From: Calothrix anomala FACHB-343
GTDB lineage: Bacteria > Cyanobacteriota > Cyanobacteriia > Cyanobacteriales > Nostocaceae
Assembly: GCF_014696435.1 (NCBI RefSeq)
Contig: NZ_JACJQG010000028.1
Span: 1 to 64,000 of the forward strand
Direction: 5' to 3'
DNA length: 64,000 bases
Shown: positions 1-64,000 of the stretch, one piece after another
Position numbering within the stretch: position 1 is the first letter of the stretch
Layout: every line of letters begins with the position of its first letter
The notes under the pieces: generated by a model
Told to the model about the DNA's origin: nothing
The model's database searches: none
What the model saw: the letters and a program-made list of their open reading frames with translations, nothing else
Made by a program: the position numbers and the translations under genes

Positions 1-84
1 TCCCAACAAATCGCCTTGAAGAAAGATAAACCTCTATGGTTACGCTTGGTTTTTAAACTAAACTGTTTAGTTTGCACTTGGTAA

Positions 85-327
85 CAGCTTCGCCAGCTCT
101 TCCCCAAAAACCCAAAAAAAGCGATCGCGAGCAATGGTAATAAATCTTCCTTCAACAGTAATGACGGTACTTACTGCGTTGATTGCGCGGATTTAGGCTG
201 CAATTGTGCTGAATTTGTGAGCATGAGTCCTGATTGTAGTGTCCTTGATTGTCATGCTTTAGATTGCAGTGCTTTAGATTGTAGTGGTGCTGATTGTAGC
301 TTCCTGGATTGTGGTAGCTGTGGCTAA
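85..327 (+). CDS. Cysteine-rich DCxxL-repeat tail (broken or start-less ORF)
   Basis: An open frame after a TAA at 82-84 runs to TAA at 325-327. Its last 50 codons are Cys-rich, with a five-residue period: DCSVL, DCHAL, DCSAL, DCSGA, DCSFL, then DCGSCG. No ATG lies at the beginning; in-frame starts are only GTG 217 and ATG 223. The same frame is also open upstream of the TAA to the window edge and carries more Cys (LNCLVC). It could therefore be the 3' end of a longer gene interrupted by a nonsense codon, or a short Cys-rich peptide of about 35 residues. I do not recognise the family. The DC spacing suggests metal or disulfide chemistry, but that is inference. Confidence 0.35.
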   Translation, partial: QLRQLFPKNPKKAIASNGNKSSFNSNDGTYCVDCADLGCNCAEFVSMSPDCSVLDCHALDCSALDCSGADCSFLDCGSCG

Positions 328-432
328 CTAAATAATTTTATTTTTCAGTAGTTCAAAAGTAATGGTCTTATGGTATATATGTAATACGGTAATCCTAGCA
401 ATTATTCGTAGATTATTGGCAGGGGAAGAGCA

Positions 433-1449
433 GTGGGCATATTAGTTGAAAATGTATCCAAGAATTTTGGAAGTTTCCAAGCTATCGATCGGGTAAATTT
501 AGAGGTAAAAACTGGTTCTCTTGTTGCCTTGCTTGGCCCATCAGGCTCTGGGAAATCCACCCTGCTAAGGTTAATTGCAGGCTTAGAGTTACCAGATAGT
601 GGCAAAATCTTTTTAACCGGTAAAGATGCCACCTATCAAAGCGTGCAGGATCGCAATATTGGGTTTGTTTTCCAGCACTACGCTCTATTTAAGCATAGGA
701 CTGTACGTCAGAATATTGCTTTTGGCTTAGAAATTCGCAAGGTTCCCGCCAAGAAAATTCAAGGGCGGGTAGAACAGTTACTAGAATTAGTACAATTGAC
801 CGGATTAGGCGATCGCTATCCTTCACAACTTTCTGGCGGACAAAGACAACGGGTAGCTTTAGCTAGGGCTTTGGCTGTAGAACCAGAAGTGTTATTACTG
901 GATGAACCCTTTGGGGCGCTGGATGCGAAAGTGCGGAAAGATTTACGCGCATGGTTACGCCGCCTCCATGATGAAGTTCATGTTACCACTGTTTTCGTTA
1001 CCCACGACCAAGAAGAGGCAATGGAAGTCTCCGACGAAATTGTGGTGATGAATAAAGGGCGCGTGGAACAAGTAGGAACTCCAGAGCAAATTTACGATCA
1101 TCCTGCTAGTTCCTTTGTGATGAGTTTTATCGGCCCGGTAAACGTGTTACCTAGTTCTTCGCGGATTTTCACAAGCAGCGAATTTGAAGTTCCCCATCCA
1201 GAAGTATTTTTACGCCCACAAGATGTGATTGTCGAGAAACATGCCAACGGTGCAACTACACCAGCAACCGTGAGCCGAGTAATACATTTAGGCTGGGAAA
1301 TTCAAGTAGAATTAAGCTTAGATGAAGGGCAAGTGGTGATGGCGCATTTAACACGCGATCGCTATAAAGAATTAGAATTAGAACCACAACAACGGGTTTA
1401 TGTCAAGCCCAAGGATGCTAAATCTTTCCCCTTGTCTTATTCGATTTAA
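433..1449 (+). CDS. cysA: Sulfate/thiosulfate-type ABC transporter ATP-binding protein
   Basis: 338-residue ABC ATPase, predicted cytoplasmic ATP-hydrolysing subunit of a sulfate/thiosulfate importer. Walker [10 protein letters not shown] is at residues 35-43, the Q-loop at Gln81, signature LSGGQ at about 133-137, Walker [12 protein letters not shown] follows and the H-loop is in [10 protein letters not shown]. The remaining C-terminal 100 residues match the TOBE-like regulatory tail of CysA/PotA ATPases. The start is GTG, supported by a GGGGAAG ribosome site about 6 nt upstream. The gene stands alone: no sbp, cysT or cysW permease gene lies in the window. CysA is favoured over other CUT1-like ATPases by overall similarity to cyanobacterial CysA; substrate is not proven by the sequence. 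Confidence 0.8.
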
Positions 1450-1483
1450 AGAGACTTAGTTTTAATTCCCACATTTTTGTGCA

Positions 1484-1608
1484 TATTCCGCCAAGAACTG
1501 AAGTTCTTGGCTCATAGCTGAAGTCCACTCAAGTGGACTGAGGATGAAGTTTAGTCTACTTCAGTAGACTTGAGCTATGAGGCTGGGAATTCATTCCTAG
1601 CCGGAATA
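1484..1608. repeat. Multi-hairpin palindromic element, copy 1
   Basis: Within the 344-bp gap after cysA. Outer arms TATTCCG (1484-1490) and CGGAATA (1602-1608) enclose four hairpins: CCAAGAACT/AGTTCTTGG (1491-1510), AGTCCACT/AGTGGACT (1522-1539), AGTCTACT/AGTAGACT (1553-1570) and GGCTGGGAAT/ATTCCTAGCC (1581-1602). A closing stem pairs CTCATAGCT (1511-1519) with AGCTATGAG (1573-1581). A second copy at 44255-44372 has different stem bases but the same fold. It is probably a non-autonomous mobile repeat. The rest of the gap (1609-1793) shows nothing I recognise. Confidence 0.8.
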
Positions 1609-1793
1609 ACAACGAAGCGGGAGATTAAAAAGATATGGGTAATGATTAGGCTAATCCTGAGGGCATGATTTTTAACCTAAAAATGGCTGTAAATTCCAGA
1701 TAAATCGCCGCTACCCGTCAATTTTCAGAGACATTGAGAAAATTAAAGGTTAAAACAGATACAAGTATTGATTTTCTCAATGTTTAAAATTGT

Positions 1794-3971
1794 ATGGGAT
1801 TTAATATCATCGGTGCAGTAGTCAACTTTGTTATTCCTGCTGCTGAAAAAATTATTTCAGCATTTATTGACCATAAATTTAGTAAAGAAGATAAACGTAA
1901 TCTACCAGTAAAAGTTCAAGAAATTAGACAAGATCAGCGTATAAGACAGGCAGAAATAGACTATTATAACCGTCGAGAAGTTAGAGAAAAAGAATTACTA
2001 CAAATTCAAGAATTACGCCTCAAAGCAGATATACAAATTGCAGCCGCAAAAGCAGAACGAGAAGAAAGGGCGCTGCAATTAAAGCAAGAAGAATTAGAAG
2101 ACAAGCGCAAGTTAAGCGCCTTGTATTTAGATTTAGTTCGCGAGAAAACAGCTAAAGAAATTGAACTCCAACAAAAGGAAATTCAAGCGATTTTTGACCA
2201 ACAAAGGTGGCCTGGTGTTTTAAGTCGTGATGAAGCCCAGAGAATTTTTATTGATGAACAAAAGAAACCACGCTTATTAATGTTAGTTCCACCACCAGAT
2301 ATCAGCGAGGATTTCCCGATATCATTTCGCGACAGTTTGAATAAAGAAATTCGCAATCAATTAAAAATATTTTTAGAAAAGTATTATTCACTTCAGGGTG
2401 ATTTATGCCCAGTGGAATTTTACGGTAAATATTTTGAGCGTTCGGTATTCGATGCAGAAATTAAGCAGTTAGAAACAATTTTATCTGCTGTACCAACAGC
2501 AATAATTTACACGGATGTTACAGACCACGAAGTTTATTTTAATGTTCGGTTTTGGGGATTGCAAGAGCCAGTATCTTTATCTTTTGAACCTTGGAATTGG
2601 GAAGAAGTCAAAAAAGAACTTGAAGAAGCTGGTAATGATGAAAAACAAAGTCTTCGGGTAATTAGACAAACAATTGTCACTTTACATAAACTGTTAGCAG
2701 CCTTTTTAGCTGATTGGTATTATCTGAATATTAATCCAAATTATGAACCTCAGTTATTTAACATAGAGTCAGATATCCCTGACGAGTGGAAATCAACGCT
2801 TATTGAAAAACTGACTTCTATTAGGCAACAGTATAGAGAAATTTATGACAATGAGTTGAAAGCACTAGCAGATTTACCAAACCAAAAAACTCAAATATGC
2901 CAGAGAGAAGTTGATAAAGATGGGGAATTCCAGAAAATACATTATCCAAGAAGAAAAAGGTTGGATTCTTCCTCCTCTGCTTCCTCTACCTCCCCTGCCT
3001 ACACAGCGATGGGAGATTTTTTTAGTTGGAAGTTCCATAAGTTAGAATTACAAGCAGATTTGCAAAACAAAAAAAATCAGATATGGCGATGTATAAAAAC
3101 TCTTTCTGGGCATAGTCATTGGATTAATTCTGTTACCATAAGCCCTGATGGTAAAAAATTAGCTAGTGGCAGTGGAGATGGTACTATAAATTTGTGGAAT
3201 CTAAGTAATGGTCAGATTATCACTACTGTGAATGGGCATTCATATCCAGTTAGATCGGTTGCTTTTAGCCCTGATGGGCTGATTCTTGCGAGTGGTAGCA
3301 ATGATAATACAGTTAAACTCTGGTCTTCTATCACGGAAAATGCTTTTGTAAGTAAGATTTTAACAGGACATTCAGATAATGTGATTGCAGTCGCCTTTAG
3401 CCCTGATGGTACAATATTAGCTAGTGGTTGTGCAGATACAACAATTAAAATATGGGATCTAAAAAATAATCAGTTAATTTATACATTCTATGGACATAAA
3501 TACGCTGTTATGTCTGTTGTATTTTCTGTGAATGGAGAAACATTAATTAGCGGTAGTATTGACGACACTATTAAGATATGGGATTTGAAAACAAAAGCAG
3601 TCATTCATACGATTAAAGCAGACTCAAGTTCAGTTAGAAGTGTTGCTATTAATCCTGATGGTAAGATTATTGCCAGTGGTCACTTTAACGAGACTGTTAA
3701 AATTTGGGATCTTCAAACTGGGAACCTTATCCACACATTTACTGGGCATATAAATACTGTTAGCTCAGTTGCCTTTAGTCCTGATGGGAAAACTTTAGCT
3801 AGTGCCAGCGTTGATAGTAAAATTAAACTTTGGCATTTAGGCTCAAAAGAGTTGATAAATACTCTTTCATTACATGCATCAGATATAGGCTCAATCGCCT
3901 TTAGTCCGGATGGAAAAACGATTGTTAGTGGTAGCAAGGACAAAACAATTAAAATTTGGCGTTGTGAGTAA
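1794..3971 (+). CDS. Coiled-coil / WD40 repeat protein
   Basis: 725 residues. The N-terminus (about 2-25) is a hydrophobic or amphipathic helix that could touch a membrane. Residues about 30-130 are highly charged and rich in E, K and Q, as in a coiled coil. Residues about 140-400 form a globular part beginning with WPGVLSRDEAQRIFID, which I do not recognise. A low-complexity Ser linker near 395-405 leads to seven WD40 repeats at about 430-725 with repeated SPDG, LASGS and IKIWD motifs, enough to close one beta-propeller. The propeller is expected to be a protein-binding platform. There is no catalytic domain and no operon partner: palindromic repeats flank it on both sides. Confidence 0.8.
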   Translation: MGFNIIGAVVNFVIPAAEKIISAFIDHKFSKEDKRNLPVKVQEIRQDQRIRQAEIDYYNRREVREKELLQIQELRLKADIQIAAAKAEREERALQLKQEELEDKRKLSALYLDLVREKTAKEIELQQKEIQAIFDQQRWPGVLSRDEAQRIFIDEQKKPRLLMLVPPPDISEDFPISFRDSLNKEIRNQLKIFLEKYYSLQGDLCPVEFYGKYFERSVFDAEIKQLETILSAVPTAIIYTDVTDHEVYFNVRFWGLQEPVSLSFEPWNWEEVKKELEEAGNDEKQSLRVIRQTIVTLHKLLAAFLADWYYLNINPNYEPQLFNIESDIPDEWKSTLIEKLTSIRQQYREIYDNELKALADLPNQKTQICQREVDKDGEFQKIHYPRRKRLDSSSSASSTSPAYTAMGDFFSWKFHKLELQADLQNKKNQIWRCIKTLSGHSHWINSVTISPDGKKLASGSGDGTINLWNLSNGQIITTVNGHSYPVRSVAFSPDGLILASGSNDNTVKLWSSITENAFVSKILTGHSDNVIAVAFSPDGTILASGCADTTIKIWDLKNNQLIYTFYGHKYAVMSVVFSVNGETLISGSIDDTIKIWDLKTKAVIHTIKADSSSVRSVAINPDGKIIASGHFNETVKIWDLQTGNLIHTFTGHINTVSSVAFSPDGKTLASASVDSKIKLWHLGSKELINTLSLHASDIGSIAFSPDGKTIVSGSKDKTIKIWRCE

Positions 3972-3996
3972 TATTGAGAGGGGTATGACAGAGCTA

Positions 3997-4227
3997 TTTT
4001 TCATGTAGAGTTATTGAGAGTGCGATCGCTCTTTATTAAGACTCTCTCAAAAATTAAGGATAATTGTAGGTTGGGTTGAACGAAGTGAAACCCAACAAAC
4101 CCCTGGAAATGTTGGGTTTCGTTCCTCAACCCAACCTACGCAGCTTAAGGTTTTTGGCACTGACTGAACTGTATTTTAATGTAGAGTGATTGAAAGTGCG
4201 ATCGCTCTTTATTAAGACCCTCTTAAA
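3997..4227. repeat. Palindromic element flanked by 50-bp direct repeats
   Basis: A 74-bp palindromic element at 4066-4139 has arms starting GTAGGTTGGGTT and ending AACCCAACCTAC, with inner arms AACCCAACA/TGTTGGGTT. Around it a roughly 53-bp sequence occurs twice in direct orientation, at 3997-4050 and 4175-4227, sharing GTGCGATCGCTCTTTATTAA and flanks with a few substitutions. The second copy overlaps the 3' end of the following minus-strand Uma2 gene. Confidence 0.75.
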
Positions 4228-4796
4228 AGTGGTAACATTTCAGCGATCGCAATCTGTAAATCAGGAAACTGTAGAGGCGAAATAGTCTCATTTTCTGCCA
4301 AAATCACTTCACTTTGATAGCCATCTTCAGTTGGTTCTCGAAATACATGTAATTGACGCCCAATTACATCTAATACCCAATAATCTGCAATTCCTGCTTT
4401 TGAATAAGCTTTTCCTTTAGTTTCACAATCTAGTTTAAGACTGCTATCTGCTACTTCAATAATTAGATAAACTTCTGAAGGTGTAGGATGATGATCTGCA
4501 TAGTCTAGTGGGTCTATTTTAACTACAGCAATATCAGGTTCTGGTTCAGACCGTTCATTTAACTTTACTGGATCTTGAATCGATACCCAAGCCCGATTTG
4601 CTAATCTATTTTTTAATAAATAATCTGTCCTCCCCAGAGATGAACGATGGGCTGTCCCTTTTGCAATCATCCAAATAATCTTTCCTTCTAAAAGTTCTAC
4701 ACGTTCATCATCAGCGAAAATTCCAGCCTCAGCCATTCGGTGGTATTCATCCACAGTCCACAGGCGAAGCTGTAATGTTGTGTCTGTGTTTTGCAT
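4212..4796 (-). CDS. Uma2-family (DUF820) putative endonuclease
   Basis: 194 residues of the Uma2 family, a PD-(D/E)XK restriction-endonuclease fold strongly expanded in cyanobacteria. The family pattern is visible in order: VELLEGKIIWM near residue 35, EPEPDIAVV near 90 (the acidic PD motif), YLIIEVADSSL near 112 (E-x-V core), then KGKAYSKAGIADYWVLD. Function in vivo is unsettled for most members. The next upstream gene on the same strand is a second, divergent Uma2 gene 40 bp away, so the two may be cotranscribed. The stop lies inside one arm of the direct repeat that flanks the neighbouring palindromic element. Confidence 0.85.
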   Translation of the reverse strand: MQNTDTTLQLRLWTVDEYHRMAEAGIFADDERVELLEGKIIWMIAKGTAHRSSLGRTDYLLKNRLANRAWVSIQDPVKLNERSEPEPDIAVVKIDPLDYADHHPTPSEVYLIIEVADSSLKLDCETKGKAYSKAGIADYWVLDVIGRQLHVFREPTEDGYQSEVILAENETISPLQFPDLQIAIAEMLPLLRGS

Positions 4797-4836
4797 GGTT
4801 TGTTTAGCAAAGCTGAAGGTTAATTAATATCCTATT

Positions 4837-5421
4837 TTAATCCTGAGTTACTGCATCAAATAGTTGTGATACTTTGACATTCATTTGATTAAATTGTGGA
4901 GAGAGAATCACTTCATCACCTGAAAAGTTACCCACCTCAGTGTAAATATTTCCAGTTAATTCTAAAACCAAGACAGTTTTATTTTCAGGGTCAATGATCC
5001 AATATTCAGGAATTCCACAATCTTGATATTGTCCGCGCTTGGCAATAAAATCTCTATCTCGTTGTAATTCTCCTGGACTGACTACTTCAATTACTAGTAG
5101 TGGAGGTAGCATTGATAAGCGAATAGTATTACGTTTTGCTAATTGCTGAATATGTTCTTCCCGAATAATAGTCAAGTCAGGATAACGGTTTCTGGGTTCT
5201 CCTCTAACTTCCAGTTCTAAGCCATGTCCTCGAACTCGATCAATTCCTACAATCATTGCAAAAATTAAGAAAAGACGATTTGCAATCTGAACATTAGTTC
5301 CAGATTCTGGAGGCATCTCGATTAACTCTCCATTAAACAATTCATAGAGTTTTTCTGTGCCATCATCATAAGATAGGTATTCTTCAAAGGTTTGAAATTG
5401 ATGTTTAACTGGTAGCATCAT
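4837..5421 (-). CDS. Uma2-family (DUF820) putative endonuclease
   Basis: 194 residues, same family as its downstream neighbour but clearly diverged. Motifs in order: FEEYLSYDDGTEKLYELFNG near the N-terminus, RYPDLTIIRE near 84-93 (PD motif), PPLLVIEVVSP near 110 (E-x-V), RDFIAKRGQYQDCGIPEYWIID and a C-terminal strand region. The catalytic acidic residues and the downstream K/R-rich helix appear intact. Upstream lie a small heptamer repeat array and the HAD gene. I cannot infer a target or a partner methylase; none is present. Confidence 0.85.
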   Translation of the reverse strand: MMLPVKHQFQTFEEYLSYDDGTEKLYELFNGELIEMPPESGTNVQIANRLFLIFAMIVGIDRVRGHGLELEVRGEPRNRYPDLTIIREEHIQQLAKRNTIRLSMLPPLLVIEVVSPGELQRDRDFIAKRGQYQDCGIPEYWIIDPENKTVLVLELTGNIYTEVGNFSGDEVILSPQFNQMNVKVSQLFDAVTQD

Positions 5422-5490
5422 AGTTTCTCATGATGAGTTTTAATGTAAGTTTAGCGGATTTCTCTCAGCCGTCTCATGAATACTATTCCA

Positions 5491-5517
5491 AATGACTATT
5501 GACTATTGACTATTGAC
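5491..5517. repeat. Short tandem heptamer array
   Basis: About four copies of a TTGACTA-type heptamer between the minus-strand HAD gene and the Uma2 genes. It is the same repeat class seen at 12887, 13070, 17085, 33714 and 62530. Confidence 0.85.
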
Positions 5518-5550
5518 AATCCCCACCAGTTAGCATTTGCCTCGCCCTAC

Positions 5551-6294
5551 TTAAACCTCAATAATTTGAATTTCATCAAGCCGATTAATTACCACATCCG
5601 CACCTTGGACATGATCTAATTTATTAATCCAAGTAATCCCAATACTACCTGCGGCTTGAGCATTCTTTGCCATTTGCATATCACCGACAGAATCACCTAC
5701 CATTAATGTAGCGCTTGATTCTACTTCTAAGGCTTGGCAAGCTTGTAAAAATAGTATGGGATCTGGTTTACTCGGCCCTTCATCTACTCCCTTTTCTAGC
5801 TGGATATAATCGCTTAGTTGATGATGTGCGACAAAGTTTTGGACTTCTTGAGTTGTGGCTGCTGAGACAATACCGAGTTTTAATCCTGCTTCGGAAAGTA
5901 ACTTCAACACCTCCACGCTACCTGCAAATAGTGGCGAAGGAGTCTGACTGATGTATTTCTCGGCTTCATCCAAGGCTTGACGGGCAATTTTTAAAGATTC
6001 AAACCATCCCTTACCAGTTTCCGCAATATATGCGGCGGTGGCGATTTCTGTTTCGCGGCGACTGGCGACTGACATAATACCTGCTGGATCGAGGCTATTT
6101 CCATTGACACCAAAAGCCATGAGTAAGGGTTCGCCAATACCAGGGAATTGTGCATCTACTAACCTGGCTGTTCTTTGAGCGAGCGATCGCAAATACGCTT
6201 CTGAATCTTCTAGAGTACCGTTTTTATCAAACAAAATCGCCTGAATATTGGTAAATGTGATATTTCTACATTTAATAGTTACCAAAATCTTCAC
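5551..6294 (-). CDS. HAD-superfamily hydrolase with atypical DKNGT motif
   Basis: 247 residues with the haloacid dehalogenase fold. Motif I is FDKNGTLEDSE near residues 22-32, motif II is GIVSAAT near 140, motif III contains the Lys of EGPSKPDP, and motif IV is MVGDSVGDMQMAKNA. The nucleophile Asp is present, but the second Asp of the usual DxD, needed as general acid/base in phosphatases, is replaced by Asn. P-type ATPases also lack it (DKTGT). Similarity to phosphoglycolate phosphatase-type HAD proteins is evident; substrate is unknown. It lies downstream of rpsA and is separated from it by a terminator. Confidence 0.8.
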   Translation of the reverse strand: MKILVTIKCRNITFTNIQAILFDKNGTLEDSEAYLRSLAQRTARLVDAQFPGIGEPLLMAFGVNGNSLDPAGIMSVASRRETEIATAAYIAETGKGWFESLKIARQALDEAEKYISQTPSPLFAGSVEVLKLLSEAGLKLGIVSAATTQEVQNFVAHHQLSDYIQLEKGVDEGPSKPDPILFLQACQALEVESSATLMVGDSVGDMQMAKNAQAAGSIGITWINKLDHVQGADVVINRLDEIQIIEV

Positions 6295-6352
6295 CCCTGG
6301 ATATCAATAAAAAATTTCTAAAAATCACAATTTAGAATTGCTATAATCCCAT

Positions 6353-6380
6353 AAAAAAAGAGGGAAAATCCCCCTTTTTG
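6353..6380 (-). terminator. Rho-independent terminator of rpsA
   Basis: Read on the minus strand, a GC-containing stem (AAAAAGGGGG pairing with CCCTCTTTTT, loop ATTTT) is followed by an uninterrupted T-run. It starts about 43 nt after the rpsA stop, so it should end the S1 transcript before the HAD gene. Confidence 0.75.
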
Positions 6381-6422
6381 CAAAACTTTCATCTTTTTAA
6401 TTACAGACAATATAGAAGTGTA

Positions 6423-7439
6423 TTACTCTTCAATAGCTGCTGGAATTTCTTCTTCAATAGCTGCTGGGATATCTTCTTCTGTTGCTGAAGGAATTTCTTC
6501 TTCAACTACAGCATCAGCAGCAACAGCAGTGATACCTTGTTGTTTTGCTAGCAACTGTTCGCGATATTTAGCAGCCATTTCTTCTGCTTTATCGTAAACC
6601 AAATCGCGGTTCTTAATCATGTCACCTGGTTCTGGTTCCAGCTGCTTAGTTGATAAGGAGATCCGACCTCTTTCTGCATCTAAGTCAATGATCATCACTT
6701 TCACTTCATCATTAACATTAAATACACTGTGAGGTGTATCGATATGCTCGTGAGAAATTTCCGAGATGTGTAATAGACCGCTCACACCGCCGATATCAAT
6801 GAATGCACCGTAGGGCTTAATACCGCGCACTGTACCAATTACAACTTCACCAACTTCGAGGCGGTTCATCTTCCGCTCAACTAGCGCCCGACGGTGAGAC
6901 AGAACTAAGCGATTACGTTCTTCATCTACTTCTAGGAATTTTAATGGTAGTTCTTCACCTACCAATTCTTCTTTGGGTTTACGAGTGCTGATGTGGGAAC
7001 CGGGAATAAACCCGCGTAATCCCTCAATCCGCACTAATGCACCACCACGGTTAGTAGCAAATACACCAGAACGAACTGTAGCATCTTCAGCTTGTAGCTG
7101 ACGTACACGCTCCCAAGCCCGCATATATTCAATCCGACGAATCGAGAGAGTCAACTGACCATCTTCGTTTTCGTCGGTGAGAATGAAAAATTCCCTTGTT
7201 TCGTTAGACTGTAATACTTCTTCCGGGGCATCGACCCGGTTAATTGACATTTCTTGTATAGGTATATATGCTGCGGTTTTAGCACCTATGTCAATCAGAG
7301 CGCCGCGCGGCTCTATACTGAAAACGGTTCCTGGTACAATATCGCCAGGGCTAAAGTGGTAATCGTACTTATCAAGTAGAGCAGCGAAATCTTCGTGAGT
7401 AAATCCAATTTCTGTAGCGGTTAAATTCTGATTGACCAT
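6423..7439 (-). CDS. rpsA: 30S ribosomal protein S1
   Basis: 338 residues, the length of the short cyanobacterial/chloroplast-type S1 that carries three S1 RNA-binding domains (about 30-100, 115-185 and 198-270) rather than the six of E. coli. Signature stretches are GDIVPGTVFSIEPRGALIDI, GLRGFIPGSH and GTVRGIKPYGAFIDIGGVSG. The acidic tail contains repeats of EEEIPAAIEE, a low-complexity extension. S1 binds mRNA on the 30S subunit and helps initiation. Transcribed after psbT on the same strand but 460 bp away with a hairpin between, so probably independent. The terminator at 6353 follows it. Confidence 0.93.
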   Translation of the reverse strand: MVNQNLTATEIGFTHEDFAALLDKYDYHFSPGDIVPGTVFSIEPRGALIDIGAKTAAYIPIQEMSINRVDAPEEVLQSNETREFFILTDENEDGQLTLSIRRIEYMRAWERVRQLQAEDATVRSGVFATNRGGALVRIEGLRGFIPGSHISTRKPKEELVGEELPLKFLEVDEERNRLVLSHRRALVERKMNRLEVGEVVIGTVRGIKPYGAFIDIGGVSGLLHISEISHEHIDTPHSVFNVNDEVKVMIIDLDAERGRISLSTKQLEPEPGDMIKNRDLVYDKAEEMAAKYREQLLAKQQGITAVAADAVVEEEIPSATEEDIPAAIEEEIPAAIEE

Positions 7440-7900
7440 GCTAATTTGTTCCTGGTTCTAGTCTCCGTAATTTTTTGTCGCAAGTGGAATTATTAGACAA
7501 GCGCTTATCTTGCTAGTCTAAACCTATTTCATCCTAGCGTAGAAAAGCTAGTAACAACACATATTAACTTCCAGATAGAAGATTATATCATAATGCCTGA
7601 TGACAAGTCATTTATCGGAAGTTGGTGTTTATCGTCCAGGGTTTTTCACCCTAAGTATTCATAATTCGTTATCAAATTACTCATAATTAGAGTCTTTGAC
7701 CCAGCATCTAGCTTACACCAAAGTCTTCCCCAATTATTCAGGATTATCAGGAATTATCGCTAATTAAAGTAATGGCAGATAGTTTAATTTTTACTCGGCA
7801 AACTAATTCTCTAGGCTTTAAAGCTAAATATCTGCTGATACTACAAAGTTACCAGCAGATATTTAGCTTTCGATGGTATTAACAATCTGGGAATAGCGAA
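7440..7900. other. Gap rpsA-psbT with strong hairpin at 7820-7870
   Basis: 461 bp. The main structure is a perfect 18-bp inverted repeat (AAAGCTAAATATCTGCTG at 7820-7837, its complement at 7853-7870, 15-nt loop) lying 30 nt after the psbT stop in transcript direction. It should terminate or protect the psbB-psbT mRNA; there is no long T-run. The remainder is probably the rpsA promoter and leader, and I see no ORF or certain promoter box in it. Confidence 0.65.
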
Positions 7901-8005
7901 CTAGTCGTCTTTTTTCGCAATTCGGGGGGGTTCACGAAATGCGATCGCAAAGAAGAGAACTCCGATACACAGAGTGAAAATTAAGATGTACGCAACGCTT
8001 TCCAT
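7901..8005 (-). CDS. psbT: Photosystem II reaction centre protein T
   Basis: Short 34-residue ORF starting MESVAYILIF and ending PPRIAKKDD. This is the canonical single-span PsbT: hydrophobic residues 1-22 form the thylakoid membrane helix, followed by the conserved FREPPR segment and a charged stromal end. PsbT sits at the PSII dimer interface near D1/CP47. It lies 133 bp downstream of psbB on the same strand, the usual psbB-psbT order in cyanobacteria and plastids, so cotranscription is likely. A HIP1 site (GCGATCGC) falls inside the coding region. Confidence 0.95.
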   Translation of the reverse strand: MESVAYILIFTLCIGVLFFAIAFREPPRIAKKDD

Positions 8006-8138
8006 ATTACAAGTTCCTGCCTATCCAGCCAGTAATATTATTGTAGCAAGCTAGGGGATTGGGGACTGGGAACTAAGTATTAAGTACTGAGAAAACACTT
8101 TTCTAGCCCTGGTTCCCCTAGTCCCTAGTCCCTAATAA

Positions 8139-9668
8139 CTAGAGGGCTTCCTTACGGCGGGTTGTCTTATCACCCACTTTCTGGAATAGACCCCACTCTA
8201 CTTGCTCTTCTAGATCCGCTTCCACACCAGCGAATACATCGCGGTAGATGGTACGTGAACCATGCCACAAGTGACCAAAGAAGAATAACAGAGCAAATAC
8301 AGCGTGTCCAAAGGTAAACCAACCTCTAGGAGATGTGCGGAATACCCCATCAGAGTTCAAGGTTTCCCGGTCGAATTCAAATATTTCGCCGCCTTGAGCC
8401 TTACGGGCGTATTTCTTCACATCGGCGGGATCTGTAAATGTTTGACCATTCAAATCGCCACCGTAGAAGCTAACGGTTACACCAGATTGTTCAAAGCTAT
8501 ATTTGGATTCTGCCCGACGGAATGGGATGTCAGCGCGGACGATACCATCTTTGTCGGTCAAAATAACTGGGAAGGTTTCAAAGAAGTTGGGCAGACGACG
8601 CACGGTCAATTCTCTGCCTTCAGAATCTTTGAATACTGCGTGACCTTGCCAAGATTGGGCAATACCATCACCCTTAACCATTGGCCCTGTACGGAATAAA
8701 CCGCCTTTAGCAGGGCTGTTACCAACGTAATCGTAGAAGGCCAGTTTTTCAGGAATTTGTGACCAAGCTTCAGAAAGGCTGGCACCATTAGCCACGCTGG
8801 TTTGAACGCGGCGATTAATTTCTTGACGGAAATAGCCTTGATCCCATTGGTAACGGGTAGGGCCAAACAGTTCAATTGGTGTAGCTGCGTTACCGTACCA
8901 CATGGTACCAGCGACTACGAAGGCAGCAAAGAATACCGCAGCAATACTGCTAGAAAGTACGGTTTCAATGTTACCCATCCGTAGGGCTTTGTAAAGCCGT
9001 TCGGGTGGTCTAACTGTGAGGTGGAATAAGCCTGCAATAATGCCGACGATACCAGCAGCTATATGGTGAGCAACAATACCACCAGGATTAAAGGGGTTAA
9101 AGCCACCTGGCCCCCATTCGGGTGCTACTGGTTGGACGCTACCTGTAACTCCAAAGGCATCGGAAACCCACATACCCGGGCCGTATAGTCCAGTGAGGTG
9201 AAAAGCACCGAAGCCAAAACAGAGTAAACCAGATAAAAATAGGTGAATGCCAAACATTTTTGGCAAGTCGAGAGCAGGTTCACCAGTACGAGGATCTCTA
9301 AAGAGTTCCAAATCCCAGTAAACCCAGTGCCATACGGCTGCTAAGAACAACAAACCAGAAAGGACAATGTGAGCAGCAGCAACGCCTTCAAATGACCAGA
9401 AACCAGGATCTGTTGCGGGAGCGCCAGTAACGCTCCAACCACCCCAAGATTGAGTGACGCCCAAACGTGCCATGAAGGGTAACACGAACATCCCTTGACG
9501 CCACATTGGGTTAAGAACCGGATCGCTGGGGTCATAAATAGCTAGTTCGTACAATGCCATCGAACCAGCCCAGCCTGCCACTAGAGCTGTGTGCATCAAG
9601 TGTACAGAAATCAGTCGCCCTGGATCGTTCAGAACGACTGTGTGTACTCGGTACCAGGGTAGTCCCAT
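8139..9668 (-). CDS. psbB: Photosystem II CP47 chlorophyll-binding core antenna
   Basis: 509 residues, full length for CP47. Starts [18 protein letters not shown]; six membrane spans with many conserved His ligands (for example [54 protein letters not shown]) and the large lumenal loop between spans 5 and 6 (about 260-450). It binds antenna chlorophylls and passes excitation to the PSII reaction centre in the thylakoid. A strong purine-rich ribosome site (GGAGGAG) lies about 8 nt before the ATG. The upstream 570 bp contains no gene, so the leader may be long. psbT follows. Confidence 0.97.
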
Positions 9669-10239
9669 CGACTACGCTCCTCCTCGATGAGTTAGTTTAC
9701 AAAGCAATTTTCTTACGGAAGTTATGGGCGGCAAAATTTACCGCTCTTGCTTCTCTGTTGTTTTTGTTATTGCCAGGGTATTTCTTACCACAGCCTAGTC
9801 TTATTAGACAAATAGTGTGGTTGCTCTGGCAGTGCTGACACGCTGGGCGCTCTTTACCCGTTTGGGTAGCGATCGCTCTATGATTTTTCACTACCTAAAA
9901 GTTCTCTTACGAAAACTCTTCCTGATTCTTGGAGAATCAGCTAAATGTCTTGAAAGACATTTGGGTAGTTAAGCGTGCTAGGCAAGTGCCAAGCAAAAAT
10001 GAGAATATTTTAAAAAGTGTAACTATTGATGGAACGCTTTGCAAGCGTGTAAATAGATGCGATCGCGTAGCATCTATGATATTTTTCGCTACCAATCCCG
10101 GTCATACATCTAATTTACGTATTCTTCTGGAGGAATCGAGAAGGGGACAAGGGGGACAAGGAGGACAATTGTAGAGACGCGATTCATCGCGTCTCTGCCC
10201 AATGCCCAATGCCCAATGCCCAATGCCCCATGCCCTAAT
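9669..10239. other. psbB upstream region with two adjacent hairpins
   Basis: 571 bp between a small conserved gene and psbB. Two neighbouring hairpins, CTGATTCT/AGAATCAG (9922-9940) and AAATGTCTT/AAGACATTT (9943-9962), lie about 260 nt before psbB on its strand. They may end the upstream transcript or be part of the psbB leader. The psbB promoter must be in here or just upstream, but I cannot place boxes with confidence. Short open frames in this stretch have no support. Confidence 0.5.
10138..10236. repeat. GGGGGACAA tandem repeat, AGAGACGCGAT palindrome and TGCCCAA heptamers
   Basis: Three repeat types in a row: 9-mers of the GGACAAGGG type (10142-10168), a perfect 11-bp palindrome AGAGACGCGAT with a TC loop (10173-10196), and about five TGCCCAA heptamers (10197-10236). 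The palindrome recurs at 38332-38351 and 62775-62794. Confidence 0.85.
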
Positions 10240-10566
10240 TTACTGCGCGAAGGCTTGAATGTTGTGCAGCTGACATTTGGCTTCAGCAGTACCCAAGCGT
10301 TCGATTACCTGTTCTGCTGTGATCAAACGCTTCAGCACTACTTGTCCGATGGTGGTATTTGTCGGTGCGGCTGTTGTTGGCTTTACTTCTACGGTTAAAA
10401 CAGCTTCTTCTACACGATATAGCCACAACAACTCGTTATTTTCTACCAAACAAACATTCAGTTTCTGAATATCCGGTTGGCGACGCCATGCGGTGATTTG
10501 CCAGAGTCCATCAGACGCCCAGACTCTAGAAACTGTCCAACCTTCCGAGAGGAAAAAATATTTCAC
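10240..10566 (-). CDS. Conserved small hypothetical protein
   Basis: 108 residues, no signal peptide and no membrane span. It starts MKYFFLSEGWTVSRVWASDG and ends in IERLGTAEAKCQLHNIQAF, with mixed alpha/beta composition and a low-complexity TTAAPTNTT linker in the middle. I do not recognise a named domain. The well-formed protein composition and the position upstream of psbB on the same strand suggest a real cyanobacterial gene, but no function can be drawn. A dense repeat block starts directly after its stop. Confidence 0.6.
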   Translation of the reverse strand: MKYFFLSEGWTVSRVWASDGLWQITAWRRQPDIQKLNVCLVENNELLWLYRVEEAVLTVEVKPTTAAPTNTTIGQVVLKRLITAEQVIERLGTAEAKCQLHNIQAFAQ

Positions 10567-11224
10567 GTTCTTAGTCTCACTATTAGACTATTAATCCTGC
10601 TGATTACGATATCGCGATCGCCTTCCGGGCTGATGTATATTGCGCAATATTATTGTCAGCAAAGCTAGGCAGTAAATGGCTGATTTTTGATTGACACTAC
10701 TTGGCCTTTGCTCAAGGCTAAACTATCTCAAATATTTTGGATCGCTTCTCACCGTGACGACAAAATCAATTACTGTTGTAAATCTTAATAAATGTCTATT
10801 TTTCTACTCAAGTTAATCAGATTTTCAAGTGGGGCATTGGGCATTGGGCATTGGGCATTGGGCATTGAGCATTGGTAAAAGTTTCAAGGGTATTTACGTT
10901 TTGTAATACTTATTATTTCAAGACAGTCAATCACGAGAAAATCTCACAACCAAACATAAAAATCTCTTACCTAACCCCTATTTTCAGGCTAGCCATTCAC
11001 GCCAGGTTTTGGCACAACCAAGCATGAAAATCTGTCTTTCCCCTGTCCCATACCCCATGCCCTATGCCCTATGCCCAATGAGTCAAATCCGCAATTATCT
11101 GGGTATTTAATCTCAGGATATGGATTTTTGGCGGATTTTTGTCGTAAAGATTGCTATTTTTATGTAGGCAATTCACCAACGTATAGTAAAATGACTCACC
11201 GCCTACCTCAATAATTTTCCAGAT
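10567..11224. other. Repeat-rich gap before the ABC importer
   Basis: 658 bp without a supported gene. It holds GGGCATT-type heptamers at 10831-10875 and the inverted version (CCCATGCCCTATGCC) at 11040-11082. The divergent promoters of the 108-residue gene and the binding-protein gene must lie here; I see no clear boxes. Confidence 0.6.
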
Positions 11225-12880
11225 ATGACCAGGTTTACCTTATCAGTTAGACGATGGAGACGGATGACGCAATTCCTGTCTTTATTCTGTCTATGTTTAG
11301 TTTTGGTTGTGAGTTGCGCTCCTCGTCAACAAACATCCACACCAAATAATCCTGGAACTCCGGCTACAGGTACAGGTGATGGACGGATTACTATCGGGAC
11401 GACAAGCAAACCCAGAACTTTAGATCCGGCTGATGCTTATGAATTGGCATCGTTGGGTTTAGTGTTTAATATGAGCGATCGCCTCTATACTTATGAGCCT
11501 GGTAGCACAGAAATTAAACCCCAACTGGCGACAGCATTACCCAAAGTCAGCGCAGATGGTTTAACCTACACCATCCCCTTACGCCAAGGAGTCGTTTTCC
11601 ATGATGGGACTCCCTTTAATGCGGAAGCAATGGCCTTTACTATCAAGCGCTTCATTGAAAATAAAGGTAAACCTTCCTTTTTACTAGCTGATATTGTCGA
11701 TTCTGTCACAGCTGCATCTGAGAACGAGTTAACTATCAAGCTGAAAAAACCGTTTGCGGCGTTTCCTTCACTACTGGCGTTTTCTGGTGTATGTCCAGTT
11801 TCACCAAAAGCTTACGAAATCGGTGCGGGGAAATTTAAGCCGGGGACATTTGTGGGAACCGGGCCTTATAAGTTAGCCCAATATGGTACTGATTCCTTAA
11901 GATTGGATGTGTTTGATAAATATTGGGGCGAAAAACCAGCGAATCAAGGAATTAACGTCCAAATTCAAACTAGCCCAGTGAACTTGTTTAACGCCTTCCG
12001 TACAGGTGCAGTTGATGTAGCTTATCTTTCTTTACAGCCCGATCAAATCCGTAACTTAGAAGAAGGGGCGAAGAAAGGAGATTGGCAAGCGATTAGCGCT
12101 CAAGGTAGTGTAGTGAGTTACATGGTTTTGAACCGGAATCAGAAACCGTTGGATCAACCAGAAGTCAGACAAGCGATCGCATCCTTAATCGATCGTCCAC
12201 TGTTAAATCAGCGCGTGTTGTTTAATCAAGCCGATCCGCTTTACAGCATGATTCCCACCACATTTAATGTGTCTGCGCCTTTATTTAAAGATAAATATGG
12301 TGATGCTAGCTTTGATAAAGCGAAACAACTCTTAACTGGCGCTGGTTTTTCTAAAGAAAATCCCGCCAAAGTACAAGTTTGGTATCCTTCAAGTTCTGCT
12401 ACTCGCAGTTTAGTCGCCCAAACACTCAAATCACTAGTCGATCAAAAAATGGATGGAATCTTGCAATTTGAAATTAGTACCGTAGAAGGTGCGACTTTCT
12501 TTAAAGACATTAGCAAGGGTTTATATCCAGCCGCTTTACTTGATTGGTATCCAGACTTTTTAGATCCTGATAATTACGTGCAACCATTCTTATCTTGTCA
12601 GAAAGGTTCTGTTGCTAAAGGCTGTGAAGATGGCGGCAGTCAAACTCAAGGTTCTTTCTATTACAATGAAACCATCAATAAGCTCATCGACCAACAACGC
12701 AAAGAACAAAAACCAGAAGCACGTAAGCAAATATTTACCCAAATTCAAGAACAGGTAACAAATGATGTGCCTTACGTTCCCTTATGGCAAAATAAAGACT
12801 ATGTTTTTGCACAAAAAGGTGTGAGTAACGTCCAACTCGATCCCACGCAAAATTTAGTTTACAAGCCAATTAAAAAGTAG
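11225..12880 (+). CDS. ABC transporter substrate-binding lipoprotein, peptide/nickel (SBP_bac_5) family
   Basis: 551 residues. A basic N-terminus and hydrophobic segment end in a lipobox (VVSC, Cys31), so it is a lipoprotein of the periplasmic side; Met14 is an alternative start. A TPNNPGTPATGTG linker precedes the family-5 solute-binding fold: RITIGTTSKPRTLDPADAY, LTYTIPLRQGVVFHDGTPF, GTGPYKL, then the C-terminal lobe to the end. The family binds oligopeptides, dipeptides, nickel or other solutes; the ligand cannot be told. A DppB-like permease follows 256 bp downstream on the same strand; no second permease or ATPase is present. Confidence 0.88.
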   Translation: MTRFTLSVRRWRRMTQFLSLFCLCLVLVVSCAPRQQTSTPNNPGTPATGTGDGRITIGTTSKPRTLDPADAYELASLGLVFNMSDRLYTYEPGSTEIKPQLATALPKVSADGLTYTIPLRQGVVFHDGTPFNAEAMAFTIKRFIENKGKPSFLLADIVDSVTAASENELTIKLKKPFAAFPSLLAFSGVCPVSPKAYEIGAGKFKPGTFVGTGPYKLAQYGTDSLRLDVFDKYWGEKPANQGINVQIQTSPVNLFNAFRTGAVDVAYLSLQPDQIRNLEEGAKKGDWQAISAQGSVVSYMVLNRNQKPLDQPEVRQAIASLIDRPLLNQRVLFNQADPLYSMIPTTFNVSAPLFKDKYGDASFDKAKQLLTGAGFSKENPAKVQVWYPSSSATRSLVAQTLKSLVDQKMDGILQFEISTVEGATFFKDISKGLYPAALLDWYPDFLDPDNYVQPFLSCQKGSVAKGCEDGGSQTQGSFYYNETINKLIDQQRKEQKPEARKQIFTQIQEQVTNDVPYVPLWQNKDYVFAQKGVSNVQLDPTQNLVYKPIKK

Positions 12881-12886
12881 TTTTTA

Positions 12887-13128
12887 GTCAATAGTCCAAA
12901 GTCAATAGTCAACAGTCAAAGGGAGCATCTCGCTTTTTTAATCAATACCCTCAAGGGTATTGCTACACAAACAAAGCCTGCCTACGCAGGCTAGCAACAG
13001 TCATAGCCTGCGTAGGTAGGCTTCGTATTATAGCCCCAGGCTTACAGCCTGCGGGCGTTTATCTTGACAAATGACCAATGACCAATGACTATTGACCATT
13101 AACTATTGACGATTAACCATTGACTCTT
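12887..13128. repeat. Heptamer arrays around a palindromic element
   Basis: TTGACTA-type heptamers at 12887-12920 and 13070-13128 flank a palindromic block at 12943-13060. The block holds hairpins CAATACCCT/AGGGTATTG (12943-12962), AGCCTGC/GCAGGCT (12975-12992) and a module containing TAGCCTGCGTAGG and AGCCCCAGGCTT that recurs at 30427-30480. It separates the binding protein from its permease. Confidence 0.8.
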
Positions 13129-13136
13129 AACTAAAT

Positions 13137-14162
13137 ATGTCTCGCTCCAAAGCTCTACAATATTACATAGTCTCCCGGTTACTTTTAGCACCACTTCAGC
13201 TATTTACAATTGTCACGATTGTATTTCTCTTATTGAGAGCTACACCAGGAGATCCAGCCGATGCAATTTTAGGTGGGCGTGCGCCAGAAAGTGCAAAGGC
13301 GGAACTGCGTCAACAATTGGGTTTAGACTTACCTTTGTGGTTGCAATATTTAAATTATTTAGGAAATTTACTGCGATTTGATTTAGGAACTTCTTTAACT
13401 AGTCGGGGACAAAATGTAGGAGAAATTATCGGACAATATTTCCCAGCGACAGTAGAGTTAGCTGTATTTAGTATGGCAGTGGCGCTGATTGTTGGTATTC
13501 TCGTCGGCACACTTTCCGCTTCTCGTCCGGGTACAGTTGTGGATGTGGGAGGACGTTTATTTGGCATAGTAACTTATGCACTCCCAATGTTTTGGGCGGG
13601 AATGATTCTTCAGTTAATTTTTTCAGTACAACTAGGTTGGTTTCCTAACTCTAATCGCTTTCCGCCGAACCTTACCGCACCCACTCATATTACTGGTTTG
13701 TATACTCTTGATAGTTTACTTGCGGGTAACTTCAGTCATTTTTTCATAGCATTGCATCATATTGCCCTTCCTAGCTTAACTTTAGGTATTTTATTAAGTG
13801 GAATTTTTGAGCGAATTGTCCGCGTTAATTTAAAGCAAACTCTACAAGCAGATTATGTAGAAGCTGCTAGAGCCAGAGGTATTCCTGAAGGTAAAATTTT
13901 AGTTGCCCATGCTTTAAAAAATGCTTTGATTCCAGTAATTACAGTTTTGGGGCTAACTTTTGCTTCTTTATTAGGTGGAGCAATTTTAACTGAAGTCACA
14001 TTTTCTTGGCCTGGGTTAGCTAATAGATTGTATCAAGCGATCGCGGATCGCGATTATCCCATTGTCCAAGGCGTGTTGGTATTTTTCGGCGCGATCGTTG
14101 TTAGCGCCAGTATTTTAATTGATATTTTAAATGCTTACGTCGATCCGCGAATTCGTTATTAG
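13137..14162 (+). CDS. ABC transporter permease, DppB/OppB type
   Basis: 341 residues, integral inner-membrane permease with about six spans. The N-terminal signature (IVSRLLLAPLQLFTIVTIVF, then LLRATPGDPAD and LRQQLGLDLPLWLQYLNYLG) is typical of the DppB/OppB/GsiC family. The EAA loop that docks the ATPase is present near residues 240-262 (EAARARGIP, ALKNALIPVI). It ends in DPRIRY as family members do. Together with the upstream lipoprotein it should import peptides or a similar solute, but DppC-like permease and DppD/F ATPases must be encoded elsewhere. Confidence 0.9.
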   Translation: MSRSKALQYYIVSRLLLAPLQLFTIVTIVFLLLRATPGDPADAILGGRAPESAKAELRQQLGLDLPLWLQYLNYLGNLLRFDLGTSLTSRGQNVGEIIGQYFPATVELAVFSMAVALIVGILVGTLSASRPGTVVDVGGRLFGIVTYALPMFWAGMILQLIFSVQLGWFPNSNRFPPNLTAPTHITGLYTLDSLLAGNFSHFFIALHHIALPSLTLGILLSGIFERIVRVNLKQTLQADYVEAARARGIPEGKILVAHALKNALIPVITVLGLTFASLLGGAILTEVTFSWPGLANRLYQAIADRDYPIVQGVLVFFGAIVVSASILIDILNAYVDPRIRY

Positions 14163-14203
14163 TATTTTTAGATATCAAGCAAAATCTTGGGAAGTTAATC
14201 AAG

Positions 14204-14413
14204 ATGAAAATTTTTACTGCAATCATCGAGCGAGATACAGAAACAAATCTTTATGTAGGTTATGTTCCCGGATTTCCAGGAGCGCATTCTCAAGGCGAAA
14301 CATTAGATGAATTACAGCAAAATCTGCGCGAAGTAATTGAAATGCTTTTAGAAGATGAAAATATTTCTTTAACTACTGAGTTTGTGGGTACGCAGCAGAT
14401 TGTGTTGCAATAA
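14204..14413 (+). CDS. hicB: HicB-like antitoxin
   Basis: 69 residues, matching the short HicB family with a partial RNase-H-like fold: MKIFTAIIERDTETNLYVGY, VPGFPGAHSQGETLDELQQN, then an acidic helix. No added DNA-binding domain follows. HicB neutralises the HicA mRNA interferase and usually precedes or follows it; here hicA starts 3 bp downstream. Because the toxin is frameshifted, the antitoxin may be a relic or a solitary regulator. Confidence 0.85.
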   Translation: MKIFTAIIERDTETNLYVGYVPGFPGAHSQGETLDELQQNLREVIEMLLEDENISLTTEFVGTQQIVLQ

Positions 14414-14416
14414 ATT

Positions 14417-14622
14417 ATGAGTAATATTCCCATATTGAAACCACAAGAAGTTGTACGTATTCTAGAAAAATTAGGTTTTGTGGAAGTGCGTCAAAGGGGT
14501 TTACATAAACAATTTCGTCATGAGGATGGACGTGGAACAACTGTTCCGTTTCACAAAGGCGCGATATTTCACCAAGGTTACTACGTCAAATTGCTAGCGA
14601 TATTAATGTCACAGTAGAATAA
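14417..14622 (+). pseudogene. hicA: HicA-like toxin with C-terminal frameshift
   Basis: Opens as a normal HicA: ILKPQEVVRILEKLGFVEVRQRG, HKQFRHEDGRGTTVPFHKG. After HKG the frame goes wrong (AIFHQGYYVK... to a TAG at 14615-14617). One base out, from 14563, the DNA encodes DISPRLLRQIASDINVTVE to TAA at 14620-14622, which is the expected HicA C-terminus. A single-base loss near 14561-14562 explains both. The catalytic His region is GLHKQF, where GSHHQF is common. Either the toxin is inactivated or there is a sequencing error; the antitoxin is intact. Confidence 0.8.
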
Positions 14623-14645
14623 ATGTTGGAGTTGCTTTAAAGTTA

Positions 14646-15929
14646 CTAAGCGATCGCACGAGCGGCAAAAGCGATCGCTTCTTCTGGAGTAGATATTTTT
14701 CCTTCAGCCTGAGCTATGGCAATTTCTGTAAGCAATTTACCAATTAATGGCGACGGAGAAAGATTTAATGCTATAATAATCTCCTTCCCACTCACAATTT
14801 GAGCGGGATGAGCGACCAGATCATCAGGGTTCAGGTAGCGGCCGATTAAAGGTGCGTAAACGCAGAGCGATTTATCTCCAGATATCGCCCCTACCAGATT
14901 ATCAAAAGCTAAGGCCAGCGCTACAGCAGTACTAAATACAGTGCCCGCTTCCTGAAAGAAAAAATACTGTTCTCTAATAGACATATCAGGTGTTTTTAGC
15001 CTTGGGAACAGTCTGAGGGCTGTAGTCACAGATTGGATTTCGGCACGGCTGTAGGTGAGTTCCGTTAGCTCAATTTCCGCAGCTTCTGGATGAGGGTGGA
15101 CAAGACAAGCAAGTTTCGCGATACCTAAGCGCGTGGTTTTGATAGTATCGCGGATGTATTGTTGCAGTTCAACCCCCAGAGGTTGCCAATTTTTGGCAAT
15201 ATATTCGGCGGCTTTGTCAACTGTGGTGAGTTTCTCAAAGCTTTGGCTGGTGGCGTTTTTAAAGAAAGGTGTGAGTACACCATCTAACCAAGCAGAGGCG
15301 ATCGCATGATTACCTTGAGGACTTGCTAACAAATAGCCAATCTCTACCCTAACTCGTTCTGCGGCTACTGTGGTGATGTGTGAAGCTAAAGAACGTATTG
15401 TTTTCTGGGTATTGGGTTCGATAGTAAAACCAAGTTGGGCTGATTGTCGATAGCCTCGCAGTAAACGTAAAGGATCGTCTTCTAGATTTTTTGGCGAAAC
15501 CATCCGCAAAACTCGCGTTTCTAAATCAGCCAAACCTTGTAGCGGATCGATAATTTCTTGACTATGGGGATTATAGGCGATCGCATTCACGGTAAAATCT
15601 CGCCTGTGCAGATCGGTTTCTAAACTCGCGCCTTCCTGTTGAGCAATATCAACTGTAGCGTTGGGGAAGACTACACGCGCAATTTGTCGTTGCGGATCGA
15701 GAAGAACAAAACCTGCTTGATAATGATGCGCGATCGCGCGTGCTACCTTAACTGCATCTGTAGGAATAACAAAATCTAAATCTAAGTATTCCCGACTTCT
15801 ACCTAATAAAGCATCCCTAACCGCACCACCTACCATATATGCTGGTTGTGGTAATAAATCTATGCTAAACGGCCAATTTTCTGGAGCTAAGGTAGAAGAA
15901 ACTAAATTATGCATTGTAATAAAAATCAA
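14646..15929 (-). CDS. CCA tRNA nucleotidyltransferase / poly(A) polymerase family
   Basis: 427 residues. The class II nucleotidyltransferase head is clear: YMVGGAVRDALLGRSREYLD followed by LDFVIP (catalytic acidic pair), then HRRDFTVNAIAYNP, DPLQGLADLETRVLRMV, and DDPLRLLRGYRQSAQLGF (ATP/CTP selection region). A helical body and tail follow. It adds or repairs the CCA end of tRNA in the cytoplasm; some cyanobacteria split A- and CC-adding activities, so the exact specificity is open. It is convergent with the hicBA pair. Confidence 0.88.
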   Translation of the reverse strand: MIFITMHNLVSSTLAPENWPFSIDLLPQPAYMVGGAVRDALLGRSREYLDLDFVIPTDAVKVARAIAHHYQAGFVLLDPQRQIARVVFPNATVDIAQQEGASLETDLHRRDFTVNAIAYNPHSQEIIDPLQGLADLETRVLRMVSPKNLEDDPLRLLRGYRQSAQLGFTIEPNTQKTIRSLASHITTVAAERVRVEIGYLLASPQGNHAIASAWLDGVLTPFFKNATSQSFEKLTTVDKAAEYIAKNWQPLGVELQQYIRDTIKTTRLGIAKLACLVHPHPEAAEIELTELTYSRAEIQSVTTALRLFPRLKTPDMSIREQYFFFQEAGTVFSTAVALALAFDNLVGAISGDKSLCVYAPLIGRYLNPDDLVAHPAQIVSGKEIIIALNLSPSPLIGKLLTEIAIAQAEGKISTPEEAIAFAARAIA

Positions 15930-16000
15930 CCCAGAAACTAGTGAATATAACTTTGGCTTAAGCTAGATTAACAATAAAGGTTCCTGGAGTTGGCTCTATT

Positions 16001-16249
16001 ATGTGTATTTGCGTGAATTGCCACTATGTAGACCGATGTTTAACCTATCATGCCGTAGAAACGCAGCATCAACAACCCCATTTAACAGAAACACCCACTT
16101 TTGACCCCAATGAACCCTCAATCAATGTCAATATCCGCACTAAAGGGGAAATCATTGAAATGGAATGGGATGTAGTCGGTTGTCTCAGCTTTAAGCAAGA
16201 AACTGGTAAATGGGCGAAATTGCGTCCGGGTGAACTAGTCCCAACCTGA
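16001..16249 (+). CDS. ycf34: Ycf34 family protein
   Basis: 82 residues beginning MCICVNCHYVDRCLTYHAVE, the conserved Cys-rich head of Ycf34, with another Cys in VVGCLSFKQETGKWAKLRPG. The cyanobacterial homologue has been reported as an iron-sulfur protein linked to photosynthetic electron transport; algal plastids also keep it. The four N-terminal Cys residues fit cluster ligation. It is divergent from the CCA transferase gene and upstream of tsaB on the same strand. Confidence 0.9.
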   Translation: MCICVNCHYVDRCLTYHAVETQHQQPHLTETPTFDPNEPSINVNIRTKGEIIEMEWDVVGCLSFKQETGKWAKLRPGELVPT

Positions 16250-16420
16250 CGATGTGATGAAGTATAAGCTTTTATGGGGCGAGGAGTTTGGGAATATTTG
16301 TAAATTTGCAGATATTTCCCATCCACTCGTTCTTCTACGCTGTAACTTAATTTTTTGCTTCAGTTGACTTTTAAATATGGTTTTTTCTAAAGTGATAAAA
16401 GCAACATATTTAAATTTATT

Positions 16421-17086
16421 TTGACTACTGAACTAGAACATCTCGCCGTTACAAAATACGGTTTGGCACTGCACACCACAACACCTGAATTAGGTTTAGC
16501 AATTAATAATTTTGCAGGTGACTCTCGCTCTGGGGTATGGAATTTAGGGCGTGATTTATCTAGCCTGATACATCAATACTTAATTGAATTTATTCAACCA
16601 CAAACTTGGTCGGATTTGGCATTTCTGGCAGTCGCCAAAGGGCCTGGTGGTTTTACAGGTACGCGGATTGGGGTAGTTCTCGCACGGACTTTAGGACAAC
16701 AGTTAGAAATTCCGGTATTCGCGGTTTCTACTTTAGCCGCAGTTGCTTGGACAGAAATTAGTAGAAATCAAAATGCTGATGCGATCGCTATTCAAATGGC
16801 GGCGCAAAGAGGTCAAGTTTTTGGCGGGATTTATCAACTTCAGCCCGATAATTTAGGATTAACAGCTTTATTACCAGATACAGTATTTACACCAGAAGCT
16901 TGGCAAGAAACTCTAGCAAATTGGCAGACTAATTATCAATTAATTGAAGCTAAATCTGACTTAGCAGCCACAGTCACTAGCATTTTGTCACTAGCTTACC
17001 TAGATTGGCAACAAGGTAAGCGTCCTCATTGGGCAGAAGCTTTGCCTTATTATGGTCAACATCCAGTAGAGAATGTTAACTGTTGA
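16421..17086 (+). CDS. tsaB: tRNA threonylcarbamoyladenosine biosynthesis protein TsaB
   Basis: 221 residues. ASKHA-fold partner of TsaD: the N-terminal strand LALHTTTPELGLAI, then VAKGPGGFTGTRIGVVLARTLGQQ, the most characteristic TsaB segment, and AQRGQVFGGIY. It scaffolds the TsaBDE complex that makes t6A37 in tRNAs. The start is TTG at 16421; no ATG lies suitably upstream. The last codons run into a TTGACTA-type array that supplies the TGA stop. It converges with the RsbW-like gene across that array. Confidence 0.88.
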   Translation: MTTELEHLAVTKYGLALHTTTPELGLAINNFAGDSRSGVWNLGRDLSSLIHQYLIEFIQPQTWSDLAFLAVAKGPGGFTGTRIGVVLARTLGQQLEIPVFAVSTLAAVAWTEISRNQNADAIAIQMAAQRGQVFGGIYQLQPDNLGLTALLPDTVFTPEAWQETLANWQTNYQLIEAKSDLAATVTSILSLAYLDWQQGKRPHWAEALPYYGQHPVENVNC

Positions 17087-17145
17087 CGGTTGACTATTGA
17101 CTGTTGACTGTTGACTGTTGACTATTGACTATTGACTATTGACTA
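17078..17145. repeat. TTGACTA heptamer array between convergent genes
   Basis: About nine TGTTGAC/TATTGAC heptamers. The tsaB TGA and the RsbW-like TAG both fall inside or at the edge of the array, so the repeat ends both reading frames. Confidence 0.9.
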
Positions 17146-17580
17146 CTGCTCTGTCGCATGTTTGACAATTACCAAACAATTTCGCCCATCGGAACCACGT
17201 TCGTAAACCACACGATCGGCTAGGCGGCGTAGGAGAAACCAGCCGTAACCGCCTACTTGAAGAGTACCAGGTTTTGGTTCGGCGATCGCATCTGGATTAA
17301 AAGGTTGCCCATAATCCCAAATTCGCATTTCTAGTTTGTCCATCCACAGACAAACTTCAATCTCGATAATTGTGTCCGGCGGTAAAGCAGAATGCGCATG
17401 ACGAACTGCGTTAGTAAAGCCTTCTGCTAACGCCAAGTTCAGCCGATAGAGTTGGTTTTCTAACCAGCTTATTTCCGATAAATTTTGCCGACAGAATTTT
17501 TCAAACCATTGTTGTACTTGGTTTAAGAGCTTAAGTTCGCTCTTCACCGTCAGATGGTCTCGCTGCACTATGCTAAGCAT
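17143..17580 (-). CDS. RsbW-like anti-sigma factor / serine-protein kinase
   Basis: 145 residues with the HATPase_c_2 fold of RsbW/SpoIIAB switch kinases. The N box is EGFTNAVRHAH near residues 54-64, the G1 region is WDYGQPFNP near 93-101 and the G2 glycine loop is GGYGWFLLRRLADRVVYER near 112-130. In the family these proteins bind a sigma factor or phosphorylate an STAS-domain antagonist; no sigma, STAS or PP2C gene is adjacent. The stop codon is provided by the heptamer array. Confidence 0.85.
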   Translation of the reverse strand: MLSIVQRDHLTVKSELKLLNQVQQWFEKFCRQNLSEISWLENQLYRLNLALAEGFTNAVRHAHSALPPDTIIEIEVCLWMDKLEMRIWDYGQPFNPDAIAEPKPGTLQVGGYGWFLLRRLADRVVYERGSDGRNCLVIVKHATEQ

Positions 17581-17880
17581 TGACCGTGACTTGAATTATT
17601 TAATAAGTGAGGATTTGTTGACAATTTATATTTTTGATCTTCCTGGGTTTTGATATTTTGGTAGAGCAGGTCAAAGGGATTGTGGATGGAGTTAGCAGCC
17701 AAAAAAAATTGATAATTGGCTATCACACCGGACATATTTTAGTACATTATCCCAGTACCAAGGAAGAGTAGTATCTGAATAAATCAACATCAAGAAAATC
17801 AAGATATTGTGGAAGATTGCTGATTAAAAGCCAGTTAAGTTTAAAACTAAATATTTAAGATGCAACCTAATATATATAAA

Positions 17881-18008
17881 TTGACGCCTGTGAATTATTT
17901 TTCACAAGCATATATTACGAAAGTTATGAACTATAACTGCCAGCTAATATAGGCAGATTGTCATACATCATACATTCGTTACATGCAAGGGAAAATCACA
18001 GGCGTCAA
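17881..18008. other. 128-bp structured element after petD (in 448-bp gap)
   Basis: Perfect 13-bp terminal inverted repeats TTGACGCCTGTGA (17881-17893) and its complement (17996-18008) enclose smaller hairpins TGTGAA/TTCACA and AGTTAT/ATAACT. It begins 20 nt after the petD stop in transcript direction. It could be a 3' stabiliser or terminator, a small RNA, or a MITE. The rest of the gap (17581-17880) shows nothing definite beyond the probable promoter of the RsbW-like gene. Confidence 0.6.
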
Positions 18009-18028
18009 ACTGCTGTTTGGTGACTAAT

Positions 18029-18511
18029 TTAGAACAAGCCCAAAGTCAAAGATTTGTCTAAAGGTAAAGCAGCACCAATACCTAACCACAGAGTTACAAG
18101 TGTACCAAAGAGGAACACTGTGGTAGCAACGGGACGACGGAAGGGGTTTTGGAACTTGTTAACGTTCTCAATAAAGGGAACGAGAATTAGTCCCAGTGGT
18201 ACTGAAGCCATCGCTAATACTCCTAAGAGTTTGTTAGGAAGCGATCGCAAAATTTGGAATACAGGGTACAAGTACCACTCTGGTAAAATTTCCAATGGTG
18301 TCGCAAAGGGATTTGCTGGTTCGCCGTTCATGGCGGGATCTAGCACTGCTAGAGCCACGACACAAGCGAAAGATCCCATGATTACCACTGGAAACACATA
18401 CAGTAGGTCATTAGGCCAAGCTGGTTCGCCATAGTAGTTATGGCCCATACCTTTAGCCAGCTTGGCTCTAAGGATAGGATCGCTGAGATCGGGTTTCTTC
18501 TGTGTTGCCAT
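18029..18511 (-). CDS. petD: Cytochrome b6f complex subunit IV
   Basis: 160 residues, the normal length for PetD. Starts [20 protein letters not shown]; three membrane spans; the PEWY motif of the quinol-oxidising site is in [17 protein letters not shown] near residues 75-91. With cytochrome b6 it forms the membrane core of the b6f complex in thylakoids. It lies 218 bp downstream of petB on the same strand, the classical petB-petD order. The gap contains a partial GCCTGCG/CGCAGGC inverted repeat. Confidence 0.97.
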
Positions 18512-18729
18512 TTTTAAATATGCTCTCCTGCTTAAGTTGAGTTAAAGCATTTGTAAAAGCCATCAGCTATCAGGTAACCCTAGCCTGCGGATATGAAATA
18601 ATCTGCGCAGGCGGGTTTCTTTAACTTTCAGCTTCAAATATCAAGTTTTTGTCTCATTGTTCATCAGTTTAAAACAAACAACTCAATCTTGAAACCGATC
18701 GCCATTGCCTGTTAGGTTTTAGGCGGAAA

Positions 18730-19377
18730 TTACAAAGGCCCAGAAATGCCTTGTTTGCGGATCATCAAGAAGTGGAATAGCATGAATACCGCAATCAACC
18801 AGGGCAGCACAAATGTGTGAGCGCTGTAGTAGCGAGTTAGGGTAGCTTGGCCGACGCTGGAACCACCACGCAGCAAATCAGAGATTAGTACACCAACCAC
18901 AGGAATTGCTTCGGGAACGCCGCTAACGATTTTCACAGCCCAATATCCTACTTGATCCCAAGGTAGTGAATAGCCGGTTACACCAAAAGAAACGGTGATT
19001 ACAGCCAGGATTACACCACTTACCCAGGTCAATTCGCGGGGCTTTTTGAAACCGCCAGTGAGGTACACGCGAAAAACGTGCAAAATCATCATCAACACCA
19101 TCATGCTGGCAGACCAACGATGGATGGAGCGAATCAGCCAGCCGAAGTTTACTTCCGTCATGATGTACTGCACTGAAGAGTAAGCTTCAGCAACAGTTGG
19201 CTTGTAGTAGAAGGTCATGGCAAACCCAGTAGCAAACTGGATGAGAAAGCAAACCAGGGTAATGCCACCCAAGCAGTAGAAAATATTGACGTGGGGAGGA
19301 ACGTACTTGCTAGTAACGTCGTCAGCTAGCGCTTGAATTTCCAAGCGTTCCTCAAACCAGTCGTAAACGTTGGCCAT
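18730..19377 (-). CDS. petB: Cytochrome b6
   Basis: 215 residues, full length. Starts [20 protein letters not shown]. Cys35 (in FYCLGG), which covalently holds heme c-prime/ci, is present. The four His ligands for the two b hemes lie in spans B and D ([20 protein letters not shown] and the region [14 protein letters not shown] to [10 protein letters not shown]). Quinol is oxidised at the lumenal side together with PetD. An AGGA ribosome site precedes the ATG. ctpA is transcribed divergently, as in other cyanobacteria. Confidence 0.97.
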
Positions 19378-19731
19378 ACAATCTCAAGTTCCTAAAAATC
19401 GGGTGCGGTTGATAAATCTCCCAATTAGCAATTTTGGGATTTTAGCAAAGAGGTTTGTGGTCGTTTGCTTTTAAGGCGTCAGAGTGATAAGACTTTTAAT
19501 AAACTTAACACTCTGTAAACATGGTATGTATTGCGTTTGTGAGGCAAACCAACACTAAATTATGGGCACAAAGTAGATCTTATCGTTTGTTGAGTGGGAT
19601 GCAAGCCGATCGGCTGACTTAACAACTTGATTAAGACTAATGCACCACTTCTATAAAAAAAGTAACATAATCGAGAGATAGATTTCATCAAAAACAAAGC
19701 AACTGGGCAGTTCTAGGCAATTCGGCTTGAG
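19378..19731. promoter_or_regulatory. Divergent petB-ctpA intergenic region
   Basis: 354 bp between the divergent starts of petB and ctpA, so promoters for both should lie here. A GCCGATCGGC palindrome sits at about 19604-19613. I cannot assign -10/-35 boxes with confidence and see no other gene or repeat. Confidence 0.4.
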
Positions 19732-21000
19732 GTGGAATTAAACATGGGCTTGTTCATGGACAAAAAGGTTTTGAGACGGGTATTTTCATTGCTGATGGCG
19801 CTGTGGCTGGCTTGGGGCGCAATTCCTCAACCAGCAACGGCTTTGACGGAAGAACAGAAATTAGTATCAGAAGTTTGGCGAATAGTCAATCGAAATTATT
19901 TAGATGAAACGTTTAATCATCAAAATTGGGCATCGGTGCGGCAAAAGGCTTTAGAGAAACCTCTGAAAAGTCAGGAAGCAGCTTATGCAGCGATTCAGAA
20001 TATGCTCAAAAGCTTAGACGATCCCTTTACCCGGTTTTTAGACCCGGAACAGTACCGGAGTTTACAGGTAAATACTTCTGGAGAACTCACCGGGGTAGGC
20101 TTGCAAATTGCTCTAGACTCTCAAACCGGTAAGTTAGAAGTCGTTGCACCAATCGCAGGTTCGCCAGCAGATAAAGCCGGAATTAGACCGCGCGATCGCA
20201 TCCTGAAAATTGAAGGTGTTTCCACAGAAAATCTTACCCTAGATGAAGCTGCGGCTAAAATGCGCGGGCCGATTGGCAGTCTCGTCACCCTATTAATCGA
20301 ACGAGAGGGTGTAGACGAGCAAGAATTTAGGGTAGTACGCGATCGCATTGCTTTAAATCCTGTTATCTCAGAATTGCGCGTCACCCCCCAAGGTACACCC
20401 CTTGGCTATTTACGCCTCAATCAATTTAATGCCAACGCCTCAATGGAACTGGCACATGCCATTAATAGTTTAGAAAAAAAGGGTGCGGCTGCCTACATTT
20501 TAGATTTACGCAATAATCCAGGGGGGCTATTACAAGCCGGAATTGAAATTGCTCGCCTGTGGCTAGATTCTGGCACTATAGTCTACACCGTCAATCGCCA
20601 AGGCATTCAAGGCAGTTTTGAGGCTTTTGGCCCAGCTCTGACATCAGATCCCTTAGTTATTCTAGTCAATCAAGGTACTGCCAGTGCCAGCGAAATTCTC
20701 GCCGGCGCACTCCAAGATAATGGTCGTGCCCAACTCGTAGGGGAAACCACCTTTGGTAAAGGCTTAATTCAATCCTTGTTTGAATTATCAGATGGTTCTG
20801 GTTTGGCAGTCACCATTGCTAAATATGAGACGCCCCAACACCGAGATATTAACAAACTAGGTATCAAACCAGACAAAATCATTCCCCAAGATGTAATTAC
20901 CCGCGAACAAATTGGTACAGAAGCAGATCAACAATATCAAGCTGCTGTGGAAATCTTGACGAAAAATCAAGTAGTAGTAGGAATGGGGAATAGGGCATAG
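19732..21000 (+). CDS. ctpA: Carboxyl-terminal processing protease
   Basis: 422 residues; a better start may be Met5 (MGLFMDKK). A signal peptide of about 35 residues ends near PQPATA, so it acts in the lumen or periplasm. A PDZ domain is at about 110-190 (GELTGVGLQI, APIAGSPADKAGIRPRDRIL). The S41 protease core follows with catalytic Ser in GTASASEILAGALQ and Lys in TFGKGLIQS. CtpA removes the C-terminal extension of the D1 precursor; paralogues CtpB/C differ, but the position next to petB supports CtpA. The final residues and stop come from a heptamer array. Confidence 0.88.
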   Translation: MELNMGLFMDKKVLRRVFSLLMALWLAWGAIPQPATALTEEQKLVSEVWRIVNRNYLDETFNHQNWASVRQKALEKPLKSQEAAYAAIQNMLKSLDDPFTRFLDPEQYRSLQVNTSGELTGVGLQIALDSQTGKLEVVAPIAGSPADKAGIRPRDRILKIEGVSTENLTLDEAAAKMRGPIGSLVTLLIEREGVDEQEFRVVRDRIALNPVISELRVTPQGTPLGYLRLNQFNANASMELAHAINSLEKKGAAAYILDLRNNPGGLLQAGIEIARLWLDSGTIVYTVNRQGIQGSFEAFGPALTSDPLVILVNQGTASASEILAGALQDNGRAQLVGETTFGKGLIQSLFELSDGSGLAVTIAKYETPQHRDINKLGIKPDKIIPQDVITREQIGTEADQQYQAAVEILTKNQVVVGMGNRA

Positions 21001-21108
21001 GGTATTGGGCATTGGGCATTGGGCATGGGCATTTATGATTTATCTCCCTTGTCCTCCTTGTCCCCCTTGTCTTCCTTGTCCTCCTTGTCTTCCTTCCCTT
21101 CCCTTCCC
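21001..21108. repeat. GGGCATT heptamers and TTGTCCTCC 9-mers
   Basis: GGGCATT copies (21001-21030) then about six TTGTCCTCC-like 9-mers (21048-21098) fill the space between convergent ctpA and the metallo-beta-lactamase-fold gene. No separate terminator is visible. Confidence 0.85.
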
Positions 21109-21771
21109 TCATCCCTCTTCCTGAAATCGAGCCAGACTCTGATAAGCTTGCGCGATCGCACCTTTGCCCCGTAAAAAACCAGTATTTGCACCGGGGCAAA
21201 GGTATTCTAGGGTTTCTGGGGTGAAGCGTTCTAATATGTACTTGAGGCTTTTTAGTTGTCGCGGCCAGTGAAAGGTTTTTGCTGTCCGTAATGGTACTGG
21301 CTCTCCTTGAAGATTGGGAACTAAGTGACGACCGGAAAATAGCACGCCGCCCAAAAGATCGTAATAAAGACAAGATGAGCCAGGTGAATGTCCTGGTGTC
21401 CAAAATACTTGGGCACTGCTATCTAAAGTCAGTTCCTGAGCAAAGGTAGTTACAGTTAAGCCTGGTAATAAATATGCTTCTTGCTCTTGAATTATGACCT
21501 CACAACCTAATTCTTGCTGGATTTCTGCTGTTTTCCCCATCGCACCGCGATGAGTGATAAATAACCAGCGAACACCACCATGCGATCGCACAAAATCTAA
21601 ATTTGTCTGTTCTAAAGCCGGACAATCAATGAGGATATTACTTTCATTTCTTACAATAAAATAAGAGGTTCCCCCTAATGTGTCCCGATTTGGTGGAAAA
21701 GCATAAATACTATCAAGTACAGCCCTTGGTGGCTTAACTGTATGACTTGGCTGTTGAGGTAAGGGACACAT
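21109..21771 (-). CDS. Metallo-beta-lactamase-fold protein with degenerate metal site
   Basis: 220 residues. The fold is recognisable: LGGTSYFIVRNESNILIDCP, the strand WLFITHRGAMGK, FWTPGHSPGSSCLYY and LFSGRHLVPN. However, the metal-binding HxHxDH is replaced by HRGAMG, and the later SGD Asp by SGR. Only the His of GHSPGS remains obvious. It is therefore probably not a normal di-zinc hydrolase; a binding or structural role is likely, or metal use differs. It is convergent with ctpA. Confidence 0.75.
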   Translation of the reverse strand: MCPLPQQPSHTVKPPRAVLDSIYAFPPNRDTLGGTSYFIVRNESNILIDCPALEQTNLDFVRSHGGVRWLFITHRGAMGKTAEIQQELGCEVIIQEQEAYLLPGLTVTTFAQELTLDSSAQVFWTPGHSPGSSCLYYDLLGGVLFSGRHLVPNLQGEPVPLRTAKTFHWPRQLKSLKYILERFTPETLEYLCPGANTGFLRGKGAIAQAYQSLARFQEEG

Positions 21772-21959
21772 AAAAAAACCGAAACTGAGGAGTTGTAATC
21801 AATCGTTACACAGTTAAACTGCAGCAGGCTACAAGCTGGAGAGTTAACAACTGTTGTTAACCTTTGGGGAAAAAATGGGGTTTTTTAAGTCTGGCTAGTA
21901 GTCACAGATGTGGTGCTAACCCTACTAGTAAGACATTGTTTCCAATTACCGAAGAGCAA

Positions 21960-23441
21960 ATGACATTTTGGTTTCTCCTTTTACTGGGACTAGCTACTTA
22001 TCTAATGGTGCAGCGTGTTGTCGCCCATAGCACCCAGACACCCGTCTGGTTATTGTGGCTGGTTTTAATGACCCCAGCATTTTTATTGAGTGGATGGACG
22101 CTGCGGTATGGGACAAAAGTACCGCCGCCAGCATCGCTGATCCTGTGGTCATCAATAATCTGTATTTTGTTATACTGGCTGTTATTTCAATGGGGAAGGC
22201 GATCGCCCAGAGAGAAACAAACAGAACCACAAGCTATAGAAGCAACACAATCGGCTATCCATCCTACCGCAGAACCAGTGACAGTGCGTCCCATCGAACC
22301 AACGGAAGAAACCCAACTGCGAAATTGCTTTCCCTGGTCTACATACTACATTCAAAACATTGAGTATCGACCCCAGGCGGTGATTTGTCGCGGTCAATTG
22401 CGAACTTCACCCACTCAGGCTTATCAGCAAATTAAGTCTAATATCGAAGCCCAATTTGGCGATCGCTTTTTGCTGATATTTCAAGAAGGTATCAACAGCA
22501 AACCTTTCTTTGTCCTTGTTCCCAACAATCAAGCAGCAAAGCAGGTTAATTCTCCCAAACAAGAAAAATTAACCCGCCCAGTAGTAGCACTGGTGCTGTT
22601 ACTCGCTACTTTAGTAACTACTACCTTAGTTGGCTCGTCAATTGCTGGTGTCACTCCCAAAGCATTACAATCCAATCCCCAGCTTTTATTCCAAGGATTG
22701 CCCTATGCTTTAGGATTAATGACAATTTTGGGTATCCATGAACTCGGTCATTATTTAACAGCTAGATACTACAAAATCCGCGCCACATTGCCCTATTTTA
22801 TCCCCGTGCCTTTTTTCTTAGGTACTTTTGGCGCATTTATTCAAATGCGGAGTCCAATTCCTAATCGTAAAGCTTTATTTGATGTCAGTATTGCCGGGCC
22901 AATTGCTGGTTTTATTGTCACTTTACCTTTGTTAATTTGGGGTTTAGCTCATTCGGAAGTGGTGGCTTTAAACCCAAAAATTGGCATGTTAAATCCAGAG
23001 GCGCTGAATCCTAAATATTCTATTTTGATAGCATTACTTGCCAAATTAGCATTAGGAAATAGTTTAACTGCAACGTCAGCTATTAACTTACATCCAGTTG
23101 CGATCGCTGGATTTTTAGGATTAATTGTCACCGCCTTAAATTTAATGCCTGTAGGCCAATTAGATGGCGGTCATATTGTTCACGCTATCTTTGGTCAAAG
23201 AACTGCGATCGCTATTGGGCAAATAGCGCGTTTATTGCTGTTATTACTGTCTTTTATCCAATCAGAATATTTCATTTGGGCAATCATACTATTACTCATA
23301 CCCTTAGTTGATGAACCTGCCCTTAATGATGTCACCGAACTAGATAATAAACGGGATATTTTAGGTTTATTATCAATGGCATTATTGGTGATAATTGTAC
23401 TGCCGTTACCGCAAGCGATCGCTAATCTCTTACAGATATAA
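21960..23441 (+). CDS. Site-2 protease family (M50) intramembrane metalloprotease
   Basis: 493 residues from the ATG at 21960, preferred because the sequence from there is a clean membrane protein (MTFWFLLLLGLATYLM); the frame is open 32 codons further upstream from 21864 but that part looks non-coding. Several spans. The zinc motif is HELGH in GIHELGHYLTARYYK; the third ligand is in NLMPVGQLDGGHIVHAIFG. A soluble insertion (about 70-200) precedes the core. It resembles the plant EGY1/cyanobacterial S2P-like group. It should cleave membrane regulators; the substrate is unknown. Confidence 0.88.
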   Translation: MTFWFLLLLGLATYLMVQRVVAHSTQTPVWLLWLVLMTPAFLLSGWTLRYGTKVPPPASLILWSSIICILLYWLLFQWGRRSPREKQTEPQAIEATQSAIHPTAEPVTVRPIEPTEETQLRNCFPWSTYYIQNIEYRPQAVICRGQLRTSPTQAYQQIKSNIEAQFGDRFLLIFQEGINSKPFFVLVPNNQAAKQVNSPKQEKLTRPVVALVLLLATLVTTTLVGSSIAGVTPKALQSNPQLLFQGLPYALGLMTILGIHELGHYLTARYYKIRATLPYFIPVPFFLGTFGAFIQMRSPIPNRKALFDVSIAGPIAGFIVTLPLLIWGLAHSEVVALNPKIGMLNPEALNPKYSILIALLAKLALGNSLTATSAINLHPVAIAGFLGLIVTALNLMPVGQLDGGHIVHAIFGQRTAIAIGQIARLLLLLLSFIQSEYFIWAIILLLIPLVDEPALNDVTELDNKRDILGLLSMALLVIIVLPLPQAIANLLQI

Positions 23442-23445
23442 AGAT

Positions 23446-23488
23446 AAAAGCAAAGATATAAAATTTTCCTTCATATCTTTGCCTTTTG
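23446..23488. terminator. Bidirectional terminator between convergent genes
   Basis: AAAAGCAAAGATAT (23446-23459) pairs with ATATCTTTGC-CTTTT (23474-23488) with one bulged base, between the stops of the S2P gene (+) and the CrtO-like gene (-). A/T-rich flanks on both sides fit termination in both directions. Confidence 0.6.
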
Positions 23489-23497
23489 AGATAACAA

Positions 23498-25192
23498 CTA
23501 CATAATTCCAAACACAGAACCGACAGTAGACTTAATGGAATCTCTCGCATCTTTTAAAGTCTGGGCGATTGGATGTTTGGTTTGTAAAAATACCCTAGCA
23601 CAATTACGTCCCGGCATCCCAGAAATAGAACCACCGGGATGTGTTCCCGCACCAGTTAAAAATAGATTATCAATTGGTGTTTTGTAGTTGGCTATTTCTG
23701 GTAAAGGACGGAAAAATACCATTTGATCTAAAGACATATCAACGTGGTAATAATTCCCTTTGTAAGCGCCTAATCTTTCTCCTAATTCTGCTGGACTTTC
23801 TACACGCCGAGCAATAATGGAATTTTTGACATTTGGCGCATAAGTTGCTAACTTATCAACAACTTTATCTGCAACTTGATTTTTTAATTCATCTGTCCAA
23901 CCAGTACCTTTTAAACCTGTACCTTCTGCACCTGCAATTTGGTAAGGAGCAAAAAATTCAATCCACAGCGTATGTTTACCCGGTGGTGCTAAAGATGGAT
24001 CTAAAGCACTGGGCATAACAACATACATTGATGGATCGGAATCTGGAATTTCTCCTAAAGTGCATTTACTATGAGCTTGTTCTACATGAGCAACAGAATC
24101 AGCAATCAAAATAGAGCCAATTAGATATTCATCTTTATGTGCATGGTAAGGAAAGCGTAATGGTTCATCTAAGGCTAAATCGATTTTGAGAATTGTTTCG
24201 TTGTTATTAACAATTCGCCGTTCTAATCTTTCCCATAAATCCGGATCGACTGCATCAATATCACTTTTATCAGTCATTTGTAAGAATAAACGCTTGGCAT
24301 CAATATTAGAAATAACGCCATATTTAGCTCGATATTCTTTACCACCAGCAACCCGCACACCTACCGCTTTTTTATCATCAATCAACACTTTTTCTACATG
24401 CTGATCTGTGAGAATTACGCCACCTTTACTAGTGACTAAATTCACCAAAGCTTTGACAAGTGCGCCAGTACCACCGCGAGGTCTAGCCATACCAGGATTG
24501 TGACGCATCGCCATCATAATTGCACCAATAGCAATAGTTTTTTGTGATGGTGGTGCGCCAAGTTCGGCGGCTAATCTTGCTAGGGGTGCTTTGAGAAATT
24601 CTTCATCAAACCACTCGTTTAGTAAATCTTCGGCGCTGGTTAACATAGTGCGAATAAAATCCAGCGTTTTATTAGGCGAACCAATGACAGAAAATAAATC
24701 CTTGATTTTTGTAATATCGTAGTTGCCGAGAATATCTATAATTGACTTTGGTGGCGCATTAAACATGGGAATCATTGCCCCTAATGCTCGTTGCCAATAG
24801 TCGGTAAATTCGGCATATTTCTTAGCATCACGTTCGCTGTAACGTGCAATTTCTGCACAAGTTTTTTCGAGAGATTTATGAGCTAAAAAATATTTACCAT
24901 CAGGATGAGGACAGAAAACTACTGGATCGCATTCCAGATATTCTAAACCGTATTTTTCTAGTTCTAATTCTTCTACAACTGGCCCCAAATGAATAAATTC
25001 GTGATCGATAGCACACAAATTAAATTTAAATCCTGGTGCTTCTTGGGGTAAACATTCTTCTGTTGTCGCTGCACCACCAGGAACAGAACGCTTTTCTAGT
25101 AGTAATACACTATAGCCAGCTTTGAGTAAATAAGCAGCACAAACTAGACCGTTATGTCCTGCACCAATAATTACAACATCGTATTCTTGCAT
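23498..25192 (-). CDS. crtO: CrtO-type beta-carotene ketolase
   Basis: 564 residues, a phytoene-desaturase-related FAD oxidoreductase. The Rossmann start VVIIGAGHNGLVCAAYLLKA is at residues 5-24, then LLLEKRSVPGGAATTE. Family-specific stretches include FKFNLCAIDHEFIHLGPV, DPVVFCPHPDGKYF, ARPRGGTGALVKALV, VISNIDAKRLFLQM and the C-terminal FLTGAGTHPGGSISGMPGRN. Overall it follows the Synechocystis CrtO pattern as I recall it. CrtO adds 4-keto groups to beta-carotene to give echinenone or canthaxanthin. The DUF2993 gene is 73 bp upstream on the same strand. Related isomerases and desaturases cannot be wholly excluded. Confidence 0.85.
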   Translation of the reverse strand: MQEYDVVIIGAGHNGLVCAAYLLKAGYSVLLLEKRSVPGGAATTEECLPQEAPGFKFNLCAIDHEFIHLGPVVEELELEKYGLEYLECDPVVFCPHPDGKYFLAHKSLEKTCAEIARYSERDAKKYAEFTDYWQRALGAMIPMFNAPPKSIIDILGNYDITKIKDLFSVIGSPNKTLDFIRTMLTSAEDLLNEWFDEEFLKAPLARLAAELGAPPSQKTIAIGAIMMAMRHNPGMARPRGGTGALVKALVNLVTSKGGVILTDQHVEKVLIDDKKAVGVRVAGGKEYRAKYGVISNIDAKRLFLQMTDKSDIDAVDPDLWERLERRIVNNNETILKIDLALDEPLRFPYHAHKDEYLIGSILIADSVAHVEQAHSKCTLGEIPDSDPSMYVVMPSALDPSLAPPGKHTLWIEFFAPYQIAGAEGTGLKGTGWTDELKNQVADKVVDKLATYAPNVKNSIIARRVESPAELGERLGAYKGNYYHVDMSLDQMVFFRPLPEIANYKTPIDNLFLTGAGTHPGGSISGMPGRNCARVFLQTKHPIAQTLKDARDSIKSTVGSVFGIM

Positions 25193-25265
25193 ATTCGGAA
25201 ATTAGAGAATTAAAGAGATTGACAGCCAAAATAGTAAGTAAATTTTGATTGTTTGGATGCAGAAT

Positions 25266-26027
25266 TTACTTACTCAAAGGTAGATTTTCTGTAGAGGGGA
25301 TTTGCTTTACATGGGCTTCGACTAAAAGTATGAGATTGTCTTTTTTAACCTCTATATCTTTGATGCGTAACATCATATTGTCCCATGCAAAATAAGATGA
25401 TTGCAGCAATTCTTTCAACTTACGCATTAAAGCTGCAATTAGAGGGACGGAAACGCCTTCTCCCTGAGTACAGTTAAAACTTTCTAACATCAAGGGCTGT
25501 GAATTTGTAGGTGGGCTAACCCTTGCGGTAAAACTTAACGGACGGCTTTGTCCTTTTTCTTCAATTAAAACATTGCCGATAAATTCCATTTTACCGCTAC
25601 CTGGCAGTAATACTTGGATTTGTTGCAGATGAAAACTGACAATTTCACCATCTACATTTAATTGCCAAATTTGTGCTTGGCTTTTAACTACATCTGAGGA
25701 CAGTGCATGGTTAATATCAACCTCTGTCATGACTATACGCGCGATCGCATTTACTGGTTCATTTAGTTCTATTTGCCCAAAAATCGCACTTAAAGGATTG
25801 ACAGCAATGCTATCTGTCTTGACTTTGATTTCCTGTACGCGAATATCTTTTTGCAGCACCAAACCTTTACCAGTTAGGGAAACTTCTTCCACTTGTCCCT
25901 GAGCGACTTTCAACAAGTCTGTGCGCACATCTACGTCTATTTGTTCTACTTCATCCAGTCGGTTAGCTAAGGTATTTTCTGCTGCTTGTGATATTATTTG
26001 CTCCTCCAGCCTTGGTTTATCTGGCAT
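25266..26027 (-). CDS. DUF2993 (LmeA-like) lipid-binding domain protein
   Basis: 253 residues with no signal peptide. The DUF2993 layout is visible: EEQIISQAAENTLANRLDEV, VDVRTDLLKVAQGQVEEVSL, GKGLVLQKDIRVQEIKV and a long beta-rich body ending VKKDNLILLVEAHV. Members are thought to bind lipids; LmeA in mycobacteria acts on lipomannan. In cyanobacteria the role is not established. Its closeness to the carotenoid ketolase gene (73 bp, same strand) may be meaningful for membrane or pigment localisation, but that is inference. Confidence 0.75.
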   Translation of the reverse strand: MPDKPRLEEQIISQAAENTLANRLDEVEQIDVDVRTDLLKVAQGQVEEVSLTGKGLVLQKDIRVQEIKVKTDSIAVNPLSAIFGQIELNEPVNAIARIVMTEVDINHALSSDVVKSQAQIWQLNVDGEIVSFHLQQIQVLLPGSGKMEFIGNVLIEEKGQSRPLSFTARVSPPTNSQPLMLESFNCTQGEGVSVPLIAALMRKLKELLQSSYFAWDNMMLRIKDIEVKKDNLILLVEAHVKQIPSTENLPLSK

Positions 26028-26601
26028 GAGTTTCTATACTCCTAGTATCCGCTTACCTACTAAATTTAGTCTTTGAAGGCTCAGGATGGTATCTATAGTA
26101 CGGTATATGTAACTGGGAAGATATAGCAATCGAAATTATTTATGAAACTGACAAACTCTCAGTTCTTTTCTCATATCCTTGGCGTACTTGGCGGTTCATT
26201 AAAAAAATATTTTCACAACTCAGATAGGATTGCTATAGAAACTAATATCAAGATTACTATTTTATTTTTGAATAACAGGTAGTAGCGTGTCTAAGCTAAA
26301 GTAGTACATTAATAAACCGCAGAGGCGCAGAGAACACAGAGAGAAAAGAAGAAATTTATTGCAAAATTTTAGCTTAGACAGTCCAGTAGGGTGTGTTACC
26401 GCGAAGCGTAATGCACCGCCAAAACAAATAAATTCGTTAAATCAATAATTTAATGCAAGCTCAAAATTAACCAGGTATCTTATAGTCTGCTTTTCAGCTA
26501 ATTCTTGGGCAAAAATACATAAAATTATAGGTGGTCTTGCAACCACCTATTTTCCCCTCATATTTAGAATTTACTTGCAGCACCCTTAGTGAAAAATATA
26601 A
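26028..26601. other. Gap DUF2993-ndhD with hairpin terminator 26527-26550
   Basis: 574 bp. ATAGGTGGT (26527-26535) pairs perfectly with ACCACCTAT (26542-26550), about 50 nt after the ndhD stop in its transcript, with T-rich flanks: the likely ndhD terminator. At 26310-26345 is the common cyanobacterial AACCGCAGAGGCGCAGAG repeat fragment. At 26388-26425 is half of the GTAGGGTG...GCACC palindromic element whose full form lies at 44464-44543. No ORF is supported. Confidence 0.6.
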
Positions 26602-28227
26602 TTAGTCAGTAATATTAACCAAATTTTCAACTGGAGAAGCAGCCAATGTTGGAGCTTTCAACAAACGAGAGTAGAGGCTTGATGGTTGCTGATGAGCAAC
26701 AACTGGTAGAACTTGGCGTGCATGAGCAGCTAATTGTACTGCTTTGACATCATAAGTTTGGGTGATTAACTTGGGATATAAACCAATACCGATGATGGGA
26801 ACTAAAAGACAAGCGGTGATAAACAATTCGCGGGGTCTAACATCAGGGATGAATTTATCGAGATGTAACTCTTCGTTTTGCTTACCGTAGAATACTTGAC
26901 GCAACATCGACAGTAAGTAAATCGGAGTCAAAATTACGCCAACTGCGGAGAGTAATACAACTACAACTTTGAAGCTAGAACTGTAAACATCACTGCTAGA
27001 AATACCCAGGAATACCATCAATTCACCGACAAATCCGCTCATTCCTGGTAAAGCGAGGGAAGCCATTGAACCTGCTGTGAATAGAGCAAAGGTACGGGGC
27101 ATTACTTTACCCATACCGCCCATTTTGTCCATCATCAAGGTGTGGGTACGTTCGTAAGTTACACCAGAGAGGAAGAACAAGCTAGCAGCAATTAAACCGT
27201 GAGAAACCATCTGGAGAACTGCACCGCTAATCCCAATTTCTGTATAGGAAGCAATCCCAATTAATACAAACCCCATGTGGGCAATTGAAGAGTAAGCCAA
27301 ACGACGTTTGAGGTTAGTTTGAGCAAAGGCGCAGCAAGCACCGTAGACAATATTTACTACACCCAAGATTGCCAATACTGGGGCAAATGTCACATGGGCA
27401 TTAGGTAACATTTCAATATTGAAGCGGATGAGTGCATAGCCACCCATTTTCAGCAATACACCAGCCAAAATCATGGAACCAGGTGCAGAGGCTTCACCGT
27501 GAGCATCAGGTAACCAAGTATGTAGAGGGAAAATTGGCATTTTCACGCCAAAGGCAATTAAGAAACCTGCGTAAACTAATAGTTCAAAGGCTGTAGAATA
27601 ATCTTTCATTCCTAGAGCCGCCATGTCAAAGGTGACGGTATCTCCAGAAAATGCCATTGCAAAACCAGCTATCAGAATAAATATTGATGCGGCAGCAGTG
27701 TAGATAATAAACTTAGTCGCAGCATAGCGGCGTTTTGCACCACCCCAAATGGAAATTAGTAAGTATACAGGTACTAACTCGATTTCCCACATTAAGAAGA
27801 ACAATAGTAAATCCTGGGCAACAAACACGCCAAGCTGGGCGCTGTACATCACCAGCATTAATGCATAAAATAAACGCGGCTTGTTGGTTACTTTCCAAGC
27901 CGCGAAGATTGCTAGGGTGTTAATTAAGCCGGTTAGTAACACTAGAGGCATTGATAAACCGTCTACTGCTACAGACCAGTTCAATCCTAACTGTGGTATC
28001 CAAGAATATTTTTCTACTAGTTGGAAGCCGGAGTTTTGGAAGTCGTAGTGATGCCAAAAGGCATAAATCATGAGGGCAAAGTCTGCTAGTGCTACTCCTA
28101 AACCATACCAGCGAACGGTTTTACCTTCTTTGTCGGGAATCAACGGGATGGCTAGGGATGCCATCAGGGGCAAGAGTATTATGGCCGTTAGCCAAGGAAC
28201 TTGAATAAGACTCATCACTTTTGACAA
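26602..28227 (-). CDS. ndhD: NAD(P)H-quinone oxidoreductase subunit 4 (NdhD)
   Basis: 541 residues, about 14 spans, antiporter-like proton-pumping subunit of the NDH-1 complex. Diagnostic stretches: [73 protein letters not shown] and [11 protein letters not shown]. The conserved Glu of the fifth span (WEIELVP) and Lys of the seventh ([13 protein letters not shown]) are present. Cyanobacteria carry several NdhD types (respiratory/cyclic D1/D2, CO2-uptake D3/D4); length and sequence fit the D1/D2 group. The gene is alone here, without ndhF. Confidence 0.93.
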
Positions 28228-28798
28228 TTGATTTACAATTTTCTTTTGATTACAGTATATGAACGAGCTTGTAGATTTGTAAACGTAATTTATCCCTACG
28301 AGAGTAAATCTTAAGATTTGGATAGAGATAAATACTCATCATTTTGCCGTCCACCATTCTAATTGTAAAGTTTTGCAACGTCAATGTGTGGTCTATTTTT
28401 TTGTAAATTTCAAACCAGAATTTTGCGGATGGGCTGAAAGCTACTCACTGATAGGCTTATAGCAAAAGTTAAATTTAGAAATTTGGTTTGAATAATAAAT
28501 AACTGTTTGTAAATAAATTGGTAACGATTTGTAGTGAGTGATTACTCGCGACATTATTAAGGGGTGCTTTTGAGGATGGCTACAAACCCTATAGAGCGCC
28601 CACTGGCTGCAAGCCACTGGCTCTTAGTACAAAGCCCACCTTTGTGGGTTCAATGTTGTAGCAAGCACTATATACAGCATATTTGAGGTAAATGATGGTA
28701 CGCGCTTCGGGGCATGGCAGTGCCAATGCCCCTACAATCAACGATTATCTGTACCTCACCAACTTGCAATTCGCTATATATATTGATGGCGGCTGAGG
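28228..28798. other. Gap ndhD-coiled-coil gene with repeat fragments
   Basis: 571 bp. Hairpins include CCCAC-CTTT-GTGGG near 28637-28650 and GGGGCAT/ATGCCCC (28709-28732, loop GGCAGTGCCA), which sits in a repeated GCGCTTCGGGGCATGGCAG type element. The ndhD promoter must be at the left part; boxes are not certain. No ORF is supported. Confidence 0.5.
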
Positions 28799-29308
28799 TT
28801 AAACAATGCGGTTGACAATTGTCCACACATCGCCATCGGAGCGCACGTGAGGAACGGAGATTGTTTTGAAGCCGGTAATGAAAGGCTTGTAATAAACTTG
28901 CCAATACAAGGGACTTAGCTCATCGGCGCAAGATTTCAGCAGGCGGATTTCGGTTGCTAGTTCGCCAGCGAGTTGATTAATGCGTTGCGCATGAACTTGG
29001 GCGACGCTTCTAGCTTCTTCTAGCTGCTGCTGGAGGGTGAGTTGTTTAGAATTAATATGCCAATTTGCAAGTTCTACTTGTTTTTGTTCTAGCTGAAGTT
29101 CCAAGGCGGCGATCGCATCATCAATACCTTTAATTTCTACCGCTAGTTGGGCATTTTCTCTGGCAAAGCGACGGTAAGCTTCGGCGATCGCGCTGGGTGA
29201 ATTATGCTCGCTGGGCACTATATTATTTACAGTGAAACTAGCGCGTTCTTGTTCGAGAGCTTGAATGTGCTGGCGAATGGCTGCTATTTCCGAGACAATT
29301 TGCTGCAT
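28799..29308 (-). CDS. Coiled-coil hypothetical protein
   Basis: 169 residues. Residues 1-125 are mostly helical and charged (IRQHIQALEQERASF, IDDAIAALELQLEQKQVELA, LQQQLEEARSVAQVHAQRIN), typical of a coiled coil. The last 45 residues (SPLYWQVYYKPFITGFKTIS to the end) look globular. I do not recognise the family. It begins 9 nt after the thrB stop on the same strand, so it is very likely cotranscribed with thrB, though no functional link is evident. Confidence 0.65.
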   Translation of the reverse strand: MQQIVSEIAAIRQHIQALEQERASFTVNNIVPSEHNSPSAIAEAYRRFARENAQLAVEIKGIDDAIAALELQLEQKQVELANWHINSKQLTLQQQLEEARSVAQVHAQRINQLAGELATEIRLLKSCADELSPLYWQVYYKPFITGFKTISVPHVRSDGDVWTIVNRIV

Positions 29309-29317
29309 AATTCCTGT

Positions 29318-30247
29318 TTATCCTTGTTTAACGCTTCTCGCGCCTTGGTTATCCAGAGAAAGCGATCTCACTACAGCTGTAATTCCTTCTGCTTGCCAAG
29401 CAGTCCTCATCGCCGCTTCTACAGCTTGAGCATGTTCTGCATCGGCTAAAGCTAATAATGTCGGCCCTGCACCACTAATTACCATGCCATATGCACCAGC
29501 CGCTACAGCCGCCATATTCACGGCATCGTAACCACGAATCAAAGCTTTACGATAGGGCTGATGTAATTTATCTTGCAAAGCTGTCTTTAACCATTCTCCC
29601 TTACCAGTTGCTAAACCTCGCAGCAATAATCCTAAATGGGCGGTATTGAAAATGGCATCAGCACGGCTAAATTCCGTAGGGAGAACTCGCCGCGCTTCGG
29701 AAGTAGAAAGTTCAAAATCAGGAATCGCCAAGACTGGAATAATATTTTCCTGCCAAGGTACATCACAAATTTCCCAAGCTGCACCATTGCTAGCCGCCAG
29801 ACGACATCCGCCTAATAAAGCCGGGACTACATTATCCGGATGTCCTTCCATTGCGATCGCTAATTCCATCACTTGCAACTGCGAGAGAGGTTCCCCAGCT
29901 AGTTGATTAGCCGCAACCAAACCCCCAACAATTGCAGTCGCCGAACTACCCAAACCCCGCGCCAACGGTACACCTAGCTGAATTTCAATTTTCACACTCG
30001 GCGGTATCTGCTCTATATATTGATATAGCTTCACAAAAGCTTGATAGAGCAAATTACTTTCATCAGTTTGTACCCCATCAGCTTCCTCACCCGTGACATG
30101 AATAGTTAACCCGCCTTCATCCAGACGATTGAAATTAAACACGTTGTACAGCGTTAAAGCTGCACCGATACAGTCAAAACCAGGCCCCAAATTAGCAGTG
30201 GTGGCGGGAACAGTAACAGTTACACCAGAAACAACAGACATCTGCAA
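29318..30247 (-). CDS. thrB: Homoserine kinase
   Basis: 309 residues, GHMP kinase family. N-terminal [20 protein letters not shown] is the ThrB start motif; the ATP loop is [20 protein letters not shown] near residues 91-110; the third GHMP motif is [19 protein letters not shown] near 255-273. It phosphorylates L-homoserine in threonine synthesis in the cytoplasm. Upstream lies a repeat-rich gap; a coiled-coil gene follows 9 nt downstream. Confidence 0.95.
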
Positions 30248-30724
30248 ATCTCACTAATCAATCAACCAGCATCCCATGTAAATGATTGATTTGCGCATTT
30301 TTTGTTAATTGTTATTGGGCATGGGGCATGGGGCATGGGGCATTGAGGATTAGCTATTTTTTCTTTGCGCCTACTCCTGTGCTTGATGCATGTAATACCA
30401 ATTTAATATGAAGATGCATATAATTTAGCCTGCGTAGGCAGGCTTTGTTTGTTTAGCCCCAGGCTTCTAGCCTGCGGGCGTTTATGTGCAGCTTCACAGA
30501 GAATTGGTATAAACTAATGTCCATCTAAATTGCATAACTACTAATAAGGGAACTCCAGAAAATAAATTATCCCAAATTGTAGGGGCGGGGTAACCCCGCC
30601 CCTACGAGTTGCGGGCTTAGTAAGTTAATGATTGGGATGTTTTTTTATTTGGAAGTCCCTAAGGGCTGTCAACAGTCAACAGCCCTCATGATGGATTGTG
30701 CAACTTAAAAGCAGAATAGCTGAT
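30248..30724. repeat. Gap with heptamers, a 116-bp MITE-like element and a GC palindrome
   Basis: 477 bp. GGGGCAT heptamers at 30312-30346; a 116-bp palindromic element at 30395-30510 with ends ATACCAATT/AATTGGTAT, second arms GAAGATGCA/TGCAGCTTC and the AGCCTGCGTAGG...AGCCCCAGGCTT module shared with 13005-13060; then a perfect palindrome GTAGGGGCGGGG/CCCCGCCCCTAC at 30579-30605. No gene is supported. Confidence 0.8.
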
Positions 30725-33082
30725 CTACAAATGTTTGAGATAATGCACGATCGCCTCTGCGGTTGGTAAATTAGTTGCAAGGAGAACTTGGTTAATGTTA
30801 CAGCTTCTTAAGAATGCTTCTTCATTAGCTTGACCAGGCTGAGGTACGAGAAAATCTCTGAGGAAAATTACTGCTAAAACCTCTCCTGAATTTACCAAGG
30901 AATTAATAGTTTGATATCCTCCAGATGTGGCGGCTGGAATTTGTTGACTAATAGTGATACCTGCTTGTTGACTTAAAACTTCACTGATAGATGGCCAAGC
31001 AACAGTCAGACTCTGTGAGAAAAACTCTTTGTGTTGATTCACCAACTCAGCTAATTCTGATTTTTTGCTGTCGTGAGCTATAAGAACTATATTTTTTTGA
31101 CTGATCATTGGCTGTGGCTCACTTACAGGTATTTGTTGTTCGGCTATTTCATCAGATAGTGTTTTTTCTGTGCCAAAAATTTCGGCAAACGTTTGACTAA
31201 TTGATTCTGAAGTTTGATTACTGACTAATTCTGGCATGACTTCATCTTCTGCACCTTCAGGTTCAGATTTAGAAGTAACAACTAATTCTGGCGTTGTTTC
31301 ATCTTCTGCACTTTCAGGTTCAGATTTAGAAGTAACAACTAATTCTTCTACTTCTTCTAAAGATTCAATATTAGTTGGTTCCGCAACTTCATTAACTGTT
31401 GCAGGTACAGCATCAACATCTTGTGCAGTTTCTAAATTTCCAATATCTGCAACTAATTCTTCTGTATTATTTGCAGTCAAATTAACTTCTCGATCGCTGA
31501 TATCTGCTGATTGACTAACTTCGCTGACTACTTCGGTTGGTGTTTCAACTATTGATGCATCATCAGCACTAATATCAGGAACTTCACTCACGATATCGGA
31601 TGAACCGCTAACTATAGAGCCGGAGACAATCAGCACATCTTCTGTAAATGTACCTTCTTCATCGTGACTAAACTCTGGCGTAAAGTTATCAACAAATTCT
31701 GGGGCTTCTACTGGTGCAATATCTACCTTAACCTCATTTACACTATCTTCACTACTAATACTTTCGTCAGTATCGCTAATTGAATCAAAGGGTAGATTTA
31801 CATTACGCGGTTGCACAATAGTGAAGTCTTGTAAAATTTCCGCCACATCTGCGGGAACTTCACTAGTTGATTCTGGCGTTTGAGCAAGAATATCTCGCGG
31901 TTGTACATTAGTAAATTCTTGGAGAATTTCCTCTTCTTCCACGATATTTTGTTCATTAATATCTGGAGTAACTTCGCTCAATCTCTGATATGAGTGGCTG
32001 GCAATATCTCGTGGTTGAACTATTGTGAATTCTCGCAAAATTTCTGCATCTTCATCAAGATATTGCTCGTTAATATCCCCAGGAATTTCATTTGATGTTG
32101 CAACACTTTCTTCATTTATCGTTGTAGGATTTTCACTTACCGCTTCTGGTGTGGGCGTAATAACATCTTGGGGTTGTATAAAGGTGACTTCTTCTGGTTC
32201 TGGGGTAGCGACACTTTCTTGATCAATAGTCCCAGGAACTTCACTTACCGCTTCTGATGTTGGCGTAATAACATCTTGAGGTTCTATAAAGGCGACTTCT
32301 TCGGGTTCTGGGGTAGCGACACTTTCTTGATCAATAGTCCCAGGAACTTCACTTACCGCTTCTGATGTTGGCGTAATGATATCTTGAGGTTGTATAAAAG
32401 TGACTTCTTCGGGTTCTGGGGTAGCGACACTTTCTTGATTAATAGTCCCAGGAATTTCACTTACCGCTTCTGGTGTTGGTGTAATAACATCAACATCTTG
32501 GGATTGTATAAAAGTAACTTCTTCTTCTGCTGTTGGTGTACTTACATCAGCTTCTAGTTCACCAGTTTCTTCTGAGGTTTCTAAGATATTTTCTAGAGCA
32601 TTAATTGCTTCTTCTAATTCTGTAGCTTCTACTTCGTTTTGTGTTTGACTAACTTCTACTTCAGATTGACTGACTACCTCTGGAGTTTGATTAGCGCTAA
32701 GTCGCCCAGAAAATATTGCTGGATCTATCGTTCTAAATACTGTTTCTGCCAATTGTTCTGATGCTGGAATTATATCTTCCACTATCATCGTGTAATCGCC
32801 AATGCGAATAATGTCTTTATCCTTTAATAAGAAGGGGCTATTTTTTTCCGCTAGTTTACCGTTAATGATTGAGCCATTTCTACTACCAAGGTCGCAGAAA
32901 TAGTAATTTCCACTTTGAATAAAGAATTTACCGTGTATTCTACTAACATCAGGACTGTCTAGAACTACATCACAATCAGGAGAACGACCGATAATGCATT
33001 CTCCTTTTGGTGTAGTTGCTAATGCTAAATCAAGTTCGTTAACTTCATTTAGGGTTGGTGAGTAGTTAACTTTTATTTTCAT
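30725..33082 (-). CDS. FHA domain - acidic repeat - methylglyoxal-synthase-like fusion
   Basis: 785 residues. An FHA phosphothreonine-binding domain occupies about 20-105 (IIGRSPDCDVVLDSPDVSRI, then FCDLGSRNGSIING). A very acidic, low-complexity region (about 120-650) includes four 36-residue repeats around EEVTFIQPQD/ITPTSEAVSE. The last 125 residues resemble methylglyoxal synthase: IVLIAHDSKKSELAELVNQH, ATSGGYQTINSLV, VIFLRDFL, LLATNLPTAEAIVHYL. The catalytic GGDQQ Asp of MgsA is Tyr here (GGYQT), so it probably binds a ligand rather than makes methylglyoxal. Its ATG overlaps the preceding stop (ATGA), so it belongs to the injection-system operon. Confidence 0.8.
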   Translation of the reverse strand: MKIKVNYSPTLNEVNELDLALATTPKGECIIGRSPDCDVVLDSPDVSRIHGKFFIQSGNYYFCDLGSRNGSIINGKLAEKNSPFLLKDKDIIRIGDYTMIVEDIIPASEQLAETVFRTIDPAIFSGRLSANQTPEVVSQSEVEVSQTQNEVEATELEEAINALENILETSEETGELEADVSTPTAEEEVTFIQSQDVDVITPTPEAVSEIPGTINQESVATPEPEEVTFIQPQDIITPTSEAVSEVPGTIDQESVATPEPEEVAFIEPQDVITPTSEAVSEVPGTIDQESVATPEPEEVTFIQPQDVITPTPEAVSENPTTINEESVATSNEIPGDINEQYLDEDAEILREFTIVQPRDIASHSYQRLSEVTPDINEQNIVEEEEILQEFTNVQPRDILAQTPESTSEVPADVAEILQDFTIVQPRNVNLPFDSISDTDESISSEDSVNEVKVDIAPVEAPEFVDNFTPEFSHDEEGTFTEDVLIVSGSIVSGSSDIVSEVPDISADDASIVETPTEVVSEVSQSADISDREVNLTANNTEELVADIGNLETAQDVDAVPATVNEVAEPTNIESLEEVEELVVTSKSEPESAEDETTPELVVTSKSEPEGAEDEVMPELVSNQTSESISQTFAEIFGTEKTLSDEIAEQQIPVSEPQPMISQKNIVLIAHDSKKSELAELVNQHKEFFSQSLTVAWPSISEVLSQQAGITISQQIPAATSGGYQTINSLVNSGEVLAVIFLRDFLVPQPGQANEEAFLRSCNINQVLLATNLPTAEAIVHYLKHL

Positions 33083-33282
33083 ATTAATTTTTGGTTAATT
33101 TTATTAATTTCTGTAACCCAGCGTTGACGGGTTTTATGCTCTAAATTAAAAATATCATCTTGTGACCAGTGGAAGTGATAAGCGATGAAAGCTACCTCCT
33201 CATATAAGGTATCAGAGGGGTAGCTGACTACTCCCCCGCGAGTTTTAGCTCGACTGAATATTGAGTATTGCAATGAGGACAT
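33079..33282 (-). CDS. DUF6760-like contractile-injection-system ORF
   Basis: 67 residues if read from the ATG at 33282, but the first 16 codons overlap the upstream gene out of frame. Recognisable homology starts at GGVVSYPSDTLYEEVAFIAY followed by HFHWSQDDIFNLEHKTRQRW, a small helical family found in phage-tail-like operons. That start coincides with a G-run (CGCGGGGGAG) at which the upstream frame ends, so it may be made by -1 frameshifting as an extension of the tail-assembly protein. The TGA overlaps the FHA start codon by four bases, showing translational coupling. Confidence 0.7.
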   Translation of the reverse strand: MSSLQYSIFSRAKTRGGVVSYPSDTLYEEVAFIAYHFHWSQDDIFNLEHKTRQRWVTEINKINQKLI

Positions 33283-33608
33283 TGTGTGGGTATCTCGACA
33301 TTTCCTTGTTGATTAATACGATTATAAAATTCTCTCAGATAAGCAATATCATGCAAGAGTAGACCTTCTAATAAATCGGGACTAACAGAGTTTAAGCTAC
33401 CTAAGCGGGTAATAACTCGTGCTAACATTACCAAAGTACCATAGGCTGGATTCTCTTGAACTTTGCGTTCTTGTTGGATGACAATTTCATCTTTGGCGGT
33501 AGCTAAACGCATCACTCCATGACGATGAACTCGGTTTTGGCTATCAATCAATCCTCTAGGAAGAATAAAGTTAAATTCAGTAACGAGATTATCTTGCTTA
33601 CGACCCAT
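33228..33608 (-). CDS. Tail-assembly (chaperone-like) protein with CxxC tail
   Basis: 126 residues. Core pattern: TEFNFILPRGLIDSQNRVHR, HGVMRLATAKDEI, YGTLVMLARVITRLGSL, LHDIAYLREFYNRIN, shared with the paralogue at 33815-34141. Its C-terminal tail CPHCNTQYSVEL contains a CxxC knuckle possibly binding zinc. Such proteins are annotated as phage tail assembly proteins in extracellular contractile injection loci; the position between tube genes and the DUF6760-like ORF supports a chaperone role. The frame ends in a G-run overlapping the next ORF by 55 bp. Confidence 0.75.
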   Translation of the reverse strand: MGRKQDNLVTEFNFILPRGLIDSQNRVHRHGVMRLATAKDEIVIQQERKVQENPAYGTLVMLARVITRLGSLNSVSPDLLEGLLLHDIAYLREFYNRINQQGNVEIPTQCPHCNTQYSVELKLAGE

Positions 33609-33713
33609 ACCAATTTTAGTTTTAGATTATAGATTGTATAGATTTTGAGCAGTTAGGGCAAAGTCCCGGCTTCTTTTTTAGTCCTTTGAGGTTAGAAGTC
33701 GGGAATTTAAGAT

Positions 33714-33834
33714 TGTCAATGGTCATTGGTCATTTGTCAATGGTCATTGGTCAATGGTCATTTGTCATTGGATATTTAACTATGAGCTATAGACTATAGA
33801 CTATGGACTATGGACTATTGACTATTGACTAGAA
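33714..33834. repeat. Heptamer arrays of three types
   Basis: TGGTCATT copies (33716-33766), ACTATGG/ACTATAG (33785-33812) and TTGACTA (33813-33830) fill the 206-bp gap between the two tail-assembly paralogues and run into the 3' end of the upstream one. Confidence 0.85.
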
Positions 33835-34141
33835 CTGCTGGAGAATTTGCTGTTTCTAAACCGTTGATTTGACGATAAAAATCTTGGAGGTAATTTAAAT
33901 CTTGGGAGAAAAAATTTTCCACGATCGCAGGATTTACTTCCGAGAGAGCGCCCAAGCGAGTAATGACACGTGACAAGATAATAATGGTAGCGTAAGCTTC
34001 GTTAGCTTTAACTCTAGGATCGCGCAGTGGTGCGATTTCGTCTATCGCTGTTGATAAACGCATGATACCTTGGCGATGGAGGTTACCTTCTGCGTCTAGA
34101 TACCCCTTGGGTAATGTAAATTCAAACTCTGTCGGGAACAT
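33815..34141 (-). CDS. Tail-assembly protein paralogue with repeat-derived C-terminus
   Basis: 108 residues. Paralogue of the neighbour at 33228: TEFEFTLPKGYLDAEGNLHR, QGIMRLSTAIDEIAP, IIILSRVITRLGALSEV, QDLNYLQDFYRQINGLE. The CxxC tail of the neighbour is missing. Instead the last residues VNSQ and the TAG stop are read from a TTGACTA heptamer array, so the tail may have been lost to repeat expansion. A good AGGAG ribosome site precedes the ATG, and the upstream tube gene ends 16 bp away. Confidence 0.75.
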   Translation of the reverse strand: MFPTEFEFTLPKGYLDAEGNLHRQGIMRLSTAIDEIAPLRDPRVKANEAYATIIILSRVITRLGALSEVNPAIVENFFSQDLNYLQDFYRQINGLETANSPAVLVNSQ

Positions 34142-34157
34142 AATTCTCCTGATTACT

Positions 34158-34652
34158 TCACTTCACTCGCTTAAATTCCTCGAAAGCAATCTCCAGTTCT
34201 TCAATATGTAAGTCAGTGCTGCGGGCGTTTAAATCAGCTATTTTATAACTAGCAGGCCAAGCACCTGCTAATTCAAATCTCGCTTCTTCTTGACTGGCTT
34301 GATTATAAATAGATAAAGCCATGAGTTTTCGCTGATTTGCCCATTTACCATTTTGCACTTCTTCAAACCATTTCCAAAAAACCATAGAGTTAGCAATTGT
34401 CCCTCTCTTGAGAGTTATATTGCCACTTTTGACATTTCCCGGTATTTTAGTTCTGACTACTAATCCTTTAGCTGCTACTCCCCATTTGTTAGGGGTAACT
34501 TCACAGACTTCAATGGCATCTTGGGTTCTTTTAAAACCTTGACATTCTAAAAAGTAGCAATCGCTATTATCTTTTTGACCGTCTAATGTCAATCCTAAAT
34601 AGAACCTATGGGTAGCAAGAATTTCTGGAAGTTTTTCAGTTGCTTGAGCCAC
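34158..34652 (-). CDS. Contractile injection system tube protein (gp19-like)
   Basis: 164 residues of the phage tail tube / T4 gp19-like family (Afp1/Pvc1-type in extracellular injection systems). Features: HRFYLGLTLDGQKDNSDCYF at the start, VCEVTPNKWG, the hairpin TKIPGNVKSGNITLKRGTIA, SMVFWKWFEEVQNGKW and AGAWPASYKIADLNARSTD. The end IEELEIAFEEFKRVK is the usual tube strand. Inner-tube rings are expected inside the sheath. It lies 265 bp downstream of a second tube gene, separated by a palindromic element. Confidence 0.88.
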   Translation of the reverse strand: MAQATEKLPEILATHRFYLGLTLDGQKDNSDCYFLECQGFKRTQDAIEVCEVTPNKWGVAAKGLVVRTKIPGNVKSGNITLKRGTIANSMVFWKWFEEVQNGKWANQRKLMALSIYNQASQEEARFELAGAWPASYKIADLNARSTDLHIEELEIAFEEFKRVK

Positions 34653-34688
34653 TTTTTTTTACCAAATCAAGACAGAGGACAGGGAGTA

Positions 34689-34791
34689 ATACCAATTCAA
34701 AATTCAAAATTCAAAATTCAAAATTCAGAAATCCATATTTTGCTATGGTTCCTGTATTTGGATCTGTTTCATGATTTTAGTGAATTGGTGT
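34689..34791. repeat. ATACCAATTC-ended element with AATTCAA repeats
   Basis: Ends ATACCAATTCA (34689-34699) and TGAATTGGTGT (34781-34791) form an imperfect terminal inverted repeat. Five AAAATTC-type heptamers lie directly inside the left end. Same termini as 30395-30510 and, more diverged, 46679-46790. It sits in the 265-bp gap between the two tube genes. Confidence 0.7.
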
Positions 34792-34917
34792 AAAATGCAG
34801 TAGTTTATTTTCCTCCCTGTCAAAACTGACTTTTCACGCTGCTTTAGAAAACCTCAACAATCAGGTTTCACAAAGATTGTAAATAGCCCTAAATGAGAAA
34901 CTATGAATTAGGGAAAT

Positions 34918-35379
34918 TTATTTAACACGTTTAACACCTTCATGAACTAATTCGACTGTTTCTGTAGCCATATCACCACTAGAAGCTGTTAATGTTGGGC
35001 CTGTATATTTCACAGGATAGCAATTGACAATATTCCAGCGCGCTACTTCTGTGAGTTGTTGATTATAAGCAACTACAGAAGCTGATTTCCGATTTTGATC
35101 CCATTGACGAGGTGTACCCATATCCTCGTTACACTTTTGGTACCATTGATAAAGGTCTACATCGGCGGTGGCAATTACTTTCAGGGTAATATTCGTAAAT
35201 TTGGTAACGGTAGGAGTTGCTTGTCGCCAAATTTTACCGCTTTTACTCGAACCATGTACTTCTTGGGCTGGGGTGTTTTCTACACCTAACCCGCTAATTT
35301 CTTTAATAGATTTCTCTGTAACTCCATCTGCTTCAAAATAAAATAGACAAGCAGCTAATAATTCTGGTTGACCGGGCAT
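34918..35379 (-). CDS. Contractile injection system tube protein, second type
   Basis: 153 residues, also gp19/tail-tube-like but only distantly similar to the 164-residue tube. It has IKEISGLGVENTPAQEVHGS, TPTVTKFTNITLKVIATADV, DLYQWYQKCNED, VVAYNQQLTEVARWNIVNCY, PVKYTGPTLTASSGDMATE and the ending ELVHEGVKRVK. Both tubes end in KRVK. Systems of this type usually encode two or three tube proteins, one for the shaft and others at the baseplate junction; which is which cannot be told here. Confidence 0.85.
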   Translation of the reverse strand: MPGQPELLAACLFYFEADGVTEKSIKEISGLGVENTPAQEVHGSSKSGKIWRQATPTVTKFTNITLKVIATADVDLYQWYQKCNEDMGTPRQWDQNRKSASVVAYNQQLTEVARWNIVNCYPVKYTGPTLTASSGDMATETVELVHEGVKRVK

Positions 35380-35440
35380 GATTTAACTCCTATTTATGAT
35401 TGTGGCTGGTGGATTTTTAATCCAAAATTGAGGATATAAA

Positions 35441-35532
35441 CAGGGCTTACGCATGGTTGAGGGAGAAATAAACCGCACCAAATACAGAGGACACAGATTA
35501 ATAAAAATTTGAGAGTTTTTGCGTAAGCCCTG
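35441..35532. repeat. 92-bp element with 13-bp terminal inverted repeats
   Basis: CAGGGCTTACGCA (35441-35453) and its exact complement (35520-35532) bound a 92-bp segment containing AATAAACCGCACCAAATACA, related to the 26310 repeat. This is a common cyanobacterial MITE-like sequence. It sits between the sheath and tube genes. Confidence 0.85.
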
Positions 35533-35562
35533 CACTGATAAAATCGAGTGAATTAAGAAAGT

Positions 35563-37224
35563 TTATTCTTCATCTTCTATGCCATTCCATTGGCTGATAC
35601 GGAAGATGACAAACTCTGCTGGTCTGACTGGACAAACACCGACTTCGATGTATAAACGTCCTAAAATTCTGGTTTCTGGTGGGTTAAGTTCTTCATCGCA
35701 TTTAACATAAAATGCTTGTTCTGGTGATGCACCAAATAAGGCACCTTCACGCCAAATTCTTTCTAGGAAGTTGCTGACGGTACGTTTGACTCTAGCCCAC
35801 AAATCTTCATCGTTGGGTTCAAAAACTACCCATTGAGTACCTAGTTCGATGGATTTTTCAATATAACTAATTAAGCGGCGGACGCTGATGTAGCGCCACT
35901 CGGTTTTATCTGGTTCTACTAGTGTTCTTGCGCCCCAGATGCGGATACCACGATTGGGGAAGTTGCGTATACAGTTAATTCCCAAGGGGTTTAACAGTTC
36001 CTGTTCGCGGAAGTTGGTTTCATAACCTAGACCGATGACGCCTCTAGGTACTTCGTTGGCTGGTGCTTTGTATACGCCTCTGGTTTCGTCGGTACGCGAC
36101 CACACACCCATGACATGTCCGCAAGGAGGGACGAGTATGGGATTACCGCGATCGCGTGGATTAGGTACTTTAATCCAAGGATAGTACAGCGCCGCAAACA
36201 TGGAACGGCGGTTAAATCTGTTTAACCACTCCACTACCTGTTGGGGTTTGGTTTGTTCTGGTGGTGGGTCGATTAATACCATGCGGTTGGGTGGGTTGGG
36301 AATGTCGCCACTAGCAGAACCCTCACACATACTAATCATTAGTTCCATGATGCCGTGGACTTGATCCAAGTTCATCACGCCTGATTGATAAGCCCGCATT
36401 AAGTCGGGACAAGCTAGCATGGTGATTTCATCGATTTCAAAAATCCCTCTTACCCCTGTGCGATCGTCGCGGACTCCTTCAAAGTCTCGCGAAAATCTAT
36501 CAACTGTTTGGGCGACAATGGGGGGCGCTAGTTCATACTGGCCATTAGTCGGACGCCGAGATAAAGGTTGTCCAGATTGAGAAATATCTTCGACGTTGAC
36601 ATACATGGAACCTCTCAAAGCCGCGATCGCATAAGTTGCTACTTGGCCGGGAACTTCGCGATTCATGGTTAAGTTCTCATATTGTTCGAGAACTTCATCA
36701 CCCCGACGGATTTGGACGGTAAAGTATTCCCCTGTATTTGGTGGTTGTTCGCCTTCTGTACCTTCTGGTAAGGCACGAGGGCCGCTATCGCTAATGAAAA
36801 TGTTAATTGCACCGCCTGCTGCTTGTTCGGGGCGTAATGTCAACCGGAGGGTAGGACGGTTACCGCGACCATTTATGCGAATGTTGGCTGGTTCTGGATT
36901 TGGCGGTTTGGGTGCGCCTGGTAATTGTGTACCGATACTAGTTATCCAACAGCGCCCGCCACCATTCATAAAGTAGCCATAAACGGCGAAGGGTAAATAA
37001 GCGTTGAAATCGGTGAAGCCATCGGAGTTAGGACGGGCAAAGTAGTTGAGATATTGCGTCCAGTTGGTGACCAACATGGGCTTAAATAGTTCAGCCCCAT
37101 CACGAATATCTTCGGTAAAGCCAACAAATCCACCAACTGCGGTGCTGACACCCTCTATTGGTCTACTACCTCTGTCTATTTCTTCAACATAGACACCAGG
37201 TGCAAAGTAATCTAGTCTAGCCAT
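35563..37224 (-). CDS. Contractile sheath protein
   Basis: 553 residues of the phage tail sheath family. The N-terminus DYFAPGVYVEEIDRGSRPIE with VSTAVGGFVGFTEDIRDG is diagnostic. An inserted outer domain is at about 105-250; the C-terminal core has NPLGINCIRNFPNRGIRIWG, YISVRRLISYIEKSIELGTQ, WVVFEPNDEDLW and the final strands RLYIEVGVCPVRPAEFVIFR. Subunits polymerise around the inner tube and contract to drive it. Length and domain layout match the cyanobacterial extracellular/thylakoid-anchored type better than T6SS TssC. Confidence 0.93.
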   Translation of the reverse strand: MARLDYFAPGVYVEEIDRGSRPIEGVSTAVGGFVGFTEDIRDGAELFKPMLVTNWTQYLNYFARPNSDGFTDFNAYLPFAVYGYFMNGGGRCWITSIGTQLPGAPKPPNPEPANIRINGRGNRPTLRLTLRPEQAAGGAINIFISDSGPRALPEGTEGEQPPNTGEYFTVQIRRGDEVLEQYENLTMNREVPGQVATYAIAALRGSMYVNVEDISQSGQPLSRRPTNGQYELAPPIVAQTVDRFSRDFEGVRDDRTGVRGIFEIDEITMLACPDLMRAYQSGVMNLDQVHGIMELMISMCEGSASGDIPNPPNRMVLIDPPPEQTKPQQVVEWLNRFNRRSMFAALYYPWIKVPNPRDRGNPILVPPCGHVMGVWSRTDETRGVYKAPANEVPRGVIGLGYETNFREQELLNPLGINCIRNFPNRGIRIWGARTLVEPDKTEWRYISVRRLISYIEKSIELGTQWVVFEPNDEDLWARVKRTVSNFLERIWREGALFGASPEQAFYVKCDEELNPPETRILGRLYIEVGVCPVRPAEFVIFRISQWNGIEDEE

Positions 37225-37256
37225 AAAAGTCTCTCCAATTTAGTTAAAAAGTAATG

Positions 37257-37292
37257 GTAGAGGGCAGAGGGCAGAGGGCAGAGGGCAGAAGG
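37257..37292. repeat. GGCAGAG heptamer array
   Basis: About five GGCAGAG copies in the 146-bp gap between the cap and sheath genes; an inverted CTCCTGC version is at 37351-37366 near the cap gene stop. Confidence 0.85.
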
Positions 37293-37370
37293 AAAAATCC
37301 CTTATTTGATTATTTTGGGTTAGCTTTGTGAAATATAAGAAACATAAAAGCCTCCTGCCTCCTGCCTTCG

Positions 37371-38210
37371 TTATTCAGGAGTTAGTAAGATTTCTTTGAA
37401 GCTATAATTTTGGCTATCCACCAAGACATTGACATTCTGGGGTAAGTAGCCGGGACAGTTGACTGTCAAGACATAATTACCCAGACGCATATCTTCAAAA
37501 AAGAACAGCCCTTCTTTATTGCTTATCGCTGATTTTTTAGTTCTTTGTATAGTTACTTCTGCTGTAGTTAGGGGTAAATTAGTAACTGCACTTTTCACCA
37601 TACCTGCGATCGCTACTCGCCTGGTAACTACTGTGCCGTTACCGTTCTCACTCAATTGGTTTTGCAAATTGAAAATCCGTTCGTAAACTAGCGGTACAAG
37701 GGTGGTTTGCGGTTCCACTGGAATCATGGCTGTGATATACAAGGCAGAACGCAATGGTACATTCAGCGCACTCCATAATGAACCAATCTCAATAGGTGGA
37801 TCTAAAGCCACTGTCAGAGCTAAATTCCCGTAACCCCGCAGTTCTGGAACTAAATAGTCTTCTTGCAAAGACCGATGACGCAGCAGTACTGTTAAGGCTT
37901 CGCTGAGTAAATGATGTTCGCCTAAGGCGGTTCGATCCCAGGCTGTTAATAGCATAGAGACATCAAACCAATTAGGCGACCAACCTACAGATGTGGGTTG
38001 TAAACTCCGTGAAGCTTTACGTTCCACTTGTCTACCAGATTGTTGAAATTGCTTACTCTCACGAATGTCGTAAATATACAAATTGAGAGTTGGCCCTGCA
38101 CCCTCTTCCCGTCGATTACTAGGATGACTAAAGTCAATTTGCTCTGTACTGGTGAGTGAGGTTCCTCCAGCTAGAATTTCTGCTAAAGTTTGAAGAACGA
38201 AGATAAGCAT
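37371..38210 (-). CDS. Pvc16/DUF4255-type sheath-cap protein with C-terminal carboxypeptidase-regulatory-like domain
   Basis: 279 residues. Residues 1-190 match the DUF4255/Pvc16 N-terminal family, whose members cap the distal end of injection-system tubes: VLQTLAEILAGG, PTLNLYIYDIRESKQFQQSG, WFDVSMLLTAWDRTALGEHH, LLSEALTVLLRH. Residues about 200-279 form a carboxypeptidase-regulatory-like beta-sandwich (VAIAGMVKSAVTNLPLTTAE, NKEGLFFFEDMRLGNYVLTV). It is the first gene of the minus-strand operon, so its promoter should be in the 400 bp upstream, which is full of palindromes. Confidence 0.85.
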   Translation of the reverse strand: MLIFVLQTLAEILAGGTSLTSTEQIDFSHPSNRREEGAGPTLNLYIYDIRESKQFQQSGRQVERKASRSLQPTSVGWSPNWFDVSMLLTAWDRTALGEHHLLSEALTVLLRHRSLQEDYLVPELRGYGNLALTVALDPPIEIGSLWSALNVPLRSALYITAMIPVEPQTTLVPLVYERIFNLQNQLSENGNGTVVTRRVAIAGMVKSAVTNLPLTTAEVTIQRTKKSAISNKEGLFFFEDMRLGNYVLTVNCPGYLPQNVNVLVDSQNYSFKEILLTPE

Positions 38211-38618
38211 GAAGGTAGTTGGCTGGTAGCGAATCCAGATGTATCTAGACTATCTGTACCTACCAGGGGAAGTTAATTAGACTTTTGTCGAGATTTTTAT
38301 GGCGCTGTGCGTGTCAGTTGTCGGTTGCTAGAGACGCGATTAATCGCGTCTGTACAAGTGTCAGTTGTCAGTTGTTCAAAAAATCTGGTCTAATACCTGC
38401 GTATAGCAAGTCTTTTTAGTAGGGGCGGGTTCACCGATATCTTCATTGATTCATAAAGATCCAAATAAACCCGCCCCTACAAAACTCAATGACTATGGGT
38501 GGAGTTTTTTATCAAGTGGATTTTTTTTACACCAGCATTTACTGACTTAGTAAAATTTGTTAATAAAAATATCTGGTTATTATACTAAATAGTTATACAA
38601 TTAATTGATGTGCTGAAG
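38211..38618. other. Divergent gap with two palindromic elements
   Basis: Between the injection-system cap gene and the ArsR gene. AGACGCGAT/ATCGCGTCT (38332-38351) and a 62-bp element with arms GTAGGGGCGGGTT (38419-38431) and AACCCGCCCCTAC (38468-38480). The promoters of both operons must be here; the AT-rich 38560-38600 stretch (TTATACTAAAT, AGTTATACAAT) could hold that of arsR. Confidence 0.6.
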
Positions 38619-39008
38619 ATGCAACCTCCTATGCCAGAACCAAAGCCATCTCAGACTAATTCAACAGTACTTGTGGCTCTTGCTGATTATTTTAAGGTGC
38701 TATCAGAAGTTAGCCGACTACAAATTTTAACTTGTTTAAAGTCAGGGCCGATGAATGTGATGGATTTGGTGGATGCCACAGGCTTAGGACAAGCAAATCT
38801 CTCCAAGCATCTGAAAGTGTTAACTCAAGCGGGGTTGGTATCGCGTCAAACGAAAGGTACTAATGCTTTTTACGCAATTACCGATCCGATGATTTTTGAG
38901 CTTTGCGATTTAGCGTGCGATCGCATTAGCCAACACATGTTACAACAAAGCGAAAGTCTCAAAGCGCTGCGAGATAATACAGCAGTGTTTTCTGAAAATA
39001 GGGGTTAG
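38619..39008 (+). CDS. ArsR-family transcriptional regulator
   Basis: 129 residues from ATG 38619 (MQPPMPEPK); a GTG at 38610 would add three. A winged helix is at about 25-105: ALADYFKVLSEVSRLQILTC, NVMDLVDATGLGQANLSKHL (recognition helix) and KVLTQAGLVSRQTKGTNAFY. The family represses via metal or redox sensing; the classical ELCVC metal box is absent, although LCDLAC near the C-terminus has two Cys. The last codons enter a GGGGCTA repeat. The flavin oxidoreductase follows 117 bp downstream on the same strand and may be its target. Confidence 0.88.
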   Translation: MQPPMPEPKPSQTNSTVLVALADYFKVLSEVSRLQILTCLKSGPMNVMDLVDATGLGQANLSKHLKVLTQAGLVSRQTKGTNAFYAITDPMIFELCDLACDRISQHMLQQSESLKALRDNTAVFSENRG

Positions 39009-39124
39009 GGGCTAGGGGCTAGGGGACAAGGAGGACAAGGGGGCGAAATGACTAATGACTAACTCATCCGCGATGTGAGTTACATTGGAGTGATAAAATT
39101 ACTACACAGTTATTTAGTTAATTA

Positions 39125-40234
39125 ATGCGTAAGTCTATTATGACTGATATCCTCTCGCCTCTGCGGATTGGCAAACATCTTGCCCGCTATCCCATAGTTC
39201 AAGGCGCAATGGCTGTGCGGGTTGCTGGTGCTAACCTAGCTGGATCTGTTGCTAATGCTGGAGGAATCGGTACGATCGCCTCAATGGGATTGGGGTTATC
39301 TTCTCCTTATTTTGAGCAACGCAAACGCAGCAGCTTTTTTAAGGCTAATCGCCTGGCTTTGATTGATGAATTAACCAAAGTACGCCAAATTAGCCCAGAT
39401 GGGATTATTGGTGTAAATGTATTAGTTGCTACTAGAGATTATCTTATTTTAGCGCAGACGGCTGCGGCTAATGGTGCCAATCTGATCGTTACTGGAGGCG
39501 GATTACCGTTATCTTTACCAGAGTATACTGCTGATTATCCAGATGTAGCACTGGTGCCGAGTGTAGCCAACCTTTACTCAGCGCAGTTAATCTGCCAAAC
39601 TTGGCAACAGAAATATAACCGCCTACCTGATGCTTTAATTGTGGAAAATTGCCAGTTTGTTGGCGGACATTTTACCGAATGCGATCGCGTGAATTTACCA
39701 GGATTCTCTGTGGCTACTGTGCTTTACGAATTGCGCCATTATTGCCAAGAGAAGTTAGGGGTAAAGATTCCGTTAATTGTGACAGGGGGAATTAGCGATC
39801 GCACTGATATCGATTTGATGATGGTGCTGGGAGCAGATGGGGTACAAATCGGTACTCGCTTCATCACTACAGAAGAATGTGATGCCGATCGCCGTTATAA
39901 AGAATATCATCTTAATGCCTTTAGAGAAGATGTTGTCACCGTACCCAGTCCAGTAGGCAAAATGACTCGTGCTTTACGTAATACCTTTGCCCAAGAAGTT
40001 ATGGACGGCTGCTTAAGCAAAGAACAGCGCTGCATTGCTAACTGTTTAGAGACATGTTTATTTCGGGATACAGGTAAAACCTATTGCATTCTCCAAGCAC
40101 TAGCTAAAGCTGCAAATGGAGATGTTGAGAATGGTTTAATCTTTTCTGGGGCGAATGTTAGGTACACTGAGCAAATCATGTCAATTGCAGAACTGATGGC
40201 AGAATTAACCCAGCCTTGTAATATTCCGGTTTAA
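39125..40234 (+). CDS. Nitronate monooxygenase / FabK-like flavin oxidoreductase
   Basis: 369 residues; the start may be at Met6 (MTDILSPLRIGKHLARYPIV). FMN-dependent TIM barrel: QGAMAVRVAGANLAGSVANA, GGIGTIASMG, IIGVNVLVATRDY, ANLIVTGGGLP, GGHF (His at the catalytic position), PLIVTGGISDRTD, GADGVQIGTRFITTEEC. A Cys cluster CIANCLETCLFRD near the C-terminus is common in the NAD(P)H-dependent 2-nitropropane dioxygenase-like subgroup. It may detoxify nitronates or act as an enoyl reductase-like enzyme; substrate is uncertain. Confidence 0.85.
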   Translation: MRKSIMTDILSPLRIGKHLARYPIVQGAMAVRVAGANLAGSVANAGGIGTIASMGLGLSSPYFEQRKRSSFFKANRLALIDELTKVRQISPDGIIGVNVLVATRDYLILAQTAAANGANLIVTGGGLPLSLPEYTADYPDVALVPSVANLYSAQLICQTWQQKYNRLPDALIVENCQFVGGHFTECDRVNLPGFSVATVLYELRHYCQEKLGVKIPLIVTGGISDRTDIDLMMVLGADGVQIGTRFITTEECDADRRYKEYHLNAFREDVVTVPSPVGKMTRALRNTFAQEVMDGCLSKEQRCIANCLETCLFRDTGKTYCILQALAKAANGDVENGLIFSGANVRYTEQIMSIAELMAELTQPCNIPV

Positions 40235-40301
40235 GGTTGCTACAGATGGCTAACAGGGGATGCGATCGCGCTCCAGTTGTCAATCAAAAGTCGAGTAATT
40301 T

Positions 40302-41015
40302 ATGGATGTGGATGAAATTCTCAAACGTTATAGCGCTGGAGAACGCAGTTTTCCACGAGTCAATTTACAAGAAGCAGAACTTACAAATGCAATTTTAACA
40401 GGTGCCGATTTTAGCTATGCAGATTTACGTCAGACACGGTTGGGCAAAACTAATTTGAGTCAAGCTACTCTCAAACAAGCAGATCTTAGTGAAGCGCTGC
40501 TCTGGGGTACAGATTTGAGCGATGCAGATTTATCTGGTGCTTTGCTGCGGGAAGCAGATTTGACGAGTGCAAAACTACTTCAAACTAATTTAACAGCAGC
40601 TAATTTAATTAAAGCTAGTTTATGCGGTGCGAATTTAACAGGTGCTAAACTTTCCCGTTCGCTACTGTTTCAAGCAGACTTACGCCCTAGTTCCGATCAG
40701 CGCACAGATTTAGGATATGCAATTTTAACTGAGGCAGATTTGAGCTACGCTGACTTAAGAGCCGCTACTATGCATCATGCTAACTTGGATAAAGCCAAAT
40801 TGTGCCGCGCCAACCTCAGCCGCAGACTTCAGTGGGGGGATTTGGCTACAGATTTGAGCGGAGCGAGTTTGCAAGGAGCCGATCTCAGCTATGCGAATCT
40901 TGATGGCGCAATTTTGCGCAATGCGAATTTGCAAGGAGCAGATTTAACCGGAGCTATTCTTGATGATGTTGACTTTCAAGGGGCGATTATGCCCGATGGT
41001 ACAGTTCATGATTAA
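40302..41015 (+). CDS. Pentapeptide-repeat protein
   Basis: 237 residues almost wholly built of A(D/N)LxX pentapeptides (LSEADLTSA-like units such as ADLSYADLRAA, ANLTGAKLSR, ADLSYANLDGA). The fold is a right-handed square beta-helix. A short non-repeat start MDVDEILKRYSAGERSFPRV precedes it, and a short break lies near DLRPSSDQRTDLG. No signal peptide. Such proteins are abundant in cyanobacteria; function is unknown for most. Located 67 bp after the flavin oxidoreductase on the same strand. Confidence 0.88.
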   Translation: MDVDEILKRYSAGERSFPRVNLQEAELTNAILTGADFSYADLRQTRLGKTNLSQATLKQADLSEALLWGTDLSDADLSGALLREADLTSAKLLQTNLTAANLIKASLCGANLTGAKLSRSLLFQADLRPSSDQRTDLGYAILTEADLSYADLRAATMHHANLDKAKLCRANLSRRLQWGDLATDLSGASLQGADLSYANLDGAILRNANLQGADLTGAILDDVDFQGAIMPDGTVHD

Positions 41016-41287
41016 GAGTGGTTGCTCTAGATAAATCAATTTTTGATTTTAGATTCTGTGACTGCTTTGAGGTTACAGACATGTTTAGATTTTAAATTTT
41101 GTTTAATCCAAAATTTAAAATCTAAAATCTAAAATTTGGTGAATTAACCCCACCACACAAAGAGATGGGGCTGGCGATTTTCCAGACAGATACTAATTTA
41201 GGCACTTTCTTTGCGTCAAACACTTGTGAAAGTCGTTCTCTGAATCTAGAACATTGCTAGATGTTTTTCTTGCAAGATAACAATTGT

Positions 41288-41554
41288 TTAATCATAAAAG
41301 TTATCTATTCTTAAATCTCGCCAAATTTCTGAAACTTGCCAGCCGGAATTACCAACTGATTGAATCAGAGGACGATCGCGCAATGGAATATATGTGGATT
41401 CTTGATAGTTAACATCAAGTACTGGCTGTTGTTGAATTGTGGATTCTGGAATCTCAAAAGTATCATCGCTGGAAGCCGGCTGAGATAACTCTTCTTGTAC
41501 TTCTGGCTTTGGCAGAATGGGTTTTTCAATTCTTTTGATGAGTTGGATATCCAT
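41288..41554 (-). CDS. Small acidic hypothetical protein
   Basis: 88 residues, rich in Pro, Glu, Gln and Ser: MDIQLIKRIEKPILPKPEVQ, then a disordered middle, and a more structured end SVGNSGWQVSEIWRDLRIDN. No membrane span or signal. I do not recognise it. A gap of 272 bp on the left holds AAAATCT-type short repeats (41100-41140); the right gap is HIP1-rich. Confidence 0.5.
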   Translation of the reverse strand: MDIQLIKRIEKPILPKPEVQEELSQPASSDDTFEIPESTIQQQPVLDVNYQESTYIPLRDRPLIQSVGNSGWQVSEIWRDLRIDNFYD

Positions 41555-42079
41555 TGACGTTTAAATTGTATGATTTGACAAAAAAATAATTCTCTGAGCG
41601 AGAATTAAGAACAGCACAATCTAGTCTTTCCCAAACTAACAGATAAATCCGTAAAAAGTTGTTGTAAAGTTTGGTGTTGAAAATTACTTAAGCTAGTCTA
41701 GGATACAACAAAATTATCCCTAGAGGAAGTGATAACTTAGGTGTAGCCAAAGCTAATAACGAGATTTTTGGATAAGCGATCGCCTCAGTTCCTTTACCTA
41801 GCCTGGAAAATATTACTTTTGAGGTAGTTGTACAACATCAGAGTCAACTTTACCTTAACCTTAACTATATTTAGCATTTGCAAATTTTAAATTTTGCGAT
41901 CGCATCATCAAGCAAAAATCGCTTCATGAATTTACCTGCGATCTCATCGTCACCCAATGCGATCGCTTTTTCACACCATACAATCATATTAATGCGATCG
42001 CGACAAACTTATCCCCTTTCCATATACATTTGACAATCACCTCCCTAAAAGTGCGGTGATTGTCAAAATCGCCAAATCG
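41555..42079. other. HIP1-rich gap with P450 hairpin at 42030-42066
   Basis: 525 bp. A perfect 12-bp hairpin TTGACAATCACC/GGTGATTGTCAA (42030-42041 and 42055-42066) lies 13 nt after the P450 stop, likely its terminator although a T-run is missing. Three HIP1 octamers lie within about 110 bp at 41890-42002, with one more at 41777. No ORF is supported. Confidence 0.6.
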
Positions 42080-43453
42080 TTAGATATTACTCGACTCTAA
42101 AGTCCGAGATGGTAAACGATGATGGTTTTTTGCTACAATTTGCACGCTGCGATTAGGCCCTGTTACCAAACCACGCCGTTTTGGATAAATCTCTAGATTC
42201 TCATCGACTAGCGCCAAATCCCAACTAGAAAGAATTTTTGCTAATATTACTTTCATTTCATACTGGGCAAATGCCATACCTATACAGCGTCTCACACCAC
42301 CGCCAAAGGGTAAAAACTCATAAGGCGAAAATTGACGTTCTAAAAAGCGTTCTGGTTTAAATTCTTGATGTTGTGGATATAAATCTTCGCGTTGGTGAGT
42401 TAAATAAATGGAACCAAGAACGATTGTACCGGGTTCTAAATCGTAACCGCATAAAGATACAGGTTCTCTGACTACACGGGGGAAAGTTAACATTCCTACA
42501 GGATAAATTCGCAAGGATTCGCAGCAAACAGCGTTAAGATATGGTGATTTAAACACGCTGCTGGGGTCTGGATTTTCACCTAAAGTATCTAATTCTTGTA
42601 ATAGTTTTTCCTTAACTGATGGTAACTTATGAATCCAGTACAATGCCCAAGTTAATGCTGTGGCTGTGGTTTCATGTCCTGCTGTTAACAGTGTCATCAA
42701 TTCATCGCGCAATTCTGCATCAGTCATGGCTTCACCAGCTTCATCACGCGCTGCCATCAGTAAACTCAGAATATCAGTCCGCGATGGATCGGGATGATCT
42801 CGCCGTTCTTGAATTTCTGCGTTTAATAGTTCGTGAACGCGCTGTTTACGACGCAAAAATCTTCCCCAAGAACTGCGGGGGCCTAAATCCATTCTTAAGG
42901 CGGGAAAATACAGTTCTACAACCCTTAAAGGCGAGTTTTCATTTAGCATTACTGCTAAAATTTCCTCTAATTCTTGGGCGCGGGGGCCTTCGTATAATCC
43001 AAATACAGCTTGCATAATTATCCGCATGGTAATAATTTGCATTGCCGATCTAGTACAAAATGGTTTATCTATTTCCCATTGACTAATTACCTGGGTTGTA
43101 ACTTTATTAATTACCTGTCCATAGGTACGCATTCTATCACCGTGAAACGGCGGCATTAATAATTGACGTTGACGGCGATGTACTTCTCCGCTAACTGTAA
43201 TTACAGAATTTTTTCCTAGCATTGGTTCAAATACCGTGTTGAAATCGCTAGGTGCGGCAAATTCTTTTGTATCGCTAGTCAACATTTTTTCTAAAGCCTG
43301 GGGATTGCTAACAAACACCACAGGTGCATTTAATTGCATGGTAAAAATATCACCATAGCGCTGGGCACAATCTGTCATGAAAGGCATTGGTTGGAAAATC
43401 CACTTCAGCATTTGCACAAGCGCTGGAGATTTTGGGACATGAGGCAATTTCAT
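42080..43453 (-). CDS. Cytochrome P450 (CYP110-like)
   Basis: 457 residues. The heme-binding loop FLPFGGGVRRCIGMAFAQYE is near residue 380 with the Cys thiolate ligand. The I-helix oxygen motif is AGHETTATAL, the K-helix ExxR is ESLRIYPVG and the PERF-like region is FKPERFLERQF. No signal anchor, so it is soluble or peripheral. The sequence start PHVPKSPALVQMLKWIFQPM and overall form match the CYP110 group common in filamentous cyanobacteria, which hydroxylates fatty acids or terpenes. No ferredoxin or terpene gene is next to it. Confidence 0.9.
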   Translation of the reverse strand: MKLPHVPKSPALVQMLKWIFQPMPFMTDCAQRYGDIFTMQLNAPVVFVSNPQALEKMLTSDTKEFAAPSDFNTVFEPMLGKNSVITVSGEVHRRQRQLLMPPFHGDRMRTYGQVINKVTTQVISQWEIDKPFCTRSAMQIITMRIIMQAVFGLYEGPRAQELEEILAVMLNENSPLRVVELYFPALRMDLGPRSSWGRFLRRKQRVHELLNAEIQERRDHPDPSRTDILSLLMAARDEAGEAMTDAELRDELMTLLTAGHETTATALTWALYWIHKLPSVKEKLLQELDTLGENPDPSSVFKSPYLNAVCCESLRIYPVGMLTFPRVVREPVSLCGYDLEPGTIVLGSIYLTHQREDLYPQHQEFKPERFLERQFSPYEFLPFGGGVRRCIGMAFAQYEMKVILAKILSSWDLALVDENLEIYPKRRGLVTGPNRSVQIVAKNHHRLPSRTLESSNI

Positions 43454-43526
43454 AGGCTTAATTTGTTGGGTTAATTCTGTTTTGCCAATGAATTTTGCCG
43501 AATAAAATTAAATATTTCTGCATTTA

Positions 43527-43836
43527 AAATACATAAAATACAGAGCATATTAAATGTGTTTTTAAAGTAGCAATAATAGCTATTTATAAGTAATAATTAG
43601 CGATTGGTAATTAAGTAATGCGATTAATCTCGTTTCCAGCCTCCGGCTGGAAATGCGGATTGCGAGGCTCCGCCTCAATTTATCAGATAAGAGGCGGCAG
43701 CCCACAGATCATCGCTCCCACGCAGAGCATGGGAGCTAGATGAAATACATAAATTACAGATCCTATTGAATTTATATTTAAAGTAGCAATAATGGCTATT
43801 TGCAAGTAATAATTAGCGATTGGTAATTAAGTAATG
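43527..43836. repeat. 94-bp direct repeats flanking a 122-bp palindromic insert
   Basis: Two 94-bp direct copies (43527-43620 and 43743-43836) align without gaps, both ending GGTAATTAAGTAATG. Between them is a 122-bp segment of palindromes: TTCCAGCC-TCC-GGCTGGAA, GAGGC-TCC-GCCTC and a CTCCCACGCAGAGCATGGGAG hairpin. This is the left part of a 1.2-kb gene-free stretch (43454-44629) made almost entirely of repeats. Confidence 0.85.
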
Positions 43837-43910
43837 CACAAAAAACAACAAAGCATAGCTACACAGCATTTTATTGTCAAGCATTGCAATTTTTGAGCAA
43901 GCAATATAAC

Positions 43911-44225
43911 TTTTTACTTGCGGAAAACACTAAAACGAGTGCGCGATTTACCTAAACGAGTAAGCGATATGGCTTTTTACTTGCGGAAAACACTAAAATG
44001 AGTGCGCGATTTACCGAAATGAGTAAGTGATATGGCTTTTTGAGTAGGTGAAATAGTATTTTACTTGCGGAAAACACCAAAATGAGAACTTGTTAAGGCT
44101 TAATGAGAAGGTGAAATGGCTTTTTGCTTACCTAAAACAAGAAAATGGGTACTTGATTTTGATAAATGAGAAAGCGAAATGCTTTTTTGTTTACGAAAAA
44201 TTTAAAAATGAGTACTGAATATGTG
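43911..44225. repeat. Degenerate tandem repeat, 63-bp unit of three ~21-bp subunits
   Basis: Units starting TTTTTACTTGCGGAAAACAC are at 43911, 43974 (exactly 63 bp apart) and 44058; later units are more diverged. Each unit divides into subunits like AAACGAGTGCGCGATTTAC and AACGAGTAAGCGATATGGC. No frame stays open across it on either strand, so it is not a coding repeat now. Confidence 0.75.
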
Positions 44226-44254
44226 TAAATGATAAATTTGGCGAATTTTGCCCC

Positions 44255-44372
44255 GCAAGGAACTGAAGTTCCTTGCTAATAGCCAAAGTCATCTAAAGAT
44301 GACTAAATATCCTCAAAATCTTGAGTCTACTTTAGTAGACTTGGACTTTGTCCCTTGGAATTCATTCCAAGG
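44255..44372. repeat. Multi-hairpin palindromic element, copy 2
   Basis: Same architecture as 1484-1608: GCAAGGAACT/AGTTCCTTGC (44255-44276), AGTCATCT/AGATGACT (44287-44304), AGTCTACT/AGTAGACT (44324-44341) and CCTTGGAAT/ATTCCAAGG (44353-44372), plus a closing stem CAAAGTC (44284-44290)/GACTTTG (44344-44350). Stem bases differ from copy 1 in complementary fashion. Confidence 0.8.
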
Positions 44373-44422
44373 CGAATGAGAAAGCCTACGCTGAAGCTAT
44401 TTTTAGCTTAAGTTGAGACTAA

Positions 44423-44575
44423 TATAGGAATCCGGTTTGAATTTTGAATAAAATTAGGTACTTGTAGGGTGCGTTATGACTTCAGTCTAACGCACCAAAC
44501 CCTTGAAAAACGGTGCGTTACGCTTCGCGGTAACACACCCTACGTGTTTTGCAGAAATCAAATATGATTCCTATA
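44423..44575. repeat. Nested palindromic element
   Basis: Outer arms TATAGGAATC (44423-44432) and GATTCCTATA (44566-44575); inner arms GTAGGGTGCGTTA (44464-44476) and TAACACACCCTAC (44531-44543, one mismatch). A fragment related to the inner part is at 26388-26425. Confidence 0.75.
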
Positions 44576-44629
44576 CCCCTACAGATTGCGATATAATTTA
44601 AACCTTATCTACATGAGAACGGCTATATT

Positions 44630-46555
44630 TCACTTTGACTTTGGGCGGGGAAATTCAGCAGGGGATTTAAATTTCATCACTGGTACATCCTGAAGCGCTT
44701 GCTGCATAAAATCGCGCCAAACGGGAGTCACCATTCCCCCACCTGTGGCACCACTGGCTAATTGTTTGTTATCATCTCTACCTACCCAAATAGCGGTTGT
44801 TAATTGGGGTACAGTACCAATAAACCAAATATCTTTTTCTGCGGAAGTGGTACCTGTTTTACCTGCAACAGGCCTATCTAATGCAGCACCTTTACCTGTT
44901 CCTTCTGTTACAGCCGATTGCATCACATCTAACATTGCGGCTGATGCCCAAGGGTCAAGGACTAACTGGGGTTTAGGTGTATTATCTAATAAGATATTAC
45001 CACTACTATCAGTAATTCTCATAATTGCCGTTGCAGGCGATCGCCAACCATAATTAGCGAAGGTGGCATAAGCGCTAGCCATTTCTAAGGGTGTGACACC
45101 AATCGCCCCTAATGGTAAAGAACTCACAGCTACCATTGGACTGTTAATTCCTAAAGTATGGCAGGTGTCGATCACTCTATTCATCCCCACTGCTTTACCA
45201 ATTTTAATCGCTGGCACATTGCGAGATAATGCTAAGGCGGTGCGAATTGGCATTGCGCCCATAAAGCCGCCGTCATAGTTGCGGGGATAATACCACCCAT
45301 CACCATCGCGATAGCTGACGGGAGAATCAATGACTGTGCTATTGGGTGTAAATTTACCAGTAGCAAAAGCGGTGTAGTAAACAAATGGTTTAAAAGCCGA
45401 ACCAGGTTGACGTAATGCTTGGGTAGCGCGGTTAAATTCCCCAGCTTTGGAATCTACTCCCCCGACTAATGCTTTAATAAAATGGGTACGCGGATCGATG
45501 GCAACTAAAGCCATTTGATTTTTATATAATCCTCGACCTAAAAGAGTTTTATGCCATTTCTTAATAGTTGCTTCCGCCATTAATTGAAATTTAGCATCTA
45601 TTGTAGTTTGTACCCGCATTCCGCCTTTAATTAATGCCTCGCGTCCAAAATTTTTCACGATTTCTTGGGCGACGGAATTGGTAACATAAGGCAAGGCACT
45701 ACCTTGAAACGATCTAATTTTACCAAGTTTAATTTGTTGTTGCAGAGCTTGATTATATTCTTGCTGGCTAATCCATTTTAAATCTAACATTCGCCCCAGC
45801 ACTTCTTTTTGTTTTTGTTTCGCCAGTTTCATATTCACAAAGGGGCTGAATTGTTCCGGCGCTTGAATTAAACCTGCCATCATTGCCGATTCTGCTAATG
45901 TCAAATATGCGGCTGATTTATTAAAATAAGTCCGGGCTGCGGTTTGTACACCGTAATTATTATGTCCCCAATAAACTTGATTGAGGTACATTTCTAAAAT
46001 TTGTTCTTTACTAATAATTTGCTCTAGGCGAACTGCTAATACTGCTTCGGCAATTTTGCGAGTAAAGGCGCGTTTTTTAGTCAGGAATATATTTTTTACC
46101 AATTGCATGGTGATTGTCGAACCACCCTCACGCACACCACCGGCTGTCAAGTTAACTATTGCTGCACGCCCAACAGCACCAATATTAACACCATGATGAC
46201 GATAGAAATGACTGTCTTCGCTAGCTAAGACGGCGCGTTTTAAGTTGGGAGAAATTTGATTTAGCGGGACAATTTTTCTGTTAGCTTCTCCATGTATGGC
46301 TGTTAATAATTTACCTTGAATATCATAAATATAAGTTGTTTCTGCTGGTGAAAAACTTCTGAGTTGTCGCACATCTGGTAAATTGCGAAAACTTACAGCT
46401 AAACCGACTAATCCACCTGCTAGCACCGAACTAGCTAGCATTGTTATTGATAAGAGAGTTACACCAGCTACTTGACCTACTTCTTTGAAAAACCCAATAT
46501 TAGGTGAAGTTTGAGTTTGTGGTTGTTTGTCTAAAAGAGTATTTGACGAAGACAC
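44630..46555 (-). CDS. Class A penicillin-binding protein (PBP1A-type)
   Basis: 641 residues. One N-terminal membrane anchor (about 30-55). The GT51 glycosyltransferase domain is at about 80-260 with ASEDSHFYRHHGVN and GGSTITMQLVKN. The transpeptidase domain is at about 300-620 with SxxK in GSAFKPFVYY, SxN in SRNVPAIKIG and KTG in GKTGTTSAEKDIWFIG. It polymerises and cross-links peptidoglycan in the periplasm. It is solitary; several paralogues are usual in filamentous cyanobacteria. A repeat-rich 1.2-kb region lies downstream. Confidence 0.93.
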   Translation of the reverse strand: MSSSNTLLDKQPQTQTSPNIGFFKEVGQVAGVTLLSITMLASSVLAGGLVGLAVSFRNLPDVRQLRSFSPAETTYIYDIQGKLLTAIHGEANRKIVPLNQISPNLKRAVLASEDSHFYRHHGVNIGAVGRAAIVNLTAGGVREGGSTITMQLVKNIFLTKKRAFTRKIAEAVLAVRLEQIISKEQILEMYLNQVYWGHNNYGVQTAARTYFNKSAAYLTLAESAMMAGLIQAPEQFSPFVNMKLAKQKQKEVLGRMLDLKWISQQEYNQALQQQIKLGKIRSFQGSALPYVTNSVAQEIVKNFGREALIKGGMRVQTTIDAKFQLMAEATIKKWHKTLLGRGLYKNQMALVAIDPRTHFIKALVGGVDSKAGEFNRATQALRQPGSAFKPFVYYTAFATGKFTPNSTVIDSPVSYRDGDGWYYPRNYDGGFMGAMPIRTALALSRNVPAIKIGKAVGMNRVIDTCHTLGINSPMVAVSSLPLGAIGVTPLEMASAYATFANYGWRSPATAIMRITDSSGNILLDNTPKPQLVLDPWASAAMLDVMQSAVTEGTGKGAALDRPVAGKTGTTSAEKDIWFIGTVPQLTTAIWVGRDDNKQLASGATGGGMVTPVWRDFMQQALQDVPVMKFKSPAEFPRPKSK

Positions 46556-46966
46556 GAAATTTGTACCCCCGCACTGATAAATAAAGTCAAATTTTAGGAA
46601 AAATTAAGCATTAAATGTTAGCAACTATGTTGGTGGTAGTTCCTAGGGCTAATCAATTTTCATCTGATATTTAAATAATACCGATTTAATTAATGAGTGT
46701 GAGATTATGGATTTTCGTGAAGTAAAGGGCGGGGTTTCCCCGCCCCTACAGATACATCTGTCTCATTATTTTTTTAAATTGGTAAAATCTATCTTTGTGT
46801 AGAGTTTAGCAAAGATGTAATTACAAATCTTCTGCTAAAAGACATAATTATCTTAGTTCAAAATTCCCAGAATCATTACAGTCAGTAGGGGCGGGTTGAT
46901 TGAGAATGATCGCTGAACATTGAAAATATTGGTGAACCCGCCCCTACATTGGTTAATCATCAACAG
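46556..46966. repeat. Gap with three palindromic elements
   Basis: 411 bp. An ATACCGATTTAATT...AATTGGTA-ended element (about 46677-46787) contains the palindrome GGGCGGGG-TTT-CCCCGCCC (46727-46745). A second element at 46885-46947 has exact arms GTAGGGGCGGGTT/AACCCGCCCCTAC, as at 38419. The PBP promoter should be near 46560-46620. Confidence 0.7.
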
Positions 46967-49447
46967 TTAAGCTGTAAGTTGTCTGACTTGTTCGGCGGAA
47001 TCTAGTTGTAATGCGGAAGCGGCGATCGCCTGACTTTGACTGATACTTAATTGGGCGATCGCTTGTTTTAAAATAGGGATGGCTTGGGGATTAACGCTTA
47101 ATTCATCTAATCCTAATCCCAATAAAATTGCTGTGGCGGCGGTTTCGGCTGCAAGTTCTCCACATAATCCTACCCAAATTCCGGCGTCATGAGCGACTTT
47201 CACTGTGCGCTGAATCATGCGCAGTACCGCAGGATGTAATGCGTCGGTTAAATTAGCGACGCGGGGGTTATTGCGATCGCCTGCCATGACATACTGACTT
47301 AAGTCGTTGGTGCCGATACTAAAAAAGTCTACCTCAGCTGCTAGTTGATCTGCGATCGCTACGGCTGCGGGGACTTCAATCATGATACCTAGTTGAATGT
47401 TGGCATCAAAGGGAATCGCTGCTTGTCTGAGTTCCCGTTGCACTTCATTTAAAATTTCCTTAGCTGCCCTAACTTCGGTGATACTGGCAATCATCGGCAG
47501 CATAATTTTAATATTGTGTCCTGTACTAGCTCGTAAAATTGCCCGCAATTGAGTTGTGAATATGTCGGGATGTTCTAAACAAAAGCGAATTCCCCGACAA
47601 CCTAAAAAGGGGTTTGTCTCTGGTACACCTTGAATATAAGGCAGTGGTTTATCCCCACCCACATCTAAAGTCCGAATAATTAATGGCTGTTGATCTAAAA
47701 CTTGGGCGATCGCTTGGTATACTGCTAATTGCTCCTCTTCCGTGGGAGCACTTGTCCTACCTAAATACAGGAACTCTGTACGCAGTAGTCCTACTCCTTC
47801 AGCACCGCTAGCTAAAGCCACTTGAACATCAGCTATGCTACCGATGTTAGCAAAGACACTGACTTGCTTACCATCGCGCGTAATTGCTGGTTGATGTGCT
47901 TTGGCTAGCGCTTCCTGTTGTGCAGTTTGCCAAGCTTCTCGCTTCGCTTCTAATATACTCAAAATATCTGCTTCTGGCTCTACCCAGGCTTTACCACTGC
48001 CGCCATCAAGGGCCATAATTGTGCCATCTTCCAGATACAATATCCCTGGATCTACGCCCAAAACCGCCGGAATCCCTAATGTCCGGGCGATAATTGCACT
48101 GTGAGATGTGGCGCTACCTGATGTGGTACAAATCCCTAATACTTTGCTGGGATCTAAGCCAATGGTATCTGAAGGTGTTAAATCGCTGGCGACTAAAATC
48201 GCTGGTTCTGTCAATTCTAAAGCACTGGCTGATGCGCCGGTAAGTAAGCGCAGTACTCTTTGTCCGACATCAACCACATCTTCCACTCGTTCCTGTAAAT
48301 AAGCATCTTCTAGTTGATGGTAGCTAGAAGCGACTTCATCAACAACAGCTTGCCAAGCGGCTTCGGCGTTGAGATGATGGTCATAAATGCGCGATCGCAC
48401 TGCTTCTAAAAGTACCGGATCTTCTAAAAATAACAGATGAGCGACAAAAATCGCCGCTTCTGTATCGCCAATTTGCAGAGAAGCTTGAGAAAATAATGTC
48501 TGAATTTGCTGTTGAGCGGTAGCGATGGCTATTTGTAACCTTTGCCACTCTGCTTCTGCATCTTCTACGTGATATTGTGTAGCAGTAACGGCAGGTAGTT
48601 GATAATGGACTACAGGCGCGATCGCAACTCCTGGTGAAGCTGGAATTCCCGATAGTTCGCCAGCAGAAGCGGGGCTAACTTCTGTTGACTCCACCACTGG
48701 CGGCGCAAATGTACTATCATCTTCACCAAAGTTATTATTAATTAATACTTCTAAGGCGGCTAAGGCAGCATCAGCATCGATACCAGTAGCCGTAATTACT
48801 AATTCATGCCCTTGACGCACTCCTAAAGTGGCGACTTGGTTGATACTGTCACCTCTAACGGCATCTGTACCTCTTGTAACATTCCTTACCTTAATTTGCG
48901 CCTGATATTGGGCGGCAGTAGTGACAAATTGCGCGGCTGGACGGGCGTGTAAACCCAAGCGATTGTTAACTGTGAGGTGAATTTCTTTTGTTGGGAATTC
49001 TGCGTGAGATGTAGGAATAACTGATGCGGGGCTGCTATCTATGCCGAGCAAAGTATTTTTTGCTACTAAAGCTGATTGTGCTTCAGTTATAACTTGCTGA
49101 ATATTATGACCTGCGGCGGCGGCAACTACAGCTGCGATCGCACCTTCAACCAGTGGTGCTGCACATAAATGGACTTTTTCCCGTTGTTGTGGGTTAAGGA
49201 AATCTAGCGCCATTTCTGCACTCATCACAGCGCTACCCAAATCCATTAACACTAAAACACCATCATCGTTGAAGATAGAAGCGATCGCCTGATAAACTTG
49301 CATGGGATCTGTACCCAAAGGATTTTCCGGATCGTCAATTCCAGCTGCGATCGCTAACGGGACTTTACCCTGAACCATTTGCGCTGCTAGTTCCTGTACA
49401 CCAAGCGCGAGTTGTTTACTGTGAGAAACAATGACTATTCCAATCAC
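46967..49447 (-). CDS. DhaM-HPr-Enzyme I fusion (phosphoenolpyruvate phosphotransferase)
   Basis: 826 residues with three PTS modules. DhaM (EIIA-Man-like) at 1-130: MIGIVIVSHSKQLALGVQEL with active His9, VLMDLGSAVMSAEMALDFL. HPr at about 155-245: NNRLGLHARPAAQFV with the phospho-His. Enzyme I at about 265-820: SGIPASPGVAIAPV, GSATSHSAIIARTLGIPAVL (phospho-His), GLLRTEFLYLGR, GGDKPLPYIQG, FFSIGTNDLSQYVMAGDRNN, WVGLCGELA. Such proteins pass phosphate from PEP to DhaL-bound ADP for dihydroxyacetone kinase. The dhaK and dhaL genes are not in the window. Confidence 0.92.
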   Translation of the reverse strand: MIGIVIVSHSKQLALGVQELAAQMVQGKVPLAIAAGIDDPENPLGTDPMQVYQAIASIFNDDGVLVLMDLGSAVMSAEMALDFLNPQQREKVHLCAAPLVEGAIAAVVAAAAGHNIQQVITEAQSALVAKNTLLGIDSSPASVIPTSHAEFPTKEIHLTVNNRLGLHARPAAQFVTTAAQYQAQIKVRNVTRGTDAVRGDSINQVATLGVRQGHELVITATGIDADAALAALEVLINNNFGEDDSTFAPPVVESTEVSPASAGELSGIPASPGVAIAPVVHYQLPAVTATQYHVEDAEAEWQRLQIAIATAQQQIQTLFSQASLQIGDTEAAIFVAHLLFLEDPVLLEAVRSRIYDHHLNAEAAWQAVVDEVASSYHQLEDAYLQERVEDVVDVGQRVLRLLTGASASALELTEPAILVASDLTPSDTIGLDPSKVLGICTTSGSATSHSAIIARTLGIPAVLGVDPGILYLEDGTIMALDGGSGKAWVEPEADILSILEAKREAWQTAQQEALAKAHQPAITRDGKQVSVFANIGSIADVQVALASGAEGVGLLRTEFLYLGRTSAPTEEEQLAVYQAIAQVLDQQPLIIRTLDVGGDKPLPYIQGVPETNPFLGCRGIRFCLEHPDIFTTQLRAILRASTGHNIKIMLPMIASITEVRAAKEILNEVQRELRQAAIPFDANIQLGIMIEVPAAVAIADQLAAEVDFFSIGTNDLSQYVMAGDRNNPRVANLTDALHPAVLRMIQRTVKVAHDAGIWVGLCGELAAETAATAILLGLGLDELSVNPQAIPILKQAIAQLSISQSQAIAASALQLDSAEQVRQLTA

Positions 49448-49560
49448 AACAACACCATCAACTCTCTTGAGAGACTTTTCCTGAGCCAGTTAACCTTTAC
49501 ATTCTTCCATTTTCTCCTCAGAAAATCAGCGTTGATTTTCAAATCGCAACTTTAATATGC

Positions 49561-49670
49561 CAAAGTCGAATTCTGTTCCCGTTGTGACAGTTCTGGGAAT
49601 TATGAAGATAGGCATAAGAACTGTAAGTATAGTTTACCTACAGTCATTTTTATGGTACAAAAGTACTAAG
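49561..49670 (+). promoter_or_regulatory. Duplicated 110-bp upstream element, copy 1 (in 356-bp gap)
   Basis: Aligns without gaps to 54961-55070 upstream of the second repeat-protein gene, sharing TTCTGGGAATTATGAAGATA and ACAGTC. The left arm of the hairpin seen in copy 2 is degenerate here. It is separated from the LRV1 start by a further 130 bp holding a hairpin and a heptamer array. The element probably contains the promoter or operator. Confidence 0.6.
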
Positions 49671-49718
49671 TTGTCCTAATTCCGAAGGTTGAAGATCCCT
49701 GCGTCTATACGTAGTAGG

Positions 49719-49796
49719 TTTTCAGTTGGGGTTTAAATCCCCGACTGAAAATGTCTTTAATTTTGAATTTTGAATTTTGAATTTTGAATTTTTAAT
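49719..49796. repeat. Hairpin plus AATTTTG heptamers before LRV1
   Basis: TTTTCAGTTGGGG (49719-49731) pairs with CCCCGACTGAAAA (49739-49751), then five AATTTTG heptamers (49755-49796). Inserted between the shared upstream element and the first giant gene; absent at the second. Confidence 0.8.
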
Positions 49797-49803
49797 AGGT
49801 TTT

Positions 49804-52800
49804 ATGGTGATGCAACCTCTTCAGCCAGTTAGCGCCGCCGATTTACAAGCATTTTTAGATACACCAGAAGATTTATTACAGCAGCCTGTGGAATTGCAAT
49901 TAGCTGTTGCAAACTATATTGAAACACCGCGATCGCTCTTAGAAGTCTTAGTCAATAGCACTGATAAGCAAGTATCACAAGCCGCTAGTTTACACGTAAA
50001 TTATGCCGGAGAAATCACAGAAAATTGGCAAAAAGCGGTAGATACCATCCTGCAACAACAAGAACTAGGGCAAAATGACCGATTAGCTGTAGAATTGCTC
50101 AAATTGGGAACTGTACCGCCATGCTTTTTTAGCGAATGGGTTCCCGCAGAAAAGCTCATTCCAGCGTTGCGTAATCCCCATATACCCTTAAAATATCGCT
50201 TACAATTACTTGAACGCTTGGCGCAGGAACCGACTTTAAAACCACGCTTACAAGTTGCAGAATCACCAGAAACACCCTTAGCAGTATTAGAACAACTAGC
50301 AGGGGATTTAGAATTACCTATTAGGTTAGCAGTAAAGTTTAACCCCAATTGTCCACCATCATTAATTGAACTAGTGGAAGGACAATATACCGTTGCATCT
50401 GACTGGAATACCGATGCAGAACAATTAGCAATGTTAGCACAAAGCCGTTGGGCTTGGATTCGCTTGGCGGTGGCGCAAAATCCTTGTGCGACAGCAGAAA
50501 CTTTAATGCAGTTGGCTGGAGATACTGTATATAAAATTCAGTTAGCAGTGGCGAAGAATCCAGAAACACCCGCAGATGTGTTAGCTGTATTAGCGCAACA
50601 TCAAGATAAAACAATCCAAGCAACTGTAACAGAACATCGAAATGCGACGGAAGAGATATTACATCAATTATTTCCCAATCAGCAGCATCTTTTGCAAAGA
50701 CGGGAAAATTTACCAACTAGTATTTTAGAAAAATTTTTTAATGAAGCAGCAACAGATAAACCTATTTGGAAAAATTCTGAACTGCGGTATTTGTATTTAA
50801 ATCAACCAAATACACCTACTTGGATTTTAGCTGAATTAGCGAATGTTGATTTAGAAGTATTGAGAGCAGAGATACTTACTAGAAGTAATTCTTCACCGAT
50901 TATCAAAACTTTAGAAACATGGATTCAAGATCAGACAATATTTTTAGCTAATGTTGCCAAACATCCCCAAGTTTCAGGGGAAATATTACAGCATTTGGCA
51001 CAATATCCTAATCCATATATACATCTGGCTGTTGCGCAAAATTCCCAAACACCTGAAGCCTTGCGAGATATGCTATTACAGCAATTAGCAGTAGGCTCAA
51101 ATTTAAATATTCGGCTGCAATTGGCAAGTAATCCCCAAACTCCGGTGGCAATTTTAGAACAGCTAGCGGGTGCATCATCTTCCCTCAATATAATGATAGA
51201 GATGTTGCAGCAAATTGCCCCAGATGCTACACCATCATTACTTAACCGAATCAAAGAATTTATCGATAACCGCCAGTCACCAGAATTAATTATTTTTTGG
51301 CTGCAACAGGGGGAAGAATTTCGCAACTCTATATTAAAAGAATGGGATAATTTAGTCGAGTCGTTGAATGCATCAGAGAGGCAAACACTGGCATACTTAG
51401 CTAGCCAGAAATCATCAATTAAATGGGAAGGGAGATTTACAGCAGAAAGACGCGATCGCTCAGGAAAGAAATCAGTACCTAGCGATTCTCAAGCAGCAGA
51501 AAATTATCAAATGCTAGATGGAATATTGCATTTATTAAATAGTCCGTACAACAGCGATCGCAGTAATTTAGAAGTTGTGGCAGCATTATTAGGTAATCCT
51601 TCTACACCAGCAACTTTAAGAGAGCGATTGTGGCAACAATCCCAAAAAAGTCCTGACGAATTGGGACGCTATTTAAAAGATGCTGAAATGCGGATGGCAC
51701 TAGCTCTTAATCCCACTGTACTTGAAGCAGAGCGGAATGAATATTTACAACAATTAATGGCAACAAGCAATAATTTCCGCGAGCAATTAGCTAGACATCT
51801 TGCTACACCTGAATACCTTCTCAGACGCATCGCTGATGAACGCAAAGAGTATTTATGGCGTACTTTAGCAGAAAATCCCAATACTCCTGCTGATTTATTA
51901 CTGCGTTTTCTCAATGAAGAAGTTGAGAAAACAGTTTATAGTAATACCACTATGTTTGACTTAGTGATTGCTCATCCTAACTTACCTGTTTTACAACGTT
52001 ATCGATTATTACTAGAGAAAGCAGAAGCGCAAGAAATTACCAAAGCTCATCAATTAATGGCGCGTCGTACTGGTAGTCCTTATGCGTTAGCGCAGATTTT
52101 AGCAAAAGGCGATCGCAATTCTAAACTTACCGCCGCACGTAGCAATCAAACCCCTATCCCAGTATTACAACAACTAGCAAAAGATGCAGATGAAGCCATC
52201 CGGCAAGCTGTTTCTAAAAATGCCAATTTACCTTTAAATAACTTATTAGAATTTACACAAGATCCAAGCGTTCATGTACGTTTAAATCTTGCCTATAAAC
52301 CATTACATAGTAAAATACCTACCCCTATTCAATTATTAGAAATATTGGCACAGGATGAATCACCAATAATCAGAGCCAAAGTTGCAGAACATCCCGATAC
52401 ATCTGTGGAAATATTGGTGCAGTTAGCCAACGATACCAGTCGTGAAGTCAAAACAAAACTAATTGCTAACCCTAACACTCCCGTAACAATTCTGACTCGT
52501 TTGGGATTAGAAGAAAATCTCGTAAGTCAACGCAATCCCAATACACCAGGAATTGTACTTGCTCAAGCAGTTAAAAGCATGAGTGGGAAAAATCTCGCTG
52601 ATTTTATTAAACATCCTGTCAAAGGTTCGCAAATGCCGGCGGAAACTTTGGCACAGTTAGCAACTCACACCGATAGTTCAGTGCGTTATCGCGTCGCGTC
52701 GCACCCCAACACCCCAGCCACAGTTTTAAGACAGTTAGCGAAAGATTCCTATGTCGCTACAGTTCGCGCTGTCGCCAGTAATCCCAACACATCCCCGGAA

Positions 52801-53868
52801 ACATTGGAAGTACTCGCCAGCCATCCAGATTTTACAACGCGATTGGACGTTGCACGCAATCCTAATACACCGCCTCGCGCACTTTCCCAAATTGTTCAAA
52901 GTACCCAAAATTCAGGAAATACCCCAAATCAAACCGTGGATATGCTCAAGAGTGCATTTCCCGGTAATCATAATGATGTGCTGCGTTGCATAGCTGGGAA
53001 TCCGCGCACACCCATTGAAGCATTAGAAATTTTGGCAAGAAGAGAGTTTTTAGGTGCAACACCAGATCCGCAAGCATTCTTTCCACCTACAACGAATGAT
53101 GAGATCGTGCGATCGCTTGCATATAATCCCAGCTTAACACCACAACTGCTCGCCATTCTCACTCAAGACCCTAGCGTAGAGGTGCGAGTTTGTTTAGTTC
53201 GCCATCCCAACTTAACAGAAGCTTTATGGTTGCGCCTAGCTGAAGATACAGCAATATCGGTGCGGGAAGCAGTTGGAGCTGCAAACAACGCACCTGTAAA
53301 CGTTTTGGAATTATTGGCGCGGGATGAGCAAAGCGAGGTAAAAATTCAAGTAGCGACTAACTCTAATACACCAATTCCTGTTTTAGAAATTTTAGCCAGC
53401 GACGAAAACCCCAGTGTCAGAACTGCTGCGGCTAGTAATCCTCATCTTTCTGAAACAATCTTGGCACAATTAGCAACTGATGAAAAAGTCGAAGTTCGCC
53501 GTGCAGTTGCTCAAAATCCCAACACTCCGGCGGCTATTAAACAAAGCCTGCGCGATTTAGTTTTTCAACCCACCACCCAGCAAACTAGTTCCACCTTACG
53601 CGGACTCAGCCGCATTTACAACCCCAGCAGCGATGATATAACAAGCATACTGGCAGAATATGCAACTTCCGACAACGCCTTTGTTCGCTTAGTAACTCTA
53701 CTCCATCCGCAAACTCCGGCGGAAATATTGACACAAGCAGCACAATCTGCATCTTGGCTAGAACGCTATGCAGTTGCAGATAACCCCGCAACCCCAGAGG
53801 AACTACGCCAGCAACTAACCCACGATAGTAATCGCATTGTCAAAGCAGTTGCGATCGCAAATCTTTAA
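49804..53868 (+). CDS. Giant LRV/HEAT-like repeat protein 1
   Basis: About 1354 residues from ATG 49804 (MVMQPLQPVS), preferred because it follows TAATAGG and matches the paralogue start; an upstream in-frame ATG at 49777 lies in the heptamer array. Nearly the whole protein is built of ~23-residue helical repeats, consensus (V)RxAVAxNPNTPxxxLxxLAxD, as in the leucine-rich-repeat-variant (LRV) family. Residues about 480-570 are less regular. No signal, membrane span or enzyme motif. The C-terminal 100 residues (RIYNPSSDDITSILAEYAT) are strongly conserved with the paralogue at 55089. A scaffold or binding solenoid is inferred. Confidence 0.8.
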   Translation: MVMQPLQPVSAADLQAFLDTPEDLLQQPVELQLAVANYIETPRSLLEVLVNSTDKQVSQAASLHVNYAGEITENWQKAVDTILQQQELGQNDRLAVELLKLGTVPPCFFSEWVPAEKLIPALRNPHIPLKYRLQLLERLAQEPTLKPRLQVAESPETPLAVLEQLAGDLELPIRLAVKFNPNCPPSLIELVEGQYTVASDWNTDAEQLAMLAQSRWAWIRLAVAQNPCATAETLMQLAGDTVYKIQLAVAKNPETPADVLAVLAQHQDKTIQATVTEHRNATEEILHQLFPNQQHLLQRRENLPTSILEKFFNEAATDKPIWKNSELRYLYLNQPNTPTWILAELANVDLEVLRAEILTRSNSSPIIKTLETWIQDQTIFLANVAKHPQVSGEILQHLAQYPNPYIHLAVAQNSQTPEALRDMLLQQLAVGSNLNIRLQLASNPQTPVAILEQLAGASSSLNIMIEMLQQIAPDATPSLLNRIKEFIDNRQSPELIIFWLQQGEEFRNSILKEWDNLVESLNASERQTLAYLASQKSSIKWEGRFTAERRDRSGKKSVPSDSQAAENYQMLDGILHLLNSPYNSDRSNLEVVAALLGNPSTPATLRERLWQQSQKSPDELGRYLKDAEMRMALALNPTVLEAERNEYLQQLMATSNNFREQLARHLATPEYLLRRIADERKEYLWRTLAENPNTPADLLLRFLNEEVEKTVYSNTTMFDLVIAHPNLPVLQRYRLLLEKAEAQEITKAHQLMARRTGSPYALAQILAKGDRNSKLTAARSNQTPIPVLQQLAKDADEAIRQAVSKNANLPLNNLLEFTQDPSVHVRLNLAYKPLHSKIPTPIQLLEILAQDESPIIRAKVAEHPDTSVEILVQLANDTSREVKTKLIANPNTPVTILTRLGLEENLVSQRNPNTPGIVLAQAVKSMSGKNLADFIKHPVKGSQMPAETLAQLATHTDSSVRYRVASHPNTPATVLRQLAKDSYVATVRAVASNPNTSPETLEVLASHPDFTTRLDVARNPNTPPRALSQIVQSTQNSGNTPNQTVDMLKSAFPGNHNDVLRCIAGNPRTPIEALEILARREFLGATPDPQAFFPPTTNDEIVRSLAYNPSLTPQLLAILTQDPSVEVRVCLVRHPNLTEALWLRLAEDTAISVREAVGAANNAPVNVLELLARDEQSEVKIQVATNSNTPIPVLEILASDENPSVRTAAASNPHLSETILAQLATDEKVEVRRAVAQNPNTPAAIKQSLRDLVFQPTTQQTSSTLRGLSRIYNPSSDDITSILAEYATSDNAFVRLVTLLHPQTPAEILTQAAQSASWLERYAVADNPATPEELRQQLTHDSNRIVKAVAIANL

Positions 53869-54002
53869 ATTGCACCTAACTATGTTAAAAAACGTAGACT
53901 GAAAACCCTTACCCATGACAAAGCGCAAAGTCTGAGCGGAGGTTTACTCCGATCAGAACTTTGTAAGAATGACAAATGACAAATGACAAATGACAGCCTT
54001 AT
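53869..54002. repeat. Imperfect hairpin and AAATGAC repeats
   Basis: An imperfect inverted repeat with core CGGAG-GTTTA-CTCCG (about 53924-53966) followed by four AAATGAC-type heptamers (53969-53996), between LRV1 and its partner gene. Confidence 0.7.
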
Positions 54003-54947
54003 ATGAACTTAGAAACCGCAAAAATCTTAGGTACTCTTGAAGTATTAATTGATAAACGCCTTGAGTTTCGTCTGCACAATAATCACCATTCTTCTTTAGA
54101 ACCTTTCGTTTGGGATATCCAGGAAAAAGGCGATTTTAGTTTACTCAATCTGGGACGCGATCGCAAATGGATAACTCTCACCGATATTGATGTTGCTGTC
54201 AAAAATTGGCAAGCATTAGAACGGCGCGGTTATTTAAACCCAGATGATTATCCTGATGACTACGAAGATGTTATCGCTCCGGAATTAGCTGATGCAAGAG
54301 CAGAAATATATGAGGAATTAGCTGATGCTATTTCAGAAAACCTTCAGAATATCGAGGTTTTCAAATTTAGCCGCATTCCTATGTATTCATTTTATGTTGT
54401 GTTAGGTCAAGACCAAGAAAATAATTGGTTTTGTTTTTCTCAAACTGTTGCCAGAGAAACTAAATTACAAGGAGAAATCAAATATTCTAATTTACCTGAT
54501 TTAACTATGCAGCCATCTTTGGATGAAAATACGGCTAAATTGAAAGATAAATTTCAGCAAATCATCAATAAATTAGAACCGATTACTATTTATGGTTACT
54601 ATGGTGGCGGCTATGATTATAGATTTCCACATTATTTAGTTCAAGCAATAAGCGACTCTAGAGAACAAGCAATATTAATCGCTCTCCAACAAGCAGGAAT
54701 GCTTGATATTGGTAAATTTCACAAGTTTGACATAGAAGCTTTATCTTGGAATTGGGATGAAAATGAAATTGCTGAATTTTACCCACAATATGACAAGATA
54801 AATCAATTTATCACTCAAAAACTTTCTGATATTCAGATGTTGAGATGTAGTTTTTGGAACCGTGAATGTATATATGTTCTCGGAACAACCAAGGCTGAAG
54901 ATTTAGCAGGAATCTATATTGAAAGTAAATTTGATTTTAATCCTTAA
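54003..54947 (+). CDS. Double NuiA-like domain protein A
   Basis: 314 residues. Two halves each resemble nuclease A inhibitor (NuiA). The first (1-150) has ILGTLEVLIDKRLEF, FVWDIQEKGDFSLLNL, ITLTDIDVAVKNWQAL, EIYEELADAISENLQNIEVF and YVVLGQDQENNWFCF. The second (165-314) has KLKDKFQQIINKLEPITIYG, YYGGGYDYRFPHYL, YDKINQFITQKLSDIQMLRC, and IYVLGTTKAEDLAGIYIESK with end FDFNP. The run of a terminal helix, then ...GxT...DLAGI, parallels NuiA (IGETPAGNLAGI) as I recall it. No signal peptide. It follows LRV1 by 134 bp, same strand; paralogues follow LRV2. Function unknown. Confidence 0.65.
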   Translation: MNLETAKILGTLEVLIDKRLEFRLHNNHHSSLEPFVWDIQEKGDFSLLNLGRDRKWITLTDIDVAVKNWQALERRGYLNPDDYPDDYEDVIAPELADARAEIYEELADAISENLQNIEVFKFSRIPMYSFYVVLGQDQENNWFCFSQTVARETKLQGEIKYSNLPDLTMQPSLDENTAKLKDKFQQIINKLEPITIYGYYGGGYDYRFPHYLVQAISDSREQAILIALQQAGMLDIGKFHKFDIEALSWNWDENEIAEFYPQYDKINQFITQKLSDIQMLRCSFWNRECIYVLGTTKAEDLAGIYIESKFDFNP

Positions 54948-54960
54948 GTGATTTTTTCAT

Positions 54961-55070
54961 CGAAGTCAAATTCTGTTCCTATCTTCATAATTCTGGGAAT
55001 TATGAAGATAGGAATAAAAACTGTGACTGTAGGTAAACTACAGTCAGTTTTATAGTATATGTGTACTATT
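54961..55070 (+). promoter_or_regulatory. Duplicated 110-bp upstream element, copy 2, with 16-bp hairpin
   Basis: Contains a perfect 16-bp inverted repeat CCTATCTTCATAATTC (54978-54993) with its complement (54997-55012, TGG loop) and a second palindrome GACTGTAG/CTACAGTC (55024-55044). It could end transcription of the upstream gene or be an operator. TATAGT at about 55051 may be a -10 box for LRV2, which starts at 55089. Confidence 0.6.
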
Positions 55071-55088
55071 ATATTGGGTGTGATTATC

Positions 55089-58000
55089 ATGCAACCTCTT
55101 CAGCTAGTTAGCGCCGCCGATTTACAAGCATTTTTAGATACACCAGAACAGTTATTACAGCAGCCAACAGAATTGCAATTAGCTGTTGCAAACTACATTG
55201 AAACACCGCGATCGCTCTTAGAAGTCCTCGTTAATAGCACTGATAGCCAAGTATCAAAAACCGCCAGCTTACACGTAAATTATGTCGGAGAAATCACAGA
55301 AAATTGGCAAAAAGCGGTAGATACCATCCTGCAACAACAAGAACTAGGGCAAAATGACCGATTAGCTGTAGAATTGCTCAAATTGGGAACTGTACCGCCA
55401 TGCTTTTTTAGCGAATGGGTTCCCGCAGAAAAGCTCATTCCAGCGTTGCGTAATCCCCATATACCCTTAAAATATCGCTTACAATTACTTGAACGCTTGG
55501 CGCAGGAACCGACTTTAAAACCACGCTTACAAGTTGCAGAATCACCAGAAACACCCTTAGCAGTATTAGAGCAGTTAGCAGGGGATTTAGAATTACCTAT
55601 TAGGTTAGCGGTGAAGTTTAACCCCAATTGTCCCCCATCATTAATTGAATTAGTAGAGGGACAATATACCATTGCATCTGACTGGAATACCGATGCAGAA
55701 CAATTAGCAATGTTAGCACAAAGCCGTTGGGCTTGGATTCGCTTGGCGGTGGCGCAAAATCCTTCCGCGACAGCAGAAACTTTAATGCAGTTGGCTGGAG
55801 ATAGGGTATATAAAATTCAGTTAGCAGTGGCGAAGAATCCAGAAACACCCGCAGATGTGTTAGCTGTATTAGCGCAATATCAAAATCAAACAATCGAAGC
55901 AACTGTAGCCGAACATATCAATGCAACGGAAGAGATATTACATCAATTATTTCCCAATCAGCAGCAACTTTTAAAAAGACGAGAAAATTTACCGACTAGT
56001 ATTTTAGAAAGACTTTTTAATGAAGGGTTAAGAGATCATTATTTATTTTTACAACAACCAAATACACCTACATGGATTTTAGCTGAATTTGCGAAAGTTG
56101 ATTTAGAGGCTTTAAGAGTAGCGAAACGAGCAAAGCATACGCATCTACCATTACCAGAAGTTTTTGAGCAATGGATTAGAGATGATATTAGGTTTTTGGT
56201 TGATGTTGCCAAACATCCCCAAGTTTCGCTAGAAATTTTAGAACATTTAATTCAATATCCCCATCCATATATTAAGCTAGCAGTTGCCCAAAATTCTCTG
56301 ATTGATCCAGCGAAAAAAATTGAGTTGCTAGAGGAGTTAGTCAAAGCCGGAGAAAGGGATGTTCTCAAGCTAATCGCCGCAGATTCGCAAACACCTGTGG
56401 CGATTTTAGAACAAATAGTTGAACAGGAATCACCTCAAAATAAATTCCGCTTCAAACTCCGCCGCCTATTAACTAGAAATCCAGAAGCAGATAATAGAGA
56501 ATCTGTAGCTGATTTTTGTATGGATACAATCAGAAAAATTCTCGCTCCATATCAAATATCAATTGATGTTGAGGAATGGTTTAATTTAATTGAAAGTTAT
56601 CAATGGACAACATTACTAGAAAATTATACTTATGTTGGCGATTTACAAGGAAGATACCGCCAAGATAAAAGTTTTTACGAACAGGTAAATGAGGAATGGA
56701 AACAATTTCTGCCAACTATATCAGAGTCAGAACGACAAAAAATTATCACTAATATATTAGAAATTCCCGATACGCTGGTAGATGTGGTAAAAGACGATCG
56801 CACTGTTGCAGTAGCTTTAGTGGGTAATCCTAGTCTACCAGTACCTTTACGCGAAAAATTGCAAAAGCAACTCACTCGTCCTTTAGAAAAATTAAATTCT
56901 TACGAAAATGATTGCGATATGCGGATGGCTTTAGCTTATAATTTGCAAGTTCCCGAAGCCGAACGCAAAGAATATTTTCAGCAACTTCTCTCGACAAGTG
57001 GGGACTATATTCCAGAAACAATTGCCAGAAATCCCAATACTCCAACAGAAATTATAAACCAATTAATGACTCGTCCTGGTGTCGGTCGTCAAGCAGTTTC
57101 TCGCAATCCTCATGCACCTGCTAGTGCATTAGCAGAATTAGCTCAAGATACTAATAGCACTACACGAAATTGGGTAGCTGAAAATCCCGGTACGCCGATT
57201 AATATTTTACTGCAACTTGCTAAACAACCTGTAGAAAAGACAAATAATAATGTTCCCACTGTTCGAGGAACTGTCATCAAAAATCCTCATTTGCCTGCAA
57301 GAGAACGCCATCGGATATTATTAGCAATGGAGGAAGAACAAGAAATTACGGAAGCGCATCAATTAATGGCGCGTCGTGCTGATAGTCCTTATGCTTTAGC
57401 ACAGGTTTTAGAAAAAGGCGATCGCAATTCTAAAATTACCGCCGCACGTAGTCATAAAACTCCAATTCAAGTATTACAACAACTCGCAAAAGATGCAGAT
57501 GAAACTGTGCGTTCTGTAGTCTCAGAAAATGCTAATTTACCACTCAGCAATTTATTAGAGTTGACACAAGACTCTAGTTTAAATGTTCGCGCAGGTTTAG
57601 CCAGGAAGCGACTGCATAAACCAACTGCTGTAGAAGTACTGCAACATTTAGCTAATGATGAATCAGCACAAATTAGAGCGCAGGTTGCTGCTAATACTGA
57701 CACTCCAGAGGAATTATTGAGAAAGCTGGCTAATGACTCTAATAAAGAAGTGTGGGAAGCATTGGCGCGTAACCCAAATACACCTGTGGATATTTTAGAA
57801 TTTTTGGGGGTAGAGAAAGGCGTTGTTAATCCTTGGAATGGGAAAACACCTGCTAAAGCTTTAGCAAAAGCTGTAGAAAACACTTTAAAAATGGACTTCC
57901 GATTTCGAGATAAAGCTTTAGATGAATTACTCAAGCCGCGAAATTCCGAAATGCCAGCAGAGATATTGGTAAAATTAGCTAACTACAAAACATCATGGAT

Positions 58001-59093
58001 TCGTTCGGCTGTAGCGCATCATCCCAATACCCCGATTTTTGCCTTAGAACCCTTAATTAATGATGATTATAGCCCCGTTTTGTGGGTGATCGCGCGTCGT
58101 GCTGACACTCCCCCCCAACTCCTCGAAAGGCTGCTATTAAGGTTTACAGATACAAAAAATCAAGACTACGAACAAATTTGTCATGCAATTTGCGATCGCC
58201 GGGAACTTCCCCCCAACCTGTTAGAATTCTTGATGGAAAGTAACCTACAACAGGTTTATCTGCGAATAGCAGCGCAAGCAAATCTCCCACCAACAATTGT
58301 TGAAAGACTCATGGCGATGTCAAATGAGTCTGTGTTAACTAACCTAGCGCGCAATCATAGCCTCAGCGCTGAATTTTTAACTCGACTGGCGCAAAATTCT
58401 AATGCTAATATTTGTAGTGCGATCGCCAATCATCCCCACATTACCCCAGAAATTTGGCTACAGCTTGCTAACCATGCAGAAGTTAAAGTACGTCAGTTAG
58501 TTGCGGCTAACTCAAATACTCCTGTAAATATTCTGGAAATCTTAGCCAGCGATATAGATCAAGTTGTGCGTGCAAATGTTGCGAATCATCGCAATTTACC
58601 TGTACAGATTTTAGAACAATTAGCACAAGATGAAGAAGCATTTGTTCGTGTAGCCATTGCTAATAATCCGCATTCACCAGAAACAATCCTGACACAACTA
58701 GCAACTGATGAAAAAATCGAAATTCGTCGTGCTGTTGCACTTCATCCTCATACCCCTGCGACTATTAAACAAACCCTGCGTGATTTTCTTATCCAACCCA
58801 ACAATCAACAAAGTGTCAGCACTACCTTACGCGGAATCAGCCGCATTTACAACCCCAGCAGCGACGACATTACAACCATACTTGCAGAATATGCGAATTC
58901 CGAAAACGCCTTTGTTCGCTTAGTAACCTTACTCCATCCCCTAACTCCCCCAGAAATATTAACACAAGCAGCACAATCTCAATCTTGGCTAGAACGCTAC
59001 GCAGTTGCAGATAACCCCGCAACTCCAGAACAATTACGCCAAAAACTTGCGCAAGATAGTAATCGCATTGTTCGTGTAGCAGCTAAAGTTTAG
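55089..59093 (+). CDS. Giant LRV/HEAT-like repeat protein 2
   Basis: 1334 residues from ATG 55089 (MQPLQLVSAADLQAFLDTPE), chosen by comparison with the paralogue; an in-frame ATG at 55059 would add ten residues. Same ~23-residue helical repeats (VRxxVAxNPxTPxxILxxLA). The first 260 residues are almost identical to LRV1; the middle (about 340-600) diverges strongly and also differs in length; the last 100 residues (SRIYNPSSDDITTILAEYAN) converge again. So the two have common ends and variable centres, as in proteins whose middle recognises different partners. No catalytic motif. Confidence 0.8.
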   Translation: MQPLQLVSAADLQAFLDTPEQLLQQPTELQLAVANYIETPRSLLEVLVNSTDSQVSKTASLHVNYVGEITENWQKAVDTILQQQELGQNDRLAVELLKLGTVPPCFFSEWVPAEKLIPALRNPHIPLKYRLQLLERLAQEPTLKPRLQVAESPETPLAVLEQLAGDLELPIRLAVKFNPNCPPSLIELVEGQYTIASDWNTDAEQLAMLAQSRWAWIRLAVAQNPSATAETLMQLAGDRVYKIQLAVAKNPETPADVLAVLAQYQNQTIEATVAEHINATEEILHQLFPNQQQLLKRRENLPTSILERLFNEGLRDHYLFLQQPNTPTWILAEFAKVDLEALRVAKRAKHTHLPLPEVFEQWIRDDIRFLVDVAKHPQVSLEILEHLIQYPHPYIKLAVAQNSLIDPAKKIELLEELVKAGERDVLKLIAADSQTPVAILEQIVEQESPQNKFRFKLRRLLTRNPEADNRESVADFCMDTIRKILAPYQISIDVEEWFNLIESYQWTTLLENYTYVGDLQGRYRQDKSFYEQVNEEWKQFLPTISESERQKIITNILEIPDTLVDVVKDDRTVAVALVGNPSLPVPLREKLQKQLTRPLEKLNSYENDCDMRMALAYNLQVPEAERKEYFQQLLSTSGDYIPETIARNPNTPTEIINQLMTRPGVGRQAVSRNPHAPASALAELAQDTNSTTRNWVAENPGTPINILLQLAKQPVEKTNNNVPTVRGTVIKNPHLPARERHRILLAMEEEQEITEAHQLMARRADSPYALAQVLEKGDRNSKITAARSHKTPIQVLQQLAKDADETVRSVVSENANLPLSNLLELTQDSSLNVRAGLARKRLHKPTAVEVLQHLANDESAQIRAQVAANTDTPEELLRKLANDSNKEVWEALARNPNTPVDILEFLGVEKGVVNPWNGKTPAKALAKAVENTLKMDFRFRDKALDELLKPRNSEMPAEILVKLANYKTSWIRSAVAHHPNTPIFALEPLINDDYSPVLWVIARRADTPPQLLERLLLRFTDTKNQDYEQICHAICDRRELPPNLLEFLMESNLQQVYLRIAAQANLPPTIVERLMAMSNESVLTNLARNHSLSAEFLTRLAQNSNANICSAIANHPHITPEIWLQLANHAEVKVRQLVAANSNTPVNILEILASDIDQVVRANVANHRNLPVQILEQLAQDEEAFVRVAIANNPHSPETILTQLATDEKIEIRRAVALHPHTPATIKQTLRDFLIQPNNQQSVSTTLRGISRIYNPSSDDITTILAEYANSENAFVRLVTLLHPLTPPEILTQAAQSQSWLERYAVADNPATPEQLRQKLAQDSNRIVRVAAKV

Positions 59094-59118
59094 TTGTGAA
59101 TAATTGAGGATGTTGCAG

Positions 59119-59193
59119 ATGCCATACAGTGATTTTACACTTGCTAAAGTTCGAGAAGCTTTTCAAGCTGCTTTACTTACAGTGTCTTCCTAA
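59119..59193 (+). pseudogene. N-terminal fragment of an MPYSDF-type cyanobacterial protein
   Basis: Only 24 codons, starting MPYSDFTLAKVREAFQ, then TAA. This is the usual N-terminus of a family of cyanobacterial hypothetical proteins of about 200 residues beginning MPYSDF-T/K-L, as I recall. No continuation is seen in other frames nearby. It is probably a remnant left between LRV2 and the next partner gene. Confidence 0.5.
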
Positions 59194-59264
59194 ATCAGCA
59201 ATTTTAGGTATGTTTCACTTTGCTAACATACCTTCAATATACTTAATATCTAATCTCTGAAATT

Positions 59265-60203
59265 ATGCAACCAAAAACAGAACAAATTCTTGCAACAATT
59301 GAAGTAATTCTTGACTCTAAATCTGGCTTTCATTTACCAGGACATGAAGATGGGGGATATATTTACCCATTTGTTTGGGATGCAACCGAAAAAGGTGAAT
59401 TTAATATTCTCAATCTTAGCCTTTCTCAAAATTGGTTAAAACTTACAGATATTGAGAATACAATCAAGAGTTGGCGGACAATGGATTATGCGAGGAATTT
59501 TAATAGCTTTGACTTAAATGAAAACGAACAAACTGATTGGGCTAATAAAATAGAAAACTTATATCAAATCATAAGAGATAATTTACAAGATTTAGAATCT
59601 TTTTTTGTCAAAACTTCCTCTTACTTTCCCTCAGACGATCTAGTTGGTTTGATTGTTGGTAAAACAGCAGATGGAGATTGGGTTACTGTTTTCCAGACTC
59701 TTTATAAAGAAACTAAAATTCCACAAGAACAACTTTCTCGTTCTCCCGTAATTCATCCTATCTCTGCTCAAGCATTAAGAGAAAATACACTCAATATAGT
59801 CTCACAACTTCAAGCCATCACATCAGAACTAGGAACCATTCATTTAGCAGGAGATATTGGTGGTGGATATTACTATAATTACGATTATCAAATCGTCTAT
59901 GGTGCGGCTGAGACAAAAGAAGCAGCAATGGCACAGGCTCTACAAGCTTCGGGAATGTTAGAAATTGGCATATTTCATAAGTTTTTTTCTGAGAAAGAAT
60001 ACTTGCCAAGGTGGGCTAACAATTTAGAGGCAAAATATGCAAAATACGATAAATTAAACAAATTTTTACATCATACTTTTGCAGAAGTAATGATGTACAG
60101 ATTTAGCTTTTGGACTCAGGAGAATATCTATATTATTGGCGAAACTTCAGGAGGCGATTGGGCTGGTTTATACATAGAAAGCGAATTTGTGTATAATCCA
60201 TAG
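59265..60203 (+). CDS. Double NuiA-like domain protein B
   Basis: 312 residues, paralogue of 54003-54947. First half: ILATIEVILDSKSGFHL, YPFVWDATEKGEFNILNLSL, KLTDIENTIKSWRTMD, LYQIIRDNLQDLESF, VGLIVGKTADGDWVTVF. Second half: SQLQAITSELGTIHLAGDIG, GGYYYNYDYQIVYGAAETKE, KYDKLNKFLHHTFAEVMMYR, then SFWTQENIYIIGETSGGDWA and the end FVYNP. The last segment is the closest of the three to NuiA, which has KFQKLLEVIKSNL and IGETPAGNLAGI. Follows LRV2 by about 170 bp with a gene remnant between. Confidence 0.7.
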   Translation: MQPKTEQILATIEVILDSKSGFHLPGHEDGGYIYPFVWDATEKGEFNILNLSLSQNWLKLTDIENTIKSWRTMDYARNFNSFDLNENEQTDWANKIENLYQIIRDNLQDLESFFVKTSSYFPSDDLVGLIVGKTADGDWVTVFQTLYKETKIPQEQLSRSPVIHPISAQALRENTLNIVSQLQAITSELGTIHLAGDIGGGYYYNYDYQIVYGAAETKEAAMAQALQASGMLEIGIFHKFFSEKEYLPRWANNLEAKYAKYDKLNKFLHHTFAEVMMYRFSFWTQENIYIIGETSGGDWAGLYIESEFVYNP

Positions 60204-60233
60204 TTTTAAATATTACAATTACGTCAAATCACT

Positions 60234-61151
60234 ATGCACCCCGAAACAGAAAAATTGCTCGGTACATTAGAAATCCTCTGTTCTAATGCTTTTATTTGGG
60301 AAACTATCTACCAAGGAGAATTTAACCTATGGAATTTGATGATTTCTCAAAGATTTGTCAACCTAACCGACATAGAACTCGCTTTTGAACATTGGCAAAA
60401 TATTGAGGAATGGGGAACGCCTACAAATCAAAAAGAATATGGTGAGTATGCTCCGACTCGTTCCGAACGTAAAAACAATAACTGGAATGAAACTATTGCT
60501 GCTGAACGCCAAGAATATTATCAAAAAATTCAGCATATCCTGACTAAAAATTGTCAAAATTTGCAAGCTTATAGTTTATCTATCCCCACAACAAACCATC
60601 AAAATTTTGAATGGAGACACCCTGATTTTTCTGTATCAATACTAGTAGCTGAAACTAAAAATAATAACTGGTTATGTCTTGCGCCTACTGTTCCCGATCA
60701 AGTCAGCTATAATCGCCGTAAAACAAACCCAGCCACAACGAAAATTGTCCGTGAAAAATCAGCAACTTTAACTGATGAAAGTTTAATAAACGAAGTTCAA
60801 TTATTTCTCGATCATCTCACGCCAATTACCATTTACGGCTACTATCATGGCGGATATAACTATACTTATGAACATCATCTCGTAGGTGCATACGCTAAAA
60901 CTAAAATATCTGCAATTGAACTTGCATTGCAAGCCGCAACAATGGTAGTAATAGAAAAGCCAACGCTTGAATATGTTAGAGATGCTGACAATAGCCGCAA
61001 ACTCAGCCAATTTATGAACCAGTGTTTGCGCGATCGCACTCTCTACAATATCAGTTTTTGGGATATGGGTTACACCTACGAAGTCGGACAAACCCCACCC
61101 GGTGATTGGATTGGCGTTCGTTCCACCAGTGAATTTGAATATAATCCTTAG
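60234..61151 (+). CDS. Double NuiA-like domain protein C
   Basis: 305 residues, third paralogue, 30 bp after protein B and so cotranscribed with it. First half: KLLGTLEILCSNAFIWETIY, QGEFNLWNLMISQRFVNLTD, IELAFEHWQNIEEWG, YYQKIQHILTKNCQNLQAYS. Second half: LINEVQLFLDHLTPITIYGY, YHGGYNYTYEHHLVGAYAKT, SRKLSQFMNQCLRDRTLYNI, SFWDMGYTYEVGQTPPGDWI and end FEYNP. The N-terminal half is shortened: the segment before FIWE is missing. Protein A and C share ITIYGYYxGGY. Function unknown; probably the same role with another partner. Confidence 0.65.
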   Translation: MHPETEKLLGTLEILCSNAFIWETIYQGEFNLWNLMISQRFVNLTDIELAFEHWQNIEEWGTPTNQKEYGEYAPTRSERKNNNWNETIAAERQEYYQKIQHILTKNCQNLQAYSLSIPTTNHQNFEWRHPDFSVSILVAETKNNNWLCLAPTVPDQVSYNRRKTNPATTKIVREKSATLTDESLINEVQLFLDHLTPITIYGYYHGGYNYTYEHHLVGAYAKTKISAIELALQAATMVVIEKPTLEYVRDADNSRKLSQFMNQCLRDRTLYNISFWDMGYTYEVGQTPPGDWIGVRSTSEFEYNP

Positions 61152-61215
61152 TATCAACTACAGCAAGGAGTCAAGAATTTATCTATTCTCAATCAACAAA
61201 ACCCTTACCTTGTAT

Positions 61216-61252
61216 TCATTTTGAATTTTGAATTTTGAATTTTGAATTCCGC
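61216..61252. repeat. AATTTTG heptamer array
   Basis: About four TTTTGAA-type heptamers between the convergent NuiA-like gene C and the beta-lactamase-like gene; same type as 49755-49796, which lies at the other end of the array. Confidence 0.85.
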
Positions 61253-61261
61253 CTTGCGGTG

Positions 61262-62503
61262 CTAGTCTTTTAAACCCGCGATCGCACTACTATAGATTGT
61301 CATAAACCGAGATTGTTCTAAAGGTGCGTCATGATTCCAGGTTCCCACAACACAATATTGCTTTCCATTCTTCGCTTTGAGCCAAGTTGTCAAATTTAGC
61401 ACACCCGATTCCGAACCACCTTTAAAAGCTACTCGTTCCCAATCTCCCGCATTCGCTACCCCAGGATTGATACTCATTAACGGTAAATCAGCAACTTTAT
61501 CTATCAAACTACAAAGTTCTCGCGCCGTAAAAAACCACTCAATATCTAAAGCTACTGGGTTTCCAGTAAATTCACTGACATCGGGTAAGGATTGTTGAGC
61601 TAGGGATTTTAAAATTGCGCGTTTTTGCTCTACATTACTATTACGATAGCGTTTTCGTAACTCTTGATTCTTCGCACTTTTGAGGATAAAAAACTCGCGA
61701 GTCGTCAAAAAAGGAACGTTGCGCGGTGTAATCGCTTCTATTATCGGTCGTCCAATGATATTAATTAAAGCATCAGTGGCGGTGTTGTCACTTTGAGAAA
61801 TCATCAAAGCCGATAATGTCTGCAAAGTTAACAATGAACTATCCGGCCAAGTTTGTAACATCCCAGAGGGTAGACTCTTCCATCCTGATTTTAACTCGAC
61901 AACATCCCCCCACGATCGCACTTTAGCAGAAATTTGCGATTTCAGCGCTTGCAGAACTGCCAACTTAAACGCCGAACCCACAGCCAGAGGAGTATCAGCA
62001 TTTAACGCCGCGCGTTCTGTTTTGCCTTCGAGAACCAGAAAACTCACCTGACCCGGTAAAGTTTTCAATTCTGCGATCGCTTCTTTTAAATCTTGGGACT
62101 TAGCTACAGGCGGTTGAAAAAATAGCATAGCAATTTTACCATTGCTATCAAGGCCGATTTGCGTTGGTACATAGCCACGCGCAAACACAACTCTGTAATT
62201 TTCACCTTGTTCTTCTACTTTTTGATAATCTCCCAGTCCCTGTTTTAAACTAGAGATAATTTGCTCAATCTGAGAGATAGGTACATGCGCTAAAAACTCA
62301 GAACTAAACCAATCAGCCAGCACTTTTTCACTAGTTAATAGTCTTTCTAAAGCCGCTTTATTCATAGCAGATTGTTTAAGTAATTGTACTAGGAAAATCG
62401 GTGATAAATTTTGCTCTATGGATTTTATTAATATACCATTTGATGAAAGCAAACTGGCTGTTAATAATACAGTTGCAAATAACATATTCTGAAGAAAAGC
62501 CAA
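61262..62503 (-). CDS. Serine hydrolase, class A beta-lactamase-like
   Basis: 413 residues. A signal peptide or anchor (about 5-25, LFATVLLTASLLSSNGI) puts it outside the membrane. Residues about 40-135 form a DUF3887-like helical/beta prodomain. The beta-lactamase fold follows: SxxK in VGSAFKLAVLQALKS near 178, SDN in LMISQSDNTATDAL near 237 and KGG (for KTG) in VAFKGGSESGVLNL near 368. Such proteins may hydrolyse beta-lactams or be penicillin-recognising enzymes with another substrate; resistance cannot be assumed. Confidence 0.85.
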   Translation of the reverse strand: MAFLQNMLFATVLLTASLLSSNGILIKSIEQNLSPIFLVQLLKQSAMNKAALERLLTSEKVLADWFSSEFLAHVPISQIEQIISSLKQGLGDYQKVEEQGENYRVVFARGYVPTQIGLDSNGKIAMLFFQPPVAKSQDLKEAIAELKTLPGQVSFLVLEGKTERAALNADTPLAVGSAFKLAVLQALKSQISAKVRSWGDVVELKSGWKSLPSGMLQTWPDSSLLTLQTLSALMISQSDNTATDALINIIGRPIIEAITPRNVPFLTTREFFILKSAKNQELRKRYRNSNVEQKRAILKSLAQQSLPDVSEFTGNPVALDIEWFFTARELCSLIDKVADLPLMSINPGVANAGDWERVAFKGGSESGVLNLTTWLKAKNGKQYCVVGTWNHDAPLEQSRFMTIYSSAIAGLKD

Positions 62504-62801
62504 GTATAAATTTAAATTTTAGTTGAGCCTCTCAATAGTCATCAGTCATTGGTCATTGGTTAAAAATTCTCAACTGTGGACTATTGACTTTTGACTCTTG
62601 ACTCTTGACAATCCTAACCTTTATCCCTCGTACCAGTTGCGTAAGTTTTATAATTCTTAGAAGATTTTCATCTTGCTATCAGGGTTAATTCAGAGCGATC
62701 GCTCATAATACCAAATCAGCAAGTTCAAAATCCCCACCCATAAGGAAGATGAGGAAAACAACTGACAATTGTACAGACGCGATTCATCGCGTCTCTCACC
62801 A
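62504..62801. other. msrB upstream region with heptamers and RBS-proximal hairpin
   Basis: TTGACTA/GTCATTGG arrays (62530-62614), HIP1-like GCGATCGC (62696-62703), then a perfect 9-bp hairpin AGACGCGAT/ATCGCGTCT (62775-62794) ending 7 nt before the msrB ATG. Confidence 0.7.
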
Positions 62802-63299
62802 ATGAAAAATCGGCGCTATTTTTTAGAAGCTAGTACAGTAATTGTAGGTACAGCATTTTTATCAAAATATTTCACCAGGAAATCAGAAGTTATGACAGCT
62901 GCAAAAAATGAATTTGAAATCACTAAAACAGAAGAAGAATGGCGCAAAACCTTGACACCAGAGCAGTTTCATGTATTACGTAAACACGGTACAGAACGCG
63001 CTGGTACTAGTCCTTTAGATAAGCAATATGCAGCAGGGACTTATGTATGTGCTGGGTGCGATTTACCCCTATTTACTTCCGAAACTAAATTTAATAGTGG
63101 TACAGGCTGGCCTAGTTTTTACGCACCAATTGAAGAAGCGATCGCCACATCGGTAGATAAGTCATTTTTTATGACCAGAGTTGAAGTCCATTGTCATCGC
63201 TGTGGCGGACATTTAGGTCATGTCTTTAATGACGGGCCTGCACCTACTGGTAAACGCTACTGTATGAATGGTGCGGCTTTAAAGTTTATTGCTAGTTAA
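62802..63299 (+). CDS. msrB: Peptide-methionine (R)-S-oxide reductase, Tat-exported form
   Basis: 165 residues from ATG 62802. A signal MKNRRYFLEASTVIVGTAFL has the twin-arginine pattern RRxFL and a hydrophobic stretch. The SelR/MsrB domain starts near 45: KTEEEWRKTLTPEQFHVLRK, HGTERAGTSPL, zinc Cys pairs CAGC and CHRC, NSGTGWPSFY and the catalytic Cys in RYCMNGAALKF. It reduces R-methionine sulfoxide in proteins. A second ATG at 62892 (MTAAKNEFEI) would give a cytosolic enzyme without the signal. The frame also extends to an ATG at 62769, but those codons lie in the palindromic repeat. Confidence 0.9.
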   Translation: MKNRRYFLEASTVIVGTAFLSKYFTRKSEVMTAAKNEFEITKTEEEWRKTLTPEQFHVLRKHGTERAGTSPLDKQYAAGTYVCAGCDLPLFTSETKFNSGTGWPSFYAPIEEAIATSVDKSFFMTRVEVHCHRCGGHLGHVFNDGPAPTGKRYCMNGAALKFIAS

Positions 63300-63319
63300 G
63301 CAATAATTTAATTCCCCAA

Positions 63320-63347
63320 AACCATCAGCTGTTTGCAGCTGATGGTT
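63320..63347. terminator. Bidirectional hairpin at convergent 3' ends
   Basis: Perfect 12-bp stem AACCATCAGCTG/CAGCTGATGGTT with a TTTG loop, between msrB and the phosphoribosyltransferase. It includes the stop codon of the latter (63325-63327). TTTT follows on the minus strand. Confidence 0.65.
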
Positions 63348-64000
63348 CGCCCAAAGCAGCCATTAACTGTGACTGCTTAGACATGAAATAGCGCACTTCT
63401 TCATCAGTAGTTTGCGAGAAATCTTCATACCAGACGCCAACTGCATACATCTGCTCTGGCATCTTTAAGCACACAACTTCGTCTACTTTTTCGCTGATTT
63501 TTTCGCAAGTATCCGGCGGGGCAACAGGAACTGCAACAACTATCCGGTGAGGTTCTTGCTGTTTTAATAAAGCAATAGCAGCCAGCATAGTTGAACCAGT
63601 AGCAATACCGTCATCAACTAAAATCACGGTACGATTTTTAACATTTAACGGAGGGCGATCGCCACGATAAACGCGATCGCGGCGCTGCAATTCCTGCCAT
63701 TCATCAGCGGCTACTTGATTAATTGTCTGACTAGTAATAGCCAAAGAATTAATGACATCGGAATTTAAAACGCGAATTCCTCCCGAAGTAATAGCACCCA
63801 TTGCTAATTCTTGATGACCGGGTACACCAATTTTTCTGACTATACAAATATCTAATGGTGCATCTAACGCCTTTGCCACTTCATAGGCTACCGGTACACC
63901 CCCACGAGGCAAACCTAAAACCAACAAATCTTTACAGTCAGCATAAGCTGTTAGTTCTCTAGCTAACAACTTACCAGCCTCAGTCCGGGTACGGAACTTG
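63325..64000 (-). CDS. Phosphoribosyltransferase-domain protein (5' end outside window)
   Basis: At least 225 residues; the frame stays open to the window edge (FRTRTEAGKLLARELTAYAD), and FR-R-T/S-EAG-LLA is the usual start of this family, so the true start is only a few codons outside. Type I PRTase fold: LLVLGLPRGGVPVAYEVAKA, the PRPP loop VILVDDGIATGSTMLAAIAL and the flexible hood VVCLKMPEQMYAVGVWYEDF. No dedicated hydrolase domain is fused. These predicted phosphoribosyltransferases are widespread; substrate is unknown. Confidence 0.85.
   Translation of the reverse strand, partial: KFRTRTEAGKLLARELTAYADCKDLLVLGLPRGGVPVAYEVAKALDAPLDICIVRKIGVPGHQELAMGAITSGGIRVLNSDVINSLAITSQTINQVAADEWQELQRRDRVYRGDRPPLNVKNRTVILVDDGIATGSTMLAAIALLKQQEPHRIVVAVPVAPPDTCEKISEKVDEVVCLKMPEQMYAVGVWYEDFSQTTDEEVRYFMSKQSQLMAALGEPSAANS

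Follow-up and report, generated by a model that had tools for sequence, protein, structure and literature searches.

Giant LRV solenoids with exchangeable central cassettes, linked to double NuiA-like proteins in cyanobacteria: a possible recognition module

Findings

We describe a conserved module of cyanobacteria in which a gene for a giant solenoid of LRV repeats (S) is followed on the same strand by one or more genes for proteins with two NuiA-like halves (N). A central segment of S, termed V1, is replaced in one piece through homologous recombination within the constant flanks, and the partner genes are left untouched. In the reading that we favour, S would be a diversifying recognition receptor with constant NuiA-fold partners, probably acting against invaders.

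The module was studied in a 64,000-nucleotide stretch of Calothrix anomala FACHB-343 (the window), from a genome of 9.24 Mb in 144 contigs. There it comprises five plus-strand open reading frames at 49810-61151, in the order S1-A-S2-B-C that a first-pass annotation of the same DNA had claimed. The features are as follows; percentages for V2 were computed over alignment columns 1080-1420.

49563..49668, plus strand: upstream element of S1 (promoter or leader), forming a repeat pair with 54963-55068 (79%)
49810..53868, plus strand: S1, giant LRV solenoid of 1352 aa (Pfam LRV PF01816, 1e-62)
50443..52060, +/- 90 nt, plus strand: V1 cassette of S1, from the nucleotide identity profile against the NIES-22 orthologue
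52228..53440, plus strand: V2 of S1 (approximate, alignment columns 960-1440), from identity by type
54003..54947, plus strand: A, double NuiA-domain protein of the N family (PF07924, 1.3e-10)
54963..55068, plus strand: upstream element of S2, with a LexA-box-like palindrome at 55053-55068 that has 1 mismatch to the 14-mer
55089..59093, plus strand: S2, giant LRV solenoid of 1334 aa (Pfam LRV, 7.9e-57), 59% identical to S1
55947..57306, plus strand: V1 of S2 (approximate, columns 320-880), 40% to S1 V1 and 94% to NIES-22 S2 V1
57537..58668, plus strand: V2 of S2 (approximate, columns 960-1440), 33% to S1 V2 and 97% to NIES-22 S2 V2
59110..59193, plus strand: 27-codon remnant of a PD-(D/E)XK nuclease-like gene (tblastn, 90% over 21 aa to the gene of locus L078)
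59265..60203, plus strand: B, double NuiA-domain protein of the N family (PF07924, 7.3e-13)
60234..61151, plus strand: C, the best conserved of the N types, with a double NuiA domain (PF07924, 3.5e-4)

The earlier assignment of both large proteins to LRV solenoids is borne out by Pfam (PF01816, 1e-62 and 8e-57), and a profile of S retrieved 1lrv as its sole match in the PDB (E 8e-7, limit 0.01). Their length, given before as about 1340 residues, is corrected to 1352 aa for S1 (ATG at 49810) and 1334 aa for S2. The near-identical amino-termini and conserved carboxy-termini stand, the two genes being 91% identical in DNA across a 300-nt stretch at their start and 88% identical across 248 nt close to the 3' end, with an overall protein identity of 59%; the centre, described as merely differing, is instead a recombining cassette. 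A, B and C are paralogues as claimed, B being 35% and C 33% identical to A. No N gene beyond these three was found anywhere in the window's genome, in which weaker LRV relatives of S lie on two other contigs (C13 and C135). The ordinary LRV gene of locus L073 (G000:C13) adjoins a gene whose product is, by Pfam, a radical SAM protein that also has an HMPTM zinc ribbon. Contractile-injection-system genes lie on the minus strand of the window at 34158-38210, roughly 12 kb away from the module; Pfam identifies among them two tail tubes of the gp19 type, a sheath of the phage type and a protein with a Pvc16 N-terminal domain; an FHA protein is encoded at 30725-33082.

Linkage of S and N across genomes

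N lies downstream of S on the same strand for all 27 selected S genes at 25 loci, a set of 24 intact and three split genes. The distance from S to the first N is 5-959 nt, not exceeding 174 nt in 21 of the 27, and five of the six longer gaps contain a PD-(D/E)XK-like gene, whole or split. Nine decayed or cut S copies were left out (L089, L129, L143, L144, L146, L147, L151, L152 and L153); four of them (L146, L151, L152 and L153) retain N or an N fragment, N was not found at L089, L143, L144 and L147, and L129 ends at a contig edge. Loci of genomes fetched twice (L125, L126, L128, L130, L133, L148 and L149) were counted once.

Among 218 genomes of the window's family, 20 have both S and N, two S only, one N only and 195 neither (Fisher p 4.9e-25, uncorrected for kinship; the cut-off for this table, E <= 1e-50, was set after the matches had been seen, the searches having been run at 1e-20 and 1e-25). 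The co-occurrence noticed in one genome is therefore conserved outside it. Searching 84,980 named species genomes with S yielded twelve loci. Nine have a true S followed by one to three N genes, one has an S fragment without N, and two are ordinary LRV genes. Further loci were obtained with an S N-terminal profile from the 218 genomes of the window's family and 61 of another family of the order. At least two families of the genome set show the adjacency, as do named records from Calothrix, Nostoc, Tolypothrix, Aphanothece and Okeania. In a phylum-wide set of 386 genomes the N profile (E <= 1e-3) matched 20, only two of which have a true S, and most of these 20 matches are distant NuiA-family proteins in other settings. 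None of seven ordinary LRV genes, in six stretches of 16-22 kb, has N nearby. At three loci (L131, L132 and L134) the module is flanked on both sides by genes that by eye resemble DevBCA-type exporters.

Relationship of N to NuiA

A and B exceed the Pfam gathering score for NuiA, and C, with 21.3 bits, falls just under the cut-off of 22.1. A profile of 20 N proteins retrieved from the PDB NuiA alone at E up to 1 (2o3b, E 9.7e-8; 1j57/1ktu, 1.1e-7). Compared as profiles, the two halves of N match one another (hhalign probability 94.2, E 1.2e-7, 98 columns). Thus, both the proposed relation to NuiA and, because the halves match each other, the description as a double NuiA are valid at the sequence level.

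NuiA acts through its C-terminal Thr, which contacts the metal site of the nuclease. This residue is absent from A, B and C, which end instead in FNP, YNP and YNP, respectively. The [YF]NP tail is conserved in 28 of 29 N proteins, the remaining one being truncated by a contig end; in another set of N proteins the exceptions are L081, L082_N2, which does end in Thr, and L086. The C genes of four related strains are 90-93% identical to that of the window.

Cassette exchange in S

Seven S genes of the window's genus form 21 pairs, in which the N-part is 84-97% and the C-part 76-96% identical. V1 in the same pairs is either 87-97% (three pairs) or 33-46% identical (18 pairs), with nothing between, and V2 falls into two types, with 32-33% identity between the S1 and S2 types and 90-97% within them. 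The pattern is well illustrated by S1 of the window and its syntenic orthologue in Calothrix brevissima NIES-22, which are 90% identical in the N-part, 36% in the centre and 93-96% in the last 40% of the protein; their dS is 1.41 in V1, 0.07 in V2 and 0.15 in the flanking gene. Likewise, Calothrix membranacea FACHB-236 and Nostoc linckia FACHB-104 share 46% of V1, with 86% in the N-part, 97% in V2 and 96% in the C-part, and the dS is again 1.41 in V1 and 0.15 in the flanking gene. Two of the three same-cassette pairs cross the clade border of the flanking gene: window S1 with that of genome G402, where dS is 0.16 in V1 versus 0.72 in the flanking PEP-utilising-type gene, and NIES-22 S1 with that of FACHB-236 (0.02 versus 0.70).

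Trees of the individual regions of S are in strongly supported conflict with each other. AU tests on V1 reject the clade groups (W_S1+NIES22_S1, p 1.9e-42; FA236+FA104, p 1.4e-5), which were defined with the identity profile already known, and on V2 they reject the cassette groups (W_S1+G402, p 1.6e-4; NIES22_S1+FA236, p 2.1e-4). Three tests gave no rejection, one of them on V1 with five genes together and two others (p 0.18, 0.068 and 0.155); NIES22_S1+FA236 is not rejected on the tree of the S ends (p 0.155). The ends recombine too, as W_S1 and G402 have a dS of 0.49 in the N-part and 0.29 in V2, versus 0.72 in the flanking gene. At 80% identity V1 forms 18 clusters among 23 genes and the N-part nine among 24. 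The same constant-variable layout recurs in other species groups, with G545 lacking V1 entirely, and beyond the genus it is Aphanothece hegewaldii that has the best match to the window S1 cassette, at 49% over 433 residues. In regions of same-cassette pairs the NG86 dN/dS is 0.10-0.63 and the reading frames are kept; V1 is therefore retained as a working protein. Point-wise positive selection is unsupported because no whole region has a dN/dS above 1, and two values of 1.09 and 1.11 in windows of the dN/dS scan were discounted because the comparisons are nearly saturated.

The partner genes follow the clade and not V1. The A proteins of the window and NIES-22, which have different V1, are 97% identical, versus 78% for those of the window and G402, which have the same V1; FACHB-236 and FACHB-104 are 95% identical in B and 94% in C despite their different V1. 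As N is constant beside differing V1, it is unlikely to be the ligand of V1, and the constant ends of S are better candidates for the interface with N. The first-pass annotation had placed the module under diversification, and this can now be stated more specifically as cassette exchange in S and not in N.

Upstream element and PD-(D/E)XK-like neighbour

The 110-bp element reported before each solenoid gene is real, measuring 106 bp with 79% identity between its two copies (49563-49668 and 54963-55068). Both copies hold small inverted repeats, and a hairpin loop seems flipped between them. A similar element is found by blastn upstream of 10 of the 27 S genes. Its end is a palindrome resembling a LexA box, in most cases about 35 nt ahead of the start codon; that of S1 (49654-49667) exactly matches RGTACNNNDGTWCB, the Nostoc LexA box as cited in a passage of PMC3091678, and no other exact match occurs on the searched strand of the window. 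Of 29 upstream stretches, each 200 nt long, four have an exact site, 13 one mismatch, seven two mismatches and five three or more, the chance of at most one mismatch being 0.02-0.09 per gene (from single-base shuffles, with orthologues that are not independent). Sites with one mismatch or none number 18 in the 64-kb window alone. A stricter 16-mer occurs in five other places of this genome and its reversed pattern in none; none of the five precedes a recA or lexA recognised by eye. A strict 16-mer at site 1673 of G000:C89 (L156) lies 71 nt before a short gene that looks, by eye, like a toxin-antitoxin partner of the DUF4065 type. The chance sites, the non-independent orthologues and the lack of recA or lexA among the other 16-mer sites make the LexA reading weak.

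The PD-(D/E)XK-like remnant of the window fuses the start of a gene to its final codons, as an internal deletion would leave it, and an intact relative occupies the equivalent place in L078. The PADLOC profile PD_DExK matches the relatives in L078 (6e-52) and L085 (1.4e-51), and four members of the family gave no Pfam match at a useful E. An intact or split gene adjoins S in six of the 25 loci; in five of these, one with a split copy, it separates S from N, and in the sixth it precedes S. Remnants are seen between S and B in three (the window, NIES-22 and Tolypothrix FACHB-123), and in 16 the gene was not found. With this distribution it was rejected as a core third component. The PD proteins of FACHB-236 and FACHB-104 are 96% identical. 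Since members of the family occupy 12 other places in this genome, one of them (L074) next to an ordinary LRV gene, the copy beside S may be hitch-hiking; the protein may thus be an effector or a hitch-hiker.

Turnover of the module

S is present in five of the nine genomes of the window's genus. All four without it retain the flanking gene, with synteny up to window positions 49576-49623, and both S and N are absent at that empty site. Its distribution in the family is patchy (22 of 218 genomes), and many copies elsewhere are broken, one (L085) carrying a DDE transposase gene. Carriage by mobile elements was considered and rejected: viral contigs gave nothing for the S N-part or N, phages nothing for A, and plasmids nothing for A and C, the S N-part matching in plasmids only LRV proteins under 60% identity (7 records). 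A patchy and decaying module, in which the recognition part is exchanged between species and the partners stay constant, fits recognition systems under outside pressure.

Interpretation

We tentatively propose, with confidence a little short of even, that the S-N pair serves cyanobacteria as a recognition module, carried on the chromosome and reassorting horizontally. S would act inside the cell as a long LRV solenoid whose N- and C-terminal parts are constant and in which two segments, V1 and V2, vary. The constant ends are predicted to carry the interface to the NuiA-fold partners, whereas V1 and V2 would bind a fast-changing ligand, most likely a protein of the invader. N might restrain an effector or relay a signal, as NuiA blocks NucA. 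Where a neighbouring PD-(D/E)XK protein is present, it would be the likely effector nuclease; at loci without this gene the effector might be encoded apart or be one not known. The LexA-box-like operator before many S genes would, on a weak reading, raise S expression after DNA damage. The roles in conflict or immunity and in nuclease control that the first-pass annotation had put forward are ones that we infer. Their fullest form, an undescribed intracellular immune receptor system of cyanobacteria in which LRV solenoids change specificity by swapping the central cassette between strains and species, constant double-NuiA-fold brake or signal subunits control a nuclease, and DNA damage induces the whole through a LexA-like operator, strikes us as rather unlikely.

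Other readings of the same data have to be weighed. N could confer immunity against nuclease toxins of relatives, with S as a scaffold or variable identity tag, in a form of kin discrimination. This would agree with NuiA being a nuclease inhibitor family, with several strongly different N paralogues standing side by side (B and C 33-35% to A), and with the one Endonuclease_NS (NucA-type) gene in the window's genome. However, that gene sits on another contig, inspection by eye revealed no toxin gene next to the module, and the conservation of N goes by position (90-93% between strains for C) while S varies, which is the reverse of a toxin-immunity arms race; we consider such a role improbable. 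At the other extreme, S and N might be unrelated, a tandem-duplicated repeat family beside chance neighbours. LRV repeats do recombine easily, and NuiA-family genes also occur alone, three relatives adjoining genes that by eye resemble psaA/psaB (L064-L066). Yet adjacency in 27 of 27 cases from at least two families, and a genome-level Fisher p of 4.9e-25 (kinship uncorrected), already make this view hard to hold, and it is very improbable.

An ordinary scaffold is an unlikely but more serious contender, with S as an LRV adaptor in stress or assembly, N as its subunits, and V1 changing as paralogues recombine, with no selection for recognition. These genomes commonly encode LRV proteins (C13 and C135 in the window's own), dN/dS is below 1 in the regions of S, and S1 and A/B/C lack a defence-family match in PADLOC (A reaching E 0.037 only). 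Against it, V1 alleles of 33-46% identity beside ends of 76-97% need repeated and retained replacement from far donors, a patchy module (S in 22 of 218 genomes) that is often decaying is unlike a housekeeping part, and ordinary LRV genes stand without N (0 of 7 in stretches of 16-22 kb).

If the recognition module is real, an LRV-repeat receptor diversified by exchange of whole cassettes would join the known bacterial ways of varying recognition, and the orphan NuiA family would gain a second role. The natural allele swaps, with the same ends and partners and different V1, would be ready strain pairs for probing recognition by V1.

Comparison with known systems

S resembles the LRV proteins (PF01816; 1LRV of Azotobacter) in its repeat family and its match to 1lrv (E 8e-7), but is about five times as long as the 244-residue 1lrv chain and differs in its constant-variable-constant layout and its NuiA-family partners. 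The Azotobacter protein carries an N-terminal 4Fe-4S cluster; such a cluster is not expected in S because only 2 cysteine columns are conserved among 24 S proteins. N is related to NuiA, the Nostoc nuclease A inhibitor (PF07924; 2O3B, 1J57/1KTU), with A and B passing the Pfam cut-off and NuiA as the sole PDB relative. Unlike NuiA, it has two NuiA-like halves per chain, a conserved [YF]NP tail and a gene beside S; the partner of NuiA is NucA, which N is not known to bind. PADLOC 2.0.0 component profiles gave no match for S1, B and C, and one for A at E 0.037, so the module is not filed under any known defence family. The combination of LRV and NuiA parts was not found in the literature searched, no open-access paper joining the two kinds of genes; one search was swamped by human NOD2, and absence from print is unproven.

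The MoxR-vWA ternary conflict systems and DGR-diversified sensors of multicellular bacteria (PMC7159879, PMC10907252) likewise combine a diversifying putative sensor with constant partners and have filamentous cyanobacteria among their hosts, as far as the relevant passages of these papers go. Those passages name TPR, HEAT and propeller repeats and reverse transcriptases, and neither main text mentions LRV or NuiA. The diversity of S arises by block exchange, which is not the DGR pattern, and no MoxR ATPase or vWA genes were recognised by eye among the open reading frames around the module in the window and at 24 other loci. In G305 and G091, ordinary LRV genes (L076 and L077) do lie near genes that by eye resemble MoxR-like ATPases and vWA proteins, which suggests a wider link of LRV proteins to such systems.

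The HsdS subunit of type I restriction systems offers another parallel, in that its specificity segments are exchanged between constant parts by recombination. S is unlike HsdS in being a repeat solenoid rather than, as far as can be told, a DNA-binding TRD pair, and no methylase or restriction subunit was recognised beside the module.
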